Source of the DNA: an uncultured Neomegalonema sp.
GTDB lineage: Bacteria; Pseudomonadota; Alphaproteobacteria; Rhodobacterales; Rhodobacteraceae
Length of the DNA stretch: 64,000 nucleotides
Direction of reading: 5' to 3'
Assembly (NCBI GenBank): GCA_938008165.1
Contig: CALLLP010000008.1
Location: 1-64,000, forward strand
Shown: piece after piece, positions 1 to 64,000 of the stretch
Position numbering within the stretch: the stretch's first letter is position 1
How the letters are laid out: the number at the start of each line of letters is the position of its first letter
The notes under the pieces: generated by a model
Seen by the model: the letters and a program-made list of their open reading frames with translations, nothing else
Database searches by the model: none
Told to the model about the DNA's origin: nothing
Translations under genes and position numbers: made by a program

Positions 1-162
1 CCGGCAGCCAGCTCCAGATTTCCGGCTGGTTCGCATTGTAGCGAGACGCGGGGCGCTCTGCTCGCGTAATCTCAAACACGCCAAGCTCTCATCGTTTCCA
101 CGAAAAGAGTGCCCCCCGCGAGAATTTCCAAGGATGCCGCGCTTCGCTTTGCGAAAAACGGG

Positions 163-238
163 TGGTGCGGGCGGTGGGATTCGAACCCACACTGGAAGGA
201 TTTTAAGTCCTCTGTCTCTACCGTTGGACTACGCCCGC
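163..238 (-). tRNA. tRNA with UAA anticodon (Leu codon UUA), short variable loop
   Basis: The reverse strand folds into a canonical cloverleaf: acceptor GCGGGCG pairs with CGCCCGC, discriminator A, and an encoded CCA at 163-165. The anticodon stem GAGGA/TCCTT encloses loop CTTAAAA, so the anticodon is UAA (203-205), which reads the leucine codon UUA. The variable region is only 5 nt (CCAGT), followed by T-arm GTGGG-TTCGAAT-CCCAC. Leucine tRNAs are normally class II with a long variable arm, so the anticodon and the class I body disagree. The tRNA call is firm; the amino acid identity is an inference from the anticodon. Confidence 0.9.
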
Positions 239-272
239 ATCGGTGTCGCGACACCATGGAACCGGCTCGCTG

Positions 273-770
273 TCAAGACCCTTGCCAGCGAACCACATCA
301 CCGGCCACGCCGTCCAGCCCGCCCGGCGCAAGAGCTTTGGCCAGAACGCGCTTCGGGTTAGTCGGTGGCGGAAACCGCAGGAAATCGGCCCGTGCGAAGC
401 CAAATCGTTGATAATATGGCTCGTCTCCGACCAGTATACATGCCCCCCAGCCCAGATCGACCGCCCGGTCGAGGCTTTCGAGGATCAGCATCGCTCCGAT
501 CCCCTCGCCCTGTCTGGTGGGATGCGTCGCAACGGGACCGAGCAGCAATGCCTTGCGCCCCCCGGCCTGCACCGGCCAGAACCGGATGCATCCGGCGAGG
601 GCGGCCATCGCGTCATTGTCACGCGCAGTCAGGCACAGCGCGCCGACCGGCTCCACCCCTTCGCGCAGGCGATAGGAGGATAGGGCGGTGCGCCCCGGCG
701 CGAAGGCGGTGTCGAGCAGGTATTCGATCTCCCATCCATCAGCCGCCGTTTCGGGGGCGATGCGAATCAC
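273..770 (-). CDS. GNAT family N-acetyltransferase
   Basis: A 165-residue protein of single-domain GNAT length. The C-terminal half carries a family-like acetyl-CoA binding region (LLGPVATHPTRQGEGIGAML) followed by the typical GDEPYYQRFGF segment seen in YhbS-like acetyltransferases, so it probably transfers an acetyl group from acetyl-CoA to an unknown small molecule or protein amine. A longer upstream in-frame reading exists, but the GTG at 770 overlaps the TGA of the upstream nitroreductase gene by 4 nt (GTGA), which favours this start and translational coupling. The substrate cannot be told from sequence. Confidence 0.8.
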   Translation of the reverse strand: MIRIAPETAADGWEIEYLLDTAFAPGRTALSSYRLREGVEPVGALCLTARDNDAMAALAGCIRFWPVQAGGRKALLLGPVATHPTRQGEGIGAMLILESLDRAVDLGWGACILVGDEPYYQRFGFARADFLRFPPPTNPKRVLAKALAPGGLDGVAGDVVRWQGS

Positions 771-1414
771 GAACCGGGGGCCTCGATCCCCTGAGCGTCG
801 ACCCATCGTGTCCAGCGTTCGGGATCGCCTCGCTGACCACGCAGCTTGCCGGGGGCGGCCTCGATGCCATCGGGCAGATCGGGCCAGAGGAAAACCGCGC
901 CCAACAGGCGTTCTTCCGCGCCGATCCCCAGCAGACCGAACGCTTCCCCCGCCAGTACGCCGCCACTGGACCAGTAACTGCCGATCCCCTGTTCGGTGGC
1001 GGCGAGCAGCAAGGTCTGGATCATCGCCCCCGCCGCCGCGACATGCTCCATGTTCATCTCGGAAGCGCCCCAGTCGCCCTCGCCCTCCTCCGGCAACCAC
1101 GTGACGAGCAAAAGCGCATCGGCAGCGGCCAGCATATTGGCGATCTTGCCGGGGGGTGTGGACAGGGTGTCGAGGCGTGGAATCAGGGCTAGGCAGGCCG
1201 CTTTATCGAGCGCATGAACCCGCCATGGCTCGACCGGATCGCCCCGTCCGGCCCGCGCAGCCGCACAGGCACGGTGAAAAGGGGCCGCCCCTGCCGCCGC
1301 CAGCATCGCGCCCACCGCCTCCCGCGACAGGCCATCCCCCGGCAAGGGTTGGGCCGGATCGGGCAACAGTTTGACGGTGTGCCGCTTCCACGCTGTATCG
1401 TTGATCATCGTCAT
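767..1414 (-). CDS. nitroreductase family protein
   Basis: About 215 residues with the architecture of small FMN-dependent nitroreductases. There is an N-terminal FHRACAA...EPWRVHALD segment, a central helix with AAGAMIQTLLLAATEQGIGSYW, and a C-terminal GAVFLWPDLP strand. Such enzymes reduce nitro, quinone or related substrates with NAD(P)H; the physiological substrate here is unknown. In-frame starts occur at 1450, 1414 and 1408. I chose MTMINDTAW at 1414 because homologous domains begin just after it; the exact start is uncertain. It is the first gene of a two-gene unit with the acetyltransferase. Confidence 0.8.
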   Translation of the reverse strand: MTMINDTAWKRHTVKLLPDPAQPLPGDGLSREAVGAMLAAAGAAPFHRACAAARAGRGDPVEPWRVHALDKAACLALIPRLDTLSTPPGKIANMLAAADALLLVTWLPEEGEGDWGASEMNMEHVAAAGAMIQTLLLAATEQGIGSYWSSGGVLAGEAFGLLGIGAEERLLGAVFLWPDLPDGIEAAPGKLRGQRGDPERWTRWVDAQGIEAPGS

Positions 1415-1467
1415 CTCGCGGCACGCTACACAAGACACGCCATGAGGCAAGCGAAACCGGCGACCCT

Positions 1468-2259
1468 CTATCCCGCGACCAGCGCCTGACGCAGAAAATT
1501 CGCGCCCGCCAGCACCAGCACGACCAGAATCAGCGTTCTGAGCCGCTCGCTATCGAGCCGGTCCTGCACCTTTTGCCCAAGGCGCATTCCGATCCCGACA
1601 GGCACCAGCATCAGGGCGGAAACCGCCACCGTCTGCGGGTTGAGCACCCCCGTCATGACATGCCCCGCAATGAACGGAAACGACCCGAGCAAGAACGTGA
1701 TCGCACAGGTTCGGATGAACCGCTTCTTCGGAATATCGAGCGATAGCAACAGCATGAGGATCGGCACCCCCCATGCACCCGAAATCCCCCCGAAAAAGCC
1801 GCCCAGCACCCCCGCGACGATATCCGCCGCCGGGCGGGGCGGCGAGGTGGGGCGCCATCCGAAAAGCTGGGCGATGGAAAAGACGCTCAGGCCCAGCCCC
1901 ATGATCATCGAAAATTCCCGAGTATCGAGATGGGGCAGCAATTGCGTCGCCGCGAACAACGTCACCAGCATCACCCCGATCAGGATACGGAACTCCTGAA
2001 ACGTATGCCATGCGGCGGCCAGCCCCTCCCGCGCGCCCTGCCAGATATTCATGACCACGCTTGGCAAGGCCAGATAGGCCACGGCGACCTCCGGCGGCAG
2101 AACGGTCGCCCCGATGGCAACAGCGATGGTCGGCAGGGCAAACCCGATACTGCCCTTGACGCATCCGCCCAGAAAGAACCCGGCGGTCGCGATGGCCATC
2201 GGCACGACACCATATTGCGCAATCGATGCGCCGGGCGCAGCCATCAGCAGATCGATCAT
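1468..2259 (-). CDS. TSUP (TauE/SafE) family membrane permease
   Basis: 263 residues, strongly hydrophobic, with roughly eight predicted membrane segments arranged as two repeats. GFFLGGCVKGSIGFALPTIA near the N terminus and GGFFGGISGAWGVPILMLLL in the second half are the duplicated glycine-rich family motifs. TSUP proteins export or import sulfite, sulfonates or other small organosulfur or carboxylate anions in the inner membrane. The ATG at 2259 overlaps the rsmB stop codon (ATGA), so the gene is probably translationally coupled to rsmB. The substrate is not inferable. Confidence 0.85.
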   Translation of the reverse strand: MIDLLMAAPGASIAQYGVVPMAIATAGFFLGGCVKGSIGFALPTIAVAIGATVLPPEVAVAYLALPSVVMNIWQGAREGLAAAWHTFQEFRILIGVMLVTLFAATQLLPHLDTREFSMIMGLGLSVFSIAQLFGWRPTSPPRPAADIVAGVLGGFFGGISGAWGVPILMLLLSLDIPKKRFIRTCAITFLLGSFPFIAGHVMTGVLNPQTVAVSALMLVPVGIGMRLGQKVQDRLDSERLRTLILVVLVLAGANFLRQALVAG

Positions 2260-3545
2260 GCCCGGATGAGGCGCGCGGCATAGAAACCGTCCAGACCGCC
2301 GATATCGGGCCAATGGCAGGGCAGCGTCCGCAATGCCCCCTCGGAGATCATTTCCGGATCGATCCCCTGTCCGGGCGCTATCGGGTCAAGGCGGGCTTCG
2401 GGATGCGTGGCAAGGAAAGCCGCAATCCGATTCTCGCCCTCCTCTGGCAACAGCGAGCAGGTCACGTAGACCATCGCGCCACCGGGAGCGAGCCAGTCCC
2501 ACGCCTTGCCCATCAACGCATCCTGCAACGGTGTCAGGGCCGAGAGAACCGCCCCCGATTTCAGGTGCGGGAGATCGGGATGCCGCCGAATGGTGCCCGT
2601 GGCCGAACAGGGCGCATCCAGCAAGATCGCATCGAAATCGCCCTCCGGTTGCCAATCCAGCGCATCGGCGATGACGACCTTCACGCTGGTTCGGGTCCGC
2701 AGCAGGTTTTCGCGCATCCGGCGCATGCGCGGGTTCGAGATGTCGAGGGCGGTGACCTCGGCCCCCATGGCCGCGAGCTGCATGGTCTTGCCACCGGGCG
2801 CGGCGCACAGGTCAAGAACGCGCTTTCCCTTGATGTCGCCAAGCAGGCGGGCGGGCAAGGTCGCGGCGGCATCCTGCACCCACCATGCGCCCTCGTCATA
2901 GCCCTCCAGCGCCTGCACCGCGCCCCCGTCCAGACGCACGGTCCCGGCGGGGGTCAGCGCGCCGCCCAGGCGCTCGGCCCAGCTTTGCCCATCCTTGGCG
3001 GGCATCACGTCGAGCCGCGCCCCATGGCGATGGGCGGCGGCGATGGCGCGGGCGGTCGGCTCGCCATAGGCGGATTTCAGCCGCTCCCACAGCCATGCCG
3101 GGGTATCGACCGCCTCCGCATCAATCGCGTCGAACATCTGACATCCCTCATGCGACAGACGGCGACAAACGGCATTGACCATCCCCGATAGACGCCGCGT
3201 CTCAGGCAGGCGCTTGGCAAGACGCACGGCGGTATCGACCGCCGCATGGGGCGCGCCGTCAAGGGCCATCAACTCGGCTCCCGCGATCCGCATAATCTGC
3301 ACCCCAAGGCGATTCTTGCCCACGGGGCGCTTGGCGACGAAGCGGTCGATCACCGCATCGATCGATCCCAGACGGCGCAGGGTCGTCAGCACCAGAAGCC
3401 GCGCGAATCCTGCATCGCGCTCCTTCAGCCGGTCAATTTTCGCCTCGCGCCATGCGGCATCGAGAGAACGATCCTTCTCCAGCACCGCGTCGAGGGCAAG
3501 CAGGGCCGCATGACGGGCATCGAGACCCGGTGCCCCTACCGCCAT
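2256..3545 (-). CDS. rsmB: 16S rRNA (cytosine-C5) methyltransferase, RsmB/Sun family
   Basis: 429 residues with an N-terminal NusB-like RNA-binding domain (about 1-140) and a C-terminal SAM-dependent methyltransferase. Visible motifs are the SAM loop DLCAAPGGKTMQLA, the DAPCSATGTIRRHPD motif with one catalytic cysteine and YVTCSLLPEEGENR with the second. The family makes m5C967 in 16S rRNA. It follows htpX with a 10-nt overlap and overlaps the TSUP gene by 4 nt. rsmB next to htpX and a DUF1674 gene is a common arrangement in Rhodobacterales. Confidence 0.93.
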   Translation of the reverse strand: MAVGAPGLDARHAALLALDAVLEKDRSLDAAWREAKIDRLKERDAGFARLLVLTTLRRLGSIDAVIDRFVAKRPVGKNRLGVQIMRIAGAELMALDGAPHAAVDTAVRLAKRLPETRRLSGMVNAVCRRLSHEGCQMFDAIDAEAVDTPAWLWERLKSAYGEPTARAIAAAHRHGARLDVMPAKDGQSWAERLGGALTPAGTVRLDGGAVQALEGYDEGAWWVQDAAATLPARLLGDIKGKRVLDLCAAPGGKTMQLAAMGAEVTALDISNPRMRRMRENLLRTRTSVKVVIADALDWQPEGDFDAILLDAPCSATGTIRRHPDLPHLKSGAVLSALTPLQDALMGKAWDWLAPGGAMVYVTCSLLPEEGENRIAAFLATHPEARLDPIAPGQGIDPEMISEGALRTLPCHWPDIGGLDGFYAARLIRA

Positions 3546-4483
3546 GGGGAGGGACGCCGGGCGCCATCGGCATGGCTTTCACCGCGTCGTCTGCCCCAGG
3601 GGGATCGGCGCTGCATCGGTTGAATCATCGGCAAGGTCATGACTTTCTGTCCCATCTCGCGCGCCAGTTCCTGCAATTCCGCCACCCGGTTACGAATATC
3701 CGGATGGGTGGAAAACAGCGAATCGGTGCCGCGCACGGTAAGAGGGTTATGGATAAACAGATGCGCCGTCGTGGGAAAACGCTCGGCGGTGACAAGCATG
3801 GTGTTGGGATTGGAAATCTTGATCAAAGCGCTGGCCAGCCACATCGGGTTCTGACAGATCTGTGCGCCCAGCCGGTCGGCGGCGTATTCGCGGGTTCGGC
3901 TGATAGTCATCTGGATCACCATCGCCGCCATCGGCGCGAGCACCGCCATCAAAATCGTGCCCAGCGCCCCCATGGGCCGATCCCGTCCGCCCCCGAAGAA
4001 CAATCCGAACTGCGCGATCATCGAAATGGCCCCGGCGACCGTGGCCGAGACGGTCATAATGAGGGTATCGCGGTTCTTGATATGCGCCATTTCATGCGCA
4101 ATCACCCCGGCCAGCTCCTCGCGGCTCAGCAATTGAACGATCCCGGTTGTCATCGCCACGGCGGAATTTTCGGGGCTGCGGCCCGTGGCAAAGGCGTTCG
4201 GCTGATCCTTATCGATCAGATAGATCGCTGGAACGGGAATCTCTGCATTGCGCGACAGATGCTCGACCATCTGCATCAGTTCCGGGGCCTCGCGCGGGCC
4301 AAGGGGGCGGGCCTTGTGCATTTTCAGCACCATCTGATCCGATTTCCACCATGCCAGCAGATTCGTCACGGCGGCGAAGACCAAGGCCAGAACCGTCCCC
4401 TGCGGCCCGCCAATCGAGTATCCGACCACCATCAGGAGGGCCGTCATGGCGGCCAGTAATAACAGTGTCTTGAACGTATTCAC
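3536..4483 (-). CDS. htpX: membrane zinc metalloprotease HtpX
   Basis: 315 residues with two N-terminal membrane segments (TLLLLAAMTALLMVVGYSIG and TVLALVFAAVTNLLAWW), the zinc motif HEMAH followed by IKNRDT, two further central hydrophobic segments, and the third zinc-ligand region REYAADRLGA. HtpX degrades misfolded inner-membrane proteins. The open frame extends to 5005, but a GTG at 4483 sits 4 nt downstream of a perfect AGGAGG (4488-4493) and gives the family N terminus (VNTFKT), so the longer frame is rejected. The tail after residue 290 is rich in R/S/P and not conserved-looking. Confidence 0.93.
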   Translation of the reverse strand: MNTFKTLLLLAAMTALLMVVGYSIGGPQGTVLALVFAAVTNLLAWWKSDQMVLKMHKARPLGPREAPELMQMVEHLSRNAEIPVPAIYLIDKDQPNAFATGRSPENSAVAMTTGIVQLLSREELAGVIAHEMAHIKNRDTLIMTVSATVAGAISMIAQFGLFFGGGRDRPMGALGTILMAVLAPMAAMVIQMTISRTREYAADRLGAQICQNPMWLASALIKISNPNTMLVTAERFPTTAHLFIHNPLTVRGTDSLFSTHPDIRNRVAELQELAREMGQKVMTLPMIQPMQRRSPWGRRRGESHADGARRPSPWR

Positions 4484-4569
4484 GCGGCCTCCTGCGGTCA
4501 TCGCCTTTTTTCCGACTTCCGGAAACTCTATATGGCTCTGTAACCTGACAATGCGAGAGAGGGGTACGG

Positions 4570-4743
4570 ATGACCAGCAAGAGACCCGACCCGGAGATCG
4601 CCGCCCGCGCGCTCGCCGAGGCGCAGGCGAGAAAAGACGAGGCCAAAGCGCTCGACTTGCCCCCTGAACAGGGCGGGCCGAAAGGTCGTGAGCCGGTGCG
4701 CTACGGCGATTGGGAAAAGGATGGAATAGCCTATGATTTCTAG
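4570..4743 (+). CDS. SdhAF4 / DUF1674 family small protein
   Basis: A 57-residue protein starting MTSKRPDPEIAARALAEA and ending in the diagnostic tail GPKGREPVRYGDWEKDGIAY-DF. This C-terminal motif defines the DUF1674 family, bacterial relatives of the eukaryotic succinate dehydrogenase assembly factor 4, which protects flavinylated SdhA. It is transcribed divergently from htpX across an 86-nt gap, and its last 11 nt overlap the msrA start. The assembly role is known for eukaryotic homologues and inferred here. Confidence 0.88.
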   Translation: MTSKRPDPEIAARALAEAQARKDEAKALDLPPEQGGPKGREPVRYGDWEKDGIAYDF

Positions 4744-5386
4744 AAAAACTCTCGCCGCGTTCGGCATCGCCGGTGCTTTGGCCACCGCTTCCGCATCGGC
4801 GGCGGATTTCGCGCCTCTGCCCGAAGTGGCAGAAGGTCAGAAAGTGGCGATCTTCGCCGGGGGGTGCTTCTGGTGCATCGAATCCGATTTCGACAAGGTG
4901 CCGGGCGTCGTCGCGACGACATCGGGCTATACGGGCGGTAAGACCGAACGGCCCAGCTATCGTCAGGTCGGGTCCGAAACGACGGGTCATTACGAGGCGC
5001 TGCATGTCGTCTACGATCCCGATACCGTCAGTTATGACGAGTTACTGACCGCGTTTTGGCATTCGGTCGATGTGACGGATGACGGCGGCCAATTCTGCGA
5101 CCGGGGCGATTCATACCGCACGGCGGTCTTTGCCGTGGATGACGAACAGCGCGAGGCGGCGGAAACCTCGAAACAGGCCATCATCGCATCGGGCGTGCTA
5201 AAAGATCCGCTGGTCACGCCCATTCTCGACGCCGCACCCTTTTATCCGGCGGAGAGCTATCACCAGAACTACTACAAGACCAACGCGATCCGTTACACGA
5301 TCTATCGCGGCAATTGCGGCCGTGATCGCATTGTCAAGAAGGTCTGGGGCGATCTGGCCTATAAGGGAATCCCGAAAGGGCATTGA
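4733..5386 (+). CDS. msrA: peptide-methionine (S)-S-oxide reductase, exported form
   Basis: 217 residues. A Sec-type signal peptide (RKTLAAFGIAGALATASASA, about residues 4-23) precedes a complete MsrA domain with the catalytic GGCFWC motif near residue 48, followed by ESYHQNYY and a C-terminal NCGRD with a possible resolving cysteine. It reduces methionine-S-sulfoxide in oxidised proteins. The signal peptide places it in the periplasm, whereas many MsrA proteins are cytoplasmic. It overlaps the upstream DUF1674 gene and ends 47 nt from the convergent dapB. Confidence 0.93.
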   Translation: MISRKTLAAFGIAGALATASASAADFAPLPEVAEGQKVAIFAGGCFWCIESDFDKVPGVVATTSGYTGGKTERPSYRQVGSETTGHYEALHVVYDPDTVSYDELLTAFWHSVDVTDDGGQFCDRGDSYRTAVFAVDDEQREAAETSKQAIIASGVLKDPLVTPILDAAPFYPAESYHQNYYKTNAIRYTIYRGNCGRDRIVKKVWGDLAYKGIPKGH

Positions 5387-5404
5387 GATCGCTTGATTTT
5401 TCCT

Positions 5405-5425
5405 GCTCCGGATCGCATCCGGAGC
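5405..5425. terminator. perfect hairpin between convergent msrA and dapB
   Basis: GCTCCGGAT, loop CGC, ATCCGGAGC: a perfect 9-bp GC-rich stem exactly between the two convergent stop codons. Neither side has a good T tract, so it is a possible bidirectional terminator or mRNA 3'-end stabiliser rather than a textbook Rho-independent terminator. Confidence 0.5.
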
Positions 5426-5433
5426 GGGGCCTC

Positions 5434-6252
5434 CTAATCCCCAAGCCCCAGCACATCGATCATCGCATATTCGCCATTCTTGCGGCCCCGGCCCCAGAAT
5501 GCCGCTTTGAGCGCCCCGCGTGAGAAGATGCGGCGGTCGGTGGCGAGGTGGCGCAGGACGATGCGTTCTCCATCGGCGGCAAAGATCACGTCATGCTCGC
5601 CCACGACATCCCCGCCCCGGATCGCGTGAAAGCCGATGTCGCCCCTCTGCCTCGCGCCGGTGATGCCATCCCGCCCCCGATCAGACACCTCCTCCAGCGC
5701 CACGCCCCGCCCATCGGCGGCGGCCTCGCCCAGCATCAGCGCGGTGCCAGAGGGTGCATCGACCTTGCGGTTGTGATGCGCCTCGACGATTTCGATATCG
5801 AAATCGGCGTCCAGAGCGCGGGCGACCTTTTCCGTCAGGATCGTCAGCAGGTTCACCCCCAGTGACATATTCCCCGCCCGCACGAGGACGGCATGGCGGG
5901 CGGCGGCGTTGAGCTTGGCGAGGTGGTCCGGCCCAAACCCGGTCGTACCGATCACATGAACCAGCTTCGCCTGTGCCGCCAACGCCGCATGGGCGACCGT
6001 GACATCGGGGGCGGTAAAATCGATCATCGCATGGGCACCGAGAACCGCCTCCAGCGGATCGCTGCCGACCACGACATCCAGCATGCGCCCCAGCCCCATC
6101 GCCGCGCCGATATCCTGCCCGATCCAAGGGTGGCCGGGCCGCTCGGTCACCGCATGAAGCACCGCCCCCTCGGTATCGAGCACCTCTTGCACGAGCATCT
6201 GACCCATCCGGCCCGAACAGCCGGGAATGACGATGTTAAGGGGGTCGGTCAT
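5434..6252 (-). CDS. dapB: 4-hydroxy-tetrahydrodipicolinate reductase
   Basis: 272 residues matching the full DapB length. The NAD(P)-binding loop is [15 protein letters not shown] near the N terminus. The catalytic and substrate motif [17 protein letters not shown] is intact, as is the C-terminal GALKAAFW. The enzyme makes tetrahydrodipicolinate in lysine and diaminopimelate biosynthesis. AAAGGACG lies upstream of the ATG. The gene stands alone, convergent with msrA. Confidence 0.95.
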
Positions 6253-6394
6253 CGGGGTCGTCCTTTATGCTTACCGTTACACCTGATCCGTTCGCCCATC
6301 CGATACACCGCAATGCCCGCGTCGTCACGCAGGGAGCTTGTATGCACTCAAAAAGGGCATTAAACAAAATCACCAACTTTTAGGAAATTCACCC

Positions 6395-6646
6395 ATGCGA
6401 TTCGCTCTTTGCCTTTTCTGCGCGCTATCGATCTTCACCGCGCCGGTTCACGCCCATGAATTTTACTGCAAGGACTTTCCGACCTATGCCGATGCGGTAC
6501 GGCACTGCAAGACATCGGCGCAGCATTCTTGGCCGGATAAGTGCGGAAGTCATGACCGGGACAAGGATGGCCGCCCCTGCGAATGCCGACCCGGCGGACC
6601 GGAAACCGACACGCAAGCCTGCAAATCGAAACGCAAAAAGAAATAA
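6395..6646 (+). CDS. small secreted Excalibur-type calcium-binding protein
   Basis: 83 residues. A signal peptide (MRFALCLFCALSIFTAPVHA) is followed by YCKDFPTYADAVRHCK and DRDKDGRPCECRPGG. The CxDF...A...DxDxDGxxCE pattern is the Excalibur domain, which binds calcium through the Asp cluster with flanking disulfide cysteines. It ends in the basic tail KSKRKKK. The start at 6395 is preferred over 6338 because it gives the signal peptide and has TAGGA about 11 nt upstream. Likely periplasmic or extracellular; partner unknown. Three flanking genes further right belong to an exosortase-like locus. Confidence 0.82.
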   Translation: MRFALCLFCALSIFTAPVHAHEFYCKDFPTYADAVRHCKTSAQHSWPDKCGSHDRDKDGRPCECRPGGPETDTQACKSKRKKK

Positions 6647-6801
6647 AGCCGTCTCCGGCCCGCTATCCCTCATTCAAGGGGGGCCGGTGATGGCTATGCC
6701 ATGCCAAAAAAGTCAATTGACACATTTTATACCCCCCTCTTACCGTAAACACAGATGAAAGAACTTTAAGCACGTGGCACGAGAGCGGCCTCAGGGGGGT
6801 T

Positions 6802-7620
6802 ATGCTTTTATACTTCCTCGCAATTGTTTTGATATGCATTGCAATCGAATATTGTGCCGATCCGGTGATCCCGCGCGCCAAGGGAACGCGAAAGCGGCGA
6901 TGGCCGACGAATATCGCCCTCTACGTCATCAATACCGGGCTGTCCGCCGCCCTGCCCCTGTCGTTTCTCGCCGTGGCCCATTACGCCGATGAAAACGGGA
7001 TTGGCCTGCTCAACTGGCTGAATCCGCCCTATGGGATAGACGCCATGGCGACGGTCCTGATCGGCAGTCTGTCGATCTATATCTTTCATCGACTGCACCA
7101 TTCGGTGCCGATACTTTGGCGGTTTCACCGCGTCCATCACAGCGATAACGATCTCGACTGGTCGAGCACCCTGCGTCACCATCCCGGCGAGACCTTTTTC
7201 ATGATCCTGCTGCAAAGCGCCACCGTCTTCGCCTTCGGGCTAGACGCGACCGCGCTGTTTGCGCTGCTCATCCTGCATATCGGCATCGATTTTTTCACGC
7301 ATTCACGCTTCATGCTGCCGCCCCGGATCGAGCGAAGCCTGCAATGGGTGATGATCACCCCCCAATTGCACCACATCCACCATTCGAGCTGGCAGCCGGA
7401 GACAGACAGCAATTACGGCATCGATTTTTCTATCTGGGATCGGCTGTTCGGCACACTGAATCGTCAACCGCTGCGCTCGATGGACAGTTTTGCCTATGGC
7501 ATCGATACGGTCGATCCGGCGGTTTCGAACGATCTGGACTGGCTGCTGACCTCGCCGCTGGTGCCCGATAGCACCGATTGGGCCGAAACGCCGGAACATG
7601 CCAGAACCTATCGCCCCTGA
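6802..7620 (+). CDS. sterol desaturase / fatty acid hydroxylase superfamily membrane protein
   Basis: 272 residues with several membrane segments and the histidine clusters of the diiron hydroxylase family: HRLHH (96-100), HRVHH (109-113), RHH (125-127) and HHIHH (190-194). These ligate two irons for O2-dependent hydroxylation or desaturation of lipids in the inner membrane. About 70 nt separate it from the tiny sorting-tail gene downstream, so co-expression with the exosortase-like locus is plausible but not proven. The lipid substrate is unknown. Confidence 0.85.
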   Translation: MLLYFLAIVLICIAIEYCADPVIPRAKGTRKRRWPTNIALYVINTGLSAALPLSFLAVAHYADENGIGLLNWLNPPYGIDAMATVLIGSLSIYIFHRLHHSVPILWRFHRVHHSDNDLDWSSTLRHHPGETFFMILLQSATVFAFGLDATALFALLILHIGIDFFTHSRFMLPPRIERSLQWVMITPQLHHIHHSSWQPETDSNYGIDFSIWDRLFGTLNRQPLRSMDSFAYGIDTVDPAVSNDLDWLLTSPLVPDSTDWAETPEHARTYRP

Positions 7621-7691
7621 GATTTCTGACCCATCACGCTTGGCACAAACACTCTCTTTATCCACAGCCAACACAACCAAAGGAGATAACC

Positions 7692-7874
7692 ATGAAAACC
7701 ACCGCTCTGATCGCCGCCTTCTCCATGGCCGCTACGGCCACCGCCATGGCAGGAGCGGCTGTAGCAGCACCCGTACCTGGCCCAAGCCTTGGCTTGGCTG
7801 GCCCATGGGGCCTGGTCCTCGCGGCGGCGGGCTATGGCGGATACAGGCTCTATCGCAGCCGGAAGAACCGATAA
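7692..7874 (+). CDS. tiny exported protein with PEP-CTERM-like C-terminal tail, copy 1
   Basis: 60 residues. An N-terminal signal peptide (MKTTALIAAFSMAATATAMA then GAAVAA) runs almost directly into PVPGPSLGLAGPWG, a hydrophobic stretch LVLAAAGYGGY and a basic end RLYRSRKNR. A Pro-rich motif, a transmembrane helix and an Arg cluster form the tripartite layout of exosortase substrates. There is essentially no mature domain between the two signals. A strong RBS (AAAGGAG) precedes the ATG. The last 70 nt are nearly identical to copy 2 at 8008, and an exosortase-like gene follows. The substrate assignment is inferred. Confidence 0.75.
   Translation: MKTTALIAAFSMAATATAMAGAAVAAPVPGPSLGLAGPWGLVLAAAGYGGYRLYRSRKNR
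7801..7870 (+). repeat. direct repeat encoding the sorting tail, unit 1
   Basis: This 70-nt stretch matches 8111-8180 at 64 of 70 positions by my count. Both encode GPWG plus the hydrophobic and Arg-rich tail. Most differences are silent, which suggests recent duplication or gene conversion with selection on the protein tail. Confidence 0.9.
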
Positions 7875-8007
7875 GCCATGACTGCACGTCATACCCGGCG
7901 CCAGTCGGGCGGTGCGGGGATGCGCTTCTGGACTGTTGACCTCGCCACAAGTTCGCGATAGCGCGGATGAAGCAGGTATTTTCCGTTATACATCAAAAGG
8001 CTTGTTC

Positions 8008-8184
8008 ATGAATCGTCTCTTTCTGGTGGCCCTCTTTTCCATGACCTATGCTCCCGCAGCCATCGCAGGCATCCGCCCGCTTCCCGTCCCCGCCCCCCTT
8101 CTAGGATTCGGCCCATGGGGTCTGGTCCTCGCGGCGGCGGGCTATGGCGGATATAGGCTCTATCGCAACCGCAAAAATCGGTGA
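8008..8184 (+). CDS. tiny exported protein with PEP-CTERM-like C-terminal tail, copy 2
   Basis: 58 residues. The signal peptide MNRLFLVALFSMTYAPAAIA is followed by only about ten residues (GIRPLPVPAPLLGF) before GPWG, the hydrophobic LVLAAAGYGGY and RLYRNRKNR. The layout equals that of copy 1 at 7692, with a PVPAP motif in place of PVPGP. The N-terminal halves of the two copies differ, so only the tail is conserved. The stop codon overlaps the GTG start of the exosortase-like gene (GTGA), so the two are translationally coupled, which strongly ties the tail to that enzyme. Confidence 0.78.
   Translation: MNRLFLVALFSMTYAPAAIAGIRPLPVPAPLLGFGPWGLVLAAAGYGGYRLYRNRKNR
8111..8180 (+). repeat. direct repeat encoding the sorting tail, unit 2
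   Basis: Second unit of the 70-nt duplicated tail, about 310 nt downstream of the first (7801-7870). It lies inside the copy 2 gene and ends just before the exosortase-like start codon. Confidence 0.9.
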
Positions 8185-9047
8185 AACGGATCAGCATGGC
8201 CCAAAACCGTGCACAGGCCGCGCTTTTTTCGGCGGTCGACCGGCGCGAGGCATGGCTCTGGATATTGGCCATGTTCGTCGCCTCCTGCGTCGCGCTACAG
8301 GCGCCTGACAATACTATGGCGGGCCTTTTGCGGGCCTTTGGTGAGCATAACCTCGTCTATTGGCTATGCTACGCCGTTATCGCGCAATGCATTTCAAGCA
8401 GCGCGAGCGAACCGCTCGACGGTCTGTCTCTCGCCGCGCTGGTCGGGGGCGCGGCGGCATTGGGCGGGATCAGCCTTTTGAGCATGCCCGTACTCGACGG
8501 ATTGATCGCGACGGGCCTTGGGCTGTTGCTATACCGCGCATATGGAAACGATCCGCGCCTCAGAGGGGCCGCGATCGTCTTTATCGCCCTTGCGGTGAAT
8601 ATCTTCTGGGCCAAGGCGGTTTTCGCGATCTTCAAGGAACCCATCGTCGTCCTCGACACGCGCTTTACCGAGGTGATGCTGCGCCTCTCCGGCTATGAAG
8701 TCGAGCGGACGGTCAATACGCTCACGGCGGGCAACGGGTTCTATATCACGATTATCGGGGCTTGCTCGGCCTTCAATAACCTGTCGCTTGCCGTTCTCGC
8801 CACCATTGCCGCCCTGATCGGCGTGCGGGGGCATTTACAGCGCCGCGATCTTGGCGGGATTGCGCTGGTCTGCCTCGTTCTGATGATCTTCAACAGCCTG
8901 CGACTATCCGTATTCGCTTCCAGCCGGGGGGCCTATGAATACTGGCATGAGGGCGCAGGGATACCGATATTGGCCGTGATGCAAACAGCGGTGACTCTGG
9001 CGGCGGTCGCGTTTGTGGTGTTCAGGTCGCGGCCCAAACTGGCATGA
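8181..9047 (+). CDS. exosortase-like transpeptidase (archaeosortase/exosortase superfamily)
   Basis: 288 residues from the GTG at 8181 (an ATG at 8196 is also possible), largely hydrophobic with about eight predicted membrane segments. The three family catalytic residues are present in order and spacing: Cys195 in GACSAFNN, Arg241 in FNSLRLSVFA and His256 in YEYWHEGAG. Exosortases cleave C-terminal sorting signals of exported proteins at the periplasmic face and are thought to transfer them to another acceptor. It is coupled by 4-nt overlaps to the tiny tail protein upstream and the accessory gene downstream. The subfamily is not recognised. Confidence 0.85.
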   Translation: MKRISMAQNRAQAALFSAVDRREAWLWILAMFVASCVALQAPDNTMAGLLRAFGEHNLVYWLCYAVIAQCISSSASEPLDGLSLAALVGGAAALGGISLLSMPVLDGLIATGLGLLLYRAYGNDPRLRGAAIVFIALAVNIFWAKAVFAIFKEPIVVLDTRFTEVMLRLSGYEVERTVNTLTAGNGFYITIIGACSAFNNLSLAVLATIAALIGVRGHLQRRDLGGIALVCLVLMIFNSLRLSVFASSRGAYEYWHEGAGIPILAVMQTAVTLAAVAFVVFRSRPKLA

Positions 9048-9529
9048 TGTGGCTGCGCCTCTCGACGATCGGAATCATCGCCCTTCTGGTGACGGTACGG
9101 CTGGGCGCTGCCGGAGACTATCGGCATGACGTGCTGAAAGGGGCGCATGATACGCTGGTCGAGGCGGGGCTTGAAATCCTGCCCTCCACGCGGATGTGGG
9201 ATGAGAATTACGGGGCCGTACGCGTTCGTCCCCCCGATTGCGACCATGATGTCGCGGTTATGCCTTTTCCCATCATGATCGATACCGCCGCCATGCGCCA
9301 AGCCATCAAGGTCGACGAAGAAGCAGGGCGCATCATCTATTTTGATACGCAATGGGATACGCAGGTCAAAACGGGGCTGTTCCTCTCGCTCATTCGCCAA
9401 AGAATGCGGCACGCGCTGGGAACCTCCGATCTCTATCCCTCAGGCAATGCCTTGCTGTTGTCAGGATCGGCGGAATGCCTTGCAACCTTTCCTGTCGATA
9501 TGGCCGCTGCATGGCGAATCCGCTCCTGA
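9044..9529 (+). CDS. exosortase-locus accessory protein of unknown function
   Basis: 161 residues. An N-terminal membrane anchor or signal (RLSTIGIIALLVTVRLGAAG) precedes a soluble domain with WDENYGAVRVRPPDCDHDVAV and FDTQWDTQVKTGLFLSLIRQR. The ATG overlaps the exosortase-like stop (ATGA). Size, anchor and position resemble the EpsI-type (DUF3485) accessory proteins that accompany exosortases, but I see no decisive shared motif, so this is only an analogy. It is the last gene of the unit, followed by a dispersed repeat and purC. Confidence 0.65.
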   Translation: MMWLRLSTIGIIALLVTVRLGAAGDYRHDVLKGAHDTLVEAGLEILPSTRMWDENYGAVRVRPPDCDHDVAVMPFPIMIDTAAMRQAIKVDEEAGRIIYFDTQWDTQVKTGLFLSLIRQRMRHALGTSDLYPSGNALLLSGSAECLATFPVDMAAAWRIRS

Positions 9530-9628
9530 ACGGGCAAACTGCTTGCGGCGCATCGGGCAAGTTTCTATACACGCGCGCAGGATACGAAAGGCGGTCATCG
9601 CCCTTCGGGGGGCATCTAGAGGGGTCGG

Positions 9629-9711
9629 CGATCAGGGTGAGCCAAAGAGTGTCAGGAAATGCGCATGTCTTGGCGCAATTCCTGATCCGACTTGGTCGCC
9701 GGTCGCTCTAG
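9629..9711. repeat. dispersed intergenic repeat, copy A
   Basis: Shares an about 83-nt imperfect match with 50885-50967 (same orientation), and a core of about 45 nt with the reverse complement of 25916-25976. In this copy CAGGAAATGCGC (9653-9664) and GCGCAATTCCTG (9673-9684) form a 12-bp stem with one mismatch and an 8-nt loop. The unit ends 27 nt before purC. Confidence 0.8.
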
Positions 9712-9738
9712 CGCCAGTTTTGAATCGGAGTACAGGCG

Positions 9739-10503
9739 ATGAGCCGTCGACGGTTGGTCTATGAAGGCAAGGCAAAGACGATCTATGCCGGGCCGGAGCC
9801 GGGCACGCTCGTCCAGCATTTCAAGGATGACGCGACCGCTTTCAACGCCGAGAAACATGCGATTATCGAGGGAAAGGGTGTCCTCAATAATTTCATTTCC
9901 GAGTTCATGATGACCCATCTGAACAGCGTTGGCGTACCCACGCATTTCATTCGCCGCATCAATATGCGGGAACAGTTGATCCGCGAGGTCGAGATCATCC
10001 CGCTAGAGGTGGTGGTCCGCAATGTGGCCGCAGGATCATTGGCCAAGCGCCTCGGGATTGACGAAGGCACGCCCCTGCCCCGTCCGATCGTGGAATATTA
10101 CTACAAGGACGACAAGCTCGGCGATCCGATGGTGGCGGAGGAGCATATCGCCGCCTTCAACTGGGCCAGCCCGCAGGATCTGGACGATATGGTTGCGCTG
10201 GCCCTGCGTGTGAACGACTTCATGAGCGGGTTGTTCCTTGGGGTCGGGATCAAGCTGGTCGATTTCAAGATCGAATGCGGCCATATCTATGACGGTGATA
10301 TCCCCCGCGTTATCATCGCCGATGAAATCAGCCCCGATTCGTGCCGTCTGTGGGATGTGAAGACCGGCCAGAAATTCGATAAGGATGTCTTCCGGCGCGA
10401 TCTTGGCAACCTGATGGATGGCTACACCGAAATCGCCACACGACTGGGCGTGATGCCCGAAAAAAGCGTGGTGCGGGGCACCGGCCCCAAATTGGTCCAT
10501 TAA
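9739..10503 (+). CDS. purC: phosphoribosylaminoimidazole-succinocarboxamide synthase
   Basis: 254 residues, the usual SAICAR synthetase length. Visible family blocks are [11 protein letters not shown] at the N terminus, [40 protein letters not shown] and [15 protein letters not shown]. It joins CAIR and aspartate with ATP in purine biosynthesis. It heads the run purC-purS-purQ with small gaps, and a dispersed repeat occupies the upstream region. Confidence 0.96.
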
Positions 10504-10514
10504 GGGAGAATGCC

Positions 10515-10754
10515 ATGAAAGCGCGTGTTTTCGTGACCCTGAAATCCGGTGTTCTCGATCCGCAGGGCGCAGCCATCGGCGCGGCGCTGGGCGGCATGGG
10601 CTTTGACGGGGTGAACAGCGTCCGTCAGGGCAAGGTGTTCGAGATCGACATGACCGATACGGATCGCCCGGAGGCCGAAGCGCGGCTCGACGCGATGTGT
10701 AAGCGCCTGCTCGCGAATACCGTGATCGAAGATTATTCGATCGATTTAAGCTAA
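10515..10754 (+). CDS. purS: phosphoribosylformylglycinamidine synthase subunit PurS
   Basis: 79 residues beginning [20 protein letters not shown], the hallmark of PurS, and ending [12 protein letters not shown]. PurS is the small scaffold subunit that bridges PurQ (glutaminase) and PurL (synthase) in the three-component FGAM synthase. It lies 11 nt after purC and 56 nt before purQ. purL is not in the window, so it is encoded elsewhere. Confidence 0.95.
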
Positions 10755-10810
10755 CGACTTGTAAGAAAACGGCCAGTCATGGGCCCGTTTGCGATGCCAG
10801 CGAGGACGCA

Positions 10811-11482
10811 ATGAAATCCGCCGTAATCGTTTTTCCCGGTTCCAATTGCGATCGCGATATGGCCGTGGCTCTGCACGAGGCGACCGGGGCCGCGCCCGCG
10901 ATGGTATGGCACAAGGACAGCCAATTGCCGGAGGGGCTGGACCTGATCGCCGTACCCGGCGGGTTTTCATTCGGGGATTATCTGCGCTGCGGGGCGATTG
11001 CGGCCCAATCGCCCATCATGCGCGAGGTGGCGGATTTTGCGGGCAAGGGCGGGCATGTGCTTGGGGTCTGCAACGGTTTTCAGGTCCTGATCGAAACGGG
11101 GCTTCTGCCCGGTGTGCTGATGCGCAATGCAACGCTGAAATTCGTCTGTCGCGACGTGCCCCTGCGGGTCGAGGAGGCGCAAAGCGCCTTCACGCGCGGG
11201 TATATGTCAGGGCAGGAGATCGTCCTGCCGGTCGCCCATCATGACGGCTGCTATGTCGCCGATGACGAGACGCTGACCCAATTGGAAGACGAGCAACGGG
11301 TCGCGTTCCGCTATCGCGATGCGGTGAATGGCTCGATGAACGATATTGCGGGCATCCTGTCGCAGAATCGCCGGGTGCTGGGCATGATGCCACATCCTGA
11401 GCGGGCGGTGGATGCGCGGGTATTGGGCACCGACGGCACGCCGATGTTTCGCGCATTATCCGAGATGATGGTGGCCGCGTGA
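10811..11482 (+). CDS. purQ: phosphoribosylformylglycinamidine synthase glutaminase subunit
   Basis: 223 residues forming a class I glutamine amidotransferase. [17 protein letters not shown] gives the oxyanion-side strand, [13 protein letters not shown] carries the nucleophilic cysteine, and [10 protein letters not shown] carries the catalytic histidine. It releases ammonia from glutamine for the FGAM synthase reaction with PurS and PurL. Its stop overlaps the GTG of the following lipoprotein gene. Confidence 0.96.
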
Positions 11483-11892
11483 AAATGATGATCGCCCTTG
11501 TGGTCTGCGCCACCCTCACCGCCTGTGCTACCGCGCCCCAACCGACACGGACGGTGCCCCCTGCCCCGCCCAGTATTGCCTTTACGCCCGTTGCCTTGGG
11601 CGATCTAGAGGGTCGCGAGGGGCTGATTTTTCCCGATATCACCGTGCAGACGGCCTATGCTGGTGTCGAGGGCTATGTGGCCCAATGCCTCGGCGGGCGG
11701 GGCCTCACCCGGCAGGCAGAGCCGCATGGCTTTTCGCTGATCGATCCCGCGGGGAGCGCGCCGTTTTTGCGTGTCGTCATCGCCACGGTCAGCGCATCGA
11801 GCGCATTGGGCCTTGATGGAACCGGCCTGACCCCTGCCATGAAAGAAGCGATAGCGGATACCGTACAGGGACGCCCTCGCTGCGCATCATGA
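11479..11892 (+). CDS. small lipoprotein of unknown function
   Basis: 137 residues. A lipoprotein signal peptide with lipobox LTAC ([13 protein letters not shown]) means the mature chain starts at Cys16 and is probably outer-membrane anchored. The rest has no motif I recognise; a [20 protein letters not shown] segment is followed by [16 protein letters not shown]. The start codon GTG overlaps the purQ stop, and its stop overlaps the dusA start. Coupling on both sides shows it is a real gene even though its function is not known. Confidence 0.7.
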
Positions 11893-12890
11893 CCGCCGCG
11901 ACCCGTGCCGCGCGGTTCTCCGTCGCGCCGATGATGGACTGGACCGACCGCCATTGCCGGTATTTCCACCGATTGCTGACCCGTCATGCGCTGCTCTATA
12001 CCGAGATGGTGACGGCCCCGGCGGTCATCCATGGCGATCGCGCTCGGCTGCTGGGGTTTTCGCCCGAAGAACACCCCGTCGCCCTGCAACTGGGCGGGTC
12101 CGACCCCCTGCAACTGGCCGAAGCGGTTCGGATTGCCTGTGATTTTGGATATGACGAGATCAATCTGAATGTCGGGTGCCCGTCTGACCGGGTGCAGAAC
12201 GGCGCATTCGGGGCCTGTCTGATGCGCGAACCGGGGTTGGTCGCGGAATGCGTCTCCGCGATGATGGCGGCGTCCGAAGCCGCAGGCGGTCCGGCAATCA
12301 CCGTAAAATGCCGCATTGGCGTCGATGAGCAGGAGCCGCCCGTCGCCCTGCGCGACTTTTTGCGCGTGGTCTCGGCGGCGGGGGTTTCGCGCTTTTCGGT
12401 CCATGCGCGCAAGGCGTGGCTGCAAGGTTTGTCGCCCAAGGAAAACCGCACGATCCCCCCCCTCGACTACGATCTGGTGCGGATGATGCGCAGCGAAAAT
12501 CCGGGCTTGCACCTGTCGCTCAATGGCGGGATCGATACGCTGGACGCGGCGACGGCACATCTGGATGACGGATTCGCCGGGGTGATGATCGGGCGCGCGG
12601 CCTATCAAAACCCGTGGGATATGCTCTCAGGTGTCGATGAGCGCGTCTTTGGCGCCGCCCCGCGCGACACCGATGCCCGCGCCGTGGTGGCGGCAATGGC
12701 CGAGTATGCGGGCCGGGTGGACGCGCCCGTCAAGAGCATCGGGCGGCATATGCTGGGCCTCTTTACCGGCAAACCGGGCGCAAAGATCTGGCGACGGTAT
12801 CTGTCGGAGCATATGTATCTACCCGATGCCGGTCCCCATACCCTGCTCGATGCGATGCAGGCGATGGAGCATCGCCCCGCCTATGCCTGA
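11889..12890 (+). CDS. dusA: tRNA-dihydrouridine synthase, DusA type
   Basis: 333 residues, a flavin TIM-barrel. FSVAPMMDWTDRHCRYFHRL is the N-terminal DusA signature, LNVGCPSDRVQNGAFGACLM carries the catalytic cysteine, SVHARKAWLQGLSPKENR is typical of DusA rather than DusB, and SLNGGI and VMIGRAAYQNPW are the phosphate-binding strands. DusA reduces U20/20a in tRNA with NADPH and FMN. ATGA overlap with the lipoprotein gene and an 8-nt overlap with the next gene indicate one operon. Confidence 0.93.
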   Translation: MTAATRAARFSVAPMMDWTDRHCRYFHRLLTRHALLYTEMVTAPAVIHGDRARLLGFSPEEHPVALQLGGSDPLQLAEAVRIACDFGYDEINLNVGCPSDRVQNGAFGACLMREPGLVAECVSAMMAASEAAGGPAITVKCRIGVDEQEPPVALRDFLRVVSAAGVSRFSVHARKAWLQGLSPKENRTIPPLDYDLVRMMRSENPGLHLSLNGGIDTLDAATAHLDDGFAGVMIGRAAYQNPWDMLSGVDERVFGAAPRDTDARAVVAAMAEYAGRVDAPVKSIGRHMLGLFTGKPGAKIWRRYLSEHMYLPDAGPHTLLDAMQAMEHRPAYA

Positions 12891-13677
12891 CCCGCTGCAC
12901 CAATACCGCGAGGATGGCTGGACCGTCTTTCCCCCCGATCCGGCGGTGGCGGCATGGGCCGGGGCCTGCGCATCCGTGGCCCGCGAGATGCTGGTAGATC
13001 CCGCGCTCGCGCAGGGGTATCGCTGCGATGGCACATGGTTCGCGGGGGTCAATGCGCTGGAAAACGATGCAACCGGGGCCGTGCCGGGGCGCGTGCCACC
13101 GCTATCGGGAGCGGCGGTGGCGTTTGTGCGCGGGGCGCTGGGCCATGGGGATGTGTCATGGGATCGCGCGCAGGTCTCGGTCGTCTTTCCCGGCTATCCA
13201 CGCCATGGGGCTGAGGATACGGAAGCCAGTTTCCGCTATCGCCACACCCGCTGCGCCGCCCATGTCGACGGGCTGGAGCGGTCGATGCCGGACCGGCGGC
13301 GCAGATTGTCGGAAACACACAGCTTTTTACTGGGCATCCCACTGGGGGAGGCAGGCGAAGACGAAGGGGCCTTTGTCGTCTGGCGCGGTTCTCACGAAAT
13401 CATGCGCGCGGCCTTTGCCGAAGCTTATGCAGGCCATGATCCGGCGGATTGGTTCGGGATCGATATTACGGACCCCTATGTCGCGGCCCGCAAGCGGTGC
13501 TTTGAGGTCTGTGAGCCGGTGCGGATCGCGCCGGGGATGGGGGCGGCCTATGTCATGCATCCGTTGGCCCTGCATGGGGTAGCGCCATGGGAGGGGGCAG
13601 GGATGACCCCACGCATGGTCGCCTATTTCCGCCCCGATGCCTTTGCAGGCGACCCGGCGCGGTGGATTACCGCCTGA
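12883..13677 (+). CDS. phytanoyl-CoA dioxygenase-like Fe(II)/2-oxoglutarate oxygenase
   Basis: 264 residues. AAHVDGLERSMPDRRR supplies the first His and Asp of the facial triad; MHPLALHGVAPWEGAG with a following MTPRMVAYFR supplies the distal His and the 2-oxoglutarate-binding Arg. The spacing fits the phytanoyl-CoA dioxygenase superfamily. A DETHSFLLGIPL-like core strand is seen as SETHSFLLGIPLGEAGEDEG. Substrate unknown. The start at 12883 overlaps dusA by 8 nt, and the last 11 nt overlap the end of the convergent protease gene. Confidence 0.75.
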   Translation: MPDPLHQYREDGWTVFPPDPAVAAWAGACASVAREMLVDPALAQGYRCDGTWFAGVNALENDATGAVPGRVPPLSGAAVAFVRGALGHGDVSWDRAQVSVVFPGYPRHGAEDTEASFRYRHTRCAAHVDGLERSMPDRRRRLSETHSFLLGIPLGEAGEDEGAFVVWRGSHEIMRAAFAEAYAGHDPADWFGIDITDPYVAARKRCFEVCEPVRIAPGMGAAYVMHPLALHGVAPWEGAGMTPRMVAYFRPDAFAGDPARWITA

Positions 13678-14338
13678 GCGTCAGCGTATTTCCACTCACA
13701 TCGAATCCACTGAGCCGATTGAGAAAACTCATCCCCAAAAGCGGCTGTGACAACCGTCCCCGCTCCAGAACCAGCGCTTCGACATTGCGCAGGGCGATAT
13801 CGCCCACCTCCATCCGGTCGATGCGGATCGGGGCGGCGACGGCCACGCCATTCGCCGTACCGACCTGCACGATGAAGGACAGATCCGACGGCGTGTAGCC
13901 CAAGTTAGTTGCAACCTCAAGGGGCAAAACGACGCTCGATGCACCCGTATCGAGCAAAAAGGTCACCGGATCGCCATTGACCATCACACGGGTCGCGAAA
14001 TGGCCGTCGATATTCCGGCGCAGGGTCACAGTGCCATCCCCCTCGCTCTGGGGTACGGTCGGCAGCAACTCGCCCTTGATGCGCAGATATGCGGTATTCA
14101 GATCGTCGCGGAAGCTATAGGCATAGATCAGCGCGATCAGCAGGGCGAACCAGATGGCGAGATACTTGACCGTCTTGCCAAATGAGGTCGAGCGCCCGAC
14201 GCCGAACAAGACAAGCGCCAGAAACGCAAGCATGTAAAGCGCCTGCAACAGCTTATCCGTATCGCCAAGGATGGCGGGGTCGATCGTGTCGCAACCGCTG
14301 AGAATCAGCGGGAGGGCAAGCCAGCGCCAGCGCATCAT
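13667..14338 (-). CDS. membrane-anchored retropepsin-like aspartic protease
   Basis: 223 residues. The N terminus has a possible lipobox (LILSGC) and two hydrophobic segments (LYMLAFLALVLFGVG and YLAIWFALLIALIYAY). The C-terminal half is a clan AA protease domain with the active-site motif FLLDTGASSVVLP and the later hydrophobic strand LLGMSFLNRL, as in the TIGR02281 family of bacterial single-lobe aspartic proteases. It probably acts as a dimer at the membrane. The start overlaps the DUF1289 stop (ATGA). The 3' end overlaps the convergent dioxygenase gene by 11 nt. Confidence 0.85.
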   Translation of the reverse strand: MMRWRWLALPLILSGCDTIDPAILGDTDKLLQALYMLAFLALVLFGVGRSTSFGKTVKYLAIWFALLIALIYAYSFRDDLNTAYLRIKGELLPTVPQSEGDGTVTLRRNIDGHFATRVMVNGDPVTFLLDTGASSVVLPLEVATNLGYTPSDLSFIVQVGTANGVAVAAPIRIDRMEVGDIALRNVEALVLERGRLSQPLLGMSFLNRLSGFDVSGNTLTLRR

Positions 14339-14580
14339 TCGCCCCTGAGCCGAGCCGCCCGGCCACCCCGACGCGGCGGTCTGGCCGCTTCCACCCGCGA
14401 GGCACGGGCGGGCAACTCATCCATCACACTACGCCGCTCCTCAGGCGCAAGGCGGGACCATGAGGCGATTTCGGCTCCGCTGCGATAGCATCCCATGCAC
14501 AGGCGCTCGGTCGGATGCAGGACGCAAACGCGCACACAGGGCGACTCGATTTCGTCGCGCCGCCAGACAGGATCGGTCAT
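14335..14580 (-). CDS. DUF1289 family small cysteine protein
   Basis: 81 residues. [31 protein letters not shown] has the four-cysteine pattern CxxxC...CxxC typical of DUF1289, a probable metal-binding fold of unknown role. An Arg-rich tail follows. It is sandwiched by 4-nt overlaps between dxs (upstream) and the aspartic protease (downstream). Confidence 0.88.
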
Positions 14581-16523
14581 GCCAGCATCGCGCGCCGGAC
14601 CGCCGCAATCTCCGCTTTGTCGGTGCCCAGCGCTTCCAGTGCGGCGGCGGCGATGGCGCTCGAATCCAGACCGGCCTCACGGTACATCGCCGCCGGGCTG
14701 TCCTGATCGATGAAGGTATCGGGCAGGCGCAGGCTGCGCACTTTCAGCCCCGCATCCAGCGCCCCAGCATCGGCCAACAGCGTCAGAACATGACTGCCAA
14801 AGCCCCCGATGGCCCCCTCCTCGACAATGACCAGCGCTTCGTGATTGCGGGCAAGGCGCAGAACAAGATCGATGTCGATGGGCTTGGCAAACCGCGCATC
14901 CGCCACGGTCGTGGGCAGGCCGCGCGCGTCCAGCTCCTCCGCCGCGAGGATCGCTTCGCCCAGCCGTCCGCCCAAGGACAGGATGGCGACCTTGCTGCCC
15001 TCGCGCATGATGCGGCCCTTGCCGATCTCCAGCGCTTCGCCGCGCTCTGGCATATCGACGCCCATCCCCTCGCCGCGCGGATAGCGAAAGGCGCTGGGGC
15101 GGTCGTCGAGTTCAAGCGCGGTACGCACCATATGTTTCAACTCCGCCTCATCCCCGGCGGCCATGCATACAAAGCCCGGCAACGCCGCAAGATAGCCGAT
15201 GTCAAAGCTGCCCGCATGGGTCGGCCCATCGGCCCCCACCAGCCCCGCCCGGTCAATGGCAAAGCGCACGGGCAGTCGCTGGATCGCGACGTCATGGACG
15301 ATCTGGTCATATCCGCGTTGCAGGAACGTCGAATAGATGGCGCAGAACGGTTTCATCCCCGCAGCGGCCAGCGCAGCGGCAAAGGTGACGGCGTGCTGCT
15401 CGGCGATGCCCACATCGAAGGTGCGCTCCGGGAAGGCCTCGCCATAAAGATCAAGGCCCGTGCCGGACGGCATGGCGGCGGTCACGGCGACGACACCCTT
15501 GTCTTCCTGCGCTTCTTGCATCAGGGCTTCGGCAAAGACCTTGGTATAGCTGGGCGCATTGGATTTCGCCTTGGACTGCTTGCCGGTCACCACATCGAAT
15601 TTCGAAACGCCGTGATATTTGTCGGCGCTCGTCTCGGCGGGGGCATAGCCCTTGCCCTTCTGGGTGACGCAATGGATCAGCACCGGCCCGTCATGGCGGT
15701 CGCGCACATTGCGCAGGACCGGCAGCAGGTGGTCCATGTTATGCCCGTCGATCGGGCCGATATAGTAAAAGCCCAGCTCCTCGAACAAGGTGCCGCCGAC
15801 AGCCATCCCCTTGGTGTATTCCTCCACCTTCGCCGCGCGCTTGCGGATGCCCTCCGGAAAGATGCTGGTAACCTGTTTCATCAGGTCGCGGAAAGTTTTG
15901 TAGGTGCCCCCCGACCACAGTTTCGCGAGATAGGCGCTCATCGCGCCCACGGGCGGGGCGATGGACATCTCGTTGTCGTTGAGAATGACGATCAGGCGCG
16001 ATTTCAACCCGCCCGCATTGTTCATCGCCTCATAGGCCATGCCCGCACTCATGGAGCCGTCGCCGATAACGGCGATCACATTTTCCTTCGCCCCCTTCAG
16101 CTTGGCGGCGGTTGCAAAACCAACCCCGGCGGAAATGGAGGTCGAGGAATGGGCCGCGCCGAAGGGGTCGTAGAGGCTTTCGGCCCGCTTCGTGAACCCG
16201 GCCAGTCCTCCGCCCTGACGCAGCGTGCGGATGCGGTCGCGCCGCCCGGTCAGGATCTTGTGCGGATAGCATTGATGCCCGACATCCCAGATCAGCTTGT
16301 CGATGGGCGTGGCAAAGACCGAATGGATCGCGACGGTCAGCTCGACCACCCCAAGGCTGGCCCCCAGATGCCCCCCGGTCACGGAAACGGCGGAGACCGT
16401 CTCGGCGCGCAATTCATCGGCGAGGCTGCGCAATTGCTTATCGGTCAGCTTCTTGAGATCGGCGGGCGATGAAACCGTATCGAGCAACGGGGTCTCGGGT
16501 CTCGGGGCAGCTTGGTCCGTCAC
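14577..16523 (-). CDS. dxs: 1-deoxy-D-xylulose-5-phosphate synthase
   Basis: 648 residues, full length. The thiamine diphosphate motif begins [20 protein letters not shown], with an upstream HSSTS segment. The transketolase-like middle has [15 protein letters not shown] and [16 protein letters not shown]. It condenses pyruvate and glyceraldehyde-3-phosphate to start the MEP isoprenoid pathway. Its neighbour ispA uses the pathway products. The gap to ispA is about 105 nt, with no clear terminator. Confidence 0.96.
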
Positions 16524-16628
16524 AGGGTCGGCCTCCGTCAGCGCGCATTTGCGCGGGTTCGTATCATTATCCCCCGCACGTTAGCGCGAAGAACGGGCGA
16601 TGCCAATCCGGGACAGAAAAAGTGTCAA

Positions 16629-17537
16629 CTATGATTTACGATCCAGCGCATGATCCGCCAGATCGCGCAAGGGGGCCGCCCGGTCGCCAAGGGGGGCAAG
16701 ATGCGCTTTTGCTTGTTCCGTTAACAGGGCCGCGCGCTCTTTTGCCCCATCGATGCCGAGCAGATCCACAAAGGTAGCCTTGCCCGCATCGGCGTCCTTC
16801 GCCACGGCCTTCCCTACCGCCGCGACATCCCCGATGGCATCCAGCAGGTCGTCGCGAATCTGAAAGGCGAGACCGAAATCGCGGGCATAGTATTCGACCG
16901 CGCGGCGGTTGGTGGCCGATGCGTGCCCCAGAATCGCGCCCATCGCACAGGACGCCTCGATCAGCGCGCCCGTCTTCATCCGTTGCAGGCGCGAGGTGGC
17001 GGCGAGAGATAGCGGCTCGTCGGCCTGTTCCGCCTCGATATCGATCATCTGGCCGCCGACCATCCCCCGCGCGCCCGATGCCCGCGCGAGACAGGCGACC
17101 AATTCGCATCGGATGAAGGGGTTTTCATGGGTCGCTTCGCTGGCAAGGATCGAAAACGCCATGGTCTGAAGCGCATCCCCGGCCAGAATCGCGGTCGCCT
17201 CGTCAAAGGCGATATGCGTCGTCGGGCGGCCCCGGCGCAGGTCGTCGTCATCCATCGACGGCAAATCGTCATGGACCAGCGAATAGGCGTGGATGCATTC
17301 CAGCGCCGCCCCCACGCGCAGGGCATGGCCGCGATCGGTGCCAAACAGGATCGCCGTCTCCACCGCCAGAAAGGCGCGCAATCGCTTGCCCCCTTCGCAG
17401 GCATAGCGCATGGCATCGAGAAGGCGCGCTTCGGCGCAGCGCACGCCGTCCACCTCGGCGCGGGGCAGCAGCGAGGCGAGAGTGTCGGCAATATCGTCGG
17501 CATTCGCGCGCAGGCGCGTTTCGATCCCGCTCATCAT
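16629..17537 (-). CDS. ispA: polyprenyl synthetase, farnesyl diphosphate synthase type
   Basis: 302 residues. The first aspartate-rich motif is in VHDDLPSMDDDDLRRG and the second in FQIRDDLLD; GGKRLRAFLAV near the N terminus binds the homoallylic diphosphate. The residues before the first motif (ECIHAYSLVHDD) fit short-chain FPP or GGPP synthases. It chains IPP units onto DMAPP. Its ATG directly follows the xseB stop (TGAATG), a tight operon with xseB and dxs. Confidence 0.92.
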   Translation of the reverse strand: MMSGIETRLRANADDIADTLASLLPRAEVDGVRCAEARLLDAMRYACEGGKRLRAFLAVETAILFGTDRGHALRVGAALECIHAYSLVHDDLPSMDDDDLRRGRPTTHIAFDEATAILAGDALQTMAFSILASEATHENPFIRCELVACLARASGARGMVGGQMIDIEAEQADEPLSLAATSRLQRMKTGALIEASCAMGAILGHASATNRRAVEYYARDFGLAFQIRDDLLDAIGDVAAVGKAVAKDADAGKATFVDLLGIDGAKERAALLTEQAKAHLAPLGDRAAPLRDLADHALDRKS

Positions 17538-17792
17538 TCAGTCGAAGGATGCGGGTTCGGCGCGGTCGGCAGAGCCATCGGCGCGGGCGACGATCTTTTG
17601 CACCCGCATCTCGGCTTGGCGCAGCTTGTCCTCGCAATGGCGTTGCAGGGCGGCCCCGCGCTCGTAGATCGTGATCGAATCCTCCAGCGGCACGTCGCCA
17701 CCATCGAGTTTGTCGATGATCGTTTCCAGTTCCTTCATCGCCTGCTCAAAGCTCATCTCGGCGATATCGGCGGGGGTTTTCGGCTCGCTCAT
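17538..17792 (-). CDS. xseB: exodeoxyribonuclease VII small subunit
   Basis: 84 residues with the family core MSFEQAMKELETIIDKLDGG, then DVPLEDSITIYERGAALQ and CEDKLRQAEMRVQKI. XseB forms a coiled helical hairpin that binds the large subunit XseA for single-strand DNA degradation. xseA is not in the window. The start MSEPKT at 17792 fits the family; the longer frame upstream is not protein-like. It is placed between the HDAC-like gene and ispA. Confidence 0.93.
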   Translation of the reverse strand: MSEPKTPADIAEMSFEQAMKELETIIDKLDGGDVPLEDSITIYERGAALQRHCEDKLRQAEMRVQKIVARADGSADRAEPASFD

Positions 17793-17797
17793 CTGGT

Positions 17798-18733
17798 TCA
17801 GCCCTTCGCGGCATTCATCAGGGTGGAGACATGGGTGGCAGTGCTTTCGCCCAGTGCCGCGAGGTCGTAACCGCCTTCGAGCAACGAGACAAGCCGGGCG
17901 TCGCAATGGGCGGCGGCGGCGTCGCATAACCGTTCGGTAATCCACGCGAAATCGGCGGTTTCCAATTGCAGCGAGGCCAATGGATCGGCCTTATGCGCAT
18001 CGAACCCGGCAGAGACGATGATCAATTCCGGTGCAAAACTGTCCAGCGCAGGCAGGATCACCCGCTCATAGGCGGCGCGAAACGCGATACTGCCCGCGCC
18101 ATGGTCCAGCGGCGTATTGACGATATTGCCCACACCCGTCTCATGCGCATGGCCTGTACCGGGGAAAATGCCGCCCTCATGGGAGGAGGCATAAAAGATG
18201 GTCGGATCATCCTCGACCACATCCTGCGTGCCATTGCCGTGATGCACATCGAAATCCACGACCGCTACCCGCTTCAGCCCATGGGCGCGGATCGCATGAC
18301 GGGCCGCGATGGCAGCGGTGGAAAACAAACAAAAGCCCATCGCGCGGGTCTTCTCGGCATGGTGGCCGGGGGGACGATGATCGCAGAAGGCATTGACCGC
18401 CTCCCCCGCCATCACCGCATCCACGGCGGCATTCGAGCCGCCCACCGCGCGCAGGGCCGCCTCCACCGAACCGGGGGAGAGCCATGTATCGGGATCAAGA
18501 TTGGCGAGGCCCGTCTCCGGGGCCGCGTCGAGGATTGCGTCGATATAGGCTTTCGGATGCGCCAGCTCGGCAACGCTTGCCTCAGCCAGCGGATGCTCGC
18601 GCCGGTCGAGCGCATCGAAGGCGGCATCCGACAGAGCCAGCCGCGTCGCGCGCATCCGGTCGGGCCGCTCAGGGTGGCCATCGGGGACGATATGATCGCC
18701 GAAGGCCGCGTGCTGATACAAAAGTGTCGTCAT
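17798..18733 (-). CDS. histone deacetylase family zinc hydrolase
   Basis: 311 residues with all signature blocks: [28 protein letters not shown] with the paired catalytic histidines, [15 protein letters not shown] with zinc ligands, and [13 protein letters not shown] with the last zinc aspartate. Bacterial members deacetylate polyamines, acetoin-related compounds or lysines; the substrate here is open. The start [14 protein letters not shown] is the conserved N terminus. It leads the xseB-ispA-dxs run with only 5 nt to xseB. Confidence 0.9.
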
Positions 18734-18814
18734 GGGCGGAACAATGAATGCCCGTGTCCAATGACGCAAGAGGCTGTTTGAAACCGGCGGGTATTTCGAA
18801 AACTCGGCGATAAA

Positions 18815-18843
18815 GAACCGCAGGGACTGGTCCCCTGCGGTTC
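18815..18843 (-). terminator. hairpin downstream of the fasciclin gene
   Basis: A long GC-rich stem (GAACCGCAGGG paired with CCCTGCGGTTC, small loop) begins about 9 nt after the fasciclin stop on the minus strand and is followed by CTTTATC. A short T run makes it a likely intrinsic terminator. Confidence 0.7.
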
Positions 18844-18851
18844 GGGGCGTT

Positions 18852-19493
18852 TTACGAGGAGGGCAGCAGGACGCTGTCGATCACATGGATCACACCGTTG
18901 CTGGTGATGATATCGGCCTTGACGACATTGGCGTTATCGACGCGCACGCCAGCGGTCGCATCGATATCGACCGTCGTGCCCTGCACCGTTCCCGCCGAGA
19001 GGCGCTGACCGGCGAGTTGATCCGAAGTCACCTTGCCGGGAACGACGTGATAGGTGAGCACGGCGCGCAGCTGATCGATATTTTCAGGCTTCAGCAGCGA
19101 CTCGACCGTTCCGGCGGGCAGCGCGGCGAAAGCGGCATCCGTAGGGGCGAAGACGGTGAACGGGCCGGACCCCTTCAGCGTATCCACGAGACCGGCGGCC
19201 TGCACGGCGGCGACCAATGTATTGAACGATCCGGCCGATACGGCGGTATCGACAATATCAGGCTTCACGCCAACCTGATGCAGCAACGGCGAAGTTTGGA
19301 CCGTGGTGTACTGGGTGACAGTCTGCGATGCGGGCAGGGCGCTGTAGCTCTGGGTTACCGTCGGCGTACCGATCGACGCCTGACCGGGTTTCGACCAGTT
19401 GCAGTGATACCCGGCGGTGCCATAGCCGCTACCGGCGAGGGCGGAAGTGGAGGCGAACGCAACGATGCTAAACAGGGCGAATGATTTGAGCAT
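18852..19493 (-). CDS. secreted fasciclin (FAS1) domain protein
   Basis: 213 residues. The signal peptide [20 protein letters not shown] is followed by a Thr/Ser/Gln-rich linker and one FAS1 domain from about residue 78. [45 protein letters not shown] and [12 protein letters not shown] are the conserved H1 and H2 blocks. FAS1 domains mediate adhesion or matrix binding outside the cell. AAGGAG lies 6 nt before the ATG. It is monocistronic, with its own terminator and a long upstream region. Confidence 0.93.
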
Positions 19494-19801
19494 GTAAGAT
19501 CTCCTTGATGGACGCTTCGTTTTTCGAAACGTTGACGCAGAACTGTTTCTTTTATTTTGAATAAAAAGTGTCAGTTAGTCGCATGTAAAACAATAATGGC
19601 TTGCATTGCGTCGTTTTGCTTCACCGATACTTTTAAATTAATTCGAATTAAGATAAATTACGCCTTATTCGCGCCCAGATCGCCCATGCCTTCACCGGGG
19701 GGGCTTTCGCGCTGACCCGGCGGTGAATAAGACTTTAACCCGCCCGGCTAAGGCACTAACGTCGCGCGCAAGACTGCCACCCCATACGAAAGGCTTCCCC
19801 G
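19494..19801. other. AT-rich divergent intergenic region between fasciclin and ilvD
   Basis: 308 nt without a credible ORF. The left two thirds are AT-rich, in contrast with flanking genes, and presumably hold the fasciclin promoter. The right part holds the ilvD leader. No riboswitch or leader peptide was recognised. Confidence 0.5.
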
Positions 19802-21541
19802 ATGGACGCGCCGATCCCCCGCTTCGACAAGTCGAAACTGCCCAGCCGCCACGTCACCGAAGGCCCGTCCCGCGCGCCGCATCGCAGCTATTATTACGCC
19901 ATGGGCATGACGGAGGAGGAGATTCACCGTCCTTTCGTCGGGGTTGCGACCTGCTGGAACGAGGCCGCCCCTTGCAATATCGCGCTCAACCGTCAGGCAC
20001 AGGCCGCCAAACGCGGGGTAAAGGAAGCCCATGGCGCCCCGCGTGAATTCACCACCATTACCGTAACCGACGGCATCGCGATGGGTCATGAGGGCATGCG
20101 CTCCTCGCTCGCCTCGCGCGAGGCCATCGCCGATACGGTCGAGCTGACCATGCGCGGGCATTGCTACGATGCCATTGTCGGGCTGGCGGGCTGTGACAAG
20201 TCGCTGCCGGGAATGATGATGGCGATGGTGCGCCTCAATGTGCCCTCGGTCTTCGTCTATGGCGGCTCGATCCTGCCGGGGCGGCTCAATGGCAAGGATG
20301 TGACCGTTCAGGACGTGTTCGAGGCTGTCGGCAAGCATCAGGCGGGCAATATGTCCTCCTGCGAGCTGGAGAAGCTGGAGCAGGTCGCCTGCCCCTCCGC
20401 CGGGGCCTGTGGCGGACAATTCACCGCGAATACGATGGCATGTGTCTCCGAAGCCATCGGTCTGGCGCTGCCCAATTCATCCGGCGCCCCCGCCCCCTAT
20501 GAAAGCCGCGACCAGTATTGCGAAGCCTCCGGCCATGCGGTCATGAATCTCGTCGCACAGAACATTCGGGCGCGCGATATCGTCACCCGCAAATCGCTGG
20601 AAAATGCCGCGCGCGTCGTCGCCTGTACCGGCGGCTCGACAAATGCGGGGCTGCACCTGCCCGCCATCGCCCATGAGGCAGGGATCGATTTCGATCTGTT
20701 CGATGTCTGCGAAATTTTCAAATCGACGCCCTATTTCGTCGATCTGAAGCCCGGCGGCCAGTATGTCGCGAAAGACCTCTACGAAGCGGGCGGCGTGCCG
20801 ATGGTGATGAAGCAGCTTCTCAAAGCGGGCCTCATCCATGGCGATTGCCTGACCGTCACCGGCAAGACCATCGCCGAAGACCTCGACGCCGTCAGCGACG
20901 TGGCCGATGGCCGCGTGATCTATCCCGTCGAGACGCCCCTGACCCAGACCGGCGGCGTTGTCGGCCTGAAAGGCAACCTCGCGCCCGAAGGGGCCATCGT
21001 GAAGGTCGCGGGCATGAGCGACGATGAACAGCGCTTCACCGGCCCGGCCCGCGTCTTCGACTGCGAGGAAGACGCGTTCGAGGCCGTCAAGGCCCGCACC
21101 TATGCGGAGGGCGAGGTTCTCGTCATCCGCAACGAAGGGCCAAAAGGCGGCCCCGGCATGCGCGAGATGCTCTCAACCACCGCCGCTCTGTCGGGTCAGG
21201 GCATGGGCAAGAAACTGGCCCTCATCACCGATGGGCGGTTCTCCGGGGCAACACGCGGCTTCTGTGTCGGCCATGTCGGGCCAGAAGCCGCGGTCGGCGG
21301 CCCTATCGGCTTGCTGAAGGATGGCGACATGATCACCATCGACGCGATTTCCGGCGAGATTTCGGTGGACCTGACCGATGCCGAACTGGAAGCCCGCCGC
21401 AAGGACTGGAAAGGCCCGCGCGACACGATCTACGGTGCCGGTGCCCTGTGGAAATACGCCCAGCTTGTCGGCTCGACGGTCAAGGGCGCAGTGACCCATC
21501 CCGGCGGCAAGCATGAGGGGCATTCGTACCCGGACCTTTAG
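19802..21541 (+). CDS. ilvD: dihydroxy-acid dehydratase
   Basis: 579 residues. Iron-sulfur ligands appear in [22 protein letters not shown] and [16 protein letters not shown]. The C-terminal block [20 protein letters not shown] is intact. The enzyme dehydrates dihydroxy acids in the last common step of valine, leucine and isoleucine synthesis. The start [16 protein letters not shown] fits the family. It is followed after 7 nt by a flavodoxin-like gene. Confidence 0.96.
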
Positions 21542-21548
21542 GCCCCCG

Positions 21549-22034
21549 ATGCCCGGCCTCCTCATCGTCTATCACTCCCGCACCGGCGGCACCCGACAGA
21601 TGGCCGAGGCCGCCGCCGGGGCGGCGCGGGGGGAGACGGAAACGGTGCTCAAGCGCGCGGAAGACGCCACCGCCGACGACCTGCTCGCCGCCGATGGTTA
21701 TCTTTTCGCCGCTCCAGAGAACCTCGCCGCCATCGCGGGGGTGATGAAGGATTTCTACGACCGCACCTATTATGCCGTTCTGGGCCGGATCGAGGGGCGG
21801 CCCTATGCCCAGATGGTCTGTGCCGGGTCCGATGGCGAAAACGCCGCGCGCCAGACTGCCCGCATCGCGACCGGATGGCGGCTGCGCGCGGTGCAGGCCC
21901 CCTTGATCGTTTGCACCCATGCCCAGACGACAGATGCGATCCTGGCCGAAAAAAAGATTGCCGATCGCGATCTTGACCGCTGCCGCGACCTCGGCGCGGC
22001 CCTTGGGGCGGGTTTGGCGATGGGGATGTTCTGA
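21549..22034 (+). CDS. flavodoxin-like / NAD(P)H-dependent FMN reductase family protein
   Basis: 161 residues. LLIVYHSRTGGTRQMAEAAA is the flavodoxin phosphate loop, GYLFAAPENLAAIAGVMKDF the second FMN-contacting loop, and PYAQMVCAGSDGENAARQ the third. It probably binds FMN and serves in electron transfer or quinone reduction; the partner is unknown. The start MPGLLIVYHS at 21549 gives the correct domain boundary and lies 7 nt after ilvD, so the two are probably co-transcribed. Confidence 0.82.
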   Translation: MPGLLIVYHSRTGGTRQMAEAAAGAARGETETVLKRAEDATADDLLAADGYLFAAPENLAAIAGVMKDFYDRTYYAVLGRIEGRPYAQMVCAGSDGENAARQTARIATGWRLRAVQAPLIVCTHAQTTDAILAEKKIADRDLDRCRDLGAALGAGLAMGMF

Positions 22035-22258
22035 CCCGCTCTCCGACCCGCATTTGCACCGTATACAACCCTGACAACCCCCGAATCGGACACGTCTTTT
22101 CGACTTCAACCGCGTGACCGCGCCCTGTAACCGCAAAGACGCGCTTCGGATAAATTACTTGAAGAAAGCAACCTATCTTACAGAGTCATAACATTTTTCT
22201 GGATTTTTGATCCAAAGTGATTCATGGTCATCTCAAATGCTAAAAGAGGAGAGAGCAG

Positions 22259-23128
22259 ATGAGACTCCTGATGACCGCCGCCGCAGGCGCGCTATTGCTG
22301 GCAGGCTGTGCCCCGTTCGAGCATGGCCATTATGCCGAAGACGTGAACTTCGTGAATGCCTTCAACGATCCTCCGGGAACGCCGGTACTGATCGACACCG
22401 GGTATGATCCCTATTACGAGCAGGCAGTGGCAGCCAGCGGCCCCACCTATTCCGCGCCGGTTGTGCAGCAGGCCAGCTATGTCGAGCCGGTCATCCATCA
22501 TCAGGCCCCGGTCGTGCATCAGGCGCCGGTCGTTCATCAGGCCCCGGTCGTGCATCATGTGCCGCAGCAGATTGTGCATCATGCGCCCCCGCCGCAGATC
22601 GTCCACCAAGCCCCCCCGCCCGTGATCCACCATGTCGAGCAGGCCCCGATCATCGAAGCGAGCTATGTCGAACCGGCCCCGAGATATGTGGCCCCACCGC
22701 CACCGCCGCCGCCCGTGATCGAATACGCCCCGCCGCCAATCCAGAAACCCATCTATCATGAGCCGGTTCTGGTCCAGCGCCCGGTTCCAGAAGTCGTGGC
22801 CACGAGCGTCAGTGTCGAAGCGGAGCGCTATCAGGCCGAAACCGTCTATGCGAAGCCCGAAATCGTGAACGCGCCGCCGGTCTATCTGCGTGGGCCGGGC
22901 TTCTCGAACCAGCCCTTCCCCGATCCCCCCTATCCGTCCTTCGGAGCGGGCTATGGCGCGCCTGTGCCAGCGGCGGGGGGATATCCCCATGCGGCGTTCG
23001 GCGGCTATGGCGGTCAGATTCCGGCAACCACGCGGCTTCCCTATGCGCCGGGCTTCAATGGCGGGTTCAATACCCCCTATGGCAATGGATGCGTGACGAG
23101 CTGCATAGGCAGTTCCTCGGTCTTCTGA
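22259..23128 (+). CDS. His/Pro/Val-rich repeat lipoprotein
   Basis: 289 residues. The signal peptide ends in lipobox LAGC (Cys17). Residues 70-140 are imperfect repeats of the type QAPVVH, VVHHVP, IVHHAPPP, with more than a dozen histidines. A proline tract and a tyrosine/glycine/proline-rich C-terminal region follow. The composition suggests an extended envelope protein; histidine clusters could bind metal, but this is speculation. AGAGGAGAGAG precedes the ATG and a terminator follows. No catalytic domain is recognised. Confidence 0.7.
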   Translation: MRLLMTAAAGALLLAGCAPFEHGHYAEDVNFVNAFNDPPGTPVLIDTGYDPYYEQAVAASGPTYSAPVVQQASYVEPVIHHQAPVVHQAPVVHQAPVVHHVPQQIVHHAPPPQIVHQAPPPVIHHVEQAPIIEASYVEPAPRYVAPPPPPPPVIEYAPPPIQKPIYHEPVLVQRPVPEVVATSVSVEAERYQAETVYAKPEIVNAPPVYLRGPGFSNQPFPDPPYPSFGAGYGAPVPAAGGYPHAAFGGYGGQIPATTRLPYAPGFNGGFNTPYGNGCVTSCIGSSSVF

Positions 23129-23159
23129 TCGCAGCACCCATCGCGGCACTCTCCCGAAG

Positions 23160-23183
23160 GGGCGGCAGCAATGTCGCCCTTTT
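23160..23183 (+). terminator. intrinsic terminator after the His-rich lipoprotein gene
   Basis: GGGCGGC, loop AGCAAT, GTCGCCC followed by TTTTC: a 7-bp GC stem with one G-T pair and a short T run, about 30 nt after the stop. Confidence 0.65.
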
Positions 23184-23279
23184 CTCGTTCAGGCCCGGTC
23201 TGACACCTGCGTAAGCCTTTCGACACCTGCACGGATTATCCTGCCCCCCGCAATCATGCGATACGGGGAGAAAAAGCCC

Positions 23280-24383
23280 ATGCAGCCAGCTCATCTGTTC
23301 TGGGCCTTCTCGACCTTCGAGCTAGGCGGGGCACAGCGGCGGTTTCTGACGCTCGCCGAAGCGCTCGGCCCCGCCTATCGCCACAGCGTTTTTGCCATGG
23401 ATGGATGCCTCGATGCCGCCAAGGCCGCCCCGCATCTGCCCCTCACACTGATCGAAGGCCACGCACAGAAAGGGGCATTGGTATCGCGCGCCAATCTTGC
23501 CATGATGCGCAGGATGCTGGCGGATCATCAGCCCGATCTTCTGCTGACCGCGAATTGGGGATCGATCGAATGGATCATCGCCAATACCGGCACCTTGGCC
23601 ATCCCACAGATTCATTTCGAGGACGGCTTCGGCCCGGATGAGCGCCCCGATGCCCAAAACCCCAAGCGGCTCTGGGCAAGGCGGGTTCTGTTTCAAAAGC
23701 CGGGCCTGCATTGCGTCGCGCCCTCCCATGTGCTGGCGGCAACCTATCGAACGGTCTGGAAGCTGTCGGCCCATCGTTTGCACCTGATCCCGAACGGAGT
23801 CGATTGCACCCGCTTTGCCGCCCATCCCCGCAGCGGCCCGCCGGTCATCGGCACGGTCGCGGCCCTGCGCCCGGAAAAGCGCATCGACCGCCTGATCGAT
23901 GCCTTTCAGCGCGCGGCGATCCCCGATGCGCGCCTGTTGATCGTGGGAGATGGTCCCGAACGGGCCGCGCTGGAGGCTCTGGCCGTTCCCGGTGTCGAGT
24001 TCATGGGCGCGCTGGGCGATGTCGCGCCCTGTCTGGCCCGGATGACCCATTTCGCGATGAGTTCGGATACCGAGCAAATGCCCATCTCGCTCGTCGAGGC
24101 GATGGCCTCTGGCCTGCCAGTGGCCGCAACCGATGTGGGCGATACGAAGTCGATGGTCACGGCGGAGAACCAGCGCTTTATCACCGCGCCAGGGGATACG
24201 GATGCCCTGGCCGATGCCCTCACCGCTCTGACCAGCGACCCCGCCCTGAGCGCCCGCCTCGGCGAAGAAAACGCCCATAAGGCGCGCCGCGAATACGCCC
24301 TCGACACGATGGTCACACGATACGACGCCCTGTTTCGCGCCCGTATGGGGCGCGGTGGTCTCTCGTTGCAGGCGGCGGAATAG
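23280..24383 (+). CDS. glycosyltransferase family 4
   Basis: 367 residues, GT-B fold. The N-terminal acceptor domain has STFELGGAQRRFLTLAEAL. The C-terminal nucleotide-sugar domain has LIPNGVD, VAALRPEKRIDRLIDAFQ and the signature MPISLVEAMASGLPVAATDVG. It transfers a sugar from an activated donor to a lipid or polysaccharide in the cytoplasm. Start 23280 is preferred over 23256 because GGGGAGAAAAAG lies just upstream. It converges on manC, which makes GDP-mannose, so mannose transfer is a reasonable guess only. Confidence 0.88.
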   Translation: MQPAHLFWAFSTFELGGAQRRFLTLAEALGPAYRHSVFAMDGCLDAAKAAPHLPLTLIEGHAQKGALVSRANLAMMRRMLADHQPDLLLTANWGSIEWIIANTGTLAIPQIHFEDGFGPDERPDAQNPKRLWARRVLFQKPGLHCVAPSHVLAATYRTVWKLSAHRLHLIPNGVDCTRFAAHPRSGPPVIGTVAALRPEKRIDRLIDAFQRAAIPDARLLIVGDGPERAALEALAVPGVEFMGALGDVAPCLARMTHFAMSSDTEQMPISLVEAMASGLPVAATDVGDTKSMVTAENQRFITAPGDTDALADALTALTSDPALSARLGEENAHKARREYALDTMVTRYDALFRARMGRGGLSLQAAE

Positions 24384-24392
24384 CGGGCAGCC

Positions 24393-25814
24393 CTAACCCA
24401 CCCGGTTATAGACATCCTCCAGCCGCACGATGTCATCCTCGCCCAGATACGCGCCGGTCTGCACCTCGACGATGGATAGCGGCACCTTGCCCGGATTGCG
24501 CAAACGATGGACGCAGCCAAGGGGCAGATAGACGGATTCGTTTTCCGTCACCATCAGCTCCTCGTCATCGCGCGTCACGATGGCGGTGCCGCGCACCACG
24601 ACCCAGTGCTCGGCACGGTGGAAATGCTTTTGCAAGGACAGGACCGACCCCGGATTGACCGAGATATGCTTCACTTGATGCCGGTCGCCCAGATGGATGC
24701 CTTCATAGAACCCCCAAGGGCGATAGACCCGGACATGGGTGTTATGCTCCGCGCGCCCTTCGGCCTTGAGGCGGTCGACGATGGCTTTTACATCCTGCGC
24801 CCTATCCTTTGCGGCAACGAGCACGGCATCGGCGGTGGAGACGACCACCACATCCTCCAGCCCGATCACGGCCACCAGCTTATCCTCTGTGCGGACATAG
24901 GCATCGCGCACATCGTCGAGCAGAACATCGCCCTTCACGACATTGCCCAGCGCATCCTTTTCGCCCACATCCCAAAGCTGCTCCCAGGAACCGATATCGG
25001 ACCAGCCCAGATCGCAGGGGACAACCGCCGCCCGGTCGCTCTTTTCCATGACGGCGTAATCGATGCTGTCGGCGCGGCAGGCGAGGAAAGCGCTCTCCTC
25101 CGGGCGCACGAAATCCAGATCCTCGCGCGCTCCGGCCATCGCCGCACGGCAGGAATCGAGAATATCAGGGGCGTGATGGGCCAATTCCTCCAGATACCGC
25201 CCGGCGGAGAACAGGAACATGCCCGAATTCCAGCGATAGCCCCCCTCGGCGAGAAAGCGCGTGGCCGTTGCCGCATCGGGTTTTTCGACGAAGCGGGCGA
25301 CATTGCGCACGGTCGCCGTGATTTCCTGCTCACCAACCTTGATATAGCCATAGCCCGTGCTCGGCCCGCCCGGCTGAATGCCGAAGGTGACGAGGTGTCC
25401 CGCCTTGGCCGCCTCCGCCGCTTCATCCACCGCAGCGAGAAAAGCATCGGTTTTCTTGATTTGGTGATCCGCAGCCAAGACCAGCAGCATCGCGTCCGGG
25501 TCGTCTTTCATCGCATGCAGAGCGGCGAGCGCCACCGCCGGGGCCGTATTGCGGCCCGCAGGCTCAAGCAGGATGCCGCTATGAGATGCCTGCGTCTCCT
25601 GCATCTGTGCCGCGATGAGGAAGCGGTGCTCATCGTTGCAGATCAGGATAGGGGCCGTGAAGCGCGCGCCATCCGATACCCGGTCGACCGTCTCTTGCAA
25701 CATGGTCCGCTCGCTGGTCAGCGGCAGCAATTGTTTGGGATAGAGCGCGCGGGACATCGGCCAAAGCCGCGACCCCACACCGCCGCACATTACCGCCGGG
25801 ACGATTCGCGACAT
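24393..25814 (-). CDS. manC: mannose-1-phosphate guanylyltransferase / mannose-6-phosphate isomerase
   Basis: 473 residues, the bifunctional type II PMI-GMP family. The pyrophosphorylase signature is VMCGGVGSRLWPMSRALYPK, with VARFVEKPDAATA in the middle. The C-terminal cupin domain (isomerase) has WGFYEGIHLGDRHQVKHISV, QKHFHRAEHWVVVRGTA and GCVHRLRNPGKVPLSIVEVQ. It makes GDP-mannose for surface polysaccharide. AAAGGAG precedes the ATG. The gene ends 9 nt from the convergent glycosyltransferase. Confidence 0.95.
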   Translation of the reverse strand: MSRIVPAVMCGGVGSRLWPMSRALYPKQLLPLTSERTMLQETVDRVSDGARFTAPILICNDEHRFLIAAQMQETQASHSGILLEPAGRNTAPAVALAALHAMKDDPDAMLLVLAADHQIKKTDAFLAAVDEAAEAAKAGHLVTFGIQPGGPSTGYGYIKVGEQEITATVRNVARFVEKPDAATATRFLAEGGYRWNSGMFLFSAGRYLEELAHHAPDILDSCRAAMAGAREDLDFVRPEESAFLACRADSIDYAVMEKSDRAAVVPCDLGWSDIGSWEQLWDVGEKDALGNVVKGDVLLDDVRDAYVRTEDKLVAVIGLEDVVVVSTADAVLVAAKDRAQDVKAIVDRLKAEGRAEHNTHVRVYRPWGFYEGIHLGDRHQVKHISVNPGSVLSLQKHFHRAEHWVVVRGTAIVTRDDEELMVTENESVYLPLGCVHRLRNPGKVPLSIVEVQTGAYLGEDDIVRLEDVYNRVG

Positions 25815-25915
25815 CTGGCCGCTCCTTTATCATTCGCCTTACAGAATTGATCGCAGGATAGGGGGTAATCCTTCAACAGAGTCTCAATGCAGCCCCGATC
25901 GCCGCCCCAGCGATC

Positions 25916-25976
25916 TTAGAATAAACCGCGATCAAGTCGGGCCAGCATTTGCGCCAAGAGCTGCGCATTTCAGGGT
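25916..25976. repeat. dispersed intergenic repeat, copy B (inverted)
   Basis: The reverse complement of the core shared by copies at 9629-9711 and 50885-50967. The best-conserved parts read GATCAAGTCGGGCCAG and TTGCGCCAAGAG in this orientation. It lies in the gap between manC and the sugar-binding protein gene. Confidence 0.75.
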
Positions 25977-26045
25977 TTTGGACATGGCACGGAAGTCGAA
26001 AAGGGGTCGCGCAACCTCCCGGCACCGCATTCCCTCAGTGCCCCG

Positions 26046-27272
26046 CTACAGCGCCCCGTATTCTGCCATAAAATGCTCAACGGCATCGGATGGGGTGAAT
26101 GATGGGTCTTCCCAGACTTTCTGGACCGCCGATTCGATGCGTGAAATACGATCCCGTGACAGGGCGAGATTGAGAGACGGAACGCTGCGGCCGGGCTTGG
26201 CCAAGATCTCCATGCCGATGCGAGAACAAACATCAAAGCCATCGGCGGCAACGCCATCGACTACCGGCAAAGATCCCTTGATCTGCGCAAACCGCTTTTG
26301 ATTTTCCGGGGCAAGCACGACATCGACCAGCGCCTTTTGCGCATCGTAGATCGTGTCATCCGTATGTTCCGGCAAGACGAAAACATCGAGCACGAGGCTC
26401 ATCACATCCTCATTACCGGGCGCAGGCATACAGGCAAAATCGCGTCCCGGCTGTAATCCGGCCCTGAGAAATTCGCCTTTCGCCCAATCGCCCATCACTT
26501 GCATCGCCGCCTTTCCCGCGATCACATCGGCGGTGGAGGCGCTCCAATGCGCTTTATGGTTCGGACTATCGGTCGTCGCCTCGTCGCGCAGGCGCATCAA
26601 TATCTGGAAAACGGTGCTCAGCGATGATCCGTGTTCTGCGGGATCGAGGGTCGCATCGATCATATGCTGGTAAAGCGCGATATCCCCCACATCGAGCAAC
26701 ACCGTCAGAAACAGCAGCGTACGCTCCCAAGCTGCGCTGCCCACGACGAGGGGGCGGTATCCGGCTGCACGAATCTGCTCCGCCTGATCGAGAAAGTCAT
26801 GCCAGTCCTGGGGCGGCGAAAGCGACAATTCGCGATAGATGGGCAGATTGATCCACGCCCAGTTTTCCGTATGCAGACCGACCGGCAAGGCGCCGGTGCC
26901 CCCCTCGACCTGCAACAGCGATTGGACCACCGGCAACAGGTGATGAGTGTCGAGCGGCCCCACGACCTGCTCAAGGGGCTTTGTGATGCCGAGTGTGGTC
27001 AGTTGTTCGATATCCGGGCCGCCATGCCATTGCACCGCCGCCGGGGAAAAGCCGCTCGTGATCCGGTTGATGGCATAGTTTTTCAGCGCCGCTTCGCTTT
27101 TGCGCGAGGTGCAGTACAGGGTTCCGCCATCTTCCTGCATCCGCTCGACGAAGACATTCAGCGCGGCCCGCTCGGATGGGCTGGTCCAGAAGTGAAGCAA
27201 TTCAATGGATGTTGCCTGAGCCGTCGACACCATCGCCGTGCAGGCCAAGAGAAAAGCTCCGATTCCCCTCAT
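26046..27272 (-). CDS. sugar ABC-type extracellular substrate-binding protein
   Basis: 408 residues with a signal peptide (IGAFLLACTAMVSTAQA). SIELLHFWTSPSERAALNVF is the N-terminal family pattern of carbohydrate binding proteins (COG1653), and a later AMQVMGDWAKGEF is the conserved middle block. No permease or ATPase genes are adjacent. Instead its ATG overlaps the stop of an upstream histidine kinase gene (ATGA). I infer that it may deliver a periplasmic ligand signal to that kinase rather than, or as well as, feed a transporter. Confidence 0.85.
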   Translation of the reverse strand: MRGIGAFLLACTAMVSTAQATSIELLHFWTSPSERAALNVFVERMQEDGGTLYCTSRKSEAALKNYAINRITSGFSPAAVQWHGGPDIEQLTTLGITKPLEQVVGPLDTHHLLPVVQSLLQVEGGTGALPVGLHTENWAWINLPIYRELSLSPPQDWHDFLDQAEQIRAAGYRPLVVGSAAWERTLLFLTVLLDVGDIALYQHMIDATLDPAEHGSSLSTVFQILMRLRDEATTDSPNHKAHWSASTADVIAGKAAMQVMGDWAKGEFLRAGLQPGRDFACMPAPGNEDVMSLVLDVFVLPEHTDDTIYDAQKALVDVVLAPENQKRFAQIKGSLPVVDGVAADGFDVCSRIGMEILAKPGRSVPSLNLALSRDRISRIESAVQKVWEDPSFTPSDAVEHFMAEYGAL

Positions 27273-28786
27273 CCCGTCCCTCCATTCGATTCATCGAGCG
27301 CGCGGGATTCCGGTTCCTCCGCGCTCAAAAGCCTTTTTGCGGGAAAAATGAGGCTGACACAACTTCCTTGACCGGGCGTGCTGTCGATATCGATTTCCCC
27401 GTCATGGGCCTGCATGATTTTATTCGAGATGGCCAATCCCAGCCCAAGCCCGCCCGCCGTGCGGCTGAAGGCGCTTTCGAGCTGCTCGAAGGGTCGGAGC
27501 AACCGGGGAATGGATTCCCGATCGATGCCGATGCCGCAATCCGCCACCCGGATCGCAAAACCGCCATCCGGCGCCGCCACCGCATTGATCTGGATAGAGC
27601 AGTTTTCCGGTGAAAACTTGATGGCATTATCGATGATATTGATCATCGCTTGGGTGACGAACCGACGATCGATCCGCAAGGTCTGCCCCTCGATGGCTCG
27701 ATTGTAGAATTTGAGGGATTCCGAAGCCTTATCTGCCAGCAACATGCGAACATCGGCGAAGAGATCGTCGATATCGACATTCTCGTTACTCAGAACCACT
27801 TTTTCCGATTCAAACCGCGTGAATTCCAGAATATCCCCGACGATATCCAGCAAATGCTGACCGCTCTTGTGAATGTCATTGGCATAGTCGCGATAGGCGG
27901 GAACGGCGTGTTTGCCGAATAACTCGTTCTTTAAAATGTCCGAAAAGCCGATGACCGCATTCAAGGGTGTGCGCAATTCATGCGATACGACCCCAAGAAA
28001 TTCGGCCCGCGCGCGCAGGCCACGCCGCGCATCTTCATAGAGCACAAGCGCCTTGCTTTCCGCCTGTTTAAGGGCCGCATTCTTGCGGGCGAGATCGGCG
28101 GAAAACTCGATTTCCCGCGAGATCGCCTCCTTTTGCCGTGCAAGGGCCGGTCGAATGACCCAGTACCAAACAAACAGCAACAATAACAAAGACAACAGGA
28201 TCGCGGCGACGATAAACTGGTGAAACCGGTCGATATTCGACGCTTGCTGCCCACGCGCTTCTTTCGAAATCTCTTCGAGCGCCTGCCCCACGCTGCTGCT
28301 CCGGGTCGCGGCGAGATCAACCATGGTCGGTCTGGCATAGCGCGTTTTGAGGGTCTCGAAATCGGCATTAACGAATCTTTGCGCCCGCTCGATAAATGCC
28401 TCAAGCCGGGGCGTGACATCGCGCAACAACTCCTCGGATCGGGCGCTGACCACCTCCACCTCTGCTGAAAGCTGGCCCATCGACTCTTCCAGCCGCGCCA
28501 GTTTTCCGCCGAGATCGGCCTGAAGGGTCTCGATATAGGGGAGGCTCGGCTCCGCCTCGGCCAATTCGTCGTAGAAATTATTCAACGACATCCCGACCTG
28601 CTCGAAATCGAGATGAATACGGTCTGCCGCGACGTCAAAGGCCAATATTCTGGACGTGTGATCCTTACTGATGATCGAAAAAGAAAGGACGAATATGATC
28701 AACACACACAAAAGCGCAAAAGTGATGGTGAACAGGTTCCGATGAACCCTCAAGACCTCTTCTGGATTTACGTTTCTATGCGACAC
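27269..28786 (-). CDS. sensor histidine kinase with periplasmic helical domain
   Basis: 505 residues. A first membrane helix (ITFALLCVLIIFVLSFSII) is followed by a predicted helical periplasmic domain of about 160 residues and a second helix (FIVAAILLSLLLLLFVWYW). A coiled linker leads to the HisKA domain (FLGVVSHELRTPLNAVIGF) and a complete HATPase domain (INIIDNAIKF, DCGIGID, GGLGLGLAISNK). No receiver is fused and no response regulator gene adjoins. Its only operon partner is the sugar-binding protein downstream. Confidence 0.9.
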   Translation of the reverse strand: MSHRNVNPEEVLRVHRNLFTITFALLCVLIIFVLSFSIISKDHTSRILAFDVAADRIHLDFEQVGMSLNNFYDELAEAEPSLPYIETLQADLGGKLARLEESMGQLSAEVEVVSARSEELLRDVTPRLEAFIERAQRFVNADFETLKTRYARPTMVDLAATRSSSVGQALEEISKEARGQQASNIDRFHQFIVAAILLSLLLLLFVWYWVIRPALARQKEAISREIEFSADLARKNAALKQAESKALVLYEDARRGLRARAEFLGVVSHELRTPLNAVIGFSDILKNELFGKHAVPAYRDYANDIHKSGQHLLDIVGDILEFTRFESEKVVLSNENVDIDDLFADVRMLLADKASESLKFYNRAIEGQTLRIDRRFVTQAMINIIDNAIKFSPENCSIQINAVAAPDGGFAIRVADCGIGIDRESIPRLLRPFEQLESAFSRTAGGLGLGLAISNKIMQAHDGEIDIDSTPGQGSCVSLIFPAKRLLSAEEPESRALDESNGGTG

Positions 28787-29205
28787 TTAACCTACCACAG
28801 CTACACAATAGTTAATGATGCTTAGCACTAGAGCGCGTTGAAGGATAAAAGAAATATCCATAACAACCAGTGTTTGTTTCACCATAAATTCCGTGCGATC
28901 ATTTTCAGATAGGTTAAAAAAACCGCTTTAGCGATTAATTTTTGCTTAACGTGATGAAAACACACACCCTTCAGGTTGTTCGCTGTTCTTTCTATTCTCG
29001 CCATTTGCCGTATTCTGGCATCCTGTATGCCAAACGGATCTTAATATCCGCGTAAAGATCAGCATACGCACAAAGACCCGTCAAACGAAATACCACCCGG
29101 CATCAACGTCTCCGACATGCGAATCAAGTCCTGATTTGCATTGTAATCATCAATATTCGGAATGATCGAGATAATGCGCCGAACGGGGCTGTCGGTTTCC
29201 GGCCC
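28787..29205. other. AT-rich intergenic region upstream of the kinase gene
   Basis: 419 nt with no convincing gene. It is markedly AT-richer than its flanks (long A/T runs around 28830-28960), and presumably holds the promoter of the kinase and binding-protein operon. A weak GGGGC...GCCCC hairpin near 29185-29206 may end the TadG-like transcript. One antisense frame at 29124-29363 is a shadow. Confidence 0.45.
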
Positions 29206-30474
29206 CTATTGCTTGATACGCGCGACCGATTTGCCAAGGATTTCGGCCAATTCGTCAAAGGCAACTTCAATATCCGCCGTGGAGGACGCCTCGAAATACG
29301 AACTTGTGGCGCATTCTTCGAGATTGCCGTCGATTTCATTGGCGTAGGGCTTGATGAGATCATCGTATCGGCCGCTATTGATCAACGGATCGTAAATCGT
29401 GTTGACGACCACCATCTCGTATTCCTGATCGATCAAGGCTTGGCATTCCGACGGGGCAAAAACCTCGTAGTAATTGACGGCACCCGGCGCATTAATACTA
29501 TGGATCGCATTGGGGCGCATGGTTCCGTCATTGTAGATCTGCGTATAGGCCCCATCCGTAATCAGGACCAAGATGATATGCGGCGAGTCGGAGGTGTTGC
29601 CACTACCCTGCCCGCTCAGCGTGGCATCGAGCATGTCGAACAGCGTCTTGTAATGGGTTTGCGCAGAATCCACCGTTGCGTTATCGAGCGCGGCCTCGAC
29701 GGCATTGATGTCGCTGCTGGGATAGAGCGAGATATTCGCCTCAATTGAGAAATCCACGACCCCGACGCGCACGTTTCTGCCGGGGTCTTGCAACAGGGTC
29801 CGCGCCATAGACGCCGCCGACTCTGTCACAGAATCCGCCCGAAACGCGATCCCATTCGCGACCGCGTGATCATATAACGATATATTGTCGCTCTGCCATC
29901 CATCGACCTGATGACAGGCAAAACCGCATCCATCCGGCTCGCCGCCCTCCTCTGGCGTACCTTCGATCATTGGACGCGTGAGGTTGAGCATCGCCGTCAT
30001 ATCCGGCCCGTCCTGCGCCAACAGCATGGAGGCCGATCGGTCGACGAGGAGATACACATCGAGAAAACTGCGGCTGTAGGACACGACAGACCGGGAATCG
30101 ACTGCGACTCCGCCATAGCCGCCGATATCCATGATAAATGTATCGATCTCGATATCGGCAATCACTTCGATATCGCCATTGCCCATCCTGCGAGCAACAA
30201 CATTGATCGGGCCATTGTCGAAATTGGACCCAAGATTGTTGCGGATGACTTCGGTTGCCCGCTCCGTCATCGTCGCTTCATCGGCTTCGGGCGCTTTGAG
30301 CAGGCTGATCGCCGCCGCATCGGTGGCCTTTTGAATATCGGTTTTCGCGTTCACGCCGCGCGTGTAATCGATGGCCAATCCGGTCGCAATCGTGAGGGGA
30401 ATGAACAGCAGCGCCGACATGATGGCGACGCTCCCCCGTGATTGATCCCTGAACCTTTTCAATGAGACTATCAT
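29206..30474 (-). CDS. TadG-like protein with von Willebrand factor A domain
   Basis: 422 residues. The N-terminal RFRDQSRGSVAIMSALLFIP then ATGLAIDYTRG is the Flp-pilin-like TadE/TadG leader and helix. The vWA domain begins at DVYLLVDRSASMLLA (MIDAS DxSxS) and continues with IILVLITDGAYTQIY. CGFACHQ is a paired-cysteine insert. TadG proteins are minor components of Tad/Flp pilus machinery. No other tad gene is near. The ATG at 30474 is favoured over a TTG at 30483 because AAGGTGAG would be too close to the TTG. Confidence 0.83.
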   Translation of the reverse strand: MIVSLKRFRDQSRGSVAIMSALLFIPLTIATGLAIDYTRGVNAKTDIQKATDAAAISLLKAPEADEATMTERATEVIRNNLGSNFDNGPINVVARRMGNGDIEVIADIEIDTFIMDIGGYGGVAVDSRSVVSYSRSFLDVYLLVDRSASMLLAQDGPDMTAMLNLTRPMIEGTPEEGGEPDGCGFACHQVDGWQSDNISLYDHAVANGIAFRADSVTESAASMARTLLQDPGRNVRVGVVDFSIEANISLYPSSDINAVEAALDNATVDSAQTHYKTLFDMLDATLSGQGSGNTSDSPHIILVLITDGAYTQIYNDGTMRPNAIHSINAPGAVNYYEVFAPSECQALIDQEYEMVVVNTIYDPLINSGRYDDLIKPYANEIDGNLEECATSSYFEASSTADIEVAFDELAEILGKSVARIKQ

Positions 30475-30666
30475 CGTTCGCAAATCTCACCTTATTCGAT
30501 CTCGCAGGAATCGAATTGTGAGCGTGCTAACTGAAGAAAACGCTAATCCTGATTGCAATATACGCGCCGAATCCCAAAAACCTTTCCGGGTTCCCTCAAT
30601 ACGGGAAAAACAAGGGGTCGGCAGACGCGGCAGGACGCCCCCCGATTGCCCCGGACGATGCGCCGC

Positions 30667-32163
30667 TTATTCCGCCGCGACAGGGGCCTGATTCTGCCCG
30701 TCATGCGGCGGATACAGATCGCTCATCGCGATGGATTTTCCGTCGCCCTGAACGAGACGCACATGATAGCGTTTCAAAGCCCGTGGGTGCCGCGCACCGC
30801 AGGAATGCGCGATCAGGGTGACGCCATACTCGATCTTATGCGCAAAATTCTTGACCCGCTGCGCCTTGTTCCGGGGGTCCAGCCCTCGTTGCAGGCGTTT
30901 GTCATGGGTGGTGATGCCCGTCGGACAGGTGTTCTTATTGCATTTCAGCGCCTGAATGCAGCCCAGCGCAAACATGAACCCCCGCGCAGAGGCGACAAAA
31001 TCCACCCCGGCACAATAGGCCCATGCCACATCCGCCGGGGTAATCAACTTACCTGAGGCGATCACCTTGATCCGATCGCGCAGGCCATACCGTTCCAGAA
31101 TATCCACCACCATGGGCAGGGATTCGCGCAGCGTCAGCCCCACATTATCCATCAGCGGCATAGGGGCCGCGCCTGTGCCGCCATCCCCGCCATCCACCGC
31201 GATGAAATCCGGCGCGCTCTCGATCCCGCGCTCGTGAATCAGCTCGCAGAGATTTTCCAGCCAGCCATAAGCTCCGATCACGCTCTTGAAGCCCGTCGGT
31301 TTGCCGGTGATGTCGCGGATTCTCGCGATCATATCGAGCAATTCGCCGTTATTATCCACCTCCGGGTGACGGTTTGGCGAGATGGAATCCTGACCGGCGG
31401 GAATCCCCCTGACCTTGGCGATTTCGGGCGTGACCTTGGCACCGGGCAGGATGCCGCCCTTGCCCGGCTTGGCGCCTTGGCTCATCTTGATCTCAAACAT
31501 CCGAACGGTTTCATGACCGGCCACGGCGCGCAGCTTGTCTTCGTTCAGACTGCCATCGTCATTGCGGATGCCATATTTTGCCGTGCCGATCTGAAAGACG
31601 ATGTCGCAGCCCCCTTGCAGATGATAGGGCGACAGCCCCCCTTCGCCGGTATTGTACCAGCACCCGGCCTTTTTCGCCCCGTAGGACAGCGCCTGCACGG
31701 CGGGTTTCGAGATCGCGCCATAGCTCATCCCCGAGATATTGATCAGCGATGCCGCGGTGTAGGGATGGCGTGTATAGGGACCGATGGTGACAGCGGGGGT
31801 CGGCTCTGCCTCCTCGTCGAGCATCGGGTAGGGGCAATTCACGAAAATCGCCGTTCCCGCCGGGGAAAGATTGCGCGTAGAGCCGAACGCAACCGTGTTA
31901 TCCACCCCTTTCGAGGACCGATCGACCCATTCGCGCTCTGCCCGGTTGAACGGCATTTCCTCGCGGTCCATGGCGAAGAAATACTGACGAAAAAACTCCC
32001 CCAGCGTGGAGAAAAAATGCCGGAAGCGTCCCACTACCGGATAATTTCGGCGCACGGCATCTTTCGTCTGCGTAATATCGATGACGAACATGACGATGAG
32101 GGACAGGATAATAATCCCGACCACCAAGAGAAACAGATTGGTCAGTAAATCGACAAAAAACAC
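30667..32163 (-). CDS. membrane-anchored FMN-binding glutamate synthase-domain protein
   Basis: 498 residues. An N-terminal membrane helix (LLTNLFLLVVGIIILSLIV) precedes a glutamate synthase FMN/Fe-S domain with GMSYGAISKPAVQALSYGAK, FIAVDGGDGGTGAAP, VIASGKLITPADVAWAY and a cysteine cluster ALGCIQALKCNKNTCPTGIT for an Fe-S centre. There is no amidotransferase domain and no GltD partner nearby. Such stand-alone proteins are annotated as glutamate synthase family, with unproven function. The start codon is GTG with AAAGGTG upstream. Monocistronic. Confidence 0.85.
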   Translation of the reverse strand: MFFVDLLTNLFLLVVGIIILSLIVMFVIDITQTKDAVRRNYPVVGRFRHFFSTLGEFFRQYFFAMDREEMPFNRAEREWVDRSSKGVDNTVAFGSTRNLSPAGTAIFVNCPYPMLDEEAEPTPAVTIGPYTRHPYTAASLINISGMSYGAISKPAVQALSYGAKKAGCWYNTGEGGLSPYHLQGGCDIVFQIGTAKYGIRNDDGSLNEDKLRAVAGHETVRMFEIKMSQGAKPGKGGILPGAKVTPEIAKVRGIPAGQDSISPNRHPEVDNNGELLDMIARIRDITGKPTGFKSVIGAYGWLENLCELIHERGIESAPDFIAVDGGDGGTGAAPMPLMDNVGLTLRESLPMVVDILERYGLRDRIKVIASGKLITPADVAWAYCAGVDFVASARGFMFALGCIQALKCNKNTCPTGITTHDKRLQRGLDPRNKAQRVKNFAHKIEYGVTLIAHSCGARHPRALKRYHVRLVQGDGKSIAMSDLYPPHDGQNQAPVAAE

Positions 32164-32359
32164 AAGCAGTCACCTTTCACGGCACCAAGGATCAAGCATA
32201 TTCCTGCATCCGGAACCCGTATACCGAAGGCTCGCGAACGAACGCGATAACAGATCACCTGTCAACTTCCCGCAAGATGCACAGGCGATCAAGCCCGTTC
32301 ACATCTCAGAGCAGGCACAGGGCGCCAAATGGGCACCATAGCGCCATGGTGCATCGGGA

Positions 32360-33304
32360 TTATGACTCATCGGGAACCCCGTTTCCCGTCGTGATCGCCA
32401 GCACCGCCGCCGCCGTGCGGTTTTCGACACCGAGTTTTATCAGGATTTGCTCGACATGCTTCGTCACCGTGCGGAGGCTGATTTCCAACAGATCCGCAAT
32501 GTCCCGATTGGCCTTTCCGCGCGTGATCCACAGCAGGACTTCCGCTTCGCGTCTACTGAGCGTGAACAGATGTTCGAGGCGGCGCACCGGGTCGGTATCG
32601 TGCATGACCGTAATGCGGCAGAGAATCTCGTTGAAGGACGAACGGCCGATAGGCTTGATTTCCAGACGGGCGCCGGTCGTTCCCACCCTGTCTATCTTCA
32701 GGGCGTTCGTTTCACTGACGGGCTTCAATCGGATGGCCCTTAGCCACGATTGGAAATCATCCGATGATACCAGATGCACGACGGCATCATCGCGTCTCAA
32801 CGCCTCGGAAAGATCCGCATCGGCACGCGGGGTCCGCCACGAAACGGCGCCGGTGTCATCGATCGCGACGACCGCCGCATCCGTCGCATCGATGACCGTC
32901 CGGGCGCTGGCGATCAGGCGCGCATTGGCAACATGATTCGTGATCCGGGCGATCATCTCGCCGGGATCGATGGGTTTCACGATGTAGTCGACCCCACCCG
33001 CCTGCAACCCGGTGACGATATCTTCCGCCGCGCTTAACCCTGTCATAAACAGCACCGGCGTGCTGGCGAAAACGGGGTTTTCCTTGATCCGACGGCACAG
33101 ATCAAAGCCATTCATGCCGGGCATCACCGCGTCAAGGAGAATGACATCAGGCTCGATACGGTTCAGCAGGGCGAGGGCAGACGATCCATCGCGGGCGACC
33201 AAGGCGGTCAGGCCCACACCCTCCAGCGCGTCAATCAACATGCGCAGCGTGTCCGGGTTGTCATCGACCAGCATCACGATTCCGGCGGAAGATGTCTCAA
33301 GCAT
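32360..33304 (-). CDS. LuxR/NarL-type response regulator
   Basis: 314 residues. The N-terminal receiver has VMLVDDNPDTLRML, phosphoacceptor region DVILLDAVMPGMNGF and IVKPIDPGEMIAR. A middle stretch of about 100 residues looks PAS-like but is not secure. The C-terminal HTH is complete: LSRREAEVLLWITRGKANRD then IADLLEISLRTVTKHVEQIL. The ATG at 33304 overlaps the end of the permease-kinase gene by 8 nt, so it is the cognate regulator. The likely targets are the divergent amide operon. Confidence 0.9.
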   Translation of the reverse strand: MLETSSAGIVMLVDDNPDTLRMLIDALEGVGLTALVARDGSSALALLNRIEPDVILLDAVMPGMNGFDLCRRIKENPVFASTPVLFMTGLSAAEDIVTGLQAGGVDYIVKPIDPGEMIARITNHVANARLIASARTVIDATDAAVVAIDDTGAVSWRTPRADADLSEALRRDDAVVHLVSSDDFQSWLRAIRLKPVSETNALKIDRVGTTGARLEIKPIGRSSFNEILCRITVMHDTDPVRRLEHLFTLSRREAEVLLWITRGKANRDIADLLEISLRTVTKHVEQILIKLGVENRTAAAVLAITTGNGVPDES

Positions 33305-36300
33305 TGCGCGCCTCCCGCACCAGCTGCCCCAACTGCTCGAAATCCAGTGCCTCCATATGCCGTTCCGCTTGGGCAACGAAAGCCGCGTGCTCGGCACGGT
33401 CGGTATTGATCGCGGCAAGCGCTTCTTTCAGCCCCCGGACATATCCGATGGCAAGCAGATCCTCTATCGCGTCGAGATCGCGGCCCGGCGCATTCCGGCG
33501 CGAAGGCGTTGAACCCCGATGCGGCTCATCCTCCAGCCATTCGAGCGACAGGTGCCGCTGGATTCGGGAGAGCAGTAAATCTAGGTTGAGAGGCTTGGTG
33601 ATGAAATCGTCATGATAGCTGACGCCATCGGGCATCGCGACGGCATGGTCCGCATGGGCCGACACCATGATGATGGGTGCGTCGAGATTGAATTCCGTGC
33701 GTAGCTTGGCCGCCAGCGTCCAGCCCGACATGCCCGGCATGGCCACGTCCAGAAGCGCGAGATCCGGCCGCGCCGCCTCCGCCTGACGGAGAGCGGCCTC
33801 GCCTGTTTCAGCCATGGATAATTCAAACCCAAGGGGGCGAAGGATATCTTCGAGCAATGTGCGATGTTCGTGATTGTCATCGACGATGAGCAGGCGGCGG
33901 CGCGGCCCGCGATAGCCGAACAGGCGGCGATGCGGCTCCGTCGCCTTCGTAGTCGCGATGCGCGGCAGCATCAGGCGCACCTGAAAGCATGAGCCATGCC
34001 CCAGAGAGCTGCTCAAGGTCATTTCCCCGCCCAGCAATTCCGTCAGCAACTTGGCGATCGTCAGTCCCAGACCCGTGCCGGGCAAGGGCGAGGCGGGATC
34101 TTCGATCCGTTCAAAGGGCATGAATATGCGTTCGTGTTCCTCGCGCGCAATGCCGCGCCCGGTATCCTCGATGGTGAAAATTGCCACGTCACTGCGGTAA
34201 TCGACGCAGAAGCGAACCTCCCCGGCCTGCGTATAGCGAAGGGCATTCGACAGAAGGTTGGTCAGAATCTGCCGCAGACGACGTTCATCGGCATAGGCGC
34301 GTTCGGGCAGGTCGTGGGACGGTGCGTAGACGAAGCACAGACCCTTCTCGCCCGCCTGCATACGGAAGATCGCCGCCATCTGATCGACCAGCTCACGCAG
34401 GCCGATCTCGTCGCGCGAGAGTTCGAGCTTTCCCGCTTCGATCTTCGAAATATCGAGCAGACCCTCGATCAAATCGGCCAGATGTTCCGACGACCGCCGC
34501 ATCACGCGAATTGCCGGGCGCGACTGTCCCGGCGTTGTCGGATCGTTTTCGAGAAGCTGCGCATAGCCGAGAATCGCATTCAGCGGAGTGCGCAATTCGT
34601 GGCTGATGCCCGCGATATAGCGGCTTTTCGCATTGCTGGCGGCTTCCGCAATATCGCGCGCCTGCTGCAATTCATGATCGGTGCGCCGGTGCGCTCGAAT
34701 CTCGGCCTGAAGACGGCTTGTTTCCCGCTCTCGCTCCTCAGTGGCAAGGTAGCGGCTCTCCTGTGCAAGCGTCAGAAGCCAGACAGCAACCCCGATCACC
34801 ATCGACAACAGCCCGAAGATGAGCAACAGCAGCCGGTCCATTGCCGCACCGGCATCATCCCCTGAAGTGTCACCGCCATAGCGCACCATGAGCAGCAAAA
34901 GCCCAATAATCGTGATAAATCCGGCGGCCGTGGCAAGGAACACGCCGTAGCGCGACGTCAAAAAAGCCGCGGCTCTGAGCGGCAAGTTGACCGCCGCAAA
35001 CGCCTTCGCCTGATATCCGATATTCGCCCCCGGACGGCACAGATCGCCACAACCGCTTTCCAGCCCACAGCATAGCGAACAGATCGATGCGCCGTGAAAG
35101 GGGCACGCGATCATATCCTCACCGTCGAATGGATTTTCGCAGATCCCGCAGAGTATGGTCCCCGACGCCTCGCTCGGCTCCGACCGGCGGGCGAGGTAGA
35201 ACTGTCCGCCGGTCCACCATGCGACCAGTGGCGTCACGGTCAACGCGACCGCAAGGGCAATAAAGCCTGAAAAAGCCGCCGCAATCTGGCCGAACAATCC
35301 CAGATACGCAGCGACCGATAATGCCGTGGCCGATAGCGTACCGACGACGCCAACCGGATTGATATCAAACAGGTTCCCGCGCCGAAATTCGATGCGCTGC
35401 GGGCGCAGGCCCAGTGTTCGGTTGATGACCAGATCCGCGGTCAGGGCGCCGATCCAGGCGACAGCGATATGCGCGTAGAGGCCGAGTGTCTCCTCCAATG
35501 CCCCGAATACGCCAAGCTGCATCAGCAACACGGCAATCGCGACATTGAATATCAGCCAGACGACCCGTCCAGGATGGCTGTGTGTCAGGCGCGAGAAGAA
35601 ATTCGACCATGCAATAGACCCGGCATAGGCATTCGTCACATTGATCTTAACCTGTGCCAGAAGCACCAGCAGCGCGGTGCAGGCGACCGCCATGTCACTG
35701 CCCATAAACCGCTCATAAGCCGCGAGATACATCCGCGTGGGATCGACCGCCTCGGATGGCGTGGCCCCTTGCGTGACCAGCATGACCGCGAGATACGATC
35801 CCGCCAGCATCTTGAGCGTGCCGATCACGGCCCAACCCGGCCCGGCGGCAATCACCACGGCCCACCATTTGCGCCGCTCGGTGCGAGTCGTGGGTTCGGG
35901 CAGGAATCGCAGGAAATCGACCTGTTCCCCGATTTGCGCCATCAGGGCCAGCGCCACGCCAGAGGCCGCCGCGCACAGGATGATGTCGAAACCGCCCCCC
36001 GCATCCTCCAGACGCCCGGTAAACGCCTGCCATGAGGCAAACTCGGCCCCAATGACTGCGAGGGCCACGAAGGGCAAGACCTGCAATATGATCCATAGTG
36101 GCTGCGTCAGTTTCTGAAACGTACCGATCCGCGTGAATCCATGGGTCACGAGGGGGATGACGATCAACGCGTTCAGCAGGTATCCGATCCAGAGCGGCAC
36201 CCCGAAAAACAGTTCCAGCGCGAGACTGAGGATGACCGCTTCCAGCGCGAAAAACAGGAAAGTGAAGGTCGCATAGATCAGCGAGGTAAAGGTCGACCCG

Positions 36301-36659
36301 ATATAGCCGAACCCCGCGCCCCTCGTCAGCAGATCGATATCCACCCCGGCCTTCGCGGCATGATAGCTGATAGGCAGGCCGGTCAGGAACAGGATTGCGC
36401 CCACGATCAGGATTGCCACAACCGCATTGTCAAAGCCGTAGCTAAGCGTAATTGCCGCGCCGATCGCTTCCAGCGCCAGAAACGAGATCGACCCAAGGGC
36501 AGTATTGGCAACCCGGCCATAGGACCATCGCCGCGCCCGCCTCGCGGTGAAGCGCAACGCAAAATCCTCAAGCGTCTCGTTCGCCGCCCATTGATTATAG
36601 GTGCGTCTTGCGCCGCTGATATTCGACGATTCTCTCGGATGCGGTGATGCGTCTATCAT
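33297..36659 (-). CDS. NCS1-type permease fused to hybrid histidine kinase and receiver
   Basis: About 1120 residues. The first about 460 form a nucleobase:cation symporter-1-like permease with around 12 membrane segments (ALGSISFLALEAIGAAITL at the start). Next come a cysteine cluster (CGICENPFDGEDMIACPFHG and CSLCCGLESGCGDLC), two more helices, HisKA (YIAGISHELRTPLNAILGY), HATPase (LTNLLSNALRYT, DTGRGIA) and a receiver (DLALLDVAMPGMSGW). It is coupled to a LuxR-type regulator and divergent from the urt/fmd genes, suggesting it senses an amide-like solute. ATGs at 36686 and 36659 are alternatives. Confidence 0.9.
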   Translation of the reverse strand: MIDASPHPRESSNISGARRTYNQWAANETLEDFALRFTARRARRWSYGRVANTALGSISFLALEAIGAAITLSYGFDNAVVAILIVGAILFLTGLPISYHAAKAGVDIDLLTRGAGFGYIGSTFTSLIYATFTFLFFALEAVILSLALELFFGVPLWIGYLLNALIVIPLVTHGFTRIGTFQKLTQPLWIILQVLPFVALAVIGAEFASWQAFTGRLEDAGGGFDIILCAAASGVALALMAQIGEQVDFLRFLPEPTTRTERRKWWAVVIAAGPGWAVIGTLKMLAGSYLAVMLVTQGATPSEAVDPTRMYLAAYERFMGSDMAVACTALLVLLAQVKINVTNAYAGSIAWSNFFSRLTHSHPGRVVWLIFNVAIAVLLMQLGVFGALEETLGLYAHIAVAWIGALTADLVINRTLGLRPQRIEFRRGNLFDINPVGVVGTLSATALSVAAYLGLFGQIAAAFSGFIALAVALTVTPLVAWWTGGQFYLARRSEPSEASGTILCGICENPFDGEDMIACPFHGASICSLCCGLESGCGDLCRPGANIGYQAKAFAAVNLPLRAAAFLTSRYGVFLATAAGFITIIGLLLLMVRYGGDTSGDDAGAAMDRLLLLIFGLLSMVIGVAVWLLTLAQESRYLATEERERETSRLQAEIRAHRRTDHELQQARDIAEAASNAKSRYIAGISHELRTPLNAILGYAQLLENDPTTPGQSRPAIRVMRRSSEHLADLIEGLLDISKIEAGKLELSRDEIGLRELVDQMAAIFRMQAGEKGLCFVYAPSHDLPERAYADERRLRQILTNLLSNALRYTQAGEVRFCVDYRSDVAIFTIEDTGRGIAREEHERIFMPFERIEDPASPLPGTGLGLTIAKLLTELLGGEMTLSSSLGHGSCFQVRLMLPRIATTKATEPHRRLFGYRGPRRRLLIVDDNHEHRTLLEDILRPLGFELSMAETGEAALRQAEAARPDLALLDVAMPGMSGWTLAAKLRTEFNLDAPIIMVSAHADHAVAMPDGVSYHDDFITKPLNLDLLLSRIQRHLSLEWLEDEPHRGSTPSRRNAPGRDLDAIEDLLAIGYVRGLKEALAAINTDRAEHAAFVAQAERHMEALDFEQLGQLVREARNA

Positions 36660-36843
36660 TGCCCTCAGGGTGATTGTGCAGCGCATTATCAAACTGTTTC
36701 ATAATCGCTCAGTCAAATATACAGGGCAGATTTACACATCGCACTACGCATAAATACCCATATGTGCAGCGCAACAGAACGTTCACGCTCATCCCATCGA
36801 CAAGGCCGCACCGGCGCGGCGATTTGCCCAGATGGAGAGCATG
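36660..36843. promoter_or_regulatory. divergent control region between permease-kinase and amide operon
   Basis: AT-rich gap between divergent genes holding both leaders. ACGCATAAATACCCATATGTGC at about 36746-36767, with CATATG at its core, is a loose dyad that could bind the adjacent LuxR-type regulator; no consensus is known to me. GGAG at 36834-36837 is the urtA ribosome binding site. Confidence 0.35.
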
Positions 36844-38121
36844 ATGACAAAGCGACCCGATACCGAGACGGTGGTGACTGGCCCCTCGCGGCGCGGGGTG
36901 TTGATGGGGGCGACGGCGGCCGCGATGACCGCATCCCTGTTCACGCCCAAGAGTCTGCGCGCAGCCGATTTTCCCACAGCGGAGGTCAATACGACGGGCC
37001 TCGCCGTCACAGATGACGCGGTGACCATCGGCATCCTGCATTCCATCACCGGCACGATGTCGATCTCGGAAACCGGGTCGGTGCAGGCCGAAAAGCTGGC
37101 CATCGAGCAGATCAACGCGCAGGGCGGCATCTTAGGCCGCAAGATCGAATACATTCAGGAAGACGGCGCTTCGGACTGGCCGACCTTCGCGGAGAAATCC
37201 CGCAAACTGCTGGTCAATGACAAGGTCGCATCGGTCATGGGTTGCTGGACCTCCGCGTCCCGAAAGGCGGTTCTGCCCGTCTTCGAGCAGCATAACGGCT
37301 TTCTCTACTACCCGACTTTCTATGAGGGTCTGGAACAGTCGCCCAACGTGATCTACACGGGACAGGAAGCGACGCAACAGATCATCGCGGGCCTAGACTG
37401 GGTAGCGAAGGAGAAGGGGGCGGAGACCTTCTATCTTCTCGGCTCCGATTACATCTGGCCGCGCACATCGAACAAGATCGCGCGCAAGCATATCGAGAAT
37501 TTCCTCGGGAAAAAGGTATTGGGCGAGGAATATTACCCGCTCGGCCACACGCAATTCAACTCGGTCATCAACAAGATCCGCCTACGCAAACCTGACGTCA
37601 TCTACGCCATCGTCGTCGGCGGCTCGAATGTCGCGTTCTACAAGCAGCTCAAGGCTGCGGGCATCGATATGACCGAGGAAAGCCCCTTGCTGCTGACCAT
37701 ATCCGTCACCGAAGACGAGATTCGCGGCATCGGCGGCGAAAACATCGAGGGCGCCTATGCCTGCATGAAGTATTTCCAGAGTCTCGACAATGAGAACAAT
37801 GTCGAATTCGTCAGCGCGTTCAAAGAGATGTGGGGCGAAGACATGGTGATCGGCGATGTGACCCAAGCGGCATATCTCGGCCCGTGGCTCTACAAGGCCG
37901 CTGTGGAGAAAGCCGGGTCTTTCGATGTCGACAAGGTCCGCGAGGCCAGTCCCGGCATCGAGCTGACCACCGCCCCCGAAGGCTATGTGAAGGTCCATGA
38001 GAACCACCACCTGTGGTCGAAAACCCGCGTGGGCCGGGCGCAGGCCGATGGTCAGTATGAGGTGGTCTTCGAAACCGCCGATCTCGTCGAGCCGGACCCC
38101 TTCCCCGAAGGCTATCAGTAG
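36844..38121 (+). CDS. urtA: urea/short-chain amide ABC transporter substrate-binding protein
   Basis: 425 residues. A twin-arginine signal (SRRGVLMGATAAAMTASLFT) directs folded export. The mature part begins with VTIGILHSITGTMSISETGS, the UrtA/FmdD type I periplasmic fold, with EDGASDWPTFAEKSRKLL and GCWTSASRKAVLPVFE typical of this subfamily. It captures urea or short-chain amides for UrtBCDE. Start at 36844 is 6 nt from GGAG; an in-frame ATG at 36841 is also possible. The downstream formamidase and lack of urease favour formamide-like substrates. Confidence 0.9.
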   Translation: MTKRPDTETVVTGPSRRGVLMGATAAAMTASLFTPKSLRAADFPTAEVNTTGLAVTDDAVTIGILHSITGTMSISETGSVQAEKLAIEQINAQGGILGRKIEYIQEDGASDWPTFAEKSRKLLVNDKVASVMGCWTSASRKAVLPVFEQHNGFLYYPTFYEGLEQSPNVIYTGQEATQQIIAGLDWVAKEKGAETFYLLGSDYIWPRTSNKIARKHIENFLGKKVLGEEYYPLGHTQFNSVINKIRLRKPDVIYAIVVGGSNVAFYKQLKAAGIDMTEESPLLLTISVTEDEIRGIGGENIEGAYACMKYFQSLDNENNVEFVSAFKEMWGEDMVIGDVTQAAYLGPWLYKAAVEKAGSFDVDKVREASPGIELTTAPEGYVKVHENHHLWSKTRVGRAQADGQYEVVFETADLVEPDPFPEGYQ

Positions 38122-38131
38122 CCGGAAGGGC

Positions 38132-38169
38132 GCACCGAAAGCGCCACACGGCTTTCGGTGCACTTTTTT
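38132..38169 (+). terminator. strong hairpin plus T tract between urtA and urtB
   Basis: GCACCGAAAGC (38132-38142), 8-nt loop, GCTTTCGGTGC (38151-38161), then ACTTTTTT. An 11-bp perfect stem with six T residues forms a classical intrinsic terminator inside the operon, about 40 nt before urtB. It probably lets only part of the transcripts read on, giving excess binding protein. Confidence 0.85.
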
Positions 38170-38210
38170 GCTCGCGTTTAGAAACCCGTCGCCCAACCCG
38201 GAGCCTTGCG

Positions 38211-39137
38211 ATGTTTGATGGATACACAACCAGTGAGCTGAGCGCGATCTTCGCGATGCAGGGCTTTGCGGGGTTGAGCCTGTTCTCGGTTTACGTGTTG
38301 ATGGCGCTGGGTCTGGCGATCATTTTTGGCCAGATGGGCGTCATCAACATGGCCCATGGCGAGTTCATGATCCTCGGTGCCTATGTCACCTATCTCGTCT
38401 CGATCTTCTTCGCTGAATACATGCCCATCCTCTTCGGGGCGTATTTCTTCCTTGCGATGATCCTCGCCTTCGTCGCCTCTGGCCTGCTGGGCATGGCCGT
38501 GGAATGGGCGATGATACGTCATCTCTACAAACGCCCGCTGGATACGCTGTTGGCGACTTGGGGGTTAAGCCTGATCTTGCAACAGATCTACCGCTCTACC
38601 TTCGGCGCGCGGGAGGTTGGAGTTAGCATCCCCGACTGGATGATGGGTTCCATCGCGCTCACGGATCTCGTGGAAATCCCGATCAACGGCCTGTTCGTGA
38701 TGGCCGTGACGCTCATCATCGCCACGGGCGTTGGCGTCATGATGTACCGCTCGCTCTGGGGGCGACAGGTGCGCGCCGTCGTGCAGAACAGGACAATGGC
38801 GGGGGCCGTCGGCATCGATACGGGGCGCACCGACCGCCTGACCTTTGGCATTGGGTGCGGAATTGCCGGTGTCGCCGGATCGGCCTTCACGATGATCGGG
38901 TCCACCGGCCCGACCGCCGGACAGCTTTATATCGTCGATACGTTCCTCGTTGTCGTATTCGGCGGTGCCGCGAGCCTGCTGGGCACCATCGCCTCGGCCT
39001 TCACGATCTCGCAGACGCAATCGATCCTCGAATTCTTCCTCTCCGGCTCGATGGCCAAGGTGCTCACGCTGCTGACGGTGGTCGGCATCCTGATGCTGCG
39101 CCCGCAAGGCTTGTTCTCCCTGAAACTCCGCAAGTGA
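38211..39137 (+). CDS. urtB: urea/amide ABC transporter permease UrtB
   Basis: 308 residues, a LivH-type inner-membrane permease with about eight helices. ALGLAIIFGQMGVINMAHGE-FMILGAY is the UrtB/LivH signature, and RAVVQNRTMAGAVGIDTGRT the conserved cytoplasmic loop contacting the ATPase. It forms the translocation pore with UrtC. It is separated from urtA by a terminator hairpin and followed after 11 nt by urtC. Confidence 0.92.
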   Translation: MFDGYTTSELSAIFAMQGFAGLSLFSVYVLMALGLAIIFGQMGVINMAHGEFMILGAYVTYLVSIFFAEYMPILFGAYFFLAMILAFVASGLLGMAVEWAMIRHLYKRPLDTLLATWGLSLILQQIYRSTFGAREVGVSIPDWMMGSIALTDLVEIPINGLFVMAVTLIIATGVGVMMYRSLWGRQVRAVVQNRTMAGAVGIDTGRTDRLTFGIGCGIAGVAGSAFTMIGSTGPTAGQLYIVDTFLVVVFGGAASLLGTIASAFTISQTQSILEFFLSGSMAKVLTLLTVVGILMLRPQGLFSLKLRK

Positions 39138-39148
39138 GGTCCGGTCCG

Positions 39149-40336
39149 ATGTCCGATGTTTCCACACTTGGCCTGCGCCAGAGCCGCCTGTTCACGGCTT
39201 CCGAGATCCTCGGATATCTGGTCCTCGCCGTCGTTATCTTCATCGTCATACCCTCGGCGCTCGATGCCTTCCGGCTCAATCTGTTCGGCAAGTACCTGAC
39301 CTATGCCTTCGTTGCCATCGGGCTGGTCCTGTGCTGGGGCGTGGGGGGCATCCTCTCTCTGGGTCAGGGGGTCTTCTTCGGCCTCGGCGGTTACTGCATG
39401 GCGATGTTTCTCAAGCTCGAAGCATCGACCCCGGAGAATACCGCGATCCAGTCGACACCGGGTATCCCCGACTTCATGGACTGGAACCAGTTGACCGAGC
39501 TGCCTTGGTGGTGGGTTCCGTTCAATTCCTTTGCCGTGACGGTATTCGCCATCGTTGCCGTGCCCATGGTCCTCGCCTTCGTCATAGGGCTTGCGATGTT
39601 CACGCGGCGGGTCAGCGGGGTTTACTTCGCGATCATCACGCAGGCCATCGCCGCCATCGCCACGATTCTCATTATCGGCCAGCAAGGCTTCACCGGCGGC
39701 GTCAACGGCATCACCGACCTGCGTACGCTGATGGGATGGGATATCCGCCCCGACAATGCGAAGACCATCCTATATTTCGTGAGCGGCATCTTGCTGTTCG
39801 CCGTGTTGTTCGTCGCCCATGTCATTCGCAAATCCAAGGCCGGGCGGTTGATGATCGCGATCCGTGACCGGGAGGACCGCGTGCGGTTTTCCGGGTACAA
39901 TGTCGCCAACTTCAAGATTTTCGTGTTCTGCGTCGGGGCCGCCTTTGCCGCAATTGGCGGGGCGATGTTTACCCTTCAGGTCGGGTTCATCTCGCCGACC
40001 CTCGTGGGGATCGTGCCGTCTATTTACATGGTCATTTTCTGTGCCGTGGGAGGGCGATCGTCGCTGATCGGGGCGGTCTACGGCGCATTGCTGGTCAACT
40101 GGGCGCAGACCACCTTTTCCGAAAGCTTTCCGGAGTTGTGGCTGCTGGCCATGGGGGCGCTGTTCATCGCCGTGGTGATGGCCTTCCCGATGGGGTTGGC
40201 CGGTCTCTACGACGATTATCTCAAGCGCCATGTCGACCGGGTCCTTGCGCCCGTGGATCGCATGATGATCCACCGCGCCGCCCGCCGGGAAAGCGAAAAA
40301 CTCTCCGCCACCCGCGCCACACAACCCGCCGAATAG
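39149..40336 (+). CDS. urtC: urea/amide ABC transporter permease UrtC
   Basis: 395 residues, a LivM-type permease. LVLCWGVGGILSLGQGVFFG and GGYCMAMFLKLEA are the N-terminal family blocks, then GQQGFTGGVNGITDLRTLMG and RDREDRVRFSGYNVANFKIF near the coupling loop. A periplasmic insert rich in Trp (WNQLTELPWWWVPFNSF) fits UrtC. The start MSDVSTLGLR at 39149 is chosen because the longer frame upstream overlaps urtB out of frame. Confidence 0.92.
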   Translation: MSDVSTLGLRQSRLFTASEILGYLVLAVVIFIVIPSALDAFRLNLFGKYLTYAFVAIGLVLCWGVGGILSLGQGVFFGLGGYCMAMFLKLEASTPENTAIQSTPGIPDFMDWNQLTELPWWWVPFNSFAVTVFAIVAVPMVLAFVIGLAMFTRRVSGVYFAIITQAIAAIATILIIGQQGFTGGVNGITDLRTLMGWDIRPDNAKTILYFVSGILLFAVLFVAHVIRKSKAGRLMIAIRDREDRVRFSGYNVANFKIFVFCVGAAFAAIGGAMFTLQVGFISPTLVGIVPSIYMVIFCAVGGRSSLIGAVYGALLVNWAQTTFSESFPELWLLAMGALFIAVVMAFPMGLAGLYDDYLKRHVDRVLAPVDRMMIHRAARRESEKLSATRATQPAE

Positions 40337-40346
40337 GAGAACGATC

Positions 40347-41093
40347 ATGGCATCCACTACCGATTATCTGCTCTCGGTCGAGGGTCTGACGGTTTCTTTC
40401 GATGGATTTCGGGCGGTCGATAATCTCAGTTTCTACGTCGATAATGACGAGATACGCGTGATCATCGGCCCGAATGGCGCGGGAAAAACCACCGTGCTGG
40501 ATCTGATCTGCGGCCGCACCCGCGCGACAGGTGGGGCGGTCCAATTCAAGGGCCATGATCTTCTCAAGATGCGCGAGGATCAAATCGTCCACAAAGGCGT
40601 GGGACGCAAATTTCAGAACCCATCGATCTATGACGATCTGACAGTATTCGAGAATCTCGAACTCAGCGCACCGGGCAGCTACAGCGTCTTTGGCGCGCTG
40701 GCCTTCAAGCGCACGGGCGCGATCATTGACCGGATCGAGGAGATCGCGGAGATGATTTTCCTCTCCGACCTGCTGGACCAGAAGGCAGCGCTTCTGAGCC
40801 ACGGACAAAAGCAATGGCTCGAAATCGGGATGCTGCTCATTCAGGACCCTGAACTCCTGATGCTGGACGAGCCGGTCGCGGGCATGTCGGTGGCGGAACG
40901 CAAGAAGACTGCCGAATTGCTGAACACCATCACCAAGGGCCGCTCGGTTCTCGTCGTCGAGCACGACATGAAATTCGTCGAGGACATCGCCCACAAGGTC
41001 ACGGTCCTTCACCAAGGAAAAATCCTGGCCGAAGGGTCAATGGATGCCGTTCAGGCCAATCCAAAAGTCATCGAAGTCTATCTGGGCCACTAG
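40347..41093 (+). CDS. urtD: urea/amide ABC transporter ATP-binding protein UrtD
   Basis: 248 residues. Walker A is GPNGAGKTT, the signature region LLSHGQKQWLEIGMLLIQDP has SHGQ in the ABC position as usual for UrtD, and Walker B is LLMLDEPVAGMS. RKFQNPSIYDDLTVFENLEL is also typical. It energises UrtBC together with UrtE. AGGAGAACGATC precedes the ATG. Confidence 0.93.
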   Translation: MASTTDYLLSVEGLTVSFDGFRAVDNLSFYVDNDEIRVIIGPNGAGKTTVLDLICGRTRATGGAVQFKGHDLLKMREDQIVHKGVGRKFQNPSIYDDLTVFENLELSAPGSYSVFGALAFKRTGAIIDRIEEIAEMIFLSDLLDQKAALLSHGQKQWLEIGMLLIQDPELLMLDEPVAGMSVAERKKTAELLNTITKGRSVLVVEHDMKFVEDIAHKVTVLHQGKILAEGSMDAVQANPKVIEVYLGH

Positions 41094-41104
41094 GAGGAAT
41101 AGCG

Positions 41105-41794
41105 ATGCTCACCGTCACCGATCTTCACGTCTCCTACGGCCAGTCCGACGTGCTTCACGGCATCGATTTCAGCGTCGAGCCGGGCGAGATCGTCGCCATC
41201 ATGGGCCGCAACGGCATGGGCAAGACGACGCTGATGAAATCACTGATGGGTGTCGTGCCAAGCAAGTCCGGCTCGATTGCCATCGAGGGGGCGGACGTAT
41301 CCTCCCTCAAATCCCACAAGCGTGTCGCCAGCGGTTTCGGCTATGTGCCGCAAGGGCGGGCGATCTTCTCGACCATGACCGTCAAGGAGAACGTGGAAAC
41401 GGGTCTGTCCTCCACAGGCGAGAAGACCGTGCCGGATGACATCTACACACTCTTTCCCGTGCTGGTCGAGATGGCCGGTCGCCGGGGCGGCAACCTGTCG
41501 GGCGGGCAACAACAGCAACTCGCCATCGCCCGTGCGCTGGCCTCAAAGCCCAAAGTCCTGCTCCTCGACGAGCCGACCGAAGGCATCCAGCCCAGTATCA
41601 TCCGCGAAATGGCCCGCGTCCTGCGCCGCATCCGCGACGAGCGGGGCCTTTCCATTGTCGTCTCCGAACAGGTGCTGAGCTTCGCCTTGGACGTCGCCGA
41701 TCGGGTGCTGGTGATGGAGAACGGCACTTTCGTCCACGAATCCCCGCGCGACGGCATCGACGAGGAGCGCGTCTCGAAATTCCTTTCCGTTTGA
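41105..41794 (+). CDS. urtE: urea/amide ABC transporter ATP-binding protein UrtE
   Basis: 229 residues, the LivF-type second ATPase. Walker A GRNGMGKTT, signature NLSGGQQQQLAIARAL and Walker B VLLLDEPTEGIQPSII are intact; YVPQGRAIFSTMTVKENVET is the family Q-loop. It forms the heterodimeric motor with UrtD. AGGAGG lies 7 nt upstream of the start. The amidohydrolase gene follows after 24 nt. Confidence 0.93.
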   Translation: MLTVTDLHVSYGQSDVLHGIDFSVEPGEIVAIMGRNGMGKTTLMKSLMGVVPSKSGSIAIEGADVSSLKSHKRVASGFGYVPQGRAIFSTMTVKENVETGLSSTGEKTVPDDIYTLFPVLVEMAGRRGGNLSGGQQQQLAIARALASKPKVLLLDEPTEGIQPSIIREMARVLRRIRDERGLSIVVSEQVLSFALDVADRVLVMENGTFVHESPRDGIDEERVSKFLSV

Positions 41795-41818
41795 CCTGAA
41801 CCACTGGAGGAAAAGACC

Positions 41819-43048
41819 ATGGCCGATACCCTGATTTCGGTAGACCTGAGCGAAAGTCCGCACACCAATGAAAAAGTGCATAACCGCTGGCATTGCGACA
41901 TCCCCATGGCCGATTGGGTCGAGCCGGGTGACGATTTTCTGATTGAAACCTATGATTGGACCGGCGGGCAGATCAAGAATGACGATGATGCGGCCGATGT
42001 GCGCGATGTGGAGCTGGAGCAGGTTCACTATCTCTCCGGTCCCATCGGCGTAAAAGGCGCGGCCCCCGGCGATTTGCTGGTCGTGGAAATCCTCGACATC
42101 GGAGCAAAGGAGGAGATGCAATGGGGCTTCAACGGCTTCTTTTCCAAGCAGAACGGCGGCGGGTTCCTGACCGAGCATTTCCCGGAAGCACAGAAATCGA
42201 TCTGGGATTTCCATGGCATGTTCACCTCCTCTCGCCATGTGCCGGGAGTGAAATACGCGGGCCTGATCCATCCCGGTCTGATTGGCTGCCTGCCTGACCG
42301 CAAACTGTTGGATATGTGGAACGAGCGCGAAAAAGCGCTGGTCGATACCGACCCCCAGCGCGTGCCACCCCTCGCCGCCCTGCCCGATACCCAGAGCGCG
42401 CATATGGGCAAGATGACAGGCGAGGCCCGCGACAAGGCCGCCGCCGAAGCGGCCCGGACCGTGCCCCCGCGCGAGCATGGCGGCAACTGCGATATCAAGG
42501 ATCTGAGCCGGGGCTGTAAAATCTATTTCCCCGTCTATCAGGATGGCGCGGGCCTCTCGATGGGCGATCTGCATTTCAGTCAGGGCGATGGTGAAATCAC
42601 CTTCTGCGGGGCCATCGAGATGGCAGGCTGGCTGCACATCAAGGTCGATCTGATCAAGGACGGGATGGCGAAATACGGCGTGAAGAACCCGATCTTCAAG
42701 CCTTCGCCCATAACGCCAAAATACGACGACTTTCTCATCTTCGAGGGCATTTCCGTCGATGAAAGCGGGCATCAGCATTATCTCGACGTGCATGTCGCCT
42801 ATCGTCAGGCATGCCTCAACGCCATCGAGTATCTGAAAAAGTTCGGCTACACGGGTGCGCAGGCCTATGCCATCCTCGGCACCGCTCCGGTACAGGGGCA
42901 TATCTCCGGCGTGGTCGATATTCCCAACGCCTGCGCGACTCTCTGGTTGCCCACGGATATTTTCGAATGGGACATGATGCCCAATGCCGAGGGGCCGAAG
43001 AAATATCTCGATGGCTCGATCGATATTCCACTCGCGCCTGACCTGTGA
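41819..43048 (+). CDS. fmdA: formamidase (acetamidase/formamidase family)
   Basis: 409 residues, the full FmdA length. VHNRWHCDIPMADWVEPGDD is the family N terminus, and PPREHGGNCDIKDLSRGCKI and MGDLHFSQGDGEITFCGAIE are the core metal/active-site blocks. It hydrolyses formamide (or acetamide) to ammonia and the acid in the cytoplasm. Directly after the five transporter genes with AGGAAAAG upstream, it defines the pathway: uptake of an amide then release of ammonia as nitrogen source. Confidence 0.94.
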   Translation: MADTLISVDLSESPHTNEKVHNRWHCDIPMADWVEPGDDFLIETYDWTGGQIKNDDDAADVRDVELEQVHYLSGPIGVKGAAPGDLLVVEILDIGAKEEMQWGFNGFFSKQNGGGFLTEHFPEAQKSIWDFHGMFTSSRHVPGVKYAGLIHPGLIGCLPDRKLLDMWNEREKALVDTDPQRVPPLAALPDTQSAHMGKMTGEARDKAAAEAARTVPPREHGGNCDIKDLSRGCKIYFPVYQDGAGLSMGDLHFSQGDGEITFCGAIEMAGWLHIKVDLIKDGMAKYGVKNPIFKPSPITPKYDDFLIFEGISVDESGHQHYLDVHVAYRQACLNAIEYLKKFGYTGAQAYAILGTAPVQGHISGVVDIPNACATLWLPTDIFEWDMMPNAEGPKKYLDGSIDIPLAPDL

Positions 43049-43107
43049 TCCGCAACATATGTCTTGCCCCGGCGATCCGCCGGGGTGCCCGCCATCCGGA
43101 GAATTCC

Positions 43108-43440
43108 ATGCCTGTCTACGAGTATCACTGTGCCGACCATGGCACCTTCGAGGCGCTGCGACCCATGAGCGCCTTTCGCGATCCTTGCGCTTGCCCCGCC
43201 TGTGGCGGAAACAGCAACCGCGTTATGCTGACCGCGCCGCAGTTGGGGTCGTCCGACCGCTCGACCATCACAGCCCACGGCATCAACGAGCGCGCGGCGG
43301 ACAGCCCGAAAAAGGCGAGCACACACGGGCCGGGATGCTCTTGTTGCAGCGGTGGCAAGAAAGCAGGCCGCAAAACCCTGCACCGTCCGGATGGTTCCAA
43401 GAGCTTCCCATCGGCTCGCCCGTGGATGATTTCGCATTGA
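43108..43440 (+). CDS. fmdB: FmdB family zinc ribbon protein
   Basis: 110 residues starting MPVYEYHCADHGTFEALRPM with a CxxC at CACPACGGN and a second cysteine group GPGCSCCSGG, the FmdB-type regulatory zinc ribbon. In Methylophilus FmdB is a putative regulator of the formamidase operon; the role here is inferred from family and position as the last gene of the operon. Tail KTLHRPDGSKSFPSARPW is basic. Confidence 0.85.
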   Translation: MPVYEYHCADHGTFEALRPMSAFRDPCACPACGGNSNRVMLTAPQLGSSDRSTITAHGINERAADSPKKASTHGPGCSCCSGGKKAGRKTLHRPDGSKSFPSARPWMISH

Positions 43441-43560
43441 CGATCGAATAAAGCGATAAAAATCAGCGCGCTATCCTGTCCGGCAAGCGTTTCAGGCACG
43501 CCCCGCTCTCAGGAGGATTGCAGGAGATCCGTCACGCCAACCGCGCTGCGCTGCGCATCG

Positions 43561-44472
43561 TCACGATACCGACAGGGCCAAATCCGGCAGCCATATGCGC
43601 AGGCTTTCAAGCAGCAGATGCGGGGATACGAGGCCGGTCTCGCCGGTTTGGGCGGCGGCAATGGCATCCACGGTCGCCGGAGTCCAGCCATCATCCGGGC
43701 CGGGTGCGAGACCCTTCGCGGTCAAAGCCTCCCGCACGCGGGCCAGCAATGCGCCATGTTTTGCCGGATCGCACACCGCCTCCACTTCCACGATGGTCGC
43801 GGGCATTTCCACAATATCGACCATCGCCATCTCGGTGACGGCGGGGACGGAGCGGCTTTCGACGGCAGGCTTTGTCTCGACGGTGCGCACGTCGATCTCG
43901 ACGGTTTCGGCGGGGACGGGATCGCCGGTGCCATCGGTATCGATGACCTGCACGTCCAGCATCCGCAGACCCGCATTGACGCGCACGGCCTGAATGCGCG
44001 CTTCCTGGGTCACGACCATCGTATCGGGCAGCGGAGGCAGCGCTTCGCTTTCCTCGATCAAGATGCCGCCCTCAACGCGGTAGCGGGTCACATCGCGCGA
44101 GGCGACCACGAGCGCGGGGCCAAAGCTTGGCTCGATCACGCGCAATCGCCGGGTCGGCTCGCTGATGACAACCCGTTTTGCTTCATCGAAGAAAGTCGCT
44201 CCTTCGCGATGGGCGGGAACGACGGTGACGACATCCGTGCGCGTACCAAAGCGGGCGGGTGTCACGGTCAATTCCTTGTAGGCAGGCGTCACGGTGAAGG
44301 CGCGCTGTTCCTTTGCCAGCACCGGCATCGTTGCGGCCTCGACGGCGCAGAGATCCCCGGCGGTGAGCACGATACGGCCCTCCGCATCGCTGACGGCGGC
44401 GCCCCCGACAAGCGATTGCAGACCAGCGATACAAATCAGGGCGAGGGCGACAAGGGTTCCGGCAAGGCGCAT
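43561..44472 (-). CDS. secreted protein with possible peptidoglycan-binding tail, function unknown
   Basis: 303 residues. The signal peptide (LAGTLVALALICIAGLQSLV) precedes a long Val/Thr-rich region of short repeated strands: FTVTPAYKELTVTPARFG, VVTVVPAHREG, VVISEPTRRLRVIEPSFG. The last about 55 residues (VREALTAKGLAPGPDDGWTP then ATVDAIAAAQ) resemble a peptidoglycan-binding helical repeat. An envelope role is likely; I do not recognise the family. It converges on fmdB, with its stop about 120 nt from the fmdB stop. Confidence 0.7.
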   Translation of the reverse strand: MRLAGTLVALALICIAGLQSLVGGAAVSDAEGRIVLTAGDLCAVEAATMPVLAKEQRAFTVTPAYKELTVTPARFGTRTDVVTVVPAHREGATFFDEAKRVVISEPTRRLRVIEPSFGPALVVASRDVTRYRVEGGILIEESEALPPLPDTMVVTQEARIQAVRVNAGLRMLDVQVIDTDGTGDPVPAETVEIDVRTVETKPAVESRSVPAVTEMAMVDIVEMPATIVEVEAVCDPAKHGALLARVREALTAKGLAPGPDDGWTPATVDAIAAAQTGETGLVSPHLLLESLRIWLPDLALSVS

Positions 44473-44542
44473 GGGTTTTCCCGTAAAACTGTAGGATCGG
44501 TTTTCCTTACAGCAGACGAGTTAACCCCCCTTGAATGCGCCC

Positions 44543-45421
44543 TCAGGAAAGCCCGCGCTTGGCCCGGATGATGCCGGAAAAATCGACCCCGGCCTCGCCC
44601 CCATCCACCATGCGATCATAGGCGTCGAAGGCCGCACGGCCAAATTCGACATCCGCCCCCGATGCCTGTGCCGCCGCCATGGCCAGCCCCAGATCCTTAT
44701 GCATCAACCCGGCGGCGAAACCCGGTCTGTAGTCATTATCGGCGGACGTCTGCGGCCCCACCCCCGGCATCGGGCAATATGTGGTCAGGGACCAGCATTG
44801 CCCGGAGGCGGCGCTGGACACATCGAACAGCTTTTGCGGCGACAGGCCCAGCTTTTCGGCAAGGGCAAAACCTTCGGCGACGGAAATCATCTGGATGGCA
44901 AGCATCATGTTGTTGCAGATCTTGGTGCCCTGCCCCGCCCCCGCCGCGCCGCAATGAACGACCTTCGCCCCCATCACATCAAGGATCGGTTCGGCCCGCG
45001 CAAAGCCCCCGTCACTGCCCCCCACCATAAAGGCCAGCGTCCCCGCATCGGCCCCCGCGACCCCGCCCGAAACGGGGGCATCGAGCATCTCGAACCCCGC
45101 CCCATGCGCATCGTCGGCCAGAATGCGCGCCGTCTCCACATCGATGGTCGAGCAATCGATCAGCAAGGTATCGGCGGCAGCATGGGGAAAGATCGTCTCT
45201 CGATAGACCGAGGCGACGACAGGCCCGGCGGGCAGCATCGACACGATCACATCGCGCCCCCGCGCCGCATCCTCGCCGGAGGCGGCGACCTGAGCGCCCG
45301 CGATCCCCTGCGCCTTTTCGGTATCAAGGTCGAAGACCGTTACTTCATGGCCCGCCTTGACCAGATTACGGGCCATTCCGGTGCCCATGTTGCCAATGCC
45401 GATGAATCCGATGGTTGCCAT
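44543..45421 (-). CDS. mmsB: 3-hydroxyisobutyrate dehydrogenase
   Basis: 292 residues. NAD-binding motif IGFIGIGNMGTGMARNLVKA, substrate-loop DAPVSGGVAGADAGTLAFMV and catalytic lysine region GAGQGTKICNNMMLAIQM (K in GTKICNN). It oxidises 3-hydroxyisobutyrate to methylmalonate semialdehyde in valine degradation. The next enzyme, mmsA, is in the same window at 53526. It is divergent from folD. Confidence 0.93.
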   Translation of the reverse strand: MATIGFIGIGNMGTGMARNLVKAGHEVTVFDLDTEKAQGIAGAQVAASGEDAARGRDVIVSMLPAGPVVASVYRETIFPHAAADTLLIDCSTIDVETARILADDAHGAGFEMLDAPVSGGVAGADAGTLAFMVGGSDGGFARAEPILDVMGAKVVHCGAAGAGQGTKICNNMMLAIQMISVAEGFALAEKLGLSPQKLFDVSSAASGQCWSLTTYCPMPGVGPQTSADNDYRPGFAAGLMHKDLGLAMAAAQASGADVEFGRAAFDAYDRMVDGGEAGVDFSGIIRAKRGLS

Positions 45422-45516
45422 GTTTCGCCCCGTTGCCTAATGCGCTTATGTGAAGGGTGTAATCGGTCGCGGGGCCGGATTCCAGACCCGGCGCATCAAC
45501 GAGAGGAAACGATAGT

Positions 45517-46419
45517 ATGGCCGCTGAGATCATTGACGGAAAAGCCTTTGCCGCGACCGTTCGCCAGAAAGTCGCGGGCCATGTCTCGCGCATGGTCGAA
45601 GAACACGGGATCAAGCCCGGCCTCGCCGTCGTGCTGGTGGGCGAAGACCCCGCCAGTCAGGTCTATGTGCGCAACAAGGGAAAGCAGACCGCCGAGGCGG
45701 GCATGGCCTCCTTCGAGCACAAGCTGCCCGCCGATACGGATGAGAGCACGTTGCTCGCGCTGGTCGAGCGCCTGAACGGCGATCCGTCGGTTCACGGCAT
45801 TCTTGTTCAACTGCCCCTGCCCGCGCATCTGAACTCTGACCTCATCATCAACACCATTGCGCCCGAAAAAGACGTCGACGGGTTCCATGTCGTCAATGTC
45901 GGACGTCTGGGCGCAGGGCTAAAATCGATGGTGCCCTGCACGCCGCTCGGCTCGCTGATGATGCTGAAGGATTATCACGGCGACCTGTCGGGCAAGACGG
46001 CGGTGGTTATCGGACGCTCCAACATCGTCGGCAAGCCGATGGCGCAATTGCTGCTGGGCGCGAATGCCACGCCGACCATCGCCCATTCGCGCACCCCCGA
46101 CCTGCCCGGCGTCGTACGACAGGCGGATATCGTCGTCGCGGCGGTCGGACGACCCGAGATGGTGCAAGGCGACTGGATCAAGCCCGGCGCAACCGTCATC
46201 GATGTAGGCATCAACCGCATTCCCGCCCCCGAAAAAGGCGAGGGCAAGCATAAGATCGTCGGCGATGTCCATTACGAAAGCGCCGCTCAGGTCGCCGGTG
46301 CCATTACGCCGGTGCCGGGCGGTGTCGGGCCGATGACGATTGCATGCCTCTTGGCCAATACCGTCACCGCCGCCGCCCGCGCCGCGAACTTGCCCGAACC
46401 TGAAGGATTGACGGCCTGA
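45517..46419 (+). CDS. folD: methylenetetrahydrofolate dehydrogenase / cyclohydrolase
   Basis: 300 residues. [15 protein letters not shown] carries the YxxxK catalytic pair, [13 protein letters not shown] the substrate strand, [11 protein letters not shown] and [19 protein letters not shown] the NADP site, and [12 protein letters not shown]-like [20 protein letters not shown] the C-terminal signature. It interconverts 5,10-methylene- and 10-formyl-THF. AGGAAACGATAGT precedes the ATG. Confidence 0.96.
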
Positions 46420-46429
46420 GCGGCATCCC

Positions 46430-47317
46430 ATGAGCGTCGAGCCGGTCGAAGATCGCGTTTTCAAAGGCATCATCCTGATGATGCTTGCCTTTCTGGTTTT
46501 TACCGGCATCGATACAAGCGCAAAATGGCTGGTCTTGGCGGGCATGGCCCCGCTTCAGGTGGTGTTTGTGCGCTATGCGGGACATGCGCTGATTTCGCTG
46601 ATGGTCGTGCTGCCGCAGGAAGGCCGCGCGCTGTTCCATTCGGAAAACCTCAAGCTGGAGATCCTGCGCGGGGTCTTTCTTCTCGGCTCGACGATCTGCA
46701 ACTTTACAGCCGTCAAATACCTGTCCCTGACCTTCACCACGGCGATCTTTTTCACGACGCCGCTGGTCGTCTGCGCCCTGTCGATCCCTCTTTTGGGCGA
46801 AAAAGTGGGGCCTCGGCGCTGGGCGGCGATCTTCGTGGGGTTCATCGGGGTGCTGGTCGCGATCCGCCCTTGGGGAGAAGACGTTCACTGGGCGATCTTT
46901 TTCTCGCTGGGGGCGGTCATGATGGCGTCGTGCTATTTCGTGCTGACCCGCCGTCTGGCCGGGGTGGATTCGGCGGCGACACAGCAATTCTATTCCGCCG
47001 GATTGGCCACCATCCTGATGGCCCCCGTTGCGCTGATGGATTGGTCATGGCCCACCGATACCGCGTCCTGGACAGCGTTTTCCCTGATTGGGATCTTCGG
47101 CTGGGCCGGGCATCAACTCTTGGTCGTGGCCCATCGCTGCGCGCCCGCATCGACCTTGTCGCCGTTCGTCTATGTACAGATCATCTACATGACCGCATCA
47201 AGCTGGATCATCTTCAATCAACCGCCCGAAGGATGGCATATCGTCGGGGCCGCGATCATCCTGTGCAGCGGTCTGTATATCTGGATGCGCGAGCGCAGCT
47301 TGCAGGCCGGTCGATGA
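46430..47317 (+). CDS. EamA/DMT family transporter
   Basis: 295 residues with ten predicted membrane helices in two EamA repeats. MLAFLVFTGIDTSAKWL starts repeat one, and PLLGEKVGPRRWAAIFVGFIGVLVAIRP closes it in the usual way (shown as the conserved GEK..RR.A..GF.GV pattern). It exports or exchanges an unknown metabolite. It lies 10 nt after folD, so the two are probably co-transcribed. Confidence 0.88.
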   Translation: MSVEPVEDRVFKGIILMMLAFLVFTGIDTSAKWLVLAGMAPLQVVFVRYAGHALISLMVVLPQEGRALFHSENLKLEILRGVFLLGSTICNFTAVKYLSLTFTTAIFFTTPLVVCALSIPLLGEKVGPRRWAAIFVGFIGVLVAIRPWGEDVHWAIFFSLGAVMMASCYFVLTRRLAGVDSAATQQFYSAGLATILMAPVALMDWSWPTDTASWTAFSLIGIFGWAGHQLLVVAHRCAPASTLSPFVYVQIIYMTASSWIIFNQPPEGWHIVGAAIILCSGLYIWMRERSLQAGR

Positions 47318-47320
47318 CGA

Positions 47321-47605
47321 TCACGTCAGCGCCCATGACTGAACATCCTTTGATCGGATGATGGGCGCGACATCCCGGTCGAACACCTTGAAATGATCGG
47401 AGTCCAGATGTGCTGTAAATGCATCCGCATTCTCGTATATCTCGTAGAGCAGCACCCGTTCGGCCATTTTTGTACAGACCGAGACATCGAAGCGATGACA
47501 ATCCGGTTCTTTTTCGAGACTGTCCCGCGCCTGTTGCTGCACCCGCGCGAGAAAAGCGGCTCCTTCCCCCGGTTCAACGTCGAAAACGACCGTGACAACA
47601 AACAT
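47321..47605 (-). CDS. antibiotic biosynthesis monooxygenase (ABM) domain protein
   Basis: 94 residues: a dimeric ferredoxin-like fold protein. FVVTVVFDVEPGEGAAFLAR, the C/H-containing EPDCHRFDVSV and LLYEIYENADAFTAHLDSDH are the three ABM family blocks (compare YgiN/LsrG). Members are quinol monooxygenases or isomerases without cofactor. Function here is not specified. It is convergent with the EamA gene and divergent from the SMP-30 gene. Confidence 0.85.
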   Translation of the reverse strand: MFVVTVVFDVEPGEGAAFLARVQQQARDSLEKEPDCHRFDVSVCTKMAERVLLYEIYENADAFTAHLDSDHFKVFDRDVAPIIRSKDVQSWALT

Positions 47606-47738
47606 ATCTGTGCCTCATAGTTAACAGCGTGCGATGGACGCGAGCGATCTCAAGAACGATGGGATTATTGCCCAACCGCAGATCGCGTTTCAGACGTCAT
47701 GTAGTTCTTCGTTCAACAAGGGGTGTGCAGGTACAAAG

Positions 47739-48752
47739 ATGACATTACCCCTCAATCGCCTTTCGTCACATGGAAATGGTCTCGTGCGGCCCGAATGTGT
47801 TGTGGCCCATGAATCTGGGTGGCTGTTTGCCCCCTATTGCGACGGGCCGGGCGGCATCAGCGCCATATCGCCGACCGGAAATGTCCATACGCACCGGGTC
47901 GGACAATCGGGACCGGATGTCCCCGATATTCTCTTTCCCAACGGAATCGCGCTGGAAGATGGCGGCAGCTTTCTGATTGCGCATCTGGGTCAGGAAACGG
48001 GCGGCATCTATCGGCTATCGACCGATGCCACCGCATACTGCATCACCGATACGGTCGAGGGAGGCCCGATGCCCCCCGCAAATTTCGTGGCTCCCGACAG
48101 CAAGGGCCGCCTGTGGATCACGATCTCCACCACCTGCATCCCCCGCGCGCAGGATTATCGCCCCGATGCCGCGAGCGGCTATATCGCGCTGCATGATGCG
48201 AAGGGCACGCGCATCGTGGCCGATGGTCTGGGATATACCAACGAATGCCTGCTGTCGGCGGATGAGCGCACGCTCTGGGTCAACGAGACCTTCGCGCGCC
48301 GCCTGACGGCCTTCGATGTCACGGAGGACGGATTGGCAAACCGGCGGGTCGTCGCGACCTTCGACACGGGCACCTATCCCGACGGAATTGCCGAAGCGGT
48401 GGACGGATCGCTGTTCATCGCGTCGATCGTTTCCAATCGTATCTTGCGGGTCTGGCCGGATGGCCGGATCGAAACGCTGGTCGAGGATGTCGATTCCGCG
48501 CATCTGGACAGGGTGGAGACGGCCTTTCAAGGCGGCACCATGGGCCGCCCCCATCTCGATTCCGTTCATTCCCGGCGGCTTAGCAACATTTCGAATATTG
48601 CATTCGGCGGTAAAGATCGCAAAACAGCCTTTCTTGGATGCCTGCTCGGCGACCATGTAATGTCTTTCGACAGTCCAGTCGCCGGGCGTGCCCTGCCCCA
48701 TTGGACCCATCATATCGACCCCCTCATCGACAGCTTCGGAGCGACGACGTGA
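47739..48752 (+). CDS. SMP-30/gluconolactonase/LRE-like beta-propeller hydrolase
   Basis: 337 residues. RPECVVAHESGWLFAPYCDG is the first propeller strand with the metal-binding Glu; LFPNGIALEDGG, DSKGRLWITIST and YTNECLLSADERTLWVNETF are the later metal and strand blocks. Family members open sugar lactones. The start MTLPLNRLSS at 47739 is a best guess; an in-frame ATG at 47634 gives an unlikely N terminus. The stop overlaps the next GTG, so it heads a probable three-gene operon. Confidence 0.8.
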   Translation: MTLPLNRLSSHGNGLVRPECVVAHESGWLFAPYCDGPGGISAISPTGNVHTHRVGQSGPDVPDILFPNGIALEDGGSFLIAHLGQETGGIYRLSTDATAYCITDTVEGGPMPPANFVAPDSKGRLWITISTTCIPRAQDYRPDAASGYIALHDAKGTRIVADGLGYTNECLLSADERTLWVNETFARRLTAFDVTEDGLANRRVVATFDTGTYPDGIAEAVDGSLFIASIVSNRILRVWPDGRIETLVEDVDSAHLDRVETAFQGGTMGRPHLDSVHSRRLSNISNIAFGGKDRKTAFLGCLLGDHVMSFDSPVAGRALPHWTHHIDPLIDSFGATT

Positions 48753-49843
48753 AAAGTAACAACACCTTCCGCATTGCCCTGTTTCCCGGCGACGGCATTG
48801 GCGAGGAAATCACCGACCCGACCCGCATCCTGCTCGATGAGGTTGCCGCGCGCGTTGGCGGTTTCGGCTTTGACTGGGAACCCTGCGATGCGGGGGCCGC
48901 CTATTACCGCAAGCATGGCACCGCCCTGCCGGAACAATCGATCAAGACCGCCCGCGCGGCGGATGCGATCCTGCTGGCGGCGATGGGGTTGCCGGATGTG
49001 CGCTATGCCGATGGGCGCGAGATGACGCCGCAGATCGATATCCGCTTCGAATACGGTCTCTATGCCGGGGTGCGCCCGGTCAAGCCGGTGCCCGGCGTGC
49101 GGGCCATCCTCGCCGACCCCCGCGCCCATGACATCGACTACGTCATCATCCGCGAATCCATCGAGGGGCTGTTCGCCCCCATCGCCCCCGGAACGCGCGA
49201 TGGCGACAAGGAAGCGCGCGAAACGATGGTGATTACGCGCCCCGTCTGCGAAAAATTGTTCGATTTCGCGTTCCGTCTGGCAGAAGAACGGGGCGGACAG
49301 AAAAAAGTCACCTCGGTCGACAAGGCCAATGTGTTTCAGGCTTTCGCTTTCTGGCGCGATATTTTCTACGAGCGGGCCAAGGGATTCGGAGGGATCAGCG
49401 CCGATCACGCCTATGTCGATGCCTTTGCCATGACGATGGTGCAAAAGCCATGGAGCATCGATGTGGCAGTCACCGAGAATATGTTCGGCGACATTCTGTC
49501 CGATCTCGGAGCCGCGCTGATGGGGGGCATGGGCTATGCGCCCTCCGCCGATATTGGCGACGATCATGCGGTTTTTCAGCCCTGCCACGGGTCGGCCCCG
49601 GATATTGCGGGCAAGGGATTGGCGAATCCCACCGCGATGATCCTGTCGGCGGCGATGATGCTGGAATGGCTGGGCGCGCGCCATGGCAGCAGCGAAGCAG
49701 GCGTCGCGGCATCCACCCTGCGCCGGGCCGTGGAAGGCGCATTCGGCGGCGGGCGTCTCATCACCTGCGAATTGGGCGGCGATGCGGGAACCGAGGCCGT
49801 CTTCACGGCGGTGAGGGATGCGCTGGCCCGCGTCGATGTCTGA
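48749..49843 (+). CDS. isocitrate/isopropylmalate/tartrate dehydrogenase family protein
   Basis: 364 residues. FRIALFPGDGIGEEITDPTR, YVIIRESIEGLFAPIAPGTR, SVDKANVFQAFAFWRDIF, VAVTENMFGDILSDLGAALM and FQPCHGSAPDIAGKGLANPT are the diagnostic metal and NAD blocks of beta-decarboxylating dehydrogenases. The substrate loop differs from LeuB and Icd, closer to tartrate/homoisocitrate types, but I cannot decide. The start is a GTG overlapping the SMP-30 stop (GTGA). The next gene overlaps its end by 8 nt. Confidence 0.85.
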   Translation: MKSNNTFRIALFPGDGIGEEITDPTRILLDEVAARVGGFGFDWEPCDAGAAYYRKHGTALPEQSIKTARAADAILLAAMGLPDVRYADGREMTPQIDIRFEYGLYAGVRPVKPVPGVRAILADPRAHDIDYVIIRESIEGLFAPIAPGTRDGDKEARETMVITRPVCEKLFDFAFRLAEERGGQKKVTSVDKANVFQAFAFWRDIFYERAKGFGGISADHAYVDAFAMTMVQKPWSIDVAVTENMFGDILSDLGAALMGGMGYAPSADIGDDHAVFQPCHGSAPDIAGKGLANPTAMILSAAMMLEWLGARHGSSEAGVAASTLRRAVEGAFGGGRLITCELGGDAGTEAVFTAVRDALARVDV

Positions 49844-50864
49844 GCTTGCCACGGTTGCAGTGGTCGGGGCGGGTTATTTCGGGCGCTTTCACCTCGATGC
49901 ATGGCACCGGATGGAGGACATCACCCTCGTCGGGCTCAGCGAACACGATGCCGGACGGGCGATGGAAATGCGCGATGCCTATCCGGGCCTTGCCACCTAT
50001 GACGATGCGCTCGATATGGTCCGGGCCGCGCGCCCGGCAGTCGTGGACATCACCGCGCCCCCTCCGGCGCATCTCGACCTGATCCGTGCGCTGTCGCCCC
50101 ATGTGACGCATATCATCTGTCAGAAACCCTTCTGCGGAAGTCTCGACACGGCCCGCGAGGCGATCGGGATCGCCGCCGAGAACGGCTGTCACCTCGCGAT
50201 TCACGAGAATGTCCGCTACCAGCCATGGTATCGCGAGGCAAAGCGGTTGATGGATGCCGGAGCGCTCGGCGAACTCTATCAGATCACCTTTCGGATGCGC
50301 ACCGGCGACGGGCAGGGACCGGAAGCGTATCTGGATCGGCAACCCTATTTCCAGTCGATGCCGCGCTTTCTGGTCCATGAAACCGCGATCCACTGGATCG
50401 ATACCTTTCGCTATCTGATGGGCGAAATCCACGATGTCAGCGCCCATCTGCGTCGCCTGAACCCGGCAATCGCGGGGGAGGATGCCGGGTTGATCCTGTT
50501 TGAATTCGACAATGGAGCGCGGGGAGTATTCGACGGAAACCGCCTGTCGGATCATGTTGCGCAAAACCGCCGCCTGACCATGGGCGAAATGTGGATCGAG
50601 GGGTCAGAGGGTACGCTGAGGCTGGATGGCGACGGGCGGCTGTGGCTGCGCGCTTTTGGCGAAAACGACGAAATCGAGCATATCTTCGACTGGCGCGACC
50701 ATCTGTTCGGTGGCGATTGCGTCTATCTCACCAACCGCGCGACGCTCGACGCATGGCGCCGGGGCGACGAGCCGGAAACGGCGGCAGGACAGTATATCCG
50801 CAATCAGGAACTGGTGGAGACGATCTATGCCGGGGCGAGTTGGAATGCTGATCAACATTCCTGA
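49836..50864 (+). CDS. Gfo/Idh/MocA family oxidoreductase
   Basis: 342 residues. VAVVGAGYFGRFHLDAWHRM is the NAD(P) Rossmann motif. IICQKPFCGSLDTAREAI is the usual EKP-type catalytic lysine block, here QKP. HETAIHWIDTFRYLMG is the second active-site histidine segment. Members oxidise sugars, inositols or reduce related compounds. The overlap with the dehydrogenase gene and the SMP-30 gene upstream suggest a sugar-acid catabolic operon. No transporter is adjacent. Confidence 0.88.
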   Translation: MSELATVAVVGAGYFGRFHLDAWHRMEDITLVGLSEHDAGRAMEMRDAYPGLATYDDALDMVRAARPAVVDITAPPPAHLDLIRALSPHVTHIICQKPFCGSLDTAREAIGIAAENGCHLAIHENVRYQPWYREAKRLMDAGALGELYQITFRMRTGDGQGPEAYLDRQPYFQSMPRFLVHETAIHWIDTFRYLMGEIHDVSAHLRRLNPAIAGEDAGLILFEFDNGARGVFDGNRLSDHVAQNRRLTMGEMWIEGSEGTLRLDGDGRLWLRAFGENDEIEHIFDWRDHLFGGDCVYLTNRATLDAWRRGDEPETAAGQYIRNQELVETIYAGASWNADQHS

Positions 50865-50884
50865 AAATTACCATGGAATGAACG

Positions 50885-50967
50885 CGATCAGATTGAGCCA
50901 CAAATGCCCGTCAATGCACAACTCTTGGCGTAATTTCTGACCCGACTTGATCGCGTTTCACTCTAAG
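50885..50967. repeat. dispersed intergenic repeat, copy C
   Basis: Same orientation as copy A (9629-9711). Conserved blocks are CGATCAG, TGAGCCA, TCTTGGCG, CTGA and CCGACTTG, ending in CTCTAAG. The final 5 nt provide the stop codon (50963-50965) of the convergent hydrolase gene. Confidence 0.8.
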
Positions 50968-51787
50968 GCCCAGCCTTCTCGAACCAGTCGAGCGCCAGCG
51001 CCGCCCAGCCCTTCGGGATCGCATGGCCGCCGGGATGAAGCGCCATTTCCAGCCATGCCCCCTCGCCGCATCCAGTCCAGCGGCGGATCTGATATGCATC
51101 GCGGCGGTCGAATCCGTCCGGCGCATCCGTTGTGCATCCAGCGGCGGCGCGCAGGATGGTCAGGCCCGCGAACACATCCCCCTGCTGGATACCGCTGCCC
51201 ACAATCCGCCCTTCGAGCGGGACAACCGGGTCGGACCATCCATGGGTATGGTGCAGCTTCACCGGCCCCTCGCATTCCTGCGGCAGCGGCCGCCAGAGCA
51301 ATCCGGCAATCGGCGTATAGGCGGCAAAGGTTTCGGGTGCGGAGCAGGCCACGCGCCACACCATCATCCCCCCCAGCGAGAACCCCGCCAGAACCACGCG
51401 GTCTGGATCGATGTCAAAGCGCTCCACCGCATCCTCCGCCACCGATGCGAGAAAGGCGATGTCATCGCGGGCCGCCGGGTTTTGCCGTACATTCCACGAG
51501 CCGCCCCCGTCGCCCGGACGGCGTGGCATCCCTTGCGGTGCGAGAATCGCATAGCCCCGCGTATTGAGCGCCTCGACAAGACCGCGATTGCGCACAAGTC
51601 CCACGCCCCGGCCGCCCCAACCATGCAGGAAGATCACCGCCGGATGCGGCCCCTCTCCGGCGGGGGCCTCAGCATGATAAAAGCCTCCTTCGATCTCGCA
51701 GGGTGTTTGCGCCTCGCCGCAGGCCAATGCGGGCAGCGAGATGAGCGACAATGCCGCCGCGCATAGCCATGTCCAAGCCTGTGTCAT
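50963..51787 (-). CDS. secreted esterase of the PHB depolymerase/LpqC type
   Basis: 274 residues. The signal peptide MTQAWTWLCAAALSLISLPA is followed by FYHAEAPAGEGPHPAVIFLH and GWGGRG, the oxyanion region. VVLAGFSLGGMMVWRVACS carries the nucleophile in GFSLG. A later HHTHGWSDPVVPLEGR holds the acid and MALHPGGHAIPKGW the catalytic histidine. It probably cleaves short-chain esters (including feruloyl or hydroxybutyrate esters) in the periplasm. Its last codon lies in a dispersed repeat. Confidence 0.86.
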   Translation of the reverse strand: MTQAWTWLCAAALSLISLPALACGEAQTPCEIEGGFYHAEAPAGEGPHPAVIFLHGWGGRGVGLVRNRGLVEALNTRGYAILAPQGMPRRPGDGGGSWNVRQNPAARDDIAFLASVAEDAVERFDIDPDRVVLAGFSLGGMMVWRVACSAPETFAAYTPIAGLLWRPLPQECEGPVKLHHTHGWSDPVVPLEGRIVGSGIQQGDVFAGLTILRAAAGCTTDAPDGFDRRDAYQIRRWTGCGEGAWLEMALHPGGHAIPKGWAALALDWFEKAGP

Positions 51788-51874
51788 CGACCGTTCCCCT
51801 TATCTGCCTTTGACAATAGGGCTTTGCCGGACCCAATCACGCGCATCGGCGATCACATTCTGCGGCGGCGCCCA

Positions 51875-52615
51875 TCAATAGGTCGCCCGCCCCCCGCTGA
51901 GATCGAAGACACCGCCGGTCGTGAAGCTGTTTTCCGATGAGCAAAGCCACGCGATCATCCCGGCCACTTCATCAACCGTGACGAACCGCCCGCGCGGGAT
52001 TTTTGAGAGCATATAGTCGATATGCTCCTGTTTCATCTGGTCGAAAATGGCGGTGCGGGCGGCGGCGGGGGTGACGCAATTGACGGCAATGTCATGGTCC
52101 GCCAATTCCTTGCCCAGCGATTTCGTCAGGGCGATCACCCCCGCTTTCGAGGCGGAATAGGCGCTGGCATTGGGATTGCCCTCTTTTCCGGCGATCGAGG
52201 CGACACTGACGATCCGCCCGTAGCCGTTCTTCGTCATTCCCGGCACGACGGCTTTGCAGCAATGAAACGGCCCATCGAGATTGATGGCCATCACCCGCCG
52301 CCATTCTTCGACCGGATACTCGGCGACTGTCGCATTATCGCCCGCTACTCCGGCATTGTTCACGAGAATGTCGATGCGCCCCATCTCGGCTTCACTGCGC
52401 GCGGCGGCAGACCGAACAGCGTCCCAATCCGCAAGATCGACTTCGATGAAAGCCGCCCCGATCTCCTGCGCCGTGCGCTCGGCAAGGCCGCGGTCCCGAT
52501 CCCAGAGCGTCACCGTCGCGCCGCCCGTGATCAACCGCTCCGCGACGGCCCGCCCGATTCCCTGCGCCCCGCCGGTGACGACCGCGAAACGGTCTTTGAC
52601 ATCGATATGATTCAT
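51875..52615 (-). CDS. SDR family oxidoreductase (3-oxoacyl-ACP reductase-like)
   Basis: 246 residues, classical SDR. VVTGGAQGIGRAVAERLI is the TGxxxGxG motif, ILVNNAGVAGDN the NNAG block, IVSVASIAGKEG the catalytic Ser region and YSASKAGVIALTKSLGKEL the YxxxK pair. The C-terminal SENSFTTGGVFDLSGGRATY is typical of the FabG-like group. The substrate is unknown. Upstream neighbours on the same strand are a DMT transporter and mmsA, though gaps are small but not coupled. Confidence 0.88.
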   Translation of the reverse strand: MNHIDVKDRFAVVTGGAQGIGRAVAERLITGGATVTLWDRDRGLAERTAQEIGAAFIEVDLADWDAVRSAAARSEAEMGRIDILVNNAGVAGDNATVAEYPVEEWRRVMAINLDGPFHCCKAVVPGMTKNGYGRIVSVASIAGKEGNPNASAYSASKAGVIALTKSLGKELADHDIAVNCVTPAAARTAIFDQMKQEHIDYMLSKIPRGRFVTVDEVAGMIAWLCSSENSFTTGGVFDLSGGRATY

Positions 52616-52678
52616 CTTTGGCTCCCCTGTTTTGCCCCAGCTTAAAGCGCCGTATAGAGGGGGGAAAGGGGGGCCTCG

Positions 52679-53524
52679 CTATCCCTTTGACAACCGCAGC
52701 AATCCGGCACCGATCAGCGTCAGCATCGTCGAGACGACCTTCGGCAGATCGAGCCGCTCGCCCATGAACGCCACGCCGATCAACAAGGCAAAGACGATCG
52801 AGGTCTCGCGCAGGGCCGTCACCAGCGCAATCGGAGCATGCATAAAGGCATTCACCACCATCGCATAGGCGATAAAGGATGCCCCGCCGCCGATCAGGAC
52901 AACCCGGCCCATGCCGCGCAAATCGCGCATAAAGCCCGGCCTGACCGCCGATCCGATGGCCATATAGAGGGCCGTATTCCCCAGCGTAGACCATGCATAG
53001 AATCCCAGCGCCGTGCCCGCCACCCGCGCGCCCGTGCCATCGACCAGCGAATATCCAGCGATGAAACATCCGGTGACCAGCGCCATCATCGCCGCCTTGC
53101 GATTACGCAGCCCATCGCGCTGACGCACCAGGCTGAGGCTCATGATCCCCGCTGCGATGATCCCGATGGCGATCAACTCCATCGCCTCCAACGCCACGCC
53201 CAGAAGCGTCACCGACACGCCCCCCACGATCAGCGGCGCCACGCCGCGCGCAATGGGATACACTTGGGTCAGATCGCCCATGCGATAGGCTGTGCCGAGA
53301 AAAAACTGATAGCCGATATGCAGCGCAATGCTGGCCACAAACCATGGCCAGCACGCCCAGTCCGGCACCGCCGCAAAAGGCAAGGCGAGCAGGGCGAAAA
53401 CACCCTGCCCCATCACAACGGCGGCAATGCCGAGCGTTTTATCCGCCCCGCTCTTGACCAAGGCATTCCAGACAGCGTGCAGAATCGCCGCCCCGATCAC
53501 CATGGCAAAGATGCCGCCGCTCAC
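52679..53524 (-). CDS. EamA/DMT family transporter
   Basis: 281 residues with about ten membrane helices. MVIGAAILHAVWNALVKSGA is the typical EamA N terminus, and VYPIARGVAPLIVGGVSVTL and LRETSIVFALLIGVAFMGER are the repeat-closing blocks. The exported metabolite is unknown. Its start is directly next to the mmsA stop (53526), suggesting one transcript mmsA - eamA. Confidence 0.87.
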   Translation of the reverse strand: MSGGIFAMVIGAAILHAVWNALVKSGADKTLGIAAVVMGQGVFALLALPFAAVPDWACWPWFVASIALHIGYQFFLGTAYRMGDLTQVYPIARGVAPLIVGGVSVTLLGVALEAMELIAIGIIAAGIMSLSLVRQRDGLRNRKAAMMALVTGCFIAGYSLVDGTGARVAGTALGFYAWSTLGNTALYMAIGSAVRPGFMRDLRGMGRVVLIGGGASFIAYAMVVNAFMHAPIALVTALRETSIVFALLIGVAFMGERLDLPKVVSTMLTLIGAGLLRLSKG

Positions 53525-53525
53525 T

Positions 53526-55022
53526 CTATTCCATGACCGGAATCGAGAATTCCGCGCCTTCCTTCACACCCGAAGGCCAGCGCGCGGTGACGGTCTTCGT
53601 GCGCGTCCAAAAGCGGATCGAATCGGTGCCGTGCTGATTGAGATCGCCAAAGCTCGACGCCTTCCACCCGCCAAAGGAATGATAGGCCAGCGGCACGGGA
53701 ATCGGCACATTCACCCCGACCATCCCGATATTGATCCGCGCCGCAAAATCGCGCGCCGCATCGCCATCGCGGGTATAGATCGAAACGCCATTGCCGTATT
53801 CGTGCTTCATCGGCAATGCCAGCGCTTCCTCATAGGTTTTCGTCCGCACGACCGACAGAACGGGGCCGAAAATCTCGGTTTTGTAGATGTCCATATCCGG
53901 CGTCACCTCGTCGAACAGGCACCCGCCGACAAAAAAGCCGTTCTCGTATCCCTGCCGCGAGAACCCGCGCCCATCGATGACCAGCTTCGCGCCCTCGCTG
54001 ACGCCGGTATCGATCAGGCCGAGGATTTTCTCCTTGGCCGCGGCGGTGACGACCGGCCCGAAATCGGCCTTGTCATCGGTATAGGGGCCGACATTCAGCT
54101 CCTCCACGCGGGGTTTGAGCTTGGCAATCAGGTTATCCGCCGTTTCCTGCCCCACAGGCACCGCAACCGAAATCGCCATGCAGCGCTCGCCCGCCGAGCC
54201 ATAGCCCGCCCCGATCAACGCATCCGCCGCCTGATCGAGATCGGCATCGGGCATGATAATCATGTGGTTCTTCGCCCCGCCAAAGCATTGCGCCCGCTTG
54301 CCATGGGCCGTGGCCGAGGCATAAACGCTCGCCGCGATGGGGGTCGAGCCGACAAAGCTGATCGCACCGATATCTGGATGCGCACAGATCGCATCCACGA
54401 CCTCCTTGTCGCCCTGCACCACCTGAAAGATACCATCGGGCAGACCCGCCTCCTTGAACAATTCCGCGATTCGCAGCGGAACGGAGGGATCGCGCTCAGA
54501 GGGCTTGAGGATAAAGGCATTGCCGCAGGCGATAGCCGGAGCCGCCATCCAGAGCGGGATCATCGCCGGAAAGTTGAACGGTGTGATTCCCGCCCCGATT
54601 CCGACCGGCTGACGCATCGAATACATGTCGATTCCCGGCCCGGCCCCTTCCGTGAACTCCCCCTTCAGCAGATGAGGGGCCGCCATGACGAATTCCACGA
54701 CTTCGAGACCGCGCTGAATATCGCCCTCGGAATCAACGACCGTCTTGCCATGCTCACGCGACAATTCTTCGGCCATCGAGCGCTTGTCACGCTCCAGCAA
54801 TGCCGCCAACCGCATGAAGACACGCGCGCGCTTCTGCGGGTTTTGCGCGGCCCAGTCAGGCTGTGCAGCCTTGGCGATGGCGACCGCCTCGTCCAGCTCG
54901 GACCTGCTCGCCAGCGGTGTGCGCTTCTCCGTCTCGCCCGTTGCGGGATTGAAGACATCCGAGAACCGCCCACTGGTCCCCTCACGGTGATCGCCGCCGA
55001 TGTAATGTGTCAGATCGAGCAT
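53526..55022 (-). CDS. mmsA: CoA-acylating methylmalonate-semialdehyde dehydrogenase
   Basis: 498 residues. The family N terminus LTHYIGGDHREGTSGRFSDV is followed by GITPFNFPAMIPLWM, FVGSTPIAASVYASATAHGK, the catalytic AGYGSAGERCMAISVAVPVG (Cys in ERCMA) and GGWKASSFGDLNQHG. It converts methylmalonate semialdehyde to propionyl-CoA in valine and inositol degradation. mmsB at 44543 supplies its substrate but is not in the same operon. Confidence 0.95.
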   Translation of the reverse strand: MLDLTHYIGGDHREGTSGRFSDVFNPATGETEKRTPLASRSELDEAVAIAKAAQPDWAAQNPQKRARVFMRLAALLERDKRSMAEELSREHGKTVVDSEGDIQRGLEVVEFVMAAPHLLKGEFTEGAGPGIDMYSMRQPVGIGAGITPFNFPAMIPLWMAAPAIACGNAFILKPSERDPSVPLRIAELFKEAGLPDGIFQVVQGDKEVVDAICAHPDIGAISFVGSTPIAASVYASATAHGKRAQCFGGAKNHMIIMPDADLDQAADALIGAGYGSAGERCMAISVAVPVGQETADNLIAKLKPRVEELNVGPYTDDKADFGPVVTAAAKEKILGLIDTGVSEGAKLVIDGRGFSRQGYENGFFVGGCLFDEVTPDMDIYKTEIFGPVLSVVRTKTYEEALALPMKHEYGNGVSIYTRDGDAARDFAARINIGMVGVNVPIPVPLAYHSFGGWKASSFGDLNQHGTDSIRFWTRTKTVTARWPSGVKEGAEFSIPVME

Positions 55023-55097
55023 GGTTTCCTCGCGTGATTGATCATTTCGCAGCGAACCTAGACGGACGGCTCTAAGAGCGCTAGGAAAAGCCGCACC

Positions 55098-55187
55098 GGA
55101 CAGGTGGCCGAGTGGTTTAAGGCTCTAGTCTTGAAAACTAGCGTGCGGGAAACCGTACCGTGGGTTCGAATCCCACCCTGTCCGCCA
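55098..55187 (+). tRNA. tRNA-Ser(UGA)
   Basis: Acceptor GGACAGG/CCTGTCC with discriminator G and encoded CCA. Anticodon loop CTTGAAA gives UGA (55132-55134). The long variable arm GCGTGCGGGAAACCGTACCG marks it as class II serine tRNA. The 3' terminal 14 nt are repeated at 62562-62575, marking insertion of the island. Confidence 0.97.
55174..55187 (+). repeat. attL core of the tRNA-Ser island
   Basis: CACCCTGTCCGCCA, the tRNA 3' end including CCA; identical to 62562-62575. Sequence diverges immediately on both sides, so the core is 14 bp. Confidence 0.85.
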
Positions 55188-55298
55188 TTTCTTTTTTCAA
55201 TCAAAATCTTGTCGCCTCAAAATCATTGATTTTGTTTAATTTTTCATCCCATTGCATTCATGCTGTCTCGCCTTGCCTCACCGAATTGCAGAATATAT

Positions 55299-55317
55299 GG
55301 TGGGTAAAACGGTGGGT
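55299..55317. promoter_or_regulatory. paired GGTGGGT repeats, candidate integrase arm sites (left)
   Basis: GGTGGGT at 55299-55305 and 55311-55317, 12 nt apart start to start, 20 nt before the integrase ATG. The same pair with the same 12-nt spacing occurs at 62480-62498 near the other end. Symmetry about the element suggests binding sites for the integrase N-terminal domain. Confidence 0.65.
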
Positions 55318-55337
55318 GATGATGGGGCGGTTAGGCG

Positions 55338-56540
55338 ATGGCAAGCGAGCATAGGGCGCATCCGGTAAACAGACTCACGGCCCCAGCGGTTCGCAAGCTG
55401 GGTGCTGGCATGCACGCCGATGGCGGTGGGCTGTATCTTGTTGTTGATGATACCGGAGCGCGACGCTGGGCCTTACGCACTACCGTACACGGGCGACGAC
55501 GCGAGATAGGGCTAGGTCCTGTGTCTCTGCTGTCGCTTGGTGAGGCCCGTGAACAGGCCCGCGCGCTGCGCAAGGTGGCCCGTGCCGGGGGCGACCCCAT
55601 TGCAGAGCGCGACAAGGACAAGCGTACCTCCCTCACCTTTGCCGATGCCGCCCGCAAGGTCCATGCGGAGCAAATCGTGCCGAATGCCACAAACGGCAAA
55701 CATGTTGCCCAATGGATCACGACACTGGAAACGTATGCCTTACCGATCATAGGGTCGCGTCCAGTCCATGCGGTGGAGCAAGCGGATGTGTTGCGTGTTC
55801 TGTCGCCCATCTGGACAGAGAAACCCGAAACCGCAAGACGGATACGCCAGCGCCTTCGCACGGTGCTGGATTGGGCGCGAACCGCTGGCCATCGTGATGG
55901 CATCAACCCGGTGGAGGGCGTCGAGAAAGGGCTGGCCAGACAAAAGGACCGAACGGCCCATCATGCCGCTCTGTCGTGGCGTGACCTTCCTGCCCTGATG
56001 CCGCGCATCGAAGAATCGCAAGGCATGGGATCGCTTGCCCTGCAATTCACCATCCTTACGGCGGCGCGTTCTGGTGAGGTGCGGCTGGCCATATGGGCGG
56101 AGATTGATCTGGAGGCCCGCGTCTGGACGATTGCCCCGGAGCGGATGAAGGCAGGGCGGGAACACCGTGTCCCGTTGTCCAAGTCTGCGCTCGCCATTCT
56201 CGAAAAACTGCGCCCGCTGGCGGTGAACGATCAGTCCCTCCTGTTCCCGTCAAAGCGTGCGGCGAAACCGCTTTCGGATATGACCTTGGCGGCGGTGTTG
56301 AAGCGTCTGGGGGAATCGGTCACAGTCCACGGGATGCGCAGCACGTTCAGGGATTGGGCCGAGGAAAACACCTCCTATCCCCATGAGGTGAAGGAGGCGG
56401 CGCTGGCTCATGCGGTCAAGAACAAGGTGGAAGCCGCGTATCGCCGTACTGACCTGTTCGACAAGCGCATCGCCATGATGGACGCATGGGCAAGCTATGC
56501 GACCGGAGCGGGGGCGAAGGTGGTTAGGTTGGGAGCGTAG
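55338..56540 (+). CDS. P4-type tyrosine integrase
   Basis: 400 residues. The N-terminal DUF4102-type arm-binding domain is LTAPAVRKLGAGMHADGGGLY, then a central SAM-like core-binding domain and a catalytic domain with Arg in TAARSGEVRLAIW, HxxR in VHGMRSTFRDWAEE and the nucleophilic Tyr in VEAAYRRTDLFDKR. It is adjacent to attL as expected for tRNA-targeting integrases of the P4 family. It starts 20 nt after the paired arm repeats, so it may repress its own promoter. Confidence 0.93.
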   Translation: MASEHRAHPVNRLTAPAVRKLGAGMHADGGGLYLVVDDTGARRWALRTTVHGRRREIGLGPVSLLSLGEAREQARALRKVARAGGDPIAERDKDKRTSLTFADAARKVHAEQIVPNATNGKHVAQWITTLETYALPIIGSRPVHAVEQADVLRVLSPIWTEKPETARRIRQRLRTVLDWARTAGHRDGINPVEGVEKGLARQKDRTAHHAALSWRDLPALMPRIEESQGMGSLALQFTILTAARSGEVRLAIWAEIDLEARVWTIAPERMKAGREHRVPLSKSALAILEKLRPLAVNDQSLLFPSKRAAKPLSDMTLAAVLKRLGESVTVHGMRSTFRDWAEENTSYPHEVKEAALAHAVKNKVEAAYRRTDLFDKRIAMMDAWASYATGAGAKVVRLGA

Positions 56541-56950
56541 CTTGCTCTCTCATGGCGTATCATTTATTCTTGACTATTACCTGCGCGTAAAGATATGCGC
56601 ATTATTAACGTTGCAGAAATGCGCGCAAGCCTCTGCAATGTTCCAATACCAAAAATCGACTACAATACCTGTCCACAATAATCGGGGCTGTGTCGCTATT
56701 TGCGTCATGCTGTTATATATTGCTTGACAAGCTACCCAAAGGGCCATTAACGCAGAACTATAGAATAACGCATACGAATGTTCAAAGCGCCCGTTGAGGC
56801 GCTTTTTTTGTGTTTGTATTCTGAAAAAGCTACTCCGTGATGATGGGTAATACGCAAGCGTTCACCCTTTCAATCGTGTGATACACACGTCTAACTTGGC
56901 AGACCCGCCTCCTCCTCCCTCCCCCAATAATCGACAAGACTGGAAAGACC
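56541..56950. other. AT-rich intergenic region inside the island
   Basis: 410 nt without a convincing gene. It holds a TTGACA-like box at 56724-56729, a strong terminator at 56784-56809 and, after that, the leader of the AlpA-like gene. It could encode a short untranslated RNA ending at the terminator, but nothing beyond position supports this. Confidence 0.45.
56784..56809 (+). terminator. intrinsic terminator, island internal
   Basis: AAAGCGCC, loop CGTTGA, GGCGCTTT followed by TTTT: perfect 8-bp stem and T tract. It lies about 240 nt after the integrase stop, so it may end the integrase transcript or a short RNA from the intergenic region. Confidence 0.85.
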
Positions 56951-57145
56951 ATGACCGAACAGCTTTTGCTGTCGGACCGGGACGCATGCGCGCTCCTGTC
57001 CATTTCGCGTGCCACCTTCTGGCGGCGAGTGAAGGACGGGACCTTCCCTCCGCCCATCCGCATCGCTGGCATAACACGCTGGAGACGGAGTGACTTGATA
57101 GAAGCTATCGACCGGGCGGTGGAAAAAACCGCGCAAGCTGACTGA
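56951..57145 (+). CDS. AlpA family phage-type transcriptional regulator
   Basis: 64 residues: LLLSDRDACALLSISRATFW then RRVKDGTFPPPIRIAGITRW and a final helix. This is the winged HTH of the AlpA/excisionase group, which controls integrase or excision in prophage-like elements. GGAAAG precedes the ATG. Its TGA overlaps the next ATG by one base (TGATG), coupling it to the zinc-ribbon protein. Confidence 0.85.
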   Translation: MTEQLLLSDRDACALLSISRATFWRRVKDGTFPPPIRIAGITRWRRSDLIEAIDRAVEKTAQAD

Positions 57146-57564
57146 TGCCACACAAGCGCGTTTCCGCGCAGCGCATCAAGGCAAATCGCCAATACAGCTA
57201 TGACGAATTGGCGGAGACTGTGGGCGTCACGGCACAGACAGTGCGGTCATGGCGTGATGAGGGAATGCCTGTGATGATGGACCAAATTCCGCATCTGATT
57301 ATGGGCTACCACGCCAAGGATTATCTCACCACCCGCAAGCGCAAGGCCAAGCAATCCCCCAAGGACCATCAAGTCTATTGCCTACGCTGCAAAGCCCCAA
57401 GGGACCCGTTCGGGATGATGGCCGATTACATCCCAATTAATGCCGACCGAGGGCGTCTCAAGACCCTATGTGGCACGTGTGAAGCGCAGTGCGGGCGCTT
57501 TGTGGGGGTCAAGGAATTACCCCGTCTCTCCGAAAAACTCGAAATCGCTATCAACAGCGATTGA
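57145..57564 (+). CDS. HTH plus zinc-ribbon-like protein of unknown function
   Basis: 139 residues. Residues 18-45 (YSYDELAETVGVTAQTVRSW) form a helix-turn-helix like MerR or small terminase DNA-binding regions. A basic stretch (TTRKRKAKQSPKD) leads to a CxxC pair at Cys79/Cys82 (YCLRCKAP) and another at Cys109/Cys112 (LCGTCEAQC). This suggests DNA binding plus a zinc ribbon. It is coupled to the AlpA-like gene and probably takes part in regulating or packaging the element; function unproven. Confidence 0.7.
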   Translation: MPHKRVSAQRIKANRQYSYDELAETVGVTAQTVRSWRDEGMPVMMDQIPHLIMGYHAKDYLTTRKRKAKQSPKDHQVYCLRCKAPRDPFGMMADYIPINADRGRLKTLCGTCEAQCGRFVGVKELPRLSEKLEIAINSD

Positions 57565-57681
57565 TGAGACTAAGGGAACCTATCGGACCCTGTTCAAAAC
57601 ATAACTCGCGAGGGGTCGCGCTGACCGTCTGAAATGATGGTCGAATGAACCCGATTTCCACACTGAACGAGGATTACCGAA

Positions 57682-58713
57682 ATGCGAAAGCACAACGCCG
57701 CCAATGAACGGGTGAAGCGGGCTTATATCACCTTCCTGAAACAGACCACGGGCAAGGACGAGGCCACGCTGGACAAGGTGCTGTCGGCCCTGCTGCAATT
57801 CGAGGAAAGTACCCGGTTCAAGCCCTTCAAACGCTTCCACGTGGATCAGGCGGGTAAATTCAAGGACCATCTGGCCAAGGCCAAGAACAGCCGCACGGGC
57901 AAACCGCTTTCCCCTTCGACCATCGACGCCACCTTACGCATCGTGAAAGCGTTTTTCCTGTGGCTGGCGGGACAATCGGGCTTCAAGTCGGTGCTGTCCT
58001 ACAAGGATGCGGAATACTTCAACAACAACGCCAAACAGGCGCGCATCGCCCATACCCAGCGAGACATTCCTTTCCCGACCATGGCACAGGCCCGCCATGC
58101 CTTTCAGGCGATGCCCAACGCCACGGATTTCGACAAACGCGATAAAGCCCTGTTCGCCTTTTTCATGCTGACAGGGATACGCGATGGGGCGGCGGCGTCC
58201 TTGCGGTTGAAACATATCAATCTTGAGGAAGGCTATGTCTTTCAGGATGCGCGTGAGGTGAAAACCAAGAACAGCAAGACGATAGATACGTGGTTCTTTC
58301 CTGTCGATGACGCCTATCGGGACTGTTTCGAGGAATGGGTGCGTTACCTGCGCATGGAGAAAATGTTCGGCAATGCGGATGCTCTGTTCCCAAAGCCACG
58401 GATGGCCAATACCGGAGCGGGGTTCAAAGCGGTGGGCCTGTCGCGCGACGCCTATGCCAGCGCCGCCAAGTTGAACGAGGCGATACGCGGGGCATTTGCG
58501 GCGGTGCAACTGCATGAATTTACGCCGCACAGTTTCCGCAAGACCCTTGGCCAGCACATGAACGAGATGTGCAAGACACCGGAGCAAATGAAAGCATGGT
58601 CGATGAATCTGGGCCATGAGAACATCGCCACGACGATCAGCGCCTATATGCCCGTAAGTCGTGACCGCCAGCGCGATTTGATGCGAGACATGGGCGATAG
58701 CGAGGCGGCATAG
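57682..58713 (+). CDS. second tyrosine recombinase/integrase
   Basis: 343 residues. A core-binding SAM-like domain (about 10-115) is followed by a catalytic domain with Arg in MLTGIRDGAAASLRLKHINL, HxxR in FTPHSFRKTLGQHM, and HENIATTISAYMPVSRD with the last His and Tyr. It is unrelated in N-terminal design to the P4-type integrase at 55338 (no DUF4102). No second att pair was found. It may recombine another site or act in element maintenance. Confidence 0.88.
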   Translation: MRKHNAANERVKRAYITFLKQTTGKDEATLDKVLSALLQFEESTRFKPFKRFHVDQAGKFKDHLAKAKNSRTGKPLSPSTIDATLRIVKAFFLWLAGQSGFKSVLSYKDAEYFNNNAKQARIAHTQRDIPFPTMAQARHAFQAMPNATDFDKRDKALFAFFMLTGIRDGAAASLRLKHINLEEGYVFQDAREVKTKNSKTIDTWFFPVDDAYRDCFEEWVRYLRMEKMFGNADALFPKPRMANTGAGFKAVGLSRDAYASAAKLNEAIRGAFAAVQLHEFTPHSFRKTLGQHMNEMCKTPEQMKAWSMNLGHENIATTISAYMPVSRDRQRDLMRDMGDSEAA

Positions 58714-58728
58714 GGTGCGGGTCCTTTG

Positions 58729-58784
58729 GACAGGGTGCGGGCATACACGGGGGTATGTGATGAGTGCGTCCTGTCTCTGTTTTT
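58729..58784 (+). terminator. branched hairpin plus T run after the second recombinase
   Basis: GACAGG (58729-58734) pairs with CCTGTC (58770-58775), enclosing an inner CATAC/GTATG hairpin; TCTGTTTTT follows. It sits between the recombinase and the convergent restriction-modification gene, a likely terminator. Confidence 0.5.
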
Positions 58785-58812
58785 CGAAATTTTGAAGGTG
58801 AAACCAATCCCC

Positions 58813-61800
58813 CTAGCCGATGAAGCGCCCGCTTTCCTCCACCGCATGGCCCAGCGCGGTCAGGGATGCGAGAATATCCTGCACGTTGCTGATTTTGGTG
58901 GGGGTGTTGCGGCCTTTGAACAGGCGGGCCATTTCATCGGCGGTGACGGGGGCGTCCAGAGTTTCCAGAGTGCCGCGCACCAGTGTAATCTGTTCGGGCA
59001 TCGTCTTGGGCCAGACGGTCTGTGCGGCGACGGGGGCGATTTCGCCAAGGTCCATTGTGCCGGTTTCGCCAGTTGTGGCGGTCTGGCCATCGGGGTTCTG
59101 ATAATCGGGGCGGAGCCAGCGGATATGCCCGCGCGCCTCCTCCGCCGCGCGGTCGTGGTTGAGGGCGACGAGGCGGTGGAGAATATCGTCATCCGATAAA
59201 TCGACGGGCCAGCCATAGGCATCGGCGGTGGCGGCGTCGATGCGGTCGTGAATATCCTTGAGCACACCGATGAGGCCGTCGTCGTAAATCTGCTTGTCCT
59301 TGCCCTCGATGGCCTCTCCGGCGCGCAGCTTTTCCAGCACGTTATACATCTGGGTCAGGGTCAGTTTCGGATGCTCGGCTTGCCGGGCCTTGCGGTGAGC
59401 GTCAAGCTGCTCCCCCAGATCGCGCAGGGTGGCGTGCTGGGGTTCTGTCGTTTCGGGGAAGGGGAAGGGGTCGAAACAGCGGGATTTGTTGTAGCGGGGA
59501 TCGTTGCCGATACCGAGACGCCCACCAGCGGCAAGCGACCATGTGACGTGGATACGGGACGAGAGAGTCGCGAGATAGGCGGAGTCGTCGAGGGCGATGG
59601 CTATAAGCATATTGTCGGGCAATATTTCAGCATCAATGAATTGAAAAATGCGATGCTTCATAGTTTCTACAGTGACGACATATCGACCAAGTTTATTCAA
59701 GGCTGGTCTAATCTCTGTTCGTGGGCGACCGTGAATCCACCAATTTTGACGCAACCATTTATCGCGATTTTCGTCACGCTCAGGTTTTACGTTATCCAAA
59801 ACATGCTGGTATGTAGCGGGAAACTGCGTTTGAGACTCAGATTCAGATAGGCCAAAGAGGTCAATAACCATAACGCCACGAGATGTTTGCGTTAGATCAC
59901 GACCATTTCGATAAGGTCGAATGTGTTTTTCCAATCCTTGTACGCTTCCAAGGCCAAGCGACTTTGCTTCTAGTGGTGTTATTATGAAACCCGACCCAAA
60001 TAGCATCATTCCACGACTCGAAAGACCATCATTCGACTTCAACTCCAGCGCACTCCCCACATCCGCCCCAATCCGCAAATTCGGAAAAATCTTGCCCTGC
60101 TGCTGTTCCAGCGTGACGCGATAGCCAAGGCTTTCCGACGCCGATTTTTCCTCATGGGTCACCATCGCGAGCGGGCCGGTGCCACTGCCCTTCTCGGACA
60201 CCGTCATGGACACCCGCACCGCCGCGCCATCCCCCGCATCCACCCATGGATGATCCGGGATGGCGAAGGTCAGGGACAGGGGTTTCTTGTCCTCCATATG
60301 CTCGGCCAGCACCCGGCGGTTAAAGGTCTGGCGAATGGAATTGGTGGTAATCAGGCCCAAGCGCCGCGCCCCCTTGCCCTTGCCGGTATAGGCGCGCACG
60401 GCGGCGGCGGCCTTATGCCACCAGAACATCACCAGATCCGCCGATTGCGGCATCTTGGGATAGGCGTCCCACAACGCCTCCACATATCCCGACCCCAACG
60501 CATCGCGCATCCGCGACGCTCCGATAAACGGCGGGTTGCCGATGATAAAATCGGCATGGGGCCATTTGGCGGGCTTGGGCTTGGCATAGTCATAGACCGG
60601 GATACGCGCCGCCCCATCCGGCACCGCCTCCCCCGTAACGGGGTGCAGCTTGGTCGTGATGCCGTCCCATATGGTCACCGGCTCGCCCTGTTCATCCATA
60701 CGCGGGGTGCGGCCCTCATACTCCAGCACCGCATCGCGATGCTCGATATTGTGGAAATCCCGCAAGACCGGCTCGGACGGGGCCGCGCGGCCATAGGTGC
60801 GGTAATGCCATTGCAGATACCCGATCCACAGCACCAACTCCGCCACGCTCGCGGCCCATGGGTTCAACTCGATGCCCAGAAACTGGTGCGGGTCTACCGT
60901 CGCCCCCTCCAGCATCAGGCCGATTTGCTTTTCCCCCAGCTCTGCCAACAGGTCGGTGACTTCGCCCTCCAGCCGCTTCATCTGCTCCATCGCGACATAG
61001 AGAAAATTGCCCGATCCGCATGCCGGGTCCAGCACGCGCAATTCGCAAAGCTGGCCGTGGAAATCCTTGACGGCTTCCAGCGCTTTCTTGCTGTCGCCCT
61101 TGCCCGCGTGGATCAGGGCCTCCGCCTTCACCGCCTCCCAATCCTTGCGCAGCGGTTCCATGAGGGCGGGGAAAATCAGCCGCTCCACATAGGCGCGCGG
61201 GGTGTAATGCGCGCCCAGCTTATGCCGTTGGCGTTTGTCCAGCGCGCGCTCCAGCAAGGTGCCGAAAATCGCAGGCTCCACATTCCGCCAATCGCGCTCC
61301 GACGCTTCGATCAACAAGGATAGCTGTTCCGCCCGCACGGGCAAGGCTTCGCATTCCTTGAACAACCCCCCATTGAAGCGCAGCAAATCGGCGCGCAAGG
61401 CAGTGGAAAACCCGCCCTTGTCCATCGTCGCCCACAGCTCCTCTGCCAAGGGCTTGAAACTCTCCGGCCTGCCCCGCGCGGCGATCAGCAAATCGGTAAA
61501 GCTGGCCTCCGGTATCAGGCCCACATCCTCCGCAAACATCGTGAACAAGGCCCGCATCAGGAACCGTGCAACCGTATCCGACGGATGCCCGTCCTGCTCA
61601 AAGGACTTGCCCAACGCCGCAAGGTGCGTGGCAATCTCTCGCGTCACCTTTGCCGTGACGAGGCTGGGGTCCAGAGACAGCGGATCTGTCCAGACCGTGC
61701 GGAGCAAGTCGCGGATTTCCTGCTTGCGCAAATCCTCCATCGGGATGCGGAACCGCTTGGCATCCGGGAAATGCGCATAATTCTTACCCGATAGCGAGAA

Positions 61801-62286
61801 ATCAGCCCATAGCTCTATGACATGGCCCACATCCACGATGATGAGAAACGGTGGCCATTCGGGCAAGGCTTTGGCATATCGCTCCGCTTGTCCCTTGGCG
61901 GACAGCATCGACGCGGCCCATGTGCTGGTGCCCCGGACCCCGTGGCCCGTGCGGTTCTGACGCGGTACATCGCCTAACAGGGTCAGTTGTGCGGGGTCGG
62001 TGGGCTTGCTCTTGGCCTCCACGCCCTGCTTTGCCTCCAGCACAAAACAGCCCTTACGGTACAGGTCCAAGCGGCCCTTGCTCGTGGTGCCGTCCGGGCG
62101 GCGCATATCGACGGCCCGCTCGAAAACGTAATCATTGAACGCATCGGAGGCGCTGGAGGGTTCCGGGCGCTCTACTCCGATCAGGTCGCATAACTCGGAC
62201 AGAAAAAGCTGATAATTCGCCCGCTCGTTCGCCCCGCTCTCGGACCACCGCTCCAGAAGTTTTTCCACCGCGTGCGAATCGTTCAT
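58813..62286 (-). CDS. single-chain restriction-modification protein (type IIG/IIL-like, nuclease plus DNA adenine methyltransferase)
   Basis: 1157 residues. The N terminus has a PD-(D/E)xK-like nuclease pattern, GRLDLYRKGCFVLEAKQ (Asp74, Glu84, Lys86). The methyltransferase core has SAM motif LDPACGSGNFLY (about 419-430) and catalytic NPPF (584-587), the gamma-class N6-adenine pattern. A target recognition region of about 300 residues and a C-terminal helical part follow. It resembles MmeI-like or related phage-defence methyltransferase families. It is the sole cargo of the island, so probably defensive. Specificity cannot be read. Confidence 0.88.
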   Translation of the reverse strand: MNDSHAVEKLLERWSESGANERANYQLFLSELCDLIGVERPEPSSASDAFNDYVFERAVDMRRPDGTTSKGRLDLYRKGCFVLEAKQGVEAKSKPTDPAQLTLLGDVPRQNRTGHGVRGTSTWAASMLSAKGQAERYAKALPEWPPFLIIVDVGHVIELWADFSLSGKNYAHFPDAKRFRIPMEDLRKQEIRDLLRTVWTDPLSLDPSLVTAKVTREIATHLAALGKSFEQDGHPSDTVARFLMRALFTMFAEDVGLIPEASFTDLLIAARGRPESFKPLAEELWATMDKGGFSTALRADLLRFNGGLFKECEALPVRAEQLSLLIEASERDWRNVEPAIFGTLLERALDKRQRHKLGAHYTPRAYVERLIFPALMEPLRKDWEAVKAEALIHAGKGDSKKALEAVKDFHGQLCELRVLDPACGSGNFLYVAMEQMKRLEGEVTDLLAELGEKQIGLMLEGATVDPHQFLGIELNPWAASVAELVLWIGYLQWHYRTYGRAAPSEPVLRDFHNIEHRDAVLEYEGRTPRMDEQGEPVTIWDGITTKLHPVTGEAVPDGAARIPVYDYAKPKPAKWPHADFIIGNPPFIGASRMRDALGSGYVEALWDAYPKMPQSADLVMFWWHKAAAAVRAYTGKGKGARRLGLITTNSIRQTFNRRVLAEHMEDKKPLSLTFAIPDHPWVDAGDGAAVRVSMTVSEKGSGTGPLAMVTHEEKSASESLGYRVTLEQQQGKIFPNLRIGADVGSALELKSNDGLSSRGMMLFGSGFIITPLEAKSLGLGSVQGLEKHIRPYRNGRDLTQTSRGVMVIDLFGLSESESQTQFPATYQHVLDNVKPERDENRDKWLRQNWWIHGRPRTEIRPALNKLGRYVVTVETMKHRIFQFIDAEILPDNMLIAIALDDSAYLATLSSRIHVTWSLAAGGRLGIGNDPRYNKSRCFDPFPFPETTEPQHATLRDLGEQLDAHRKARQAEHPKLTLTQMYNVLEKLRAGEAIEGKDKQIYDDGLIGVLKDIHDRIDAATADAYGWPVDLSDDDILHRLVALNHDRAAEEARGHIRWLRPDYQNPDGQTATTGETGTMDLGEIAPVAAQTVWPKTMPEQITLVRGTLETLDAPVTADEMARLFKGRNTPTKISNVQDILASLTALGHAVEESGRFIG

Positions 62287-62479
62287 ATGACGTGTCCCGT
62301 TTCCCTTCGCTATGGTTAACCCATCGCGACAAGCATGTGGAGGTTATGAACGCGCATTATCGACATGTTACCTCTCATTGGTTGAAGGTCATGGACTGCG
62401 TGCGGTACGCCTGTATTCTACAGGAAGGTGTTTTCACCGATTAATCCACCATAGAGGCGATACGCACATTTTCAAAAAC

Positions 62480-62498
62480 GGTGGGTTTTTTGGTGGGT
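62480..62498. promoter_or_regulatory. paired GGTGGGT repeats, candidate integrase arm sites (right)
   Basis: GGTGGGT at 62480-62486 and 62492-62498, same orientation and 12-nt spacing as the left pair at 55299-55317. About 65 nt inside attR. Confidence 0.65.
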
Positions 62499-62561
62499 AT
62501 TCATATTTTTATTTTCTTTAAACAATTGATAAAATTTATTTTTTGCAATTTTGATAGCAGA

Positions 62562-62575
62562 CACCCTGTCCGCCA
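62562..62575 (+). repeat. attR core of the tRNA-Ser island
   Basis: CACCCTGTCCGCCA, identical to the 3' end of tRNA-Ser(UGA) at 55174-55187, with no tRNA attached: the displaced copy left by site-specific integration. Confidence 0.85.
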
Positions 62576-62665
62576 ATGCACACTTTCCCATTACCCCTTG
62601 CAGACCTGCTTAAAGCTGGGCGCGGGGCTTACGGTCGAAATTGTGGAGGGGGGAATAGAAAATAA

Positions 62666-62742
62666 TGGCGCGGTTGACGGGGCTCGAACCCGCGACCCCC
62701 GGCGTGACAGGCCGGTACTCTAACCAACTGAGCTACAACCGC
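62666..62742 (-). tRNA. tRNA-Asp(GUC)
   Basis: On the reverse strand: acceptor GCGGTTG/CAACCGC, discriminator G, encoded CCA. The anticodon stem CCGGC/GCCGG with loop CTGTCAC gives GUC (62706-62708). T-loop TTCGAGC is standard. Confidence 0.96.
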
Positions 62743-62892
62743 GCAGCGAACTATCGTTCGCGTCCGACGTCTGTATTGTCCGTCCCCGCGAAGGTCAAGC
62801 GTCGTTTGCATTCCGATGGCCAAAAATCGACCCTCGCCGGGAGCGTTGAAACCGAGTACGGATGGATAGACACGTCGGAGGGGGTCGAGACC

Positions 62893-63333
62893 ATGAAATC
62901 TGTGGCAATCGCGGTATCGGCCGCCTTGATTCTGGGGGCCTGCTCGAACTGGGTTCAATATACGCCCACCCCCGCCTCAGTGGTCGAGACCCCATCCGCC
63001 GCAGAATCGGCGATCTTCGCAAAAAGCCCTTTCACGAGGGCCTTCGATAAGATCAAGGCGGGCGATTATGCGGCTGCCGAACCGTTTCTGGTACAGCAAC
63101 TGGCCAATCGTCCGGAAGATCCCTATGCCCTTCTGGCGATGGGAACGGTGATGGAGCAGACCGACCGGCGACCCGATGCGCTGATCTATTATCGCCTTGC
63201 GGCCCGCTACGGCGATCTCTCGCCGCTTGGCGAAACGGTGGCGGGCGATAGCGCGGCTGACGCAAACGCGCGGACAGTCAAAGATCTCGCCGTGGCGAAT
63301 ATCAGGCGCCTGAAGGGGCCACAATCGGGATAA
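62893..63333 (+). CDS. small lipoprotein with tetratricopeptide-like helices
   Basis: 146 residues. The signal peptide with lipobox LGAC (AIAVSAALILGACSN) gives a lipid-anchored Cys. The mature part has two TPR-like helical pairs: FTRAFDKIKAGDYAAAEPFL and DPYALLAMGTVMEQTDRRPD followed by ALIYYRLAARYG. It is likely a periplasmic scaffold of unknown partner. The start at 62893 has GGAGGGGG upstream. The longer upstream frame runs through tRNA-Asp and is rejected. Confidence 0.8.
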   Translation: MKSVAIAVSAALILGACSNWVQYTPTPASVVETPSAAESAIFAKSPFTRAFDKIKAGDYAAAEPFLVQQLANRPEDPYALLAMGTVMEQTDRRPDALIYYRLAARYGDLSPLGETVAGDSAADANARTVKDLAVANIRRLKGPQSG

Positions 63334-63351
63334 GTCGCCCGTTTCGCTCCT

Positions 63352-64000
63352 CTATGCCGCCCGCAACCGCCCACCGGACATGACGACAGCGCGATCCATG
63401 CGGCCCGCCAATTCCATGTCATGGGTCGCAATCAGGGCCGAGAGGCCCTGTGTCCGCGCCAAAGAGACCAGCTCCTCGAACACCTTGGTCGATGTATCGG
63501 GGTCGAGGTTTCCAGTCGGCTCATCGGCCAACAGGATATTCGGCTCCGTCACGACCCCCCGCGCGATGGCCACGCGTTGCTGTTCGCCGCCGGAGAGTTC
63601 GGACGGGCGATGATCGATGCGTTCAGCGAGGCCCAGCCGATCGAGAATCGCCAGCGACCGCTTGCGTGCATCCACATCCGGCATCCCACCGATTCGAAGA
63701 GGCATCATCACATTTTCGACGGCGGTGAATTCAGGCAGCAGATGATGGAACTGATAGACGAAGCCAACCGCCGTCCGGCGCAACATCGTGCGTTGATCCG
63801 CATCGAGCGCACCGCAGGGCGTACCCGAAATCAGCACCTCGCCCCGATCAGGACGATCGAGCAATCCGGCGATATGCAGCAGGGTCGACTTGCCCGATCC
63901 CGAAGGGCCGACAAGGGCGACAACCTCCCCCGGCTCCAGCGCCAGATCGACGCCACGCAGGACAGTGAGCCAACCGTCCCCTTCCTTGTAGCGCCGTCCA
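63352..64000 (-). CDS. lolD: lipoprotein-releasing ABC transporter ATP-binding protein LolD (5' part cut by window end)
   Basis: The frame is open to the right window edge. Visible: Walker [19 protein letters not shown] at about 63880-63930, [19 protein letters not shown] (the typical LolD/MacB Q-loop), signature [14 protein letters not shown] and Walker [12 protein letters not shown]. LolD drives release of outer-membrane lipoproteins to LolA together with LolC/E, presumably encoded beyond the edge. MacB-like relatives share these motifs, but the short ATPase-only form favours LolD. Confidence 0.88.

Follow-up and report, generated by a model that had tools for sequence, protein, structure and literature searches.

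Four parts occur together in the stretch of DNA analysed here, the whole 64,000 nucleotides of which we call the window: tiny precursor genes (two in this case, T1 and T2), an exosortase-like enzyme, an accessory protein with two cysteines and a cassette-specific, lipid-type hydroxylase (Table 1). The tiny genes, the enzyme and the accessory gene were all found where an earlier note had placed them (7692-9529). That note considered the system minimal, which does not quite hold: the hydroxylase, which it had overlooked, is a regular fourth part, and the cassette begins further upstream because the hydroxylase gene belongs to the unit. The 4-nucleotide overlap it described between T2 and the enzyme gene is present with the GTG start but hinges on it, as an ATG is available at 8196; the two genes are separated by 10-37 nucleotides in the seven other loci measured, so that the overlap is not conserved. 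We rejected a foreign base composition of the cassette (GC content 0.591, versus 0.608 for the window). A promoter scan of positions 6600-9800 found none, and a scan of the same interval for terminator-like sites returned nine, versus 2.8 expected.

Table 1. Features of the cassette in the window
Feature	Position	Strand	Basis
PF04116 fatty acid hydroxylase superfamily gene, cassette-type paralogue	6802..7620	+	Pfam match; weak OlsE match; tree
Tiny gene T1, 60 aa: signal peptide, GAAVAAPVPGP, SLGLAGPWG, hydrophobic/Arg tail	7692..7874	+	
T1 predicted cargo, signal-peptidase site to last PxP, 11 residues, Gly first	7752..7784	+	Site set by hand at A-M-A; rule and alignment only
T1 spacer and tail: SLGLAGPWG, then LVLAAAGYGGYRLYRSRKNR	7785..7871	+	
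Tiny gene T2, 58 aa: signal peptide, GIRPLPVPAP, LLGFGPWG, hydrophobic/Arg tail	8008..8184	+	
T2 predicted cargo to last PxP, 10 residues, Gly first	8068..8097	+	
T2 spacer and tail	8098..8181	+	
Exosortase-like enzyme, 288 aa from GTG (alternative ATG at 8196), Cys195/Arg241/His256	8181..9047	+	
Accessory protein, 161 aa, one N-terminal helix and a domain with two family-conserved Cys	9044..9529	+	

The same arrangement, in which the enzyme gene immediately follows the tiny gene or genes and immediately precedes the accessory gene, was found in nine alphaproteobacterial loci in all. As a query the window enzyme is divergent: searching the proteins of the named genome collection with it alone gave nothing, and six loci, including three new ones, emerged with an alignment query led by a more central member. 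We did not count among the nine two genomes with enzyme matches at E 1e-15 to 1e-18 (G154 and G402), since they lie on a separate branch and have a different small partner.

As the earlier note described, the tiny proteins, apparently substrates, consist of a signal peptide joined through a short stretch rich in Gly and Pro to a sorting-type tail, with no mature domain. T1 carries the motifs PVPGP and GPWG, T2 the motifs PVPAP and GPWG, and their starts are preceded by AAAGGAG and AAAGG, respectively. The two tails share 17 of 24 sense codons, six others differing synonymously and one changing the residue. Across the nine loci the tiny proteins measure 55-60 amino acids; seven loci have a single tiny gene, while the window and the Roseovarius locus L019 have two, with differing cargo. 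In 11 of 11 proteins the signal peptide looks cleavable, with A/V-x-A/S at a single position, and a motif rich in Pro precedes the hydrophobic segment; the tail follows the pattern PxP...GPxG, whose GPxG and Tyr/Arg parts are well conserved in the alignment.

The predicted cargo, counted up to the last PxP, is 7-11 residues long across loci. The peptide of about ten residues proposed earlier thus stands if the cut falls at the last PxP (11 residues for T1, 10 for T2), but becomes 20 and 18 residues with a cut at GPxG. Signal-peptidase sites were assigned by rule and alignment (by hand for T1); as the script demanded G or T after the site, the count of glycines in the following position rests on the alignment column, where Gly occurs in 9 of 10 aligned proteins, or 10 of 11 with that of L077. 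The row for Sulfitobacter sp. CW3 (L018), whose predicted segment opens with G-I-P-V-P-L-P, does not start at an initiation codon, and an ATG was located upstream. Ten of the 11 predicted segments contain neither Cys nor Ser, and the cargo motif is alike across genera, with no strong diversification.

The earlier note did not recognise the tail as a named CTERM class, and for T1 and T2 no CTERM model of NCBIfam reaches its cut-off. PID_CTERM and PFE_CTERM are the sole CTERM models to match T1/T2 at E values up to 10 (PID_CTERM being best, with 16.6 of 26 bits), and each matches 2 of 10 tails at E up to 1. More generally, neither the window enzyme nor the accessories nor any tail tested matched an NCBIfam model at its cut-off.

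The catalytic-type residues of the enzyme are intact, as claimed: C195, R241 and H256 (window numbering) are invariant in alignments of five and seven enzymes and occupy the same columns in 8 of 8. Its resemblance to named exosortases, judged from profile scores, is only weak (TIGR03763, E 4.3e-5 and 23 bits of 150; TIGR04178, 17 bits of 23), and in Pfam nothing matches even at E 10. Of eight members of the enzyme family, TIGR03763 matches five at E up to 0.1, TIGR04178 four and PF09721 two (best E 1.7e-9), and the XrtD model matches none of them at that limit. The L077 enzyme matches no exosortase family model at E up to 0.01. The earlier note had held that placement in a well-described subfamily with large substrates, coupled with a lack of expression of the ORFs, would speak against its reading; the window enzyme passes no subfamily cut-off. 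The AlphaFold model (mean pLDDT 82, pTM 0.78, mostly long helices) has the appearance expected of a multi-pass helical membrane protein. No solved relative of the enzyme was found by sequence or by fold, and a PDB fold search with enzyme and accessory gave no match at E 0.001.

In the enzyme tree, the window pairs with Roseovarius L019 (92/93) and not with its own genus. The nine tiny-linked enzymes share one side of a branch separating them from eight sister enzymes, with L011 nearest to that branch, a statement weaker than calling them a clade. The XrtA of the same genome, to which the enzyme profile gave no significant alignment, was included trimmed to its first 320 residues; its very long branch falls on the tiny-linked side and was assigned to no group.

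The accessory is a small membrane-anchored protein, in agreement with the earlier description, and is homologous to the accessory of the sister exosortases. We rejected its being EpsI: the EpsI model matched none of eight accessories at E up to 1, and when the XrtA-EpsI protein that this genome also encodes was compared with the accessory by profile, no similarity emerged.

The hydroxylase scores 94.5 bits against PF04116 (cut-off 31) and 74.4 bits against the NCBIfam OlsE model, under the equivalog cut-off of 475. PF04116 is above its cut-off in 8 of 8 cassette hydroxylases, three of which score 74-77 bits against OlsE. The gene adjoins the cassette in all eight loci whose contig extends far enough, upstream in the window and downstream elsewhere. 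In a tree that carries a long-branch warning, cassette hydroxylases split from the core paralogues of the genus (100/100), and the window again pairs with Roseovarius L019 (95/94) rather than with its own genus. The regular presence of a lipid-type hydroxylase points to a lipid-linked product, an idea absent from the earlier note; however, PF04116 enzymes act on many lipids, so that a neighbouring hydroxylase is no proof of a lipid acceptor.

The distribution of the cassette is patchy. In its own genus, tail and enzyme are found together in four genomes and both are lacking in ten (enzymes counted by a single-sequence search with the window enzyme); in the genus of Sulfitobacter CW3, they are together in two genomes and both lacking in 60. 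The family count used the enzyme profile. One genome of the latter genus, G716, was located through the tail profile alone, and all four cassette genes were then seen in it. Strong matches to tail and enzyme thus never came apart in these samples, and the spread of the tail through enzyme-less genomes, named earlier as an argument against the pairing, was not observed among those searched. In a class sample, with the best-ranked first-look candidates of each genome scored, the tail was seen at E up to 1e-4 in the window's own genome only. Every first-look candidate was scored in the tail searches of the own genus and of carriers, and nearly every one in the genus of Sulfitobacter CW3; family and class tail searches scored the best 16 or 22 per genome, and enzyme searches the best 6 or 8.

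Among ten window neighbours scanned (273-16469), we identified RsmB/F, an M48 peptidase, DapB, SAICAR synthetase, GATase, Dus, GNAT, TauE and an aspartyl protease, one remaining unmatched. Ten neighbours selected from L008, L009, L010, L015, L018, L019 and L077 include one NAD epimerase-family protein and BacA in L015. No glycosyltransferase occurs in either set, and an exopolysaccharide neighbourhood was therefore not seen among these 20 proteins. Other candidate origins were rejected: one scan for viral relatives found none, and plasmid carriage had one distant match, sitting in a polysaccharide locus. Insertion linked to a tRNA was rejected as well, since L010 and L015 have a neighbouring tRNA but the six other relatives scanned do not, and that nearest in the window is more than 6 kb away. 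Titles and abstract beginnings among the literature matches listed contain no description of this cassette, which does not prove its absence from print.

What could such a cassette make? We regard it as a variant of exosortase/CTERM sorting. Our preferred reading, to which we give a little under an even chance, is a mobile four-part cassette making a very short ribosomal peptide conjugate. From its parts we infer a processing route, a lipid link and a function. The tiny precursor would be exported through Sec, signal peptidase would leave a Gly-started, Pro-rich segment, and the tail would retain the precursor in the inner membrane. The enzyme Cys may then cut at or just past the PxP...GPxG region, forming a thioester, and the peptide of 7-11 (at most about 20) residues could be passed to a lipid bearing a free amino group. 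The hydroxylase, whose superfamily includes the ornithine-lipid hydroxylase OlsE, would make or finish this acceptor and the accessory might present substrate or lipid, the product being a cell-envelope peptide-lipid. In its full form the proposal is more tentative, and we would put it at about a third: an exosortase-based ribosomal lipopeptide pathway, with an unnamed exosortase family and a cassette spread between genera, delivering a 7-11-residue, mostly Gly-started, Pro-rich cargo to an amino-lipid that has its own hydroxylase.

If this is true, exosortases would join the enzymes producing short ribosomal peptides. With a cargo this short, mass spectrometry of a single molecule could reveal product, cut site and acceptor together, and chemists might read directly what such enzymes make, here perhaps a lipid-linked peptide. 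The lipid-type enzyme also supplies a specific acceptor hypothesis. The passages of the exosortase literature consulted name no acceptor for a bacterial exosortase, and those from the 2025 CrtB paper offer a working model and describe the XrtF targets as not yet known (PMC12188702).

Alternatively, the tiny proteins may not be cargo: they may serve the enzyme as small membrane subunits or as regulators built into it (pseudo-substrates), the actual reaction taking place on a lipid or glycan. We find this unlikely, if worth weighing. A single precursor in most loci, adjacent to the enzyme and co-inherited with it, the well-conserved GPxG and Tyr/Arg part and the failure to find a larger substrate in seven carriers all fit, but the invariable signal peptide and Pro-rich motif form the layout of a sorting substrate, and the paired copies with differing cargo in the window and L019 also argue against it.

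Somewhat more doubtful, and based on analogy with AgrB and AgrD, is the possibility that the enzyme frees the peptide, or closes it into a ring through the free N-terminal Gly, to act as a signal or antagonist. Cargo length, Pro content, the frequent Gly at +1 and the patchy cassette would suit such a role. However, an unsystematic look noticed no sensor gene beside the cassettes, the cargo motif is similar rather than strongly diversified between genera, and the hydroxylase is left unexplained.

It is also improbable that we are dealing with an ordinary exosortase whose larger substrates lie elsewhere, with drifted tails, the tiny genes being minor members. Canonical systems do have many substrates, with a median of eight PEP-CTERM proteins per genome in the passages of PMC1569441. 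Tails of this general kind also occur on larger bodies: within the family sample (best 16 or 22 candidates per genome), the weak match that ranks first against the tail profile is a 233-residue protein of G238 (E 0.0013) with a VPLPA-like tail, in a genome where the enzyme was not found. Against this, whole-genome tail searches of seven carrier assemblies at E < 0.001, including a single-chromosome record of 4.5 Mb (L019), returned only tiny genes, one or two per assembly, and no larger protein; some of these assemblies are incomplete and that of the window is 85% complete, so a further substrate could be missing. A weak tail-spanning match in the L015 genome (E 0.06), at a 233-residue frame reading like a sugar transferase, was taken as chance. 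Finally, that the tiny ORFs are chance or decayed frames is scarcely credible, for all their short length and failure to reach any library cut-off: T1 and T2 are placed beyond chance by their mostly synonymous tail differences and by the gene order kept in eight further loci, this conservation speaking strongly against it, and ribosome-site-like sequences precede both in the window.

How does the proposed peptide-conjugating cassette compare with known systems? AgrB uses Cys chemistry, its enzyme family being unrelated to exosortases, and the thiolactone ring of AgrD needs a Cys or Ser, which 10 of the 11 cassette cargo segments lack. The likeness lies in a membrane peptidase maturing a short propeptide (PMC10196373). 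With PEP-CTERM/exosortase systems (EpsH, XrtA) the cassette shares a membrane Cys/Arg/His enzyme with a small downstream partner gene, and substrates running from a signal peptide to a Pro motif, hydrophobic segment and basic end. It differs in its one or two tiny substrates, a PxP...GPxG tail instead of the PEP motif, a hydroxylase in place of glycosyltransferases (20 neighbours scanned) and an accessory not recognised as EpsI, whereas the classical exosortase gene is almost always among polysaccharide genes, with EpsI as small downstream partner (passages of PMC1569441). VPLPA-CTERM tails pair with XrtD (names per NCBIfam); the G238 tail, so labelled by reading, likewise has a PVPLP motif before a hydrophobic, Arg-ended stretch but, unlike cassette tails, lacks GPxG and sits on a much larger protein.

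XrtF pairs with PID-CTERM, and the T1/T2 tails are far below the cut-offs of the PID-CTERM and PFE-CTERM models. XrtF and its partner in Flavobacterium offer a similar picture of a variant exosortase with an adjacent partner gene (passages of PMC10936215 and PMC12188702). A sorting enzyme gene beside lipid genes is also seen with archaeosortase ArtA: according to passages of PMC7157517, artA adjoins pssA/pssD in Methanosarcina, loss of pssA/pssD in Haloferax blocked processing of an ArtA substrate, and the cut end is lipid-anchored. ArtA handles S-layer and other protein substrates and archaeal lipids, whereas the cassette has a hydroxylase and peptide-size cargo. Sister enzyme-accessory pairs occur in other alphaproteobacteria: L043-L048, and a plasmid of Rhizobium sp. 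WL3, whose copies are annotated as hypothetical and lie within a polysaccharide locus. These pairs have a homologous accessory and a related enzyme (E 3e-14 to 8e-24 for L043-L048). They differ in that the class sample showed the tail, at E up to 1e-4, nowhere outside the window's own genome, and in that the tree sets the sister enzymes apart from the tiny-linked ones (98/97).

The cassette of the window recurs in other genomes. Enzyme searches retrieved four relatives (genomes G002, G009, G011 and G167), and a scan of named genomes added Pseudooceanicola (locus L015), Sulfitobacter sp. CW3 (L018) and Roseovarius (L019); loci L014, L016 and L017 coincide with those in G002, G009 and G011. In all seven, a tiny gene lies directly upstream of the exosortase-like enzyme and the accessory gene downstream, the G167 contig stopping within the latter. 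Roseovarius, like the window, has two tiny genes with a GPWG motif; the remaining relatives have one, with GPVG, GPIG or GPLG. An eighth relative, G716, was retrieved by the tail profile alone and, being absent from that profile, provides an out-of-sample test: its locus, L077, holds tiny gene, enzyme, accessory and hydroxylase.

Genes of the cassette in the window
Feature	Position	Strand	Place in cassette
PF04116 hydroxylase	6802-7620	+	first gene of cassette
Tiny gene T1	7692-7874	+	between hydroxylase and T2
Tiny gene T2	8008-8184	+	between T1 and enzyme
Exosortase-like enzyme	8181-9047	+	after T2
Accessory protein	9044-9529	+	after enzyme, last in cassette

The window's source assembly (3.1 Mb, completeness 85%) has three same-genus relatives recorded as uncultured Neomegalonema. 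The flanking genes scanned resemble housekeeping genes, with DapB and an M48 peptidase on the upstream side of the cassette and SAICAR synthetase on the downstream side, and another contig encodes a classical exosortase A with an EpsI domain (TIGR03109, 320 bits, cut-off 208). Some 2 kb separate the G716 cassette from genes that read as phage-tail-like (L077:638-1860), and a tRNA gene adjoins the cassettes of L010 (L010:6043-6119) and L015 (L015:8229-8314). It is possible that the cassette exploits hot spots for integration.

The tail-profile search proposed in an earlier note bore out the expected pairing, strong tail and enzyme falling in the same genomes in two genera. Among 14 genomes of the window's own genus, the tail was found at E<1e-20 in four (the window's G000, G002, G009 and G011), a single-sequence search placed the enzyme in the same four, and ten had neither. 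In the genus of Sulfitobacter CW3 (62 genomes), G692 and G716 have both and 60 have neither. Label shuffling gives 1 in 1001 and 1 in 1891, respectively, with kinship ignored. Among the best candidates per genome in a family sample of 394 genomes, strong tails occurred only in G000 and G167, as did enzymes at E<1e-80; two weaker enzymes (G154 and G402) belong to another branch. The best candidates per genome in a class sample of 289 genomes gave a tail at E up to 1e-4 and a strong enzyme in G000 only, plus six distant enzymes.

Could the enzyme be an ordinary exosortase with larger substrates elsewhere, their tails having drifted and the tiny genes being minor members? The family sample contained seven more tail matches (E 0.001-0.01), and the best, in G238, is a 233-aa exported-looking protein with a VPLPA-like sorting tail (L035:943-1644). 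Tails of this general kind therefore occur on larger proteins, here in a genome where the enzyme was not found, and this counts for such a reading, which stays improbable. In seven carrier assemblies (G000, G002, G009, G011 and those of L015, L018 and L019), the tiny genes apart, no match to the tail scored better than E 0.005. What we observe is a conserved cassette whose tail and enzyme occur together, with no larger tail protein found in these carriers.

In both T1 and T2 a signal peptide is followed by 10-11 residues that run to the last PxP, then by a short spacer with GPWG at its end and by a hydrophobic, Arg-ended segment of 20 residues. Their tails share 17 of 24 sense codons; six more differ synonymously and one changes the residue, and the stop codons are unlike. 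This suggests constraint at the protein level. Across 11 tiny proteins from nine loci, A/V-x-A/S precedes the predicted mature start, from which 7-11 residues lead to the last PxP and 16-20 to GPxG, the tail continuing for a further 18-21. Eight residues are invariant in an alignment of ten of them, and Gly follows the predicted signal-peptidase site, assigned by rule and alignment, in nine of the ten and also in the L077 protein; for T1 a second possible site, A-V-A, lies a few residues downstream. In the two-copy loci (window 7812-7871 and 8122-8181; L019:5558-5934), tails appear by eye more alike within a locus than between loci, and the cargo differs between copies. It is as if the tails had been homogenised, or selected to match their own enzyme.

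The window copy of the enzyme falls below the NCBIfam cut-offs, and Pfam gave no match for it. Weak matches were obtained with the cyanoexosortase A model (5 of 8 enzymes, best E 5e-7) and PF09721 (2 of 8, best E 1.7e-9), and direct profile comparison with the XrtA of the window genome was not significant. Membership of the superfamily accordingly rests on the Cys, Arg and His noted earlier, which proved invariant, on the membrane architecture and on these weak matches. One branch (98/97) separates nine tiny-linked enzymes from six sister enzymes and two of a third kind, a split that is no proof of a clade, with a very long XrtA row on the tiny-linked side. Several sister enzymes lie beside genes that read as glycosyltransferase-like.

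The accessory protein has two conserved Cys and no recognisable likeness to EpsI. Its homologue is the accessory found with the sister enzymes (hhalign probability 97.8%, E 1e-12). Related enzyme-accessory pairs, below NCBIfam cut-offs, occur in other alphaproteobacteria (L043-L048), several near genes that read as sugar-related, and a Rhizobium sp. WL3 plasmid carries one, annotated hypothetical, in an annotated polysaccharide locus (L080:4704-6069). At L012:5293-6905 and L049:6378-8019, a sister pair precedes an 83-89 aa protein with a signal peptide, a Cys-containing stretch (ANCKASF..NC or ANCNASFQSC), APIG or APFG, a hydrophobic segment and an Arg end; neither enzyme nor small protein matched NCBIfam at E up to 0.01. 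These sets, which occur in two genera, look like another exosortase system with small cargo.

The hydroxylase adjoins the cassette in all eight loci with a long enough contig, upstream in the window and downstream of the accessory in all others, and all eight copies exceed the PF04116 cut-off. A core paralogue (34-37% identity) is also present in 12 of 14 genomes of the genus, and a tree of eight cassette and 12 core copies splits the two sets at 100/100. Both among the cassette copies of this tree (95/94) and in the enzyme tree (92/93), the window groups with Roseovarius instead of its own genus. The parts thus seem to have stayed together in descent as the cassette passed from one lineage to another. 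Gene order seems to have changed with the hydroxylase kept. This joint inheritance and retention argue for a common function.

The reading we favour is that the tiny protein would be exported and cleaved, the enzyme transferring its short peptide onto an amino-lipid as the putative acceptor, with presumed roles for the hydroxylase and the accessory. Conservation of Gly where the processed peptide is predicted to start is a hint that its N-terminal end may matter too, as an exposed group or a ring-closing nucleophile. The precedent for this reading is the archaeosortase ArtA, whose gene adjoins pssA and pssD in Methanosarcina; in Haloferax, pssA/pssD mutants are blocked in cleavage of an ArtA substrate, and the authors' speculative model has a lipid amine attack the enzyme thioester (PMC7157517). 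Ornithine lipid is hydroxylated by OlsE, a homologue of which, its role unproved, occurs in a roseobacter (PMC11631085).

In PEP-CTERM systems, as described, substrates are many and the enzyme gene lies nearly always amid polysaccharide genes (PMC1569441). Exosortase variants that come with a partner gene and whose targets are not yet known have already been published, as for XrtF (PMC10936215, PMC12188702). The earlier note did not recognise the tail motif as a named CTERM class, and no model of NCBIfam (release 20.0, June 2026) reached its cut-off for T1 or T2; the accessories gave no meaningful match in that release. Differing from the classical systems, and with no description found among the literature matches listed, the cassette is therefore a variant of exosortase/CTERM sorting.
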